Shown piece by piece: positions 1-33,149 of a stretch of DNA of 33,149 bases. The notes beneath the pieces were generated by a model, which did not search any database, was not told the DNA's origin, and worked only from the letters and a program-made list of their open reading frames with translations. Both the position numbers and the translations under genes were made by a program. The DNA is from Desulfuromusa sp. (GTDB lineage: Bacteria; Desulfobacterota; Desulfuromonadia; Desulfuromonadales; Geopsychrobacteraceae), in the NCBI GenBank assembly GCA_021157505.1, contig JAGGWI010000167.1:1-33149 (forward strand), written 5' to 3'. Each line of letters begins with the position of its first letter. Positions within the stretch are counted from its first letter, which is position 1.

Positions 1-229
1 CCTTAGAAGAACTGATGAGGATTTTCACCCCTGTCCCTCGGTAGACCATAATCATCATTAACAACTGATCATGCCAGAAGGGACAGAGGACAAATTTTCC
101 ATCTTCCCAAAGGTTTCGGGGATGGTCTCCACCGATAGTTTCAATCCGATTGGTTAAATACAGAAAACGGATCACCAAAGACGCAAACAAAGGGCCAATT
201 GCCAACAACAGACGGTCCCCGAGCCCCAT
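1..229 (-). CDS. lysophospholipid acyltransferase family protein (DUF374-like), N-terminal part, truncated by window edge
   Basis: Minus-strand translation from ATG at 229: MGLGDRLLLAIGPLFASLVIRFLYLTNRIETIGGDHPRNLWEDGKFVLCPFWHDQLLMMIMVYRGTGVKILISSSK; open to the window edge; start overlaps the msbA stop (TAATG). Not in the supplied ORF track. Confidence 0.75.
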   Translation of the reverse strand, partial: MGLGDRLLLAIGPLFASLVIRFLYLTNRIETIGGDHPRNLWEDGKFVLCPFWHDQLLMMIMVYRGTGVKILISSSK

Positions 230-1974
230 TAACTTTGTCCCCCGAACTGTGAATCGTAAAGGCGCTTATACAATCCCGATTTTTCGAGCAACTGCTGATG
301 GGTTCCAGATTCTTTAATTTCCCCATCATCAAGAACCAGAACCTGGTCAGCGTGCAAAATTGTAGATAATCGGTGGGCGATAACAAAGGTGGTCCGATTT
401 TTCATCAAGTTTCCCAGAGCCTGCTGTACCATGTTCTCGCTTTCAGTATCCAGAGCACTGGTTGCCTCATCCAACATGAGAATCGGGGCATCCCGTAAAA
501 TTGCCCGGGCGATACAAAGCCGCTGTCGTTGCCCGCCAGACAAACGGACACCACGGTCACCTATCGACGTTTCATAACCTTCAGGCAACTGGCGGATAAA
601 TTCATCAGCATAAGCCTGAGTAGCTGCAATTTCTACAAGTGAAAAATCGGCATCGGGTTGCCCGTAACGAATATTATTGGCGATGGTATCATTAAACAAA
701 AAAGTTTCCTGATCAACCAGTGCCAGATTTGCATGCAAACTTTTCTGGGTTAGCTTACGAATATCATAACCATCAATCAGAATTTGTCCATGTTGTGGAT
801 CATAGAAGCGATTCAATAAACCAATAAAAGTACTTTTCCCGGCACCACTTGGTCCAACCAGAGCGATAACCTCACCGGGCTTCGCCTGCACAGAAAAATC
901 CCGCAAAACCAGCTTGTCATCATATGCAAACCCGACATTTTTAAAACTGACCTGACCCAGACAACCAGATAGTTCTACCGCATCCCGGGCATCATCAATT
1001 TCGGGCTGGTTATCAAGTACTTCAAAAACCCGTTCCGCTGCACCAATAGCTTTTTGGATGGTGTTATTAACTTTAATCAGCCGTTTAAGGGGGGAATACA
1101 TCAATAGAATAGCTGCAAGAATTGAGAATAACTCACCTTTAGTTATTGCTTCAGCCGCAACCCGATTCAAACCATACCAAAGAACAGCCGCAACTCCAAA
1201 TGAGGTCATAATTTCCATAACCGGAGCTGAGGCCGCTGAATATCTGAATGTTTTACGGATAAAGGTGAAAAATCTGAAATTTTCCCGAACAAACTTCTGT
1301 TCTTCACGCTCCTCAGCAGCAAACGCTTTAATCACTTTGATCCCCGAAAAACTCTGCTCCAGGACACCGGTCAGATTCCCCATTGCATCTTGACCACGCC
1401 GGGAGAACTTTTTGATTTTTCGACCAATAGCAACCGCTGGCCAGACAGTTGCCGGGATGACAACGAAGGCCATCAGCGCCATTTTCCAATCGGCATAAAA
1501 AGCATAACCTGTCAATGCAAGCAGGGTCAGAGTTTCGCGTATAAAGGTGACCAGAACGTCTGCAAGGGCAGATTGCATCACGTTGACATCATTGAGAATT
1601 CTTGACATCAATGAGCCGGAAGAACTTTTGGTAAAAAAACGGGTCGACAACCTCAGCGTATGGCCAAAAACTTCATTGCGGATATCCTGGATGGCCAGTT
1701 GTCCTGCCGTGCGGATATTGTAGGTTTGAACATAACGGCAGAGCCCTTTAAATGTTGCCAGTCCAATAACAAAGAACGGAAGAAGCTGAGCTAATTTGAG
1801 ATTGCCAGCGATAATCAAATCATCGACAAAGGGCTTGACCAGATAGGCGATGATCGCATCAGAGCCGGCGACCCCCAATGAAGCCACCATTGACAGCGCA
1901 ATGATCCATTTATACGGCGCAGCGTAACTGACAAGCCGCAGATAGATATTCTTTTGTTGATTGCTCAATAACAC
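229..1974 (-). CDS. msbA: lipid A export ABC transporter ATP-binding/permease MsbA
   Basis: 581-aa ORF with TM domain plus ABC ATPase motifs (Walker A GPSGAGKST, signature LSGGQRQR, Walker B ILMLDEAT); lies in an LPS gene cluster; GTG start. Confidence 0.93.
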   Translation of the reverse strand: MLLSNQQKNIYLRLVSYAAPYKWIIALSMVASLGVAGSDAIIAYLVKPFVDDLIIAGNLKLAQLLPFFVIGLATFKGLCRYVQTYNIRTAGQLAIQDIRNEVFGHTLRLSTRFFTKSSSGSLMSRILNDVNVMQSALADVLVTFIRETLTLLALTGYAFYADWKMALMAFVVIPATVWPAVAIGRKIKKFSRRGQDAMGNLTGVLEQSFSGIKVIKAFAAEEREEQKFVRENFRFFTFIRKTFRYSAASAPVMEIMTSFGVAAVLWYGLNRVAAEAITKGELFSILAAILLMYSPLKRLIKVNNTIQKAIGAAERVFEVLDNQPEIDDARDAVELSGCLGQVSFKNVGFAYDDKLVLRDFSVQAKPGEVIALVGPSGAGKSTFIGLLNRFYDPQHGQILIDGYDIRKLTQKSLHANLALVDQETFLFNDTIANNIRYGQPDADFSLVEIAATQAYADEFIRQLPEGYETSIGDRGVRLSGGQRQRLCIARAILRDAPILMLDEATSALDTESENMVQQALGNLMKNRTTFVIAHRLSTILHADQVLVLDDGEIKESGTHQQLLEKSGLYKRLYDSQFGGQS

Positions 1975-1987
1975 AAATATCCCTGTC

Positions 1988-2133
1988 TAGCAGAGTGTTG
2001 AAAAACGTTTTCGAGGCCGCGAGTGCAAGGCGAAAATTGTCGAAAGAGCGCAGTTTACACTCTGTAAATGAGCATTTTAAGACAATTTTCAACGCAGCAA
2101 TCGCAACGCAGGTAGTTTTTCAACAGCCTGCTA
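1988..2133. repeat. 146-bp palindromic intergenic element with ~19-bp terminal inverted repeats (tagcagNNtgttgaaaaac)
   Basis: Left end tagcagagtgttgaaaaac and right end gtttttcaacagcctgcta are inverted repeats with 2 mismatches; nested inner arms gcgaaaattgtc / gacaattttcaacgc. Confidence 0.85.
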
Positions 2134-2137
2134 AACG

Positions 2138-3295
2138 CTATGCGGACATTTCAGCAGCTATGCTGGAAACTCGCACTGAACAACCGGGAGCCCCTAACAA
2201 CTGTCGGACACCTTTTAGGTCTTGCTGCATTGTTTCAATATAATCTTGATCGTCAAGAAGTCTCAGAATTTCATCACCCATTGCAGCAGGTTCCGCAGCG
2301 TCCTGAATAAATTCCTGCACAATTCTGCGACCGGCAACAATATTCGGCAAACCAATATATTTTATTTTAATCAAGTGCTTGCCGATTCGGTAACTTAAGG
2401 GGGCAACTTTATACAGAATAGCCAGTGGCGTTCCAACCAGCGTAAGTTGCAGCGTTACCGTTCCCGATACAGTCAAAACGGCATCACAGGCCGTCGCAAC
2501 TTCATAAATATTCTCTTCAACAATAAAGATCGGTAATTTCGTATTTGAAAATCTTTGTTCTAAAAGATTACGCGATAGTGAAGGGGCAACTGGAAGTAAA
2601 AATTTAGCAGCGGGTTTCTTCGCATGTAATAGTTCAGCAGTTGCAACTAGAACATCTAAAATATGTTCCAATTCACTATTTCGACTCCCTGGGAAAATTC
2701 CAATAACCTGTTCATCTGCGCCGATACCAAGTCTGCTTCGTAATAAACCTTGCGGTTGATTCTGAATGAATTCATCCAGTAACGGATTGCCGACATACTC
2801 GGCACTCACCCCTAACGGTGCATAAATTTGTGGTTCAAAGGGAAAAATCAAGGCCAGACGGTCTACTCGCTCAGCAATCACCTTTGACCGACCACTGCGC
2901 CAGGCCCATACCTTGGGACTGATGTAGTAAAGAACCGGTATTCCGGCAGCTTTTGCAACCTTGGCGAGACGCAGGTTGAAATCTGGAAAGTCGATCAAAA
3001 TCAATAGAGAGGGGGGAGCAGTCGCTAAAAGAACCCTTTTGAGTTGGCGAAAGCGACGAAAAATGTTGGGTAAATGGCTGACAACCTCAACAACTCCGAT
3101 AACAGATAATTCATCGGAAGGGAAAAGAATTCTGCACCCTGCCGCACACATTCTATCGCCACCGACACCAAAAAAACTTAGCTGCGGATGGTGTTCTGCT
3201 GCAGCCTGGATAAGATGACTACCATGCAGATCACCAGAGGCTTCCCCTGCAACAATCATCACCTTGCGAGACCTGTCAGAACCAGTTGATGACAT
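2138..3295 (-). CDS. lpxB: lipid-A-disaccharide synthase LpxB
   Basis: KVMIVAGEASGDLHGSHLIQA..., YYISPKVWAWR, FPGSRNSE motifs; adjacent to lpxA. Start placed at MSSTGSD (3295) rather than the longer ORF start 3346. Confidence 0.95.
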   Translation of the reverse strand: MSSTGSDRSRKVMIVAGEASGDLHGSHLIQAAAEHHPQLSFFGVGGDRMCAAGCRILFPSDELSVIGVVEVVSHLPNIFRRFRQLKRVLLATAPPSLLILIDFPDFNLRLAKVAKAAGIPVLYYISPKVWAWRSGRSKVIAERVDRLALIFPFEPQIYAPLGVSAEYVGNPLLDEFIQNQPQGLLRSRLGIGADEQVIGIFPGSRNSELEHILDVLVATAELLHAKKPAAKFLLPVAPSLSRNLLEQRFSNTKLPIFIVEENIYEVATACDAVLTVSGTVTLQLTLVGTPLAILYKVAPLSYRIGKHLIKIKYIGLPNIVAGRRIVQEFIQDAAEPAAMGDEILRLLDDQDYIETMQQDLKGVRQLLGAPGCSVRVSSIAAEMSA

Positions 3296-3377
3296 AAAAC
3301 TCTCACGCCAAAAAAACAAAAGGCGAGAACCATACGGATCTCGCAACTTTTGTTACCGATAAAGTTGAAAATTATCG

Positions 3378-4151
3378 CTAACGTGCCAAACCACGCTCAC
3401 TTTTTTTCAAAAAATCGAGGTAAGTTGCAACTTCTTTTCTTGATCCATCAAAGCGCTCTTTTATCTGGGCAACAGCTTCATCCAGATTGAGATTTGAACG
3501 GAATACCAATTTATAAATACCTTTAATATTGCTCAATTCCTGGGCTCCAAAGCCGCGCCGTTTTAATCCGGTCAGGTTCAATCCCACAACTTTTGCCCGG
3601 TCACCCTGGACTATCGAATAGGGCGCAACATCCTGGCCGATCATAGAACCACCACTCGCCATCACATGGCAACCGATCCGGGCAAACTGATGGACAGCAC
3701 TCAAACCACCGAGTATCGCATAATCATCCACCTCAACATGCCCGGCCAAAGTAGCAGCGTTTGCCATGACAACATGATCGTTAACAATACAATCGTGCGC
3801 AACATGAGCATAAGCCATAAGCAAGTTATCATTTCCAACCGTCGTTATCCCACCGCCACCCTCAGTTCCCAGATGGATTGTCACAAACTCACGGATTCGG
3901 TTACGGGCGCCGATTTTCAGATATGAAACCTCCCCGGAAAACTTCATATCCTGGGGTATCGCTCCGATCGAAGTAAACTGAAAAATCTGGTTGTCACAAC
4001 CGATTTCAGTCCGTCCTTCGATGACGGCATGAGGTCCTACCGTTGTTCCCGCCCCAATTTTGACGTGCTCCCCAATAACGGCATATGGACCAACCGTTAC
4101 AGATGAGTCAAGTTCCGCCCCTGGAGCAATGATTGCTGTTGAATGAATCAT
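3378..4151 (-). CDS. lpxA: acyl-ACP--UDP-N-acetylglucosamine O-acyltransferase LpxA
   Basis: Hexapeptide-repeat protein starting MIHSTAIIAPGAELDSSVTVGPYAVIG, with HVAHDCIVNDHVVMAN and GLNLTGLKRRGF typical of LpxA. Confidence 0.96.
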   Translation of the reverse strand: MIHSTAIIAPGAELDSSVTVGPYAVIGEHVKIGAGTTVGPHAVIEGRTEIGCDNQIFQFTSIGAIPQDMKFSGEVSYLKIGARNRIREFVTIHLGTEGGGGITTVGNDNLLMAYAHVAHDCIVNDHVVMANAATLAGHVEVDDYAILGGLSAVHQFARIGCHVMASGGSMIGQDVAPYSIVQGDRAKVVGLNLTGLKRRGFGAQELSNIKGIYKLVFRSNLNLDEAVAQIKERFDGSRKEVATYLDFLKKSERGLAR

Positions 4152-4163
4152 AATATGTCCATG

Positions 4164-4601
4164 TTACTTAGCTGCAAACGTAGCTTTCAAAATTGCTTGA
4201 GCAACCAAAGTTTCGCCAACGTAGGCCTTACCATCGAATTGATATATTCCACGCCGTTTTGAGAGTAACTCCAGTTCCAACCGTAGAACATCACCGGGGA
4301 GAACTGGTTTGCGAAAGCGAGCCTTATCAATACTGGCAAAATAAGTAACACGATCATCCCCAATGCCATCGATAGTCGAGGCATAGGCTCCACCAACCTG
4401 CGCCATCGCTTCAATAATCAGAACTCCCGGCATGATTGGATGGTCAGGAAAGTGCCCCTGAAAAAAAGGTTCGTTGATCGTCACATTTTTATAACCGAAG
4501 ACCTTGACCCCCTCTTCAACTTCTTCCAATCGATCAATTAAAAGAAAAGGGTAGCGGTGGGGTAAAACTTTCATAATTTGCTGGATATTCATGACTAGCA
4601 T
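4164..4601 (-). CDS. fabZ: 3-hydroxyacyl-[acyl-carrier-protein] dehydratase FabZ
   Basis: [16 protein letters not shown] and [20 protein letters not shown] hot-dog motifs; AAAGGAG upstream of ATG at 4601. Confidence 0.96.
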
Positions 4602-4602
4602 A

Positions 4603-5637
4603 TCAATTCTCCTTTAACAGCGTCTCAAGTTCCTCCAGACGATTTTTTATTTGTTTCATTTCTTTACGCATTTCCGGAAGTTTGGGCAATGTCATGGTTG
4701 CTCGAAGCCACTGTTTGTGAGGCATCAGAGGCAATCCTGACAAGGTTTGATTTGCGGCCACATCTCGAGTTACCGCCCCTCTGCTACCGATCATGACATG
4801 GTCGCCAACTTTCAAATGGCCAGCAGTTGCGGCCTGACCACCAAAGGTGCAGTGGTTACCAATTATGGTGCTACCTGAGATGCCAGTTTGTGCAACCAGA
4901 ATACAATCTTCTCCGATATTCACATTATGACCAATTTGAACTAAATTATCGAGTTTTGTACCACGGCAAATCCGGGTTTCACCCAGAGCCGCTCGATCAA
5001 CACAGCTTCCAGAGCCAATTTCAACATCATCCTCTAGGATGACGATTCCCACTTGGGGGATTTTATAGTAGCTATCCCCGTCAGGAGCAAAACCAAAGCC
5101 ATCAGCACCAATGACCGCAGCAGGTTGTAGAATAACCCGATCATGCAAACGACAACCTTCACGCACAACTGCTTTGGCATGCAGCAAACAATCCCGGCCA
5201 ATGGTGACATCATCGTAAATGACAACCCCCGGATATAGAATTGTTCCAGCTCCAAGCTTAACCCGCTCGCCAACAACACAACCGGGATAAATTGTCGCCG
5301 ACTTATCAATATCGGCAGATTCAGCAACCCAGGCTCCTGACATCACGCCATTAACTGGTCGTTCAGAAACCTGCAAAAATGTGAGGATTTTTGCAAATGC
5401 CAGGTACGGGTTAGCACAAACAATCAAGTTCATCTTATCAGGTGGATCAATCCCTGGAGCAAGGATCACTGCTGATGCCTGACAATTTTTCAGCTTCGCC
5501 AGATATTTTGTATTGGCAACAAAGGTAATATCCCCCTGTTGTGCCCGATCAATGGGTGCAACCTGGACTATATCCAAGTCAGGATCACCCTGCAGTTCGC
5601 CACCAACCAGGTCTGCTAATTTCTGTAATTTTGCCAT
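4603..5637 (-). CDS. lpxD: UDP-3-O-(3-hydroxymyristoyl)glucosamine N-acyltransferase LpxD
   Basis: 344 aa, N-terminal LpxD domain and hexapeptide repeats ([40 protein letters not shown]). Confidence 0.96.
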
Positions 5638-5690
5638 TGCACCATCTTTACTATAGTACTCGTAGTCTCAACTGATATTTTATGCGCCAG

Positions 5691-5767
5691 AAGCCTGCAA
5701 ACGTGTCGAAATCTGTTCTCAAACCTCCAAATTTTCTCTTCGCCCCGCATAGTCCGACAAACTCCTT
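5691..5767. repeat. partial/diverged copy (C) of the ctgtcggac palindromic repeat family
   Basis: aagcctgcaaacgtgtcgaaatctgttctcaaacctccaaattttctcttcgccccgcatagtccgacaaactcctt aligns with the right half of the copy at 12828-12993. Confidence 0.85.
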
Positions 5768-5768
5768 G

Positions 5769-6281
5769 TTACTTCTTACTCGCGTCGTATGCCTCAATGA
5801 GTTGAATTGTCAAATCAATCATGTCATCGGCAACATAGATAAGACCACCCTCAGTTTTTTCAATAATCATCGAGTAACCACCATCACGGCCAAATTTCTG
5901 TAAAATTGCAGTGAGTTCTTTAAGAATTTCCTGCGTATACTTCTCATCTTTTTGCTGCAGTTGGCGTCGGGCCTCATTCTGAAATTGTTGCAAAGCTGCT
6001 GCCTGGGTTTGATATTCTTTTATCTTTTCCGCCTTGGCTGTATCTGAAAGAAGGGCCCCCTGCTTTTCAAGTTCGTTCTTCAACTTCAGGAACGCTTCCT
6101 GCTTTATCTTAAACTCTGTTTCATACTCTTTTGCCTGTGCGGCAATCTTAACCTTTGCTTGAGCGCCAGTTCCGGAGTCATTTAACGCCTTTTGTAGATT
6201 GACATAAGCAACTTTCATCTCCGCAAAAGCTGGAGTTGATAATAAAAAGGTAGCAAGTAAAACAAAAACAATCTTTCTCAT
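5769..6281 (-). CDS. ompH: OmpH/Skp family periplasmic chaperone
   Basis: Signal peptide MRKIVFVLLATFLLSTPAFA, then KVAYVNLQKALNDSGTG and a coiled coil; between lpxD and bamA. Confidence 0.9.
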   Translation of the reverse strand: MRKIVFVLLATFLLSTPAFAEMKVAYVNLQKALNDSGTGAQAKVKIAAQAKEYETEFKIKQEAFLKLKNELEKQGALLSDTAKAEKIKEYQTQAAALQQFQNEARRQLQQKDEKYTQEILKELTAILQKFGRDGGYSMIIEKTEGGLIYVADDMIDLTIQLIEAYDASKK

Positions 6282-6304
6282 GGTTTTCTCCTATGGATGA
6301 GTTA

Positions 6305-8536
6305 TTAAAAGGCTTTTCCTATGGTAAATTCAAATACAGATTGGTCTTCATAATCACGGGGAGATAAATTATAACCCCATTCAAAACGCAACGGCCCCAT
6401 CGGGCTCTTCCAACGAATTCCGGCCCCGACACTGTTACGCATATCAGAGAAGTAATTCTCATCATCGGTCCAAGCATTGCCGGTATCGTAGAACAGAACG
6501 CCCTTCAGTCCAAGTTTTTTATAAATTGGGAACAGATATTCAAAGTTAAAATACCCCATTCTTGAACCACCAATATAATCGCCCTCTTCCCTTGGCCCAA
6601 CTTCTCGATACTGGAAACCCCGAATGGTACGAATCCCCCCCAGGAAAAATTTCTGGGTAATCGACACGTCATCACTGTCTGTTGATGTCACATAACCGAG
6701 CTCACCGTGGATCGAAAAAACGGTTCCCCATGGCAACGGAAAGAAATGTCGATGTTCGGCGATGGATTTGACGAATTTTTCCGTACCACCCAATCCAGCG
6801 TACTCAAGAGAGAGTTTAGACATCCCACCTCGACTTGGATCTTCAAAATAATCGGTACTATTACGAACTATCTGAGCTGTTAATGATGACAGAGTTGAAT
6901 CCCCGGCTTCGTCCTGGATAGTCTCAGTGAGGTTGTTACTAATATTAGAGACATCCAACTGCTCATATCGATAGGTCATGTAGAGTTTAGATTTTCTGCC
7001 GATGGGATGACCCACCCGAATTGAACCACCAATTTTTTCTTCATCATAATCATCATATTCTCTGTCATTTTTATAAATGTCGCCCCCCAGAGTCCAGTTT
7101 GTATCGAGAAAGTGAGGGTCACTGAGAGCCAGAGAGTAGTTTGTACTATAAGAACCCATAGTACCACTGAGAGCAAGTCGCATACCATAACCGAAAAGGT
7201 TATCCTGAGAAATAGATCCCTGAGCCATAAGTTTATCGGACGAAGAATAGCCCATACCAATGGAAAAAGTTCCGGTTGAACGTTCAGTAACCTCGACACC
7301 AAGAACGGTTTTAGTCTCATCAGAACCCGGCTTGTTAGTCACATTGATTTCATCAAAGAAGCCAAGGTTACGAATCCGCCGATTTGCCTCCTTAACCTTC
7401 TTCGCACTGAAAAGATCACGCTCAAGCAGCGGTATTTCCCGGCGAATCACCTTATCACGGGTTTTGGTATTGCCAGTGATCTCAATCCGCTCAACAAAAA
7501 CCCTGGCACCCTGTTCAACTTCAAGATTTAGATCGATCAATTGCAGCTGTTGATCTTTGTTTGTTAATGGAGTTACGTTTGTATAGGCATAACCATGGTC
7601 TGCATAGACATCCGTTAACATCAGAATACTTTGACGCAATGCCGAGGTACCAAAAACATCTCCAGACTGCAACCTGACCAACTTTCGCAATTTCTCCTGC
7701 GAATACATCAAATCACCGGATATGGTAACCTCCCCGACCCGGTACTGCAACCCTTGATCAATCTCTATAGAGACATCCAGATACTCATCTTTAATCAGGG
7801 AAACCTGAGGTTCTCCCACCCTTACAGACTGGTAGCCTTCATCATGATAAGCAGCTTTGATTCTCTCAACATCCAGAGACATGGCCTCTTTATTATAAAC
7901 ACCCCGATCAGTGATCCAGGATAGCCACCAGCGTTCTTTCGTTTCCATTTCATCCAACAGTTGATCTTTATCAAACACAGTATTACCAACAAAGGTAATA
8001 TGCCTGATCAGAATCTTCTTCCCTTCAACAATGTTAAAAGTAAGCGTCCCCTCGTTCTTATCGTCTACCTGTAAGTCCGGTGTTATTTTTGCAGCATAAT
8101 AACCATCAACAATATAGGCATTCTTCATTTGCTCGAGAGTCACCTCAACCTTGATTCGATTATAAATTGAAGGTGTTCTCATCGTCAGCAGGGGGACCAA
8201 TTTGTCATCTTTAAGCTTCTTGTTGCCAACAAACACAATCGAACGGATCAAAGGGAGTTCGTGAACCACAAAAGTGAGAACTTTAGCTCCCTGAACCTCT
8301 GTCATCTCCACAGAAATATCATCAAAGTAACCCAATTTAAAGATACTCTGCATCGCCTGATCTATATTTTCAAGAGAAACCAAGTCGCCCGGCTTGATAG
8401 AAATTTCTGCCAACACTTTAGAGGTTTCAATCCGGGTATTCCCCCCGACTTGAATATCTGACACTCTTAAGTCCTGCGCAGAGGCAAACACCGCCGCACT
8501 TAACAGAATAAGTGTCAATATTACTTTTCTCAACAT
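6305..8536 (-). CDS. bamA: outer membrane protein assembly factor BamA
   Basis: 743 aa; signal peptide, POTRA repeats, C-terminal barrel with FFLGGIRTIRGFQYREVGP and terminal FEFTIGKAF. Confidence 0.95.
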   Translation of the reverse strand: MLRKVILTLILLSAAVFASAQDLRVSDIQVGGNTRIETSKVLAEISIKPGDLVSLENIDQAMQSIFKLGYFDDISVEMTEVQGAKVLTFVVHELPLIRSIVFVGNKKLKDDKLVPLLTMRTPSIYNRIKVEVTLEQMKNAYIVDGYYAAKITPDLQVDDKNEGTLTFNIVEGKKILIRHITFVGNTVFDKDQLLDEMETKERWWLSWITDRGVYNKEAMSLDVERIKAAYHDEGYQSVRVGEPQVSLIKDEYLDVSIEIDQGLQYRVGEVTISGDLMYSQEKLRKLVRLQSGDVFGTSALRQSILMLTDVYADHGYAYTNVTPLTNKDQQLQLIDLNLEVEQGARVFVERIEITGNTKTRDKVIRREIPLLERDLFSAKKVKEANRRIRNLGFFDEINVTNKPGSDETKTVLGVEVTERSTGTFSIGMGYSSSDKLMAQGSISQDNLFGYGMRLALSGTMGSYSTNYSLALSDPHFLDTNWTLGGDIYKNDREYDDYDEEKIGGSIRVGHPIGRKSKLYMTYRYEQLDVSNISNNLTETIQDEAGDSTLSSLTAQIVRNSTDYFEDPSRGGMSKLSLEYAGLGGTEKFVKSIAEHRHFFPLPWGTVFSIHGELGYVTSTDSDDVSITQKFFLGGIRTIRGFQYREVGPREEGDYIGGSRMGYFNFEYLFPIYKKLGLKGVLFYDTGNAWTDDENYFSDMRNSVGAGIRWKSPMGPLRFEWGYNLSPRDYEDQSVFEFTIGKAF

Positions 8537-8595
8537 CCGTAACCCTCAGTGTAGAAATATAAAAACGCTGATTATAGAAAATCAGATTGAGAACT

Positions 8596-9330
8596 TCAAT
8601 TTAAATTATCCTCAGCCAGAATACCGTCTTCGATACGCAAGGTCCGGTCCAGACTGTTCGCCAACGAAATATTATGGGTAACAATAATCATAGTTAAACC
8701 ACGCACCTGATGCATCCGGTTAAGTAACTGCATGATTTCATCAGAAATACTGCTATCCAGATTTCCAGTCGGCTCATCTGCCAATAATAATTGCGGTTCG
8801 CGGATCAGAGCACGAGCAATGGCAACACGCTGCTGTTCACCTCCCGACAGGGCTCCAGGCTTGTGAGTCAGACGCTGTTCTAAGCCCACTTCCCCTAAAA
8901 TTGCAGAGGCTTTTTGAGCCGCAGCGGTACGCCGAACACCACCGATCAGAAGGGGCATCATGACGTTTTCAAGGGCCGTAAATTCAGGCAACAACTGATG
9001 AAACTGAAACACAAAACCAACGGTACGATTACGGAAAGCATCAAGGTCGGCACCCTTCAATGCAAAAAGATTCCCCCCCTCAAACAACACTTTGCCGGAG
9101 GTCGGATGATCCAATCCCCCAAGAATATGCATCAGGGTTGTTTTTCCAGCTCCGGAAGTACCAACAACCGCAACCCGTTCGCCGGCATAGATTTTCAGAT
9201 TGACACCCCGCAAAACTTCGATGGTTCCACCGGGGGTCATAAAGCTTTTACCCAGATCAGAAACTTCAATCATTGCCGAATCATTCGTCATAACGGTCTC
9301 ATACAAAGATTTTGCGACGCCATCATTCAT
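8596..9330 (-). CDS. lolD: lipoprotein-releasing ABC transporter ATP-binding protein LolD (start may be 9291)
   Basis: Walker [37 protein letters not shown]; overlaps the LolC/E-type permease gene. Confidence 0.9.
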
Positions 9331-10573
9331 AACGGAGCGCCTCGGTTGGATCCATGCGTGAGGCTCGCCAGGAAGGGTATATTGTCGCCAGCAAACAAAT
9401 ACTCATGGACATCACTACGACCATAACCACATCGCTGACAACAATTTCTGAAGGGAAGTGCGCCATCCCGTAAACGGCTTGATCAAAAATCCTGATCCCA
9501 AAGGTCCGTTCAAGAAATTTAATTGCAACATCTGCATAGGTTGCCAGAAAGACCCCTAATGTCGTTCCCAATCCCGTCCCTATGGTACCGATAATAAGAC
9601 CTTCCAGCATAAATATTTTCATGATACTACGAGCATTGGCACCCATAGCCCGCAGAATAGCGATGTCACGATTTTTTTCCATCACCACCATAATCAGAGT
9701 TGTCGCGATATTAAACGCAGCAACAAGAACAATAATGCCCAGGATAATAAACAAGCCTAATTTTTCTAATTTAAGTGCCGAGAGAAAAGAGCCATAGATA
9801 CTTTGCCATGGCCGAATAACGGTAGGAAACTTAAACTGGGCGCTCAAGGAATCAGCAACTTGAGGAGCGCATTCATAACCATCAACTTCAAGCTCAACAC
9901 CACTGACAATTCCCTCTAAATCAAAAAAATGCTGCGCAACAGGTAAAGGGATGTAGGCGTAAAAGCTGTCAACCAGGCTGCTCTGCTTTTCAAAAATAGC
10001 AACAACCTGAAACGGTTTCATCTTCGGGATCATCCCGAAGGGAGTGATAGTAAATAATGGGGGAATGACATTGATGGAGTCACCAACAGCCACACCCAGG
10101 CTACTTGCGGTATCGATGCCGATAATAATTCCAGGCCGTTTGGTGACCGTACTAAAAAACTGCTCAACAGCAGGTTGACCATCCAGAGTTAACAGCGCTT
10201 GAGAAAATATTTTATGTTCCGCTTCAATCCCCTTGACACTGACTGCCGAGACATTTCCTTTGGATAATAACATCGCCTCTTTAGAGACAAAGGGGGAGGC
10301 CGAAAGAACATGCGGAGTCTGCTTTGCTGCCGCTATCAACTGTTGCGGATTCTCTATTCCCCCACCCAGGCGCTGAATCAATACATGAGGAACATTTCCC
10401 AGAATCTGCTGACGTACCCCATCGCTGAAACCGGTCATGACTGCCAGAATCAAAATCAGTGCGGCGACCCCAAGGGTCACCCCGGCAATCGAAATAAAAG
10501 ATATCACTGAGATAAAAGTCTGCTTCCGTTTAGCACGCAAATAACGGAGGCTGATAAACCATTCGTAGGACAT
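9323..10573 (-). CDS. lolC: lipoprotein-releasing ABC transporter permease (LolC/LolE family)
   Basis: [40 protein letters not shown] and C-terminal [20 protein letters not shown] are LolC/E hallmarks. Confidence 0.92.
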
Positions 10574-10581
10574 AAAACTCC

Positions 10582-10680
10582 AGTGAGGAGTGAAGGGTAA
10601 GGAGTAAGAGGTAAGAGGTCAGGGGTAAGGATTCGTCCACCTCACACCTCACTCCTATAATCTCACTATTTTACTCCTCC
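10582..10680. repeat. degenerate tandem heptamer repeat (about 7 units, consensus RGTNARR) followed by a pyrimidine-rich, partly inverted arm
   Basis: 10582-10630 parses as agtgagg|agtgaag|ggtaagg|agtaaga|ggtaaga|ggtcagg|ggtaagg; 10636-10680 is gtccacctcacacctcactcc...ttttactcctcc. Confidence 0.8.
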
Positions 10681-10683
10681 AAA

Positions 10684-12168
10684 TCAGCTGACTTCAGGGC
10701 GTAATTGTGGGAACAGGATCACATCGCGAATTGAAGCTGAGTTAGTCAGCAGCATCACCAGGCGATCAATACCAATCCCTTCGCCTGCGGTGGGTGGCAG
10801 TCCATATTCAAGAGCACGGATGTAATCCTCATCCATACCGTGAGCTTCTTCATCCCCGGCTTCCTTTTCTTTCAGTTGCTGGAGGAAACGCTCTTTCTGA
10901 TCGATTGGATTATTGAGCTCAGAGAAAGCGTTAGCCAGTTCACGACCGACAATAAACAGTTCAAATCGATCAACAACATCGGGATTCTGATCATTTTTAC
11001 GTGATAACGGTGAAATCTCAGTGGGATATTCAGTAATAAATGTTGGCTGCCAGAGATTTGGCTCAACCACCACATCAAATATTTCTGCCAGTAGTTTACC
11101 GTGACCCATTTGGCTGTCCAATTCCAGACCAAGGGATTGAGCATAGGCAAACGATTTATCCCGATCTTCCAGAACTGTCATATCGGCAGAGCCGTATTTG
11201 ACAATTGACTCCTTCAAGGTTAAACGATCCCACGGCGGAGTCAGATCAACCTCTTTTTCTCCATAAGGGATAACCAGGCTGCCACAAACTTTATCAGTGA
11301 CATGACAAAGCAACTCTTCAGTAAAGTCCATCAAATCGTGATAAGTTGCATACGCCCGATAAAACTCCATCATCGTAAATTCGGGGTTATGCTGGATTGA
11401 AATACCCTCATTTCGAAAGTTACGGTTGATCTCAAACACCCGGTCAAAGCCACCAACAACCAGTCGCTTCAAATAGAGTTCCGGAGCAATTCGCAAAAAC
11501 AGATCCATCTTCAGCGTATTATGGTGCGTCACAAAAGGTTTAGCGGTTGCACCGCCGGCAATCTGGTGCATCATCGGAGTTTCAACTTCAAGATAGTCAT
11601 CAGCCAGCATATATTCACGGATCAGACTGACAATTCGACTCCGTTTACGAAACACTTCGCGCACATCAGGATTAACAATCAAGTCAAGATAGCGCTGGCG
11701 ATAACGGGTTTCTACATCGGTCAGACCGTGCCATTTTTCAGGCAGAGGCAGAAGGGATTTAGTCAGCAACCGGATTTCAGCCGCCCGAACAGAGAGTTCA
11801 TCCGTTTTGGTTCGAAAAGGGGCGCCGGAAACTCCAATAATATCACCGATATCAAACTTTTTGAATTGTTCGAAAGCATCCTCACCAACCTGCTTTTTCG
11901 CAACGTAGATCTGTATCCGGCCGCTCCCATCCTGCACCTGCAAAAATGCCGCCTTGCCAAAATCACGGCGGGCCATAATTCGCCCACCGAGACGGTAAGT
12001 AACGTTCACCTCTTCCAATTTCTGTTTATCATCATCAGCATGAGCTTCAAGCACCTGCTGAGCATTGTGCGTTACCGTAAAATCGTTAGCAAAAGGGTCA
12101 ACACCAGCAGCCTGAAAGCTCTCGATTTTTGCCCGACGTTGCTGTAATAATTCGTTCAGTTCTTCCAT
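10684..12168 (-). CDS. lysS: lysyl-tRNA synthetase (class II)
   Basis: Class II motifs [20 protein letters not shown] and [29 protein letters not shown]; start placed at [12 protein letters not shown]. Confidence 0.96.
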
Positions 12169-12295
12169 AATTACTATCCTTAACTGTTCAATTTGGTGCC
12201 GCAAGATAACCTCAGCACCCCGGTTTCGTCAAGGCAGAAAGGCCCTTTAATAGCGACAAACCACCAATACAGATTAATTCTGAAAAAATCCACTG

Positions 12296-12331
12296 TTGCA
12301 GGGCTTTAAAAACACTTTTAACCCCCTGCAA
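12296..12331 (-). other. hairpin immediately after the thioesterase stop codon
   Basis: ttgcagggctttaaaaacacttttaaccccctgcaa: 8-bp perfect outer stem (TTGCAGGG/CCCTGCAA) plus inner TTTAAAA/TTTTAA pairing; no clear U-tract, so not called a terminator. Confidence 0.5.
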
Positions 12332-12742
12332 TCATAAACTTTCGAAGGCTGTCAGTGCAGAGCGAATCGCGGCCGGAATACGGCATGATTTACGCGTCTG
12401 GTAGTTAAAACAAAGCAACGGGGTCTCCCCTTCTACTGTCAATTCACCATCCCGCTCAATCCGGTATTCCATCATCCAACTGGAACGTTTCAACTGCCGT
12501 GATTTAACCCCGATAGACAACTGATCACCGAGAAACATCTCTTTGCGAAAATAGACATGTGCTTCTGGCATAATAATTCCGCAGCCACCAAGATCAATCT
12601 CGGTATATGGGCCGAGTGTGGCCAGATAAGCAATTCGGGCATCCTGAAAGAAATTCAATACAGCCGAGTTAGCGACATGACCACCGTAGTTGATATCAGC
12701 GACACCGACACGATAGGTAAATTGAAATAGAAAGTTTTCCAT
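12332..12742 (-). CDS. acyl-CoA thioesterase, 4-hydroxybenzoyl-CoA thioesterase-like hot-dog fold
   Basis: MENFLFQFTYRVGVADINYGGHVANSAVLNFFQDARIAYLATLG resembles the YbgC/4HBT active-site region. The longer ORF start (12862) runs into a repeat element. Confidence 0.8.
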   Translation of the reverse strand: MENFLFQFTYRVGVADINYGGHVANSAVLNFFQDARIAYLATLGPYTEIDLGGCGIIMPEAHVYFRKEMFLGDQLSIGVKSRQLKRSSWMMEYRIERDGELTVEGETPLLCFNYQTRKSCRIPAAIRSALTAFESL

Positions 12743-12827
12743 AAAGACCTCGTTACGACAAATCCCCTCAATTCCCCTGTTTCTAAGGTGGATGTTTAAA
12801 AGCGCCCCGCTTTGGAACAGAAGGGCC

Positions 12828-12993
12828 AGGAGCCTGTCGGACACTCCATGAACTGGCTGCAAATCCGTTTATTTGGCTCAGTTTTCAGCTCCTTTTTGCC
12901 CCATAGCTATGGCTATGAGCCTGCAAACGAGCTAAAAAACTGTTCTCAAACCTCCAAATTTTCGCTTCAGTTCGTAGTGTCCGACAGACTCCT
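12828..12993. repeat. full copy (A) of the ctgtcggac palindromic repeat family, 166 bp
   Basis: Terminal inverted repeats aggagcctgtcggacact / agtgtccgacagactcct; internal sequence nearly identical, inverted, to 24745-24909. Confidence 0.92.
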
Positions 12994-13015
12994 AGGGAAG
13001 ATTCGAAAATCAGAA

Positions 13016-13831
13016 TCAACGCTGACATATGGGGCAGAAAAAGGTAGAACGCTGCCCCAACCGCTGACTGTGGATGGGCTGACCACAGATCATGCAGAGT
13101 TCGCCACTGCGGTTGTAAACCTGCAATTGTTGCGCAAAATAACCTGGCCTGCCGTCAGCTTGGCTGAAATTATTGATCGTTGTGCCACCAGCGGTTATTG
13201 CTTCGTGCAGAATTTTCTTAATTGCACCGGTCAGATTTGTATAACGCTCAAGGCCAACCCTTCCCGCGGCTCGATCTGGGCGGATTCCAGCACGAAACAG
13301 GGATTCACTGGCATAGATATTCCCCACTCCGACAACCGTTTTCTGGTCCATGATGAATTGCTTAATCGACTGTTTTTTCCCTTTAGCAATGGCATAGAGA
13401 TAATCCCCATTAAAGAGATCGGTCAGTGGCTCAGGTCCAAGCTTATGGAGTAATTTGTGGCTGTAGGGATCGGTGTCGGTGTAAATAAATGCACCAAACT
13501 TACGTGGGTCGGTCAAACGCAAACACTGCCCGTCGGTAAAGATCAGATCGACATGATCATGTTTCTGTTCAGTTGTTCCTGCAGGAACAATGCGCAAACT
13601 GCCCGACATCCCCAAATGTAAAATTATTGTTCCCCGGTCACAGGAGAGCAACAGATACTTTGCCCGGCGTTCAACTTTGTTTATTTTCTGCCCGGGAAGA
13701 TGGTGACAAAGGGTTGGATCAAGCGGCCAGCGCAATTTGGCGGTTCTAAACACACACTCCAGAATGGTGCGATCGGTGATATGAGGAGCAATCCCGCGGA
13801 GGGTCGTTTCTACTTCAGGCAATTCAGGCAT
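13016..13831 (-). CDS. mutM: formamidopyrimidine-DNA glycosylase (Fpg/MutM)
   Basis: N-terminal MPELPEVETTLRGI and C-terminal zinc finger CMICGQPI...FFCPICQR. Confidence 0.96.
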   Translation of the reverse strand: MPELPEVETTLRGIAPHITDRTILECVFRTAKLRWPLDPTLCHHLPGQKINKVERRAKYLLLSCDRGTIILHLGMSGSLRIVPAGTTEQKHDHVDLIFTDGQCLRLTDPRKFGAFIYTDTDPYSHKLLHKLGPEPLTDLFNGDYLYAIAKGKKQSIKQFIMDQKTVVGVGNIYASESLFRAGIRPDRAAGRVGLERYTNLTGAIKKILHEAITAGGTTINNFSQADGRPGYFAQQLQVYNRSGELCMICGQPIHSQRLGQRSTFFCPICQR

Positions 13832-13834
13832 AAT

Positions 13835-14257
13835 TTAAAAACGGATCTTTTGTGGGGCACTATCAAAGTGGTGAAAAGCAATTTTATCGGGTGAACCGGA
13901 ATAATCATCAGCTGCCAACTTCTGCGCTGAGTGATAGCGCCAACCGGCAGCAGTTTCAATCAACATAGCGAGTTCGTAAAAAAACTGGGGCCCAACATCA
14001 GTCTCTATTTCTATCACCAGAAGCACCTCCAGTTGCGTTTCCTCAACCCTTCTCTGGCACAAACAGTGCCAGTTTTTAATCTTAATACCACTCAACTGTT
14101 GTTCAGCAAAACGGATATAGGTGCTACGACTACCGAATTGTTGCAAAAAGGGTGCATCGTGGTGGTAGCTGTCATAGACCGCAGCGTAATCTCCTCCACC
14201 TAAAGCGGAGAAGCGCCGCTCCAAAAACTGCAGAGCTGTCATTAAATCAAGTCTCAC
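13835..14257 (-). CDS. small protein, possibly NTF2-like/SnoaL or YchJ-like fold
   Basis: 140-aa ORF just upstream of mutM in the same direction; ALQFLERRFSALGGGDYAAVYDSYHHDAPFLQQFGSRSTYIRFAEQQL resembles NTF2-like/YchJ proteins. Confidence 0.55.
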   Translation of the reverse strand: MRLDLMTALQFLERRFSALGGGDYAAVYDSYHHDAPFLQQFGSRSTYIRFAEQQLSGIKIKNWHCLCQRRVEETQLEVLLVIEIETDVGPQFFYELAMLIETAAGWRYHSAQKLAADDYSGSPDKIAFHHFDSAPQKIRF

Positions 14258-14281
14258 AAAAAGACAATGGCTATGCCATCA

Positions 14282-15139
14282 TCATTCTTTTAACCTCGGG
14301 TCAAAAGCATCGCGAACTCCCTCACCAAGAAGGTTATAACCTAAAACAGTTATTAAGATTGCCAGTCCGGGAAAAACCGATAACCACCAGGCACTGCCAA
14401 GGGTTTGCTTACCGACAATCAACATATTCCCCCACGAGGGGGTTGGCGGCTGCACGCCGATACCGAGAAATGAAAGGGCACTTTCGGTCAGGATGGCCCC
14501 GGCAACTCCCAGGGTAGCAGAAACCAGAACTGGCGACATGGCATTGGGTAGAATGTGGCGGAAAATGAGCCGCAGGTCGGAGGCTCCAAGAGCCTGGGCA
14601 GCAAGCACAAAATCACGCTGGCGCAAACTGAGAAATTCTGCCCGGATCAGGCGTGCCACCCCCATCCAACTGGTCAGTCCAATCACAATCATGATATTCC
14701 AGATGGAGGGATCAAGAAATGCAATCACCGCCAGAATCAGAAAGAAAGTTGGAAAACAGAGCATGATATCAACAAAACGCATTACCAGCGCATCGACCCA
14801 ACTGCCATAATAACCGGCTAGAGAACCGAGAATGATACCAATGATGGTTGAAATGCCAACGGCAACAAATCCGACCAGGAGTGAAATCCGCGCACCGTAA
14901 AGCATCCGCACAAACACCTCCCGCCCCAGGTCATCGGTTCCGAAAGGATGCGCCATACTTGGCGGCAAGAGGCTCTGTCCAATATCTATAGCCGCAGGAT
15001 CAACACCACTGAATGAAGCAGCGGCTGCCATCAGGAACATAACCAGAACGATTCCGGCACCAACCAGAGCCATACGGTTATGACGTAACCGTTGCCAGAT
15101 GACATCGAGAAGAAAAATACGCCGAGATTGTGACTTCAT
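14282..15139 (-). CDS. oppC: peptide/nickel-type ABC transporter permease (OppC/DppC family)
   Basis: HPFGTDDLGREVFVRMLYGARISLLVG, ALGASDLRLIFRHILPNAMSPVLV (EAA loop), FLGIGVQPPTPSWG. Confidence 0.93.
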   Translation of the reverse strand: MKSQSRRIFLLDVIWQRLRHNRMALVGAGIVLVMFLMAAAASFSGVDPAAIDIGQSLLPPSMAHPFGTDDLGREVFVRMLYGARISLLVGFVAVGISTIIGIILGSLAGYYGSWVDALVMRFVDIMLCFPTFFLILAVIAFLDPSIWNIMIVIGLTSWMGVARLIRAEFLSLRQRDFVLAAQALGASDLRLIFRHILPNAMSPVLVSATLGVAGAILTESALSFLGIGVQPPTPSWGNMLIVGKQTLGSAWWLSVFPGLAILITVLGYNLLGEGVRDAFDPRLKE

Positions 15140-15744
15140 CAGTTGAACTTTACCCGTTCGATATCAAGCATACTTAAAACCCCTTTTTCTTTCAATAGCT
15201 CCAGCAAACGGTCAAGCCGTGGGTCCTCTGTAGCGGCAGCACTGAAATCGACCACGTTATAGTCAATCACACTTTTTTCGATTGGAGGTTTAGTTGGCTC
15301 CTTGAAGATATTGCTTTTAATCGCCTGCTCAATTTCAATCTCTAAAGCCAACACCGGAATGATCTTACACCCGGTTGCAAATTGTAAATCATCAATGAGT
15401 TTGAGATTGGTCGGATCAGTCATCGCTACGCGCAATATTTTTTCATTTCTGGTTTTGCGTAGTTCAATCGGGATCACCATCAATTCCAACATTCGATCAA
15501 CCGACAACAGTGTCATAAGCGGCTCTGGAACTTCAAAGTCCTGCAGAGAGATCCGAGAGTATTTTTCCTGAGACTCCAGAAATTCGACGATCGTCTCCTC
15601 AGGTAGATAGCCGAGCTTGACCAGGGCACTGCCGATCTGGCCGCCCAGATTACGTTGCATGGAAAGTGCAGATTCAAGTTGAAATTGATCAATCAGTCCA
15701 GCTTCCACCAACATCTCACCTAAGCGATTTACATTACTTTTCAT
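15139..15744 (-). CDS. MshEN/GspE-II N-terminal-domain protein without an attached ATPase
   Basis: MKSNVNRLGEMLVEAGLIDQFQLESALSMQRNLGGQIGSALVKLGYLPEETIVEFLESQ...LRVAMTDPTNLKLIDDLQFATGCKIIPVLALEIEIEQAI is the GspE/PilB N-terminal pattern; overlaps the oppC start as TGATG. Confidence 0.85.
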   Translation of the reverse strand: MKSNVNRLGEMLVEAGLIDQFQLESALSMQRNLGGQIGSALVKLGYLPEETIVEFLESQEKYSRISLQDFEVPEPLMTLLSVDRMLELMVIPIELRKTRNEKILRVAMTDPTNLKLIDDLQFATGCKIIPVLALEIEIEQAIKSNIFKEPTKPPIEKSVIDYNVVDFSAAATEDPRLDRLLELLKEKGVLSMLDIERVKFN

Positions 15745-15772
15745 AGAATCCCTACTTTTCTTGGTTTTTCCA

Positions 15773-16768
15773 TCACCTTGAACCCCCACCCTGGTGGCTG
15801 TGACGAATACGCGGATCTGCCAGAGCGTAACAGATATCTGCCAATAAATTTCCAAACAGTGTCAAAACGGCACCCATAACCAGAATCCCCATGATCAACG
15901 GATAATCCCGCATCATAACACCATCGTAAAAAAGTTTTCCCATCCCCGGAATAGCGAAAATTGTTTCAAAAATCACACTGCCGCCAATTAATCCCGGTAC
16001 CGAGAGCCCCAGGATAGTAATGACCGGCAACAGCGCATTACGTAAAGCATGCTTATAAATAACCACCCGTTCCGACAAACCCTTAGCCCGGGCAGTCAGA
16101 ATATAATCCTGGCGAATCACTTCAAGCATATTAGAGCGCATATAGCGGGAAAATCCTGCCAGCCCACCAATGGCAGAAACAAACACCGGCAAAATCAGAT
16201 GCTTGATCCGATCAAGTAGCTGCCCTCCCCAACTTAAATACTCATAGCCAAGGGATTTCAAACCAGAAACCGGCAATACCCCCAGACGCACACCAAACCA
16301 ATCCATAAGCAGCAGCGCTAACCAGAATGAAGGCATGGCGAAACCAGTAAAAACCAGAATGGTGGTCAGCCGATCAAAACCAGAATTTCGTTGAATTGCT
16401 GAAATAATCCCCAGCGGGATAGAAACTGCAAGAATCAAAATAATCGAAAGCAGATTGAGTAAAATAGTCACCGGTAAACGCTCTAGAACTTTGTCCAAAA
16501 CCGGTCTGCGGTCGGTGGCAAAAGATTCACCAAAATCAAGCCGTAACAAGCGTGACAGCCACTTTCCATATTGGACATAAAGGGGCTGATCCAGTCCATA
16601 TTCAGCACGTAACCGCTCCTGTAGTTCAGAGCTGGCCTGCGGATTAAGCTGAGTTTGCAGGTCCGTTGGTTCACCAGGAGCCAAATGGATAACCACAAAT
16701 GAAATCAGGGTGATCCCCAGTAGCAAGGGAATTAACAGCAATAGACGTCTCGCAATATAGCTCAGCAT
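15773..16768 (-). CDS. oppB: peptide/nickel-type ABC transporter permease (OppB/DppB family)
   Basis: [37 protein letters not shown] loop [29 protein letters not shown]. Confidence 0.93.
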
Positions 16769-16794
16769 AAAACTCTCACCAGAAAAACGTCATT

Positions 16795-18432
16795 TCAGCG
16801 GGCATATTTTTGTTCTGCCTTGGGTACAAACCACTGATTAAAATTATAGCGGATCCCGGCGGGTTCCGGTTTTACCCCACGAAACCTCTTGGACACTGCC
16901 GGTAAAGCCTCACCAATATAGAGAAATGTATAGGGCTGCTCTTCAGCCAGTATTTCCTGGAAACGGTCATAAAAAACTTTGCGCTGGCGTTGATCAAAAA
17001 CTCGCCGACCTTGCTCCAGCATACTATCGACCTCTCCGTTTTTAAAACCAACAAAGTTCAATTCACGCGGGCCGGTCTTACTGGAATGCCAGATATTATA
17101 CTGATCCGGCTCTGGTCCACCGGTCCAACCAAGAATCGTCGCATCAAAGTTGCCCGGATTGATAAACTCCTTGAGAAACGTTGCCCATTCAATAATCCGC
17201 AAATTTACTGCAACACCAATCTCTTTGAAACGCCGTTGAATAATTTCACCGGTCTTCGAGCGCAGATCATTGCCCTGATTGGTAACAATCGTAAATGCCA
17301 GTTCCTTGCCATCCTTGTCCAAAATACCATTGTCATCAGTATCCTGCCAGCCAGCTTCGGCCAAAAGCTGTCGAGCCTTATCTGGATCGTACGAATATTT
17401 TGCAACATCACCATTATAAACCCAGGTATCCGGCTTATATGGCCCGGTGGCAACTTTACCATACCCCAGCAGGACACCATCAATAAGTTCCTGTTTATTG
17501 ATAGCATAGGAGAGAGCCTGCCTGACTCGTTTATCCTGAAACAGCGGACGCTTCATATTATAACCGAGGTAAGTATACCCGAAATTCAGATAACGGTATT
17601 TATTATACAGCCGCCTGAATGCGGGGGTATCTGTCTGGCGATCAAACTGCAATGGTGAAAGGCCCATATAATCAAGACTACCGGTCTGCAATTCAAGAAA
17701 CTGAGTGGAAATATCAGGAATAATTCGATAGACGACTCGCTTGATGTATGGTTGCCCCTCAAAGTAGTCAGGATTGGACTCAAGAACAATTTTCTCACCC
17801 CCCAGCCACTCAATAAACCGATAGGGGCCAGTGCCAACCGGCTTACGTGCCAGCAGACTTTTGGTGATACTTTCACCTTCCAACAAGTGGCGAGGATGAA
17901 TTGACGTCGCCCAACTGATCAATGCCGGAGCATAGGGCTTGTCATAATGAACGATAAAGGTGTAGGGGTCGGGTGTTTCTATCCCGGTGACCTGTTTAAA
18001 TGATTCGGCATAAGCTGTCGGAGTTTTGGGATCGACATAAAGCTGATAGGTAAATCTTACGTCTGCAGAAGTAAATGGTGCACCATCGTGCCAGGTCACC
18101 CCTTGGCGCAGGTGAAAAGTGATGGTCAAATTGTCCTCTGAGATCTCCCAGGATTCAGCCAGTTCCCCCTCTATCTGCAGATTTTTATCATAACGGATCA
18201 AACCGTTATAGATTAAACCATTGATCGAACTGGAAGCGGAATCTGAAGCCAGAACTGGCAACAGAGTGCTGGCATCCCCAATTGAAGATTCAATAAAAGT
18301 GTCGCCATATTCTGGGGCAACTGCCACGACAGTTCCCGGGTGGCTGGCTTCATTACTGTTACTGCAACCGCCAAGCAGTAACATAACAATCGTGATAAAT
18401 AAAAAGTGACGGGTGAAAGTATTTTTCATCAA
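16795..18432 (-). CDS. oppA: peptide-binding ABC transporter substrate-binding lipoprotein
   Basis: Lipobox LLLGGCSNSN; SBP family 5 motif LAESWEISEDNLTITFHLRQGVTWHDGAPFTSADVRFTY. Confidence 0.92.
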   Translation of the reverse strand: MMKNTFTRHFLFITIVMLLLGGCSNSNEASHPGTVVAVAPEYGDTFIESSIGDASTLLPVLASDSASSSINGLIYNGLIRYDKNLQIEGELAESWEISEDNLTITFHLRQGVTWHDGAPFTSADVRFTYQLYVDPKTPTAYAESFKQVTGIETPDPYTFIVHYDKPYAPALISWATSIHPRHLLEGESITKSLLARKPVGTGPYRFIEWLGGEKIVLESNPDYFEGQPYIKRVVYRIIPDISTQFLELQTGSLDYMGLSPLQFDRQTDTPAFRRLYNKYRYLNFGYTYLGYNMKRPLFQDKRVRQALSYAINKQELIDGVLLGYGKVATGPYKPDTWVYNGDVAKYSYDPDKARQLLAEAGWQDTDDNGILDKDGKELAFTIVTNQGNDLRSKTGEIIQRRFKEIGVAVNLRIIEWATFLKEFINPGNFDATILGWTGGPEPDQYNIWHSSKTGPRELNFVGFKNGEVDSMLEQGRRVFDQRQRKVFYDRFQEILAEEQPYTFLYIGEALPAVSKRFRGVKPEPAGIRYNFNQWFVPKAEQKYAR

Positions 18433-18443
18433 TTTATACCAGC

Positions 18444-19208
18444 TCAGTCAGGCAATTCTTCAATCGGGATATTCACATGTTCTTTCAGGGAAAACCGGGC
18501 AAGATCAATCCTTGTGTTGACCTTCAGATCAGAAAATTTCACTTTAATCCGAGTCTGTTCCAGTGGCATTGCAAGCTGGACCAGTTGTGGAAACTGATTT
18601 TTCTTGGAAAACTTTTGATAATCAACGGACAGATACATTTCCGCCGCCGCAAAATAGCGACAACCTACGACTCTGAGTTGCTGATCAAATAACAGTTCCT
18701 GACGGTTATTGTCGGAACCCAGCAAGGTCAATATTAAGTTTTTTCCTGATACAGTAACACTGCTGTGCTGATAAACAATCAGCGGCGGCTCATACAGCAA
18801 CAGGGTGAGCAAATCTTCTATCGCAAGGGGAACCTTGATAAAACGGTAAAGATTTTCATAACTGGCCGAACCACGGAAAAACCTGGCAGGTACAGTCGTA
18901 TTGAGAAATACCGTCAAAATTTCACCGTCAGAGGCAATTTGGAGTGCGAGTTGGCCAAATCCAGTGAGCACATCAGCCCGTAACCGATCCGGTTTCTGCA
19001 ATAAGAGAAACTGTTGGCTGGAAAAAAACTTCTTTTCAGTGGTCAAAGCCACACTGGCAGCGGCATCTAACGACGAATAGCGCTTTGAATTGGAGCTAAG
19101 GCCATCCAGTAACTGCTGTGCCGTGGGGATTTCGGTCCAAACCGGATCCGGCGGACGAATACAACCGACCAGCAGAACAAACAGAGATAAAAGCAACCAG
19201 CGCATCAA
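18444..19208 (-). CDS. outer-membrane-type lipoprotein, DUF4292/LolB-like
   Basis: Lipobox LFVLLVGCIRPP; FFSSQQFLLLQKPDRLRADVLTGFGQLALQIASDGEILTVFLN is LolB/LppX-like beta half-barrel sequence. Confidence 0.7.
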   Translation of the reverse strand: MMRWLLLSLFVLLVGCIRPPDPVWTEIPTAQQLLDGLSSNSKRYSSLDAAASVALTTEKKFFSSQQFLLLQKPDRLRADVLTGFGQLALQIASDGEILTVFLNTTVPARFFRGSASYENLYRFIKVPLAIEDLLTLLLYEPPLIVYQHSSVTVSGKNLILTLLGSDNNRQELLFDQQLRVVGCRYFAAAEMYLSVDYQKFSKKNQFPQLVQLAMPLEQTRIKVKFSDLKVNTRIDLARFSLKEHVNIPIEELPD

Positions 19209-20944
19209 TGCCCCTCCAAGGATAACCGTTTAAGCTTTTCTTTAACCTGCGTCGCGTGAGGATCTATTTTTAATGCTTGTCGATACGCTGACTCAGCTTT
19301 CTCCCACAGGTTCATAGCACGATAAAGATCCCCCAGATGTTCTTGAATGACAGCATCGTCAGGATGTAACTCAGTCGCCCTTTCCAGTTGCTCACGGCTT
19401 TCAGAATAACGGCCCATTTTAAAAAGCACCCACCCCAGAGTGTCAACGATATAACCACTTGGCTTAATTGCCAACGCTTTTTGTGCGCGGGACAATGCTA
19501 AATCGAGATCAATTTCGTTCTCTGCCTGCCCATAAGCAAGAAAATTTAATGCATCAGGATGGGCATCATCCAATAACAGAATTTTTTCTATCGTCTCTAC
19601 TGCAGACTGATGCTGCTCCATTTTTTCATAGAGCCCCCCAAGCTGGTAAAGTAATTGGATTTCTTCCGGATATTTCTCCAGTCCGATCAATGCGACAGCA
19701 ACAGCCTGCTCATAATCCCCACTATCATCGAGAAAAACAACGAGATAGTAATATAAATCGGGTCGCTCTACCCCCTGCGCCTGTAGTTGCCGCAAGATTA
19801 GAATGGATTTATCATTCTGATCCGTTTGTTTGTACAGGTAGGCCAACTGCAAGGCTGCCTCGGTGTAAATCGGTGAAGCACTGGATAGTGGTTCCAAAGC
19901 GGCAATAGCCTCTGAAAATTTCCCCTGCTCTGATAACGCCAGAGAGAGATAATAACGACGGTTTTCTTGATCATCTCTCGATTCCAGCAACAGCCGAAAG
20001 GTCTTTTCAGCTTCAACCCATCTTTCCAGTTCCAATTGAACCAATCCGATTTGATTGATTATTTTTAAATTATCGGGAAATTGTTGTTGGATTACTTTGA
20101 GTTGTACGAGAGCATCATCCAATTGATTCTGCTCCAGAAGATATTGTGCAAGTTGTTGTCTAACCGCTATCTCCCTTGGATTTTGATCAATGAAGGATTG
20201 ATACAGCTCAAAGGCCGCGGTGGAATCTTCCTGCTCCAACAATTTGCCTAATTCCAGAACCACCGGTCCCTGAGCCGGCTGCTGCTTTAGCAACTGCTGA
20301 TAGGCTGCTGCAGCCTTATCCGTCTGTTTTTCCAGCAGATAAAGACGTGCCAGGTTGAGCCGGGCAAGATCGCCCTCTGGATGCTGTTCAAGCAGTGTTT
20401 CCAATACGCTTATCGCTTCTTTCTTCCGTTCCAGTCGGGTAAGCGCCATCGCCAGGCGCAATGGCAATACCGCATTATCCGGATCCAACTGTAATGCCCG
20501 GCGAAAATGGTTGACTGCAAGAACGTACTTTTGCTGAAAGCTGAAAACCTCCCCCAGCAGCTCATGGCTCGCGACATTATCCTGGTTTTTGGCCAACAAA
20601 GTTTCCAGAACTGTAACCGCTTGCTCCGGTTGTTGACGGTGCAGATAGGCCCGAGCCAGAATCAGCTGCAAATAATCGGACTGCGGATCAAAACTGATGG
20701 CTTGCTCAAGAGCAGCAATCGCCTCTTCCCACCGATTTTCAGCTCCGAGCATTCTGAATTCACTGAAATAAAAAAGGGCCTTTGCTTCAGGATCAACCAG
20801 CTCTGAATGATATTTAACGGAACTGCCATTCTCCTGAACGGGTAATTGAGACCGATCCGCTGTAACACAGCCGGAAACAATCATCAGGCTGAGGCATAAG
20901 CTGAAAACTATTTTTTTAACCCTTAAAACGGACTGAATCTTCAA
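19205..20944 (-). CDS. TPR-repeat lipoprotein (probable TTG start at 20944)
   Basis: Many TPR units (e.g. YVLAVNHFRRALQLDPDNAVLPLRLAMALTRLERKKEAISVLETLL); lipobox LSLMIVSGCVTA; AAGGA upstream of TTG 20944; stop overlaps the start of the DUF4292-like gene. Confidence 0.85.
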   Translation of the reverse strand: MKIQSVLRVKKIVFSLCLSLMIVSGCVTADRSQLPVQENGSSVKYHSELVDPEAKALFYFSEFRMLGAENRWEEAIAALEQAISFDPQSDYLQLILARAYLHRQQPEQAVTVLETLLAKNQDNVASHELLGEVFSFQQKYVLAVNHFRRALQLDPDNAVLPLRLAMALTRLERKKEAISVLETLLEQHPEGDLARLNLARLYLLEKQTDKAAAAYQQLLKQQPAQGPVVLELGKLLEQEDSTAAFELYQSFIDQNPREIAVRQQLAQYLLEQNQLDDALVQLKVIQQQFPDNLKIINQIGLVQLELERWVEAEKTFRLLLESRDDQENRRYYLSLALSEQGKFSEAIAALEPLSSASPIYTEAALQLAYLYKQTDQNDKSILILRQLQAQGVERPDLYYYLVVFLDDSGDYEQAVAVALIGLEKYPEEIQLLYQLGGLYEKMEQHQSAVETIEKILLLDDAHPDALNFLAYGQAENEIDLDLALSRAQKALAIKPSGYIVDTLGWVLFKMGRYSESREQLERATELHPDDAVIQEHLGDLYRAMNLWEKAESAYRQALKIDPHATQVKEKLKRLSLEGH

Positions 20945-21238
20945 AAAAATTTCCTTCAGACAGACGAGGGTATAAAAACCCCTAGCCATCGATGCTGGTC
21001 TCATAAAAAAACAAAATATGCTGACTAAGCCAGTATTGATTAAGTAGCATACTCATTTCCCGAGCGTCAAACCCTTTAAAAAACGTCTGCTCAACTTTAC
21101 AGAGTTGATATCTCTGGTAAATCCACATCATGTGAAGATTATAATTATTGTAATTATATCCTTTCAGGATTAGTCTGTAGAGTGTCTGTCTGATTTAGAA
21201 TAGCATCGCTGTGGATTTAACCTGAAAAAGGTCTGCCG

Positions 21239-21490
21239 ATGAAAGAATCACAAGAAAGTTCGATCAGAGAAGCTTGGGTCCTCTGTCTGATTCTAGGCCT
21301 GATCATGATCAATTTCCCCTTTATCCATATCTTCAATACCGAACAGCTTGTTTTCGGTATTCCGAAACTGGTTCTCTATTTCTTTACCGGCTGGCCGATA
21401 TCAATAGTCGTTATCTTCTTTTTTGTCCGCTACACAGGAAAAGAATCGCCCGACAGTGTCGATATGGGGGGAGATAAAAACGACCCATGA
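21239..21490 (+). CDS. small two-TM membrane protein, CbrX-like accessory of an SLC5/CbrA-type protein
   Basis: 83 aa with two hydrophobic stretches; ATGA overlap with the downstream symporter fusion; position and size parallel cbrX-cbrA in Pseudomonas. Confidence 0.75.
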   Translation: MKESQESSIREAWVLCLILGLIMINFPFIHIFNTEQLVFGIPKLVLYFFTGWPISIVVIFFFVRYTGKESPDSVDMGGDKNDP

Positions 21491-24400
21491 TCCCGGCAAA
21501 GACCACCCTCTTCATGTCGATCATCTCTGCTAAAACGGTTCTGCTTGTCTCCCTTGGCTATTTTGCACTGTTGTTTCTGGTCGCCTTATATGCTGAGAAG
21601 TGCCGTAAAACTGGCAGCTGCCTGCTGAAAAATTCACATGTCTATTCGTTGTCACTTGCGGTCTATTGCACCAGCTGGACATTTTATGGCAGCGTTGGCA
21701 AGGCAGCCACCAGCGGCCTGGAATTCCTCCCGATCTACCTGGGGCCAACCCTGATTGCATTCACCTGGTGGTTTTTGCTGCGTAAGATGGTGCGTATCAG
21801 CAAGCAACAGAATATTACCAGTATTGCCGACTTTCTTTCCAGCCGCTATGATCGTTCCACCCTCCTTGGCGCCATTGTCACTCTGTTTGCGGTATTCGGT
21901 ATTACCCCATATATAGCCCTGCAGCTGAAAGCCATATCAAAGACATTGGATATTCTCTCCGCACCTTTAACTGCCCACGGTACTGGTCTGTACGATTATG
22001 CCACCAAACTTCCAGGAAATATAGACACAGCATTTTTAGTTGCCGTACTGCTGGCCATTTTCGGCATGTTGTTTGGTGCCAGAAGCCTTGATGCTTCAGA
22101 AAAGCATGAAGGACTGGTTGTCGCGGTTGCTTTTGAATCTTTGGTCAAGCTGATTGCTTTTCTTGCTGTCGGTATCTTTGTCACTTATGGTCTGTTTGAT
22201 GGTTTTATCGATATTTTCCAGCGTTTTTATGAACAGTTTCCGGAACGCCACGATCTACTCCGCCTTGGCACCGAACAGACCCCGTACACCAAATGGTTTA
22301 CCCTCATTGTCCTGTCGATGATGGCGGTGATGTTTCTGCCGCGTCAATTTCATATCATGATTACTGAAAATACCGACGAACAGCATATTAAATCAGCAAT
22401 GTGGAAATTTCCGGCCTATCTGTTTCTGATGAACCTGTTTGTCCTGCCGATTGCCCTCGGTGGTTTGATCATTAACGGCGGTGATACCACCCAGGCCGAC
22501 TTCTTTGTCCTGACTCTGCCACTCTCTTCGGGACACCCCTGGTTGGCGTTGCTGGTCTTTATTGGTGGCTTGTCTGCCTCAGCCGGAATGGTCATGGTTT
22601 CTTCGGTCACCATAGCAACAATGATCCTTAACCATCTGGTCATGCCGGTCATTCTAAAAATGAATATTCAGGCGCAGAATTTCTCCAGGACCTTAATCAA
22701 CATCAAACGGCTTGGTATTCTCGGGGTTATCTGTATCGGTTATTTCTATTTCAAGGTCATTGGTGATTCCTACGCCCTGGTCAATATGGGGTTGATATCC
22801 TTTGCTGCGGCCACTCAGTTCGCACCTGCCGTCATCGGCGGGCTTTTCTGGAAGAGAGCTAACCATAAAGCGGCGATTGCTGGAATCAGCTTCGGCTTTA
22901 TCCTCTGGTTTTATACTCTGTTAATTCCATCATTTGTCCGCTCCGGCTGGCTCCACTCAGATATCCTGCAGAATGGCCTGTTTGGCATCAACCTGCTGAA
23001 GCCCCTGGAACTGTTCGGTCTGCGCGGTTTTGATATCTATACTCACTCCCTGTTCTGGAGCATGCTTTTCAACCTGGCGGCCTATTTAACCTTATCTTTC
23101 TTTGCCAAGCAGACAGAATCAGAAGAAATTCAAGCTGACGCATTTGTCGATATCTTTGTCGAACAACCACGACAACCAGGCAAATTGAAGCGGATTAGCA
23201 AAGCACCAACGGTTATGGAATTTGTTGAGCTGATGTCCAAGTTTATCGGCGAAAAATCGGCCCAGGATGCCATCGCTGAATATTTGAATCAGCAGGAAAT
23301 TAATGCTAAAGGAAGTCTTTCCGATCACGAAATTCCAAACCTGAAAGATTTTACCGAACGAACCTTGGCAGGACACGTGGGAGCGGCTCCAGCACGCATC
23401 ATTCTGGAAAACTACCTCTCTGCTCGGGGCAGTGAAATGGAAGATGTTTTTGATATTTTTGGTACGGTCACCATCAGTCACGCCTCCAGTCGGGAGCAAT
23501 TGAGTGTATTGTACGACACCTCACAGATCGTTTCCAGAGAGGGTGATTTACAAAAAATTCTTGACAGGATCCTTAACCTGCTTGCTGAACAATTCAAATT
23601 TGATCTCTGTGTCATCCGCTTTCTTGAACCGGAATCAATGACACTGATAGTCAAAAGTCTGGTCGGCACATCATCAGAACATTTTGGTCAGTTTGAACGT
23701 AATCTCAATATGGAAACCTATATCGGGCAGGCATTCCTGTCTAATGTCACCACCGTCGTCAATGATACTGACAATGTCGACAGGCCCACCTCAGCAGAAC
23801 ATATCAAGCGAGACGGGATTACCTGCCTGGCGCATACGCCAATTGTTTTTGAGGGTGACCCTGTCGGAATTCTGTCAGCTTTTTCCAAAACAGAAAAAGG
23901 GATTTTCACCAAGGAATTCATTGCTCTATTTGAGAACATGGCTGGACAGATCAGCATTGCCTGGCGCAATGATCAGCAACTGCAGAAACTACTGCGGGTT
24001 CGCGAACAAGAGCGTGAAATGCAGATAGCCAAAGACATCCAGAAAGGTCTTCTCCCGGCAAACCTTCCCGATCTGGAAAATATTGACATTGCCGGGCTCT
24101 GTGTCCCTGCACACCAGGTTGGAGGAGATTATTACGACTTTATTAACCGCAATGGGACATCTTACGATCTGATCATAGCTGACGTGTCGGGGCACAGTAT
24201 AGGCTCAGCTCTGATCATGGCTGAAACGCGCACCTTTATCCATGCCCGGATGGAAAGTATCAAACAACCGGCCAAGATGTTGCAGGCGCTCAACTCCTAT
24301 TTTCTTAAAGATCTGGATCGCTCTGATCTGTTTGTCACCATGTTTTACCTGCAATACAACCTTGTCAATCGCCGCTTAATTTATAGCAATGCTGGACACA

Positions 24401-24738
24401 ACACCCCTCTTCTCTGGAAAAAACGGGAACAGTACCTCAAGACCCTGGATACCGAAGGTTTAATTTTTGGCATCAAAGAGGATATTTCCTTTGAGCAAAA
24501 AGCGACCGACCTTGAACCTGGAGATATCCTTCTTTTATATACAGATGGAATCATTGAAGCTGAAAATAGAGATAAAGTTTTTTTCGGCATTGAGAGGCTT
24601 GCCAAGGTGCTTGAGGAATGCGATGATTTAAACCCACAAGAATTGATTGATCAGATTATGATTCAAGGACGTATTTTTACCGGCATGCGCCATTTTAATG
24701 ATGATGTCACCTTGGTCGTTATGAAAGTTTTGAAATAA
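21487..24738 (+). CDS. SLC5/sodium:solute symporter - STAC-like linker - GAF - SpoIIE (PP2C) phosphatase fusion protein
   Basis: Residues ~1-540 multi-TM symporter (SLAVYCTSWTFYGSVGKAATSGLEFLPIYLGP is CbrA-like); then FTERTLAGHVGAAPARIILENYL (STAC-like); GAF region; C-term GLCVPAHQVGGDYYDFI...IIADVSGHSIGSALIMA...GDILLLYTDGIIEA...FNDDVTLVVMKV is SpoIIE/RsbU-like. Confidence 0.92.
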   Translation: MIPAKTTLFMSIISAKTVLLVSLGYFALLFLVALYAEKCRKTGSCLLKNSHVYSLSLAVYCTSWTFYGSVGKAATSGLEFLPIYLGPTLIAFTWWFLLRKMVRISKQQNITSIADFLSSRYDRSTLLGAIVTLFAVFGITPYIALQLKAISKTLDILSAPLTAHGTGLYDYATKLPGNIDTAFLVAVLLAIFGMLFGARSLDASEKHEGLVVAVAFESLVKLIAFLAVGIFVTYGLFDGFIDIFQRFYEQFPERHDLLRLGTEQTPYTKWFTLIVLSMMAVMFLPRQFHIMITENTDEQHIKSAMWKFPAYLFLMNLFVLPIALGGLIINGGDTTQADFFVLTLPLSSGHPWLALLVFIGGLSASAGMVMVSSVTIATMILNHLVMPVILKMNIQAQNFSRTLINIKRLGILGVICIGYFYFKVIGDSYALVNMGLISFAAATQFAPAVIGGLFWKRANHKAAIAGISFGFILWFYTLLIPSFVRSGWLHSDILQNGLFGINLLKPLELFGLRGFDIYTHSLFWSMLFNLAAYLTLSFFAKQTESEEIQADAFVDIFVEQPRQPGKLKRISKAPTVMEFVELMSKFIGEKSAQDAIAEYLNQQEINAKGSLSDHEIPNLKDFTERTLAGHVGAAPARIILENYLSARGSEMEDVFDIFGTVTISHASSREQLSVLYDTSQIVSREGDLQKILDRILNLLAEQFKFDLCVIRFLEPESMTLIVKSLVGTSSEHFGQFERNLNMETYIGQAFLSNVTTVVNDTDNVDRPTSAEHIKRDGITCLAHTPIVFEGDPVGILSAFSKTEKGIFTKEFIALFENMAGQISIAWRNDQQLQKLLRVREQEREMQIAKDIQKGLLPANLPDLENIDIAGLCVPAHQVGGDYYDFINRNGTSYDLIIADVSGHSIGSALIMAETRTFIHARMESIKQPAKMLQALNSYFLKDLDRSDLFVTMFYLQYNLVNRRLIYSNAGHNTPLLWKKREQYLKTLDTEGLIFGIKEDISFEQKATDLEPGDILLLYTDGIIEAENRDKVFFGIERLAKVLEECDDLNPQELIDQIMIQGRIFTGMRHFNDDVTLVVMKVLK

Positions 24739-24744
24739 TGGCCC

Positions 24745-24909
24745 AGGAGGCTGTCGGACACTACGGACTGAAGCGAAAATTCGGAGGTTTGAGAACAGTT
24801 TTTAGCTCGTTTGCAGGCTCATAGCCAAAGCTATGGGGCAAAAAGGAGCTAAAAAATGAGCCAAACAAACGGATTTGCAGCCAGTTCATGGAGTGTCCGA
24901 CAGGCTGCT
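24745..24909. repeat. full copy (B) of the ctgtcggac palindromic repeat family, ~165 bp, inverted relative to copy A
   Basis: aggaggctgtcggacact...agtgtccgacaggctgct; internal sequence is the reverse complement of 12828-12993 with few differences. Confidence 0.92.
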
Positions 24910-25046
24910 ATCTATTTCATCTTATTTGCGGTGCGAGACCATAAAGTGACCATTCAAGCAAAAGATTTAGTCCCAGTGTTGAAAAATAAGGTACAATTAA
25001 AATAATTCAAAAAATCGATGATTACACTCTAAGAAGGAGAATCCAC

Positions 25047-25382
25047 ATGCAGTTAAAGATGGTAGAACAGGACGATATTGTCAATATAAGCATCGAAGAA
25101 GAGCGAATGGATGCCCACAATAGTGGCGATCTTAAAGAGCAGATGTTGCAACTGTTTGATGAGGGAAAGTGCAACCTGATTATTGACCTGAGCTCGGTTC
25201 GCTTTATTGATTCATCCGGCCTCGGTGCTTTAGTATCAGGCTTTAAAAATGCCGGGGCTCGCGAGGGGAGTCTTAAACTCTGCTGCCTGCAGCCACAGGT
25301 TCGTTCAATGTTTGAACTGACACGTTTACATCGAGTTTTTGAAATTTTCGCCAATCGGGATGAGGCTCTGGAGAGCTTTTAA
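25047..25382 (+). CDS. STAS-domain anti-sigma factor antagonist (RsbV/SpoIIAA family)
   Basis: NLIIDLSSVRFIDSSGLGALVSGFKNA contains the conserved phosphorylatable serine motif; AAGGAG upstream. Confidence 0.92.
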   Translation: MQLKMVEQDDIVNISIEEERMDAHNSGDLKEQMLQLFDEGKCNLIIDLSSVRFIDSSGLGALVSGFKNAGAREGSLKLCCLQPQVRSMFELTRLHRVFEIFANRDEALESF

Positions 25383-25413
25383 TCAACAACCCATTTCTGG
25401 CAGAAAGATACAA

Positions 25414-25836
25414 ATGTCAAAAAGGATCAAGGTTGACATAACGGTTCCAAACCAAACCAAATACCTTGGGGTGATCGGGCGAATTGGTGAGAGTATGGCA
25501 TATTCCCTGAAGGGGTATCGGGGAAACCGCCGGGAGCTTGCCTATCACCTTAATCTGGTCTTGACAGAAGCCCTGGCAAATGCGATCTGTCATGCCAACA
25601 GCTGTGACCCTGACAAAGATGTCAGGGTGTTGATTACCGCCTCTGATCAAGATCTGACTATCAAGGTTTATGATCAGGGAGAGGGTTTTGATATGGAAGC
25701 TTTAACTAAGCTCAAAGCCCGAAAACACGATGAAGGGGGACGTGGAATCCAGATTATTTTCAAGTTGATGGACCGGGTAAAATATCTCCAGGAAGGCAAC
25801 AGAAACGTTTTAGAAATGACCAAATATTTCCATTAA
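25414..25836 (+). CDS. RsbW/SpoIIAB-like serine kinase (HATPase_c anti-sigma factor family)
   Basis: LVLTEALANAICHANSCDPDKDVRVLI (N-box), VYDQGEGFD, GGRGIQIIFKLMD (G-box); start placed at MSKRIKVD (25414). Confidence 0.88.
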   Translation: MSKRIKVDITVPNQTKYLGVIGRIGESMAYSLKGYRGNRRELAYHLNLVLTEALANAICHANSCDPDKDVRVLITASDQDLTIKVYDQGEGFDMEALTKLKARKHDEGGRGIQIIFKLMDRVKYLQEGNRNVLEMTKYFH

Positions 25837-25847
25837 TCTGCTAACCG

Positions 25848-27194
25848 TCAGCTTTCACCATATTCTTTCAGTTTGCGCCTGAGGGTGAGTCGATTGATTC
25901 CCAGAATATCTGCCGTACGAGTTTTGTTGTAATCGGTTTTTTTATAAACTGCAAGAATGTGGTTTTTTTCTACTTCAGAAAGCGGCACCATCTCTTCTGT
26001 TGCCGCTTTTGCTCCCGAACAACACCCGACCAAAGCTAGATCTTCAGGACTGATTGTTCCCCCCGAATGGAGAAGAGTTGCCCGCTCAATGACATTTTTC
26101 AACTCTCTGACATTGCCTGGCCACTGATGTTTCCGCAGACATTCCATAGCGGTGGAGGAGAACTCACAACGCTTATCCGGGCTATGTAATAAAAACTCCT
26201 TAAGAAACAGATTAGCCAACAGGGGAATATCTTCTGGATGCTCTCGTAGAGGGGGAACCTGTATCGGAAAAACATTCAAACGGTAATAAAGATCTTCACG
26301 AAATAATCCTGCCTCTATCCTTTCTTGCAGGTTTCTATTTGTTGCAGCAACAATACGAACATCAACATGTATCAGCTGTTGTCCTCCAATCCGTGTCACC
26401 GTCATATCTTCGAGAACGCGAAGTAGTTTGGCTTGCAGTCCCGGTTCCATTTCTGCAATTTCATCCAGAAACAGAGTGCCGTGATCAGCAAGCTCAAAGA
26501 GCCCCTTCTGACGACTGATCGCACCCGTATATGCCCCTTTTTCATGGCCGAAAAGTTCATTTTCCAACAATGTTGCCGGTAAGGCGGCACAATTAATCTT
26601 GAGCAGAGGACCTTCATGCCTGGCACTCTGATAATGAATAGCCTCTACCACCAGTTCTTTACCGACACCACTCTCTCCAAAGACCAAAGTCGTTGTTGTC
26701 CCTGCCTTGGCAACCAGCAAAATCTCCTGACGCATTTTTCTGAGGATGTTGGATTCACCCTCCAGGCGGGTCCAGGAACGTTTGTTCCGCTGTTTTTCAC
26801 GTTGTCTGAAAGAATTCACCTCTCCCCGCAACTGTCGTGTATCCATGGCTCTTTCAACAATCAGTTGCAGTTCATCAAGATCAAATGGCTTGTTGATATA
26901 ATCAAATGCCCCGAGTTTTAATGCTTTTACCGCAGTTTGAACCTCTGGAAATGCCGTCGCAACGATAACCAACGGTGATTGGGGGTCAGAAATTTCAGCA
27001 AGGAGATCCAGCCCCGACCCATCTGGCAATTTCATATCCAGAATCACCAGATCAAAATCGTGTCGATGGATCTCCCTTCTCGCCTCTGAGAGAGTAGCGG
27101 AACTTAGAGCAATATAATTTTCCTGCTGGAAAAAATCGACCAAGCTCTCACGCAGCATTTCCTCATCTTCAACAATCAGAATTCGCCCGCGCAT
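25848..27194 (-). CDS. sigma-54-dependent response regulator (NtrC family)
   Basis: Receiver LVILDMKLPDGSG; AAA+ GESGVGKELV, GAYTGA (GAFTGA loop), GTLFLDEIAEM; C-terminal Fis-type HTH KTRTADILGINRLTLRRKLKEYG. Confidence 0.95.
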   Translation of the reverse strand: MRGRILIVEDEEMLRESLVDFFQQENYIALSSATLSEARREIHRHDFDLVILDMKLPDGSGLDLLAEISDPQSPLVIVATAFPEVQTAVKALKLGAFDYINKPFDLDELQLIVERAMDTRQLRGEVNSFRQREKQRNKRSWTRLEGESNILRKMRQEILLVAKAGTTTTLVFGESGVGKELVVEAIHYQSARHEGPLLKINCAALPATLLENELFGHEKGAYTGAISRQKGLFELADHGTLFLDEIAEMEPGLQAKLLRVLEDMTVTRIGGQQLIHVDVRIVAATNRNLQERIEAGLFREDLYYRLNVFPIQVPPLREHPEDIPLLANLFLKEFLLHSPDKRCEFSSTAMECLRKHQWPGNVRELKNVIERATLLHSGGTISPEDLALVGCCSGAKAATEEMVPLSEVEKNHILAVYKKTDYNKTRTADILGINRLTLRRKLKEYGES

Positions 27195-29146
27195 CCACTA
27201 CCTCCTTCGGGAAAATGTATACTCGCTTCAACTCCACCTTCAGACCTGTTTTTCAGATGAACTTCCCCCCTCAATTCAGACACCAATTGTTTCACAATTG
27301 CCAACCCCAATCCGGTCCCCTCTGACTTGCTGGTGATGAGAGGTTCGAAGAGCTGATCGGCAAGTTCTTCCGGTAAACCACAGCCATTGTCACAGATATT
27401 GATTTCAAACTCCCCCCCTGAACTGCTGGCATAGACATCAACCTGTCCATTTTCATCACAGGCCTGCAGAGCATTCAGAATCAAGTTCATAAATATCTGG
27501 TGCAATTGCTGAGCTTTGGAACAGACCAGAAGGGGCTCAGGGGGCAAATGAAGATGCAATTTAATTTTGTTTCGGTCCGCTTCTTCACAAAGGATAAACT
27601 CAAGGTCACGCAGGACCTGACTGATATCAGTCTGCTCCCGTTCCTGTTTTTGTTGGGGCACCAGGTAGCTGGTTAGATGTCCAAGAAAATCGCCCAGACG
27701 ATCAACCAGTTTCAGCATCTTAGTGATATCCAACTGCAGTTTCTGATCGAGATCCTTGCGCCGCTGTATCAGTTGCAGCTTAACCCGCATCCCTGCCAGA
27801 GGGTTGCCAATTTCATGGGCTACTGTCGCTGACAGAAGACCCAAAGAGGATAACCTGTTTGCCTGCAAGAGCTGCTTCTCAAGAGTAATCATCAGTTTCT
27901 CAGCGGCTTCTGCCTCCATCTGAGAACGGCTGAGAGCAGCTACTTTCTTCTCAACTTCCTCTTTTAATAAGGCATTCCAATTCAGAAGTTCCGTATGGGT
28001 CTGTTTCTGCACTTGAGCCATTTCATTCAAGGCAGACGATAATTCACCAAATTCATCCCGGCTGGTAATACTTGAGATCGCCTTATAGTCTCCCCCGGCA
28101 ACTGCTTTAGCAAAACGGGAGAGATGACGAATCGGAAGACTGAAACGCCGGGCGGCAAGGATTGCCAGAATAGTGGCCAACAATGCCAGCAGTAAGAAAG
28201 AGAGGAGATAGGTTTTTTTCAGTTGGGTTAACTCGGTATAGAGATATTTTTGAGGATAAGCGATCAGCAGATACCAGAGACGGTCAGGGCCGGCACTGAC
28301 AGATGCCAGAGCCAGGATATCGGGCTTCATCGCCACAACATTAGACTCTTCATCCGGCTTGGGAAGGAGGGGGACAATTTGCGCAAGATTCTCAAGCTCA
28401 GAGGTCTCAGCATTAAAAAAACTTATCTCCCCCCCCTGTTTTTCCATCTTGATAAATTGGCGATTCTGGTTCAATAAAAGAATCCTGGTTCCATCCACAT
28501 TGAGCAAGTATTTGAGAGATGAGAGCAGTTTCGTACCAAAAACATTGATAATAATCAGTCCTGATGTTTCTCCTGAAGGGCCAATGATAGGGGCGGCAAC
28601 GCGGACTACCAAACGATTTGGTTCTTCAATCCGACCAAATTCCACGTTCAAATCCAGATGTGAAACATAGGTTTCGCCAGCAGTGCAGTGAAATGCCTCC
28701 TGAACATAATAACGATTACCCTTATCCTGCAATTCAGACTTTGGGACGACAACGGCTTTCCCCTCAATATTGTTGATTCGTAGCTGCTCATGTCCATCAG
28801 CAGCAATAAAACGGATCTGATAGTAGTCTTTTTCAACCATGATGGCGGCCAGAAATTCGTTTTGTATTAACTCCCACTGATCAGAGCTCATCTCGTCTTG
28901 AAGACGTCGCTGGAGAAAACGGGTGAGGGAGAGGACATCTCTTCTGACCCCATTCAGATAACCTTCAATCGAATTTCCAGCGGTGACCACCTCAGCCTGT
29001 AACCCTTGGGCAATCTGCGCACGTAAGGCCTTTTCCATCCTCTGTAAAGAAAGATTCCCCAGCAGCAATATTGGTCCCAGAGTCAGGCACAAAAACGCTA
29101 TCAACATTTTTCTTCGAATTGATAATGTGACCTGTGGAATCCGCAT
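27176..29146 (-). CDS. membrane sensor histidine kinase (Cache-like sensor, HAMP, HisKA, HATPase; NtrB-like)
   Basis: N-terminal TM, large extracytoplasmic region, second TM, HAMP; H-box ATVAHEIGNPLAG; ATPase ICDNGCGLPEELADQLFEPLITSKSEGTGLGLAIVKQL. Confidence 0.94.
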   Translation of the reverse strand: MRIPQVTLSIRRKMLIAFLCLTLGPILLLGNLSLQRMEKALRAQIAQGLQAEVVTAGNSIEGYLNGVRRDVLSLTRFLQRRLQDEMSSDQWELIQNEFLAAIMVEKDYYQIRFIAADGHEQLRINNIEGKAVVVPKSELQDKGNRYYVQEAFHCTAGETYVSHLDLNVEFGRIEEPNRLVVRVAAPIIGPSGETSGLIIINVFGTKLLSSLKYLLNVDGTRILLLNQNRQFIKMEKQGGEISFFNAETSELENLAQIVPLLPKPDEESNVVAMKPDILALASVSAGPDRLWYLLIAYPQKYLYTELTQLKKTYLLSFLLLALLATILAILAARRFSLPIRHLSRFAKAVAGGDYKAISSITSRDEFGELSSALNEMAQVQKQTHTELLNWNALLKEEVEKKVAALSRSQMEAEAAEKLMITLEKQLLQANRLSSLGLLSATVAHEIGNPLAGMRVKLQLIQRRKDLDQKLQLDITKMLKLVDRLGDFLGHLTSYLVPQQKQEREQTDISQVLRDLEFILCEEADRNKIKLHLHLPPEPLLVCSKAQQLHQIFMNLILNALQACDENGQVDVYASSSGGEFEINICDNGCGLPEELADQLFEPLITSKSEGTGLGLAIVKQLVSELRGEVHLKNRSEGGVEASIHFPEGGSGCAGEF

Positions 29147-29220
29147 TATTTCATATCCTTACGGGGGTGGATCAATCAGCCATTTGATAGCAAAAACAAC
29201 CCTGACTGGCAATAATGGTA

Positions 29221-29255
29221 CCACATAGATGGTTACTTATGAACCATTTATGTGG
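29221..29255. promoter_or_regulatory. 14-bp inverted repeat, candidate upstream activating site for the NtrC-family regulator
   Basis: ccacatagatggtt-acttatg-aaccatttatgtgg: 13/14 positions pair, 7-nt spacer; ~65-100 bp upstream of the sigma-54 -24 element. Confidence 0.6.
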
Positions 29256-29288
29256 TTTATTTTATGCCGGTTAAAAAGATATCATTGA

Positions 29289-29301
29289 TAACCTATTGAT
29301 A
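29289..29301 (-). promoter_or_regulatory. candidate IHF binding site
   Basis: Minus strand TATCAATAGGTTA matches WATCAANNNNTTR exactly, between the dyad and the sigma-54 promoter. Confidence 0.5.
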
Positions 29302-29318
29302 TCTTATGGATTAACTTA

Positions 29319-29334
29319 TGGCACGATTTCTGCT
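29319..29334 (+). promoter_or_regulatory. sigma-54 (-24/-12) promoter of the cytochrome/NrfD operon
   Basis: TGGCACGATTTCTGCT versus consensus TGGCACGNNNNTTGCW: only one constrained position differs; correct GG-GC spacing; just upstream of the tetraheme cytochrome gene. Confidence 0.8.
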
Positions 29335-29422
29335 TTTGTTTCTAATTAAATTCACTGTTGCAATTGAGGAACCAAAAAAAGAGTCAACTATCCAGAAACT
29401 TCGACTCGGGAGAGATCTCCAA

Positions 29423-30082
29423 ATGAGAAATGAAGAGAAAAAAGAGCATTTTGACAAGGGTGAGTTCTTAAAAAAAGTTGTCCTGCCCGGTACTGTCATC
29501 CTGATCCTTATTTTCCTTTTCTGGGGGGATAATAAACCTGCCATTCCAGATCCTGTCCCCCTCAATGCAGAATGGTATACACCAGAAACAGCGCGTGGCG
29601 AAATTCTGATCAATACTGTTATGCCGGGGAATTGTTTCATCTGCCACAGTGTGCAAGTCCCTGACCAGAATGTGATCCGCCCGCAATTTGCCCACTCAAC
29701 GGTCAAACTGGAACATGGTGTCAATGATCGTTGTTACAACTGTCATCATATTTATGATCGCGACACTCTTGCCGGTGATGGTGAAACAAAAATTAGTTTC
29801 GCAACTCCAGAGAAACTCTGTGCCCGTTGTCACGGTATTATTGTTCGGGACTGGAAAGCGGGAACCCATGGTTTGAGACAGGGTGGCTGGCTGGTTAAAG
29901 ATGGCACCGAACCGATTAACTTCACTTGCACTGAATGTCACGACCCACATTCACCAAAATTCAAGTACAAGATTGCCGCACCAGCACCAACCTGGCCGGA
30001 TAAAACTCTTCGGCAACCCAGACATTCTGATGATGACCCCAAGTCAGCATATTTGACTGAAACAATCCAGGAGAGATTCTGA
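29423..30082 (+). CDS. membrane-anchored tetraheme c-type cytochrome
   Basis: Four CXXCH motifs (CFICH, CYNCH, CARCH, CTECH) after an N-terminal TM helix. Start placed at ATG 29423 because the ORF-track start (29318) falls in the sigma-54 promoter. Confidence 0.87.
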   Translation: MRNEEKKEHFDKGEFLKKVVLPGTVILILIFLFWGDNKPAIPDPVPLNAEWYTPETARGEILINTVMPGNCFICHSVQVPDQNVIRPQFAHSTVKLEHGVNDRCYNCHHIYDRDTLAGDGETKISFATPEKLCARCHGIIVRDWKAGTHGLRQGGWLVKDGTEPINFTCTECHDPHSPKFKYKIAAPAPTWPDKTLRQPRHSDDDPKSAYLTETIQERF

Positions 30083-31032
30083 TGAGTACGGAAGAGCAAA
30101 AAGACCTTGAGCTAAAGAATGCGGAAAAACCCGAGCCAGCCATCAGCCGTCGATATTTCCTGGCTGGAGCAGCCTGTCTTTCTGCTGCTACTGCGGTTTC
30201 TCTCTCTCCTCTTCTCAATGCAGAAGAAGTTCCCCCTGTGGATGATTTTATCCAGAAGCATTACAAGGAACTGAGTGATAAGGAAAAAAAGGAAATTTTT
30301 GCCCGACTCGAAGCCCGTATAGACAAACAATATGGGGTCACTTCGACAGTCGCTGATCCGCAACCCCTAGAAGGGGTTGAGTTTGCCTACGTTCTCAACC
30401 TCGGACGCTGTATCGGTTGTCGAAAATGTGTTTATGCCTGCATGGAAGAAAATAATCAGTCTCGAAGCCCGCAGATACAGTACATCAGAGTCCTGAAAAT
30501 GAAACAGGGAACTATCAATCTGGAAACATCGAGTCATGATTATCCTGAAAAAGAGGCGTCGAGCGAAGATTATTTCTATATGCCAGTTGCCTGTCAGCAA
30601 TGTCGAGAACCAAAGTGCATTGAAGTTTGTCCGGTCAAAGCGACGTGGAAGGAAAAGGATGGCATTGTTGTTGTTGACTATAACTGGTGCATCGGTTGTC
30701 GCTATTGTGAAGCTGCCTGCCCTTACCATGCCAGACGGTTCAATTTTGCCAAACCACAACTCCCTGCACAGGAACTGAACCCCGATATGGGTTATCTCTC
30801 CAACCGACCCCGCTACATGGGTGTTATGGAAAAATGCACTTTCTGTCTGCATAAAACCCGGCGTGGAGAATATCCAGCCTGTATGGAAGTCTGCCCGACT
30901 GGCTCGCGTAAATTTGGCAACCTCAGAGACCCTGAAAGTGAGGTTCGAAAAATTGTTGAGCAAGAGCGGGTCTTTGTTCTCAAACAGGAAGTTGGCACTT
31001 TACCGAAATTTTATTACACCTTTGCTAAATAG
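30082..31032 (+). CDS. Tat-exported four-cluster ferredoxin subunit (HybA/DmsB/NrfC family)
   Basis: Twin-arginine motif ISRRYFLAGAACLSAATA; cysteine sets CIGCRKCVYAC, CQQCREPKCIEVCP, CIGCRYCEAACP, CTFCLHK...CMEVCP. Confidence 0.93.
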   Translation: MSTEEQKDLELKNAEKPEPAISRRYFLAGAACLSAATAVSLSPLLNAEEVPPVDDFIQKHYKELSDKEKKEIFARLEARIDKQYGVTSTVADPQPLEGVEFAYVLNLGRCIGCRKCVYACMEENNQSRSPQIQYIRVLKMKQGTINLETSSHDYPEKEASSEDYFYMPVACQQCREPKCIEVCPVKATWKEKDGIVVVDYNWCIGCRYCEAACPYHARRFNFAKPQLPAQELNPDMGYLSNRPRYMGVMEKCTFCLHKTRRGEYPACMEVCPTGSRKFGNLRDPESEVRKIVEQERVFVLKQEVGTLPKFYYTFAK

Positions 31033-31082
31033 TTGACTGAAACCGTTTTCTGCCTGTCAACAACCGTCAAAAGGGCTAAGCG

Positions 31083-32297
31083 ATGAATACAGGTTCTCCA
31101 AAAGTTATAAGTGATCTGGCAAAAGCGGTTCTAATCGGTAACCGAACCTATGCCCTCTGGATGTTTGCACTGATTGCTGTCAGCCTGCTCGGGCTCAATG
31201 CTTTCAGTCGACAACTGGCTCATGGCTTGTACACAACCGGCATGGGAGATGAGGTTTCCTGGGGGCTATATATTTCCAACTTCGCTTTTTTGGTTGGTAT
31301 GGCTGCAGCAGCAGTCATGATGGTTATCCCGGCCTATGTTTTTAAAGACGAGGAGATCCATAAAGTTGTCATTTTCACCGAACTCTGGGCGGTTGCCGCT
31401 CTGATCATGTGTCTGCTCTTTGTCACCGCTGATATCGGTCGTCCCGACCGTCTCTGGCATATGTTTCCCGTGATTGGAGTCTTTAACTGGCCGATGTCGA
31501 TGCTGACCTGGGATGTTCTGGTACTAAACGGTTATCTGCTCCTCAATCTCTACGTTTGTGGTTATGTGCTTTACAAAAAATATACCGGCCAAAAATTGGT
31601 CGCCCGCCATTATGTGCCGATAGTTTTTCTTGCAATTGCCTGGGCTCCACTGATTCATACCATCACCGCATTTCTGTTTCAGGGGTTAGGGGCCAGACCT
31701 TTCTGGCACAGCGGGTTAATCGCACCCCGGTTCCTCGCATCAGCATTTTCTGCCGGACCAGCGTTTATCATCCTGGTTTTTAAAATTATGGAACATTTTA
31801 AATGCTGCACCATTCATGAAAAGGTTATTGCCAAGATCAGGGTGATTGTCACCGTCAGTTTACTGATCAACCTACTCCTGTTTGGGTCAGAACTTTTTAC
31901 TGAGCTCTACTCCGGTTCAGAACATTCCATCCATTTAAGCTTTCTCCTTGGATTTCATGGGGAGAGCGTACTGGCACCCTGGATCTGGTCTGCCGTTATT
32001 CTGAATATCATTGCTGCGATTATTTTACTCTTGCCAGTGCGAGAGAACCCGCGTTTTTTGACTGTTGCTTGCGTGATGATTGTTGTCGGTATCTGGGTTG
32101 AAAAAGGGTTGGGCTTTGTTATTTCAGGCTTCATCCCCACCCCGCTTGGTGATTTTGTTCAGTACCAACCTTCACTCAATGAGTTAACAGTCTGTTTCGG
32201 CATCCTTGCTTTCGGACTGTTGATTTATACGGCACTACTCAAGATTGCAGTTCCGATTATCAATGGGCAGCTCTGCCACAGGAAGAATGATAGTTAA
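31083..32297 (+). CDS. NrfD/PsrC-family quinol-interacting integral membrane subunit
   Basis: 404-aa multi-TM protein (NRTYALWMFALIAVSLLGLNAFSRQLAHGLYTTGMGDEVSWGLYISNFAFLVG) downstream of the Fe-S subunit. Confidence 0.9.
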   Translation: MNTGSPKVISDLAKAVLIGNRTYALWMFALIAVSLLGLNAFSRQLAHGLYTTGMGDEVSWGLYISNFAFLVGMAAAAVMMVIPAYVFKDEEIHKVVIFTELWAVAALIMCLLFVTADIGRPDRLWHMFPVIGVFNWPMSMLTWDVLVLNGYLLLNLYVCGYVLYKKYTGQKLVARHYVPIVFLAIAWAPLIHTITAFLFQGLGARPFWHSGLIAPRFLASAFSAGPAFIILVFKIMEHFKCCTIHEKVIAKIRVIVTVSLLINLLLFGSELFTELYSGSEHSIHLSFLLGFHGESVLAPWIWSAVILNIIAAIILLLPVRENPRFLTVACVMIVVGIWVEKGLGFVISGFIPTPLGDFVQYQPSLNELTVCFGILAFGLLIYTALLKIAVPIINGQLCHRKNDS

Positions 32298-32389
32298 TTG
32301 TTGCCCTGAATAAGAAGAGTTCTCTTCTGAACCAAGCTGGATGATCTAAGAAGGGAATAAGCTATTTGCATCAGAATAGGGAGGTAAAT

Positions 32390-33149
32390 GTGCAAAAAAA
32401 TGTATTGATGTTATTACTGGCCAGTGTGGTCATCTTCAGCTTCAGTTCTATGACGTATGCGGCCGGTGGATGTACGACCACCGATTGTCATGCCGGGCTT
32501 GAAGAGATCGTCCCGACAGATCTGCCGATGTCTCAGCAGCTCAAAATGAATGGTCAAATGCATGGCGATCCCGATGGCTGCGTCATGTGTCACGGGGGTA
32601 ATCCAAAAGCAACCAAAAAGGAAGAGGCACACAAAGGGATCCCGGCAACCTTACGGATGGCTCCGGGGCCTAAAGACTTCTATCCCGATCCAGGTTCTAT
32701 CTGGATTGCCGACAATACCTGCGGGGCTTGTCACGTTGGTTACGTTTATCGTTCCCAACTTTCCCTGATGAACACTGAAGCAGGTAAAATTTCCGGGAAC
32801 ATGCATACTTGGGGTCATGAAGAAGTGGCTAATTTCAAAAACCCCTGGGGAAATTATGCGATCAAGGATGAGGATGGGCAAAGTCCCATTCTTGGAACAG
32901 AGGCATATAAAAAGTATATGAAGGATCAGATCAGCATGTACCCCAATCAGTATCCAAAAAGCCTGGAACTGATGCCAAATCCAACCATGGATGAAGTAAA
33001 AAAAGATCCGAAAAAAGCAGCATTTGCCTATCAGCGCCAGGATTGCAACCGTTGTCATATCGGTGTCCGTGGCCGGGAAAAACGTGGTGATTATCGCGGC
33101 ATGGGTTGTTCTGCCTGCCATATTCTCTACAGCAATGACGGCTATTACG
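32390..33149 (+). CDS. multiheme c-type cytochrome, 5' part, truncated by window end
   Basis: GTG at 32390 preceded by AGGGAGG; frame open to window end; signal peptide, then CTTTDCH, CVMCH, CGACH, CNRCH, CSACH (5 heme motifs so far). Missing from the ORF track. Confidence 0.85.
   Translation, partial: MQKNVLMLLLASVVIFSFSSMTYAAGGCTTTDCHAGLEEIVPTDLPMSQQLKMNGQMHGDPDGCVMCHGGNPKATKKEEAHKGIPATLRMAPGPKDFYPDPGSIWIADNTCGACHVGYVYRSQLSLMNTEAGKISGNMHTWGHEEVANFKNPWGNYAIKDEDGQSPILGTEAYKKYMKDQISMYPNQYPKSLELMPNPTMDEVKKDPKKAAFAYQRQDCNRCHIGVRGREKRGDYRGMGCSACHILYSNDGYY

Follow-up and report, generated by a model that had tools for sequence, protein, structure and literature searches.

The closest described systems are the sensors of the SLC5/STAC family, in which a 13-TM LeuT-fold SLC5 domain is directly followed by a STAC bundle and then by a histidine kinase. 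CbrA of Pseudomonas, which is preceded by an overlapping gene for a two-TM companion, CbrX, has a lysine in its Na2 site and supports proton-dependent histidine transport (PMC13022988), and its PAS-DHp-CA kinase output acts on CbrB. The hybrid kinases CrbS/MxtR (acetate) and RpuS (pyruvate) are described as short-carboxylate solute sensors (PMC5715377, PMC9100948) and work with a LuxR-type response regulator. On the output side, the RsbU/RsbP/RsbZ-RsbV-RsbW systems of Bacillales and Clostridioides combine a PPM phosphatase, bearing an N-terminal sensor and a helical linker, with a STAS substrate and an RsbW kinase; their sensors are not transporter-like, and GAF sensors are known among them from RsbZ (PMC12143880). 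STAC-linked non-kinase outputs have already been mentioned, as have Actinobacterial proteins in which a symporter-like (SSS) domain, HATPase_c, GAF and PP2C_SIG share one chain; the latter, known from a SMART domain search only, resemble the protein described here by description and differ from it in carrying their own HATPase (PMC7918813). A literature search, the founding STAC paper (Korycinski 2015) being outside its scope, found no paper joining SLC5-STAC with SpoIIE and partner switching.

Within the window, i.e. the whole 33,149-nucleotide stretch of Desulfuromusa DNA that was analysed, the first-pass annotation had proposed a four-gene cassette encoding a CbrX-like ORF, an SLC5-STAC-GAF-SpoIIE fusion, a STAS protein and an RsbW-like kinase. 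All four genes were found at the positions given there (Table 1). Both the domain order of the fusion and the presence of its expected partners have strong support, to which the gene-neighbour association described below contributes. The cassette recurs across many genomes, which excludes chance. For the kinase gene, the ATG at 25414 is the most likely start and is preferred to the TTG at 25339 because homology begins at that point. A palindromic repeat lies between the phosphatase and STAS genes, which may therefore not be co-transcribed in this genome. No Rfam family was matched in a scan of the window.

Table 1. Genes, domains and helical segments of the cassette in the Desulfuromusa window.
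Feature	Coordinates	Strand	Evidence
Gene X, 83-aa two-TM CbrX-like companion	21239..21490	+	ORF; ATGA 4-bp overlap with next gene
SLC5-STAC-GAF-SpoIIE/PPM protein, 1083 aa	21487..24738	+	ORF, Pfam, CbrA alignment, AF2 model
SLC5 domain, about residues 12-545; solute/sodium symporter-like	21520..23121	+	10ed_A alignment, conservation
STAC four-helix bundle, residues 576-646	23212..23424	+	CbrA alignment; AF2 helices
GAF domain, residues 687-826	23545..23964	+	Pfam; structure matches
Continuous helix 809-855, last GAF helix into presumed coiled-coil linker to PPM	23911..24051	+	AF2 model, sequence
SpoIIE/PPM phosphatase domain with D881, D899, D1020, D1073	24157..24729	+	Pfam, conservation, alignment
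RsbV/SpoIIAA-type STAS protein; S56 of D-S-S-G presumed to be the phospho-Ser	25047..25382	+	Pfam
RsbW/SpoIIAB-like serine kinase, 140 aa; E52/N56, D87/G89/G91, G109-R-G	25414..25836	+	Pfam, conservation

The input half of the 1083-aa protein belongs to the SLC5/STAC family. Residues 15-647 align to the solved CbrA SLC5-STAC chain 10ed_A (E 3.5e-74, 32% identity over 588 columns), and the predicted structure (AF2, mean pLDDT 81) comprises an SLC5 fold resembling the transporters SGLT, NIS and SiaT, a STAC bundle immediately after it (helices 576-587, 589-600, 613-631 and 633-646), a GAF domain, the continuous helix and a PPM fold; the TM number is presumed to be that of the family. Pfam called SpoIIE, GAF, STAS and HATPase_c_2 in the cassette and made no SSF or STAC call. 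After STAC, only GAF and SpoIIE are found by Pfam, so that the protein is an SLC5/STAC sensor by its input half and not an SLC5/STAC histidine kinase. Mapping on 10ed_A placed the SLC5 pocket at Y60, T62, W64, T65, F80, Y84, S277 and F439 and a lysine, K221, in the Na2 site, as in CbrA. These residues hardly vary across the core cassette, and within the protein conservation is highest in SLC5 and STAC (median identity 69% and 72%, compared with 60% for PPM). Most pocket residues are shared with CbrA (YSWAFYKFF), which has A56 and F248 where the fusion (YTWTFYKSF) has T65 and S277; the fusion string lies nearer to, and is almost identical with, those of RpuS (YTWSFYKAF) and of a CrbS-like kinase encoded beside an acetate symporter (YSWTFYKAF). 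These nine residues weakly suggest that a carboxylate may be sensed.

The output half resembles that of the partner-switching phosphatases in the RsbU-type systems. The GAF domain (Pfam 687-826, 7.8e-14) has as its nearest solved relative 2qyb, a ‘putative membrane protein’ of Geobacter sulfurreducens that was not found discussed in the literature search. In the monomer AF2 model, helix 809-855 is continuous and N-terminal to the PPM domain. The SpoIIE match spans residues 891-1081 (Pfam 8e-48); the metal-binding aspartates on which the first-pass reading had been made to depend (D881, D899, D1020 and D1073) were aligned with RssB, Rv1364c and SpoIIE and are invariant in 37 orthologues. In the STAS protein (Pfam 7.7e-23), the D-S-S-G of the IDSSG motif noted at first pass is D55-S56-S57-G58; in an alignment of 55 sequences, at least 95% keep these residues, and a pattern search found D-S-S-G in 54/54 orthologues. 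The kinase (Pfam HATPase_c_2 7.1e-22) matches RsbW 6m36_A (E 6.9e-8) and has conserved N-box and G-box residues (E52, N56, D87, G89, G91, G109 and G111). Across the cassette, every metal-binding or catalytic position that was checked is conserved. A counterpart of sigma B, the target in the RsbU-type systems, was not found at the NCBIfam cut-off, which no SigB/F/G-type sigma factor exceeded in 60 relatives. Downstream of RsbW, no conserved co-directional target gene was found, the conserved neighbours lying on the opposite strand.

Full-length fusions were found in 12/12 sampled genomes of Desulfuromonadia and in 0/285 other genomes of the phylum; outside Desulfuromonadia, the equivalent SLC5-STAC(-GAF) region ends in a histidine kinase, confirmed by Pfam in eight cases. 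The closest of these kinase-type relatives, of Desulfobulbia type, share the GAF domain and are 44-51% identical to the fusion up to residue about 849, including the start of the linker, but continue into a HisKA-HATPase output. The genomic partners change with the output. STAS and/or RsbW adjoins 46/57 distinct phosphatase fusions compared with 0/32 kinase-type relatives (Fisher 3.7e-15) and is not adjacent in the remaining 11 fusions, whereas a response regulator adjoins 13 of the kinase-type relatives and none of the fusions. CbrA likewise lacks STAS/RsbW partners, and CrbS/MxtR and RpuS lack the GAF-PPM output. The SLC5-STAC tree, with four long-branch rows left out and the truncated fusions L041 and L077 counted as fusions, indicated that the phosphatase fusion arose once, by a single change (SH-aLRT 99).

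Gene X precedes 48/57 fusions and also 22/32 of the kinase-type relatives; the Desulfobulbia-type kinases often have it upstream. Its product has hydrophobic helices at 14-32 and 45-63 and invariant residues P27, F32, P42 and W52. The initial designation as CbrX-like is consistent with its position, 4-bp overlap and two TM helices, but homology to CbrX is unproven, as a profile of X searched against the PDB matched no chain. The accompanying description of a ‘one-protein transceptor’ understates the system, as the fusion has a conserved companion in X and its paralogues appear to share one STAS-RsbW switch. The orphan paralogues, which lack adjoining STAS/RsbW genes, are encoded beside TRAP-transporter-like, glycolate-oxidase-like and aromatic-degradation-like genes and have diverged pockets; several of them occur in genomes that also carry the core cassette.

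The cassette protein is likely a membrane-bound member of the SLC5/STAC family that senses a solute and has a STAS phosphatase as its output. The most likely reading is a CrbS-like sensor of carboxylates in which a STAS phosphatase has taken the place of the histidine kinase. The ligand, the biochemical steps, the direction of the response and the target are those of a circuit that we infer, in which solute binding or transport would directly set STAS phosphorylation, as first proposed. The LeuT-type pocket would be occupied by a small solute, for which a short carboxylate is the likeliest candidate, with occupancy tuned by K221 in the Na2 site and the sensor perhaps stabilised by X. The resulting change would travel via the STAC bundle beneath the transporter to GAF, possibly joined there by a second cytoplasmic signal, and then along the continuous helix, which would form a dimeric coiled coil. 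The phosphatase is expected to take the phosphate off STAS and so turn on this gene-control protein. Unphosphorylated STAS would capture the RsbW-like kinase, freeing the kinase's target. Occupancy sensing is likelier than transport, which is probably not needed, because signalling by CrbS/CbrA is reported to be independent of SLC5 transport (PMC5715377).

That report also bears on a quite improbable alternative, in which the protein is a working transporter whose cytoplasmic domains control uptake, with the phosphatase regulating transport or flux serving as the signal. The histidine transport of CbrA and its lysine at the position of K221 are in keeping with this, but the PPM output is linked to STAS-RsbW genes and so points outward to a switch rather than to self-regulation. 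Somewhat less improbable, though still unlikely, is that SLC5 is a degenerate membrane anchor and that GAF or STAC senses a cytoplasmic signal, the phosphatase still setting STAS phosphorylation with no external solute involved. Overexpressed CbrA without SLC5 can still act as a kinase, and CbrA needs its PAS domain (PMC7918813); the GAF domain, moreover, is shared with the closest kinase-type relatives; however, an anchor would not need SLC5 and STAC to be conserved above PPM, nor would it account for a pocket and K221 that hardly vary among core cassettes yet are changed in orphans adjoining different catabolic genes.

A chance or merely syntenic cluster, in which this phosphatase has other STAS proteins as its substrates while a different phosphatase serves the adjoining STAS-RsbW pair, is very improbable given that STAS/RsbW adjoins most fusions and none of the kinase-type homologues, and given several genomes (G380, G016 and G062) in which the cassette STAS is the only stand-alone STAS protein. 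Two observations are in its favour. The Desulfuromusa genome encodes two further SpoIIE domains that look complete, a third, short match and another STAS protein (contig C26). One family has lost the sensor, yet five of its genomes keep the STAS-RsbW pair in place, so that the pair must also work with other phosphatases.

The phosphatase-type SLC5/STAC sensor thus appears to be a nutrient sensor wired into a regulatory circuit different from that of its histidine-kinase relatives. That one SLC5-STAC input can be followed by either a histidine kinase or a serine phosphatase supports the idea of dimeric linkers as an ‘exchangeable toolkit’ (PMC12143880). For the question of how SLC5-STAC passes solute occupancy to its output, STAS dephosphorylation offers a clean in vitro readout of transceptor signalling. 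The altered pockets and catabolic or uptake neighbours of the orphans suggest several sensors feeding one switch, and the orphans may act on the same STAS-RsbW pair. It is tentatively proposed, at less than even probability, that in Desulfuromonadia many transceptors, i.e. several SLC5-STAC-GAF-PPM paralogues whose pockets each suit a different carbon source, feed into a single STAS-RsbW switch, forming a global carbon-source regulator in which partner switching has replaced the histidine-kinase output. In Desulfuromonadales/Geobacterales, lineages that matter for metal reduction and bioelectrochemistry, the cassette is a nearly universal and previously unstudied candidate for the regulation of carbon use.

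The window comes from a Desulfuromusa-like genome, whose closest named relatives are Desulfuromusa isolates. The ORFs of the cassette were confirmed at the coordinates proposed by the first-pass annotation. For the 1083-aa protein, the HMM domain search it recommended, run against Pfam, returned SpoIIE as well as overlapping GAF models; the 111-aa product was assigned to STAS and the last protein of the cassette to HATPase_c_2. SSF and STAC had no Pfam match in the 1083-aa protein; the SLC5-STAC call was borne out by phmmer against PDB, in which residues 15-647 matched the CbrA chain 10ed_A (E 3.5e-74). The same search also returned 2qyb (1.2e-29), a Geobacter sulfurreducens GAF structure whose annotation says no more than 'membrane protein, putative'. 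The PPM-domain aspartates on which the earlier proposal depended (D881, D899, D1020 and D1073) are present and invariant across 37 orthologues. The D-S56-S-G motif of the STAS protein was found by pattern in 54/54 orthologues and is also kept in the alignment, and the aligned RsbW-like kinase retains E52, N56, D87, G89, G91, G109 and G111, the positions of the N and G boxes of SpoIIAB/RsbW.

Positions of the cassette and of neighbouring or related features
Feature	Sequence	Positions	Strand
~166-bp repeat, another copy	Window	12828-12996	
Divergent TPR protein, LolB-like lipoprotein, OppA-like binding protein	Window	16795-21004	-
Gene X	Window	21239-21490	
1083-aa protein	Window	21487-24738	
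~166-bp repeat between phosphatase and STAS genes	Window	24745-24909	
RsbW-like kinase, most likely start (ATG)	Window	25414	
Convergent NtrC-type response regulator, membrane histidine kinase	Window	25848-29146	-
Second partner-switching module	L164 (contig C26, window's genome)	2220-5481	-
Different STAS-RsbW pair	L173 (genome G257)	3860-7224	-

In the proposed survey of STAS/RsbW neighbours, counted over distinct loci with enough downstream sequence, STAS and/or RsbW adjoined 46 of 57 fusions with phosphatase output and 0 of 32 relatives with histidine kinase output (Fisher 3.7e-15, a description rather than an independent test since the loci share phylogeny). A response regulator detectable with that of the window adjoined 13/32 kinase-type relatives versus 0/57 fusions, and X, the small two-TM CbrX-like gene, lay upstream of both types (48/57 and 22/32, respectively).

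The upstream TPR, lipoprotein and binding-protein genes are conserved neighbours (TPR in 34/37 loci), also kept where the sensor has been lost; the convergent regulator and kinase, ending 12 bases past the stop of the RsbW-like kinase, are so arranged at few Desulfuromusa loci only. The palindromic repeat is MITE/REP-like, with about 39 other copies in the window's genome (83-98% identity), folds as a single long hairpin (-80 kcal/mol, z -7.7) and had no Rfam match. Most relatives have just ~100 bp between the phosphatase and STAS genes, and the repeat may separate the two transcripts in the window's genome. In the second module of that genome, which the contig end interrupts, a STAS protein is accompanied by a fusion of a SpoIIE domain with an RsbW-like HATPase. 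In L173, an 847-aa ORF and a kinase-like protein precede the STAS-RsbW pair, whose two members show 42% and 31% identity; the SLC5-STAC protein of the L173 genome lies elsewhere and has histidine-kinase output.

The survey for fusions, likewise suggested earlier, found a match over essentially the whole 1083-aa protein in 78/98 relatives' genomes, the remainder mostly holding fragments at contig ends, with six lacking the protein, five of them from one family. In a phylum-wide sample, the full fusion occurred in 12/12 genomes of the same class and 0/285 others, where alignments ended at about residue 849-871 or sooner and the proteins terminated in HisKA-HATPase, some with receiver domains. 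A single output change suffices in the SLC5-STAC region tree (branch SH-aLRT 99.4). The AlphaFold2 model, built with 37 orthologues (mean pLDDT 81; pTM 0.59, at which inter-domain placement is unreliable), comprises SLC5 helices with TM2 broken at residues 61-62, a four-helix STAC bundle, GAF, a continuous helix at 809-855 and a PPM domain, and Foldseek matched it to SLC5 transporters, RssB/SiaA/SpoIIE phosphatases and 2qyb. Output exchange at the linker is consistent with this continuous post-GAF helix and with homology to the kinase relatives reaching residue ~849. RsbU-type phosphatases become active once coiled-coil formation by a helical linker dimerises their PPM domains, and sensors were proposed to be exchangeable among PPM, histidine kinase and GGDEF outputs via such linkers (PMC12143880).

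Within the input half, K221, invariant in 37 aligned orthologues, is the counterpart of CbrA K196, which fills the Na2 site by cryo-EM (PMC13022988). The pocket Y60, T62, W64, T65, F80, Y84, S277 and F439 is common to most of the family, from which that of CbrA (histidine) departs at A56 and F248 (positions of T65 and S277). The pockets of RpuS of S. fredii (pyruvate) and of an Acinetobacter kinase, CrbS-like by its genomic context next to an acetate symporter, come closer to it, so a short carboxylate would be a first, low-weight guess at the ligand. Reported independence of CrbS/CbrA signalling from transport (PMC5715377) argues for occupancy rather than flux as the probable signal.

Eleven fusions were orphans, without STAS/RsbW neighbours, with varying pockets and flanks that read, by sequence, as TRAP transporter-, glycolate-oxidase subunit-, universal stress protein- and aromatic degradation enzyme-like genes. 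Orphan and core cassette occur together in four genomes (G051, G053, G087, G122), and the cassette STAS was the sole stand-alone STAS protein found in three (G016, G062, G380). Five genomes of one family (L168-L172) lack X and the sensor and retain STAS-RsbW between the same neighbours; thus the switch can do without the SLC5-STAC sensor, while the sensor is almost never without the switch. A 536-aa kinase-like ORF fills the gap in two of these five (L171, L172).

Two-component outputs are the main partners described for STAC proteins (PMC4834066), GGDEF being another (PMC5715377), and the combination of SSS with GAF and PP2C_SIG has been noted for Actinobacteria in a review (PMC7918813); a literature search found no description of the lineage-wide fusion family, of STAS-RsbW as its partners or of the exchange of output. 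Strong genomic support points to a known input and a known output in a new combination.
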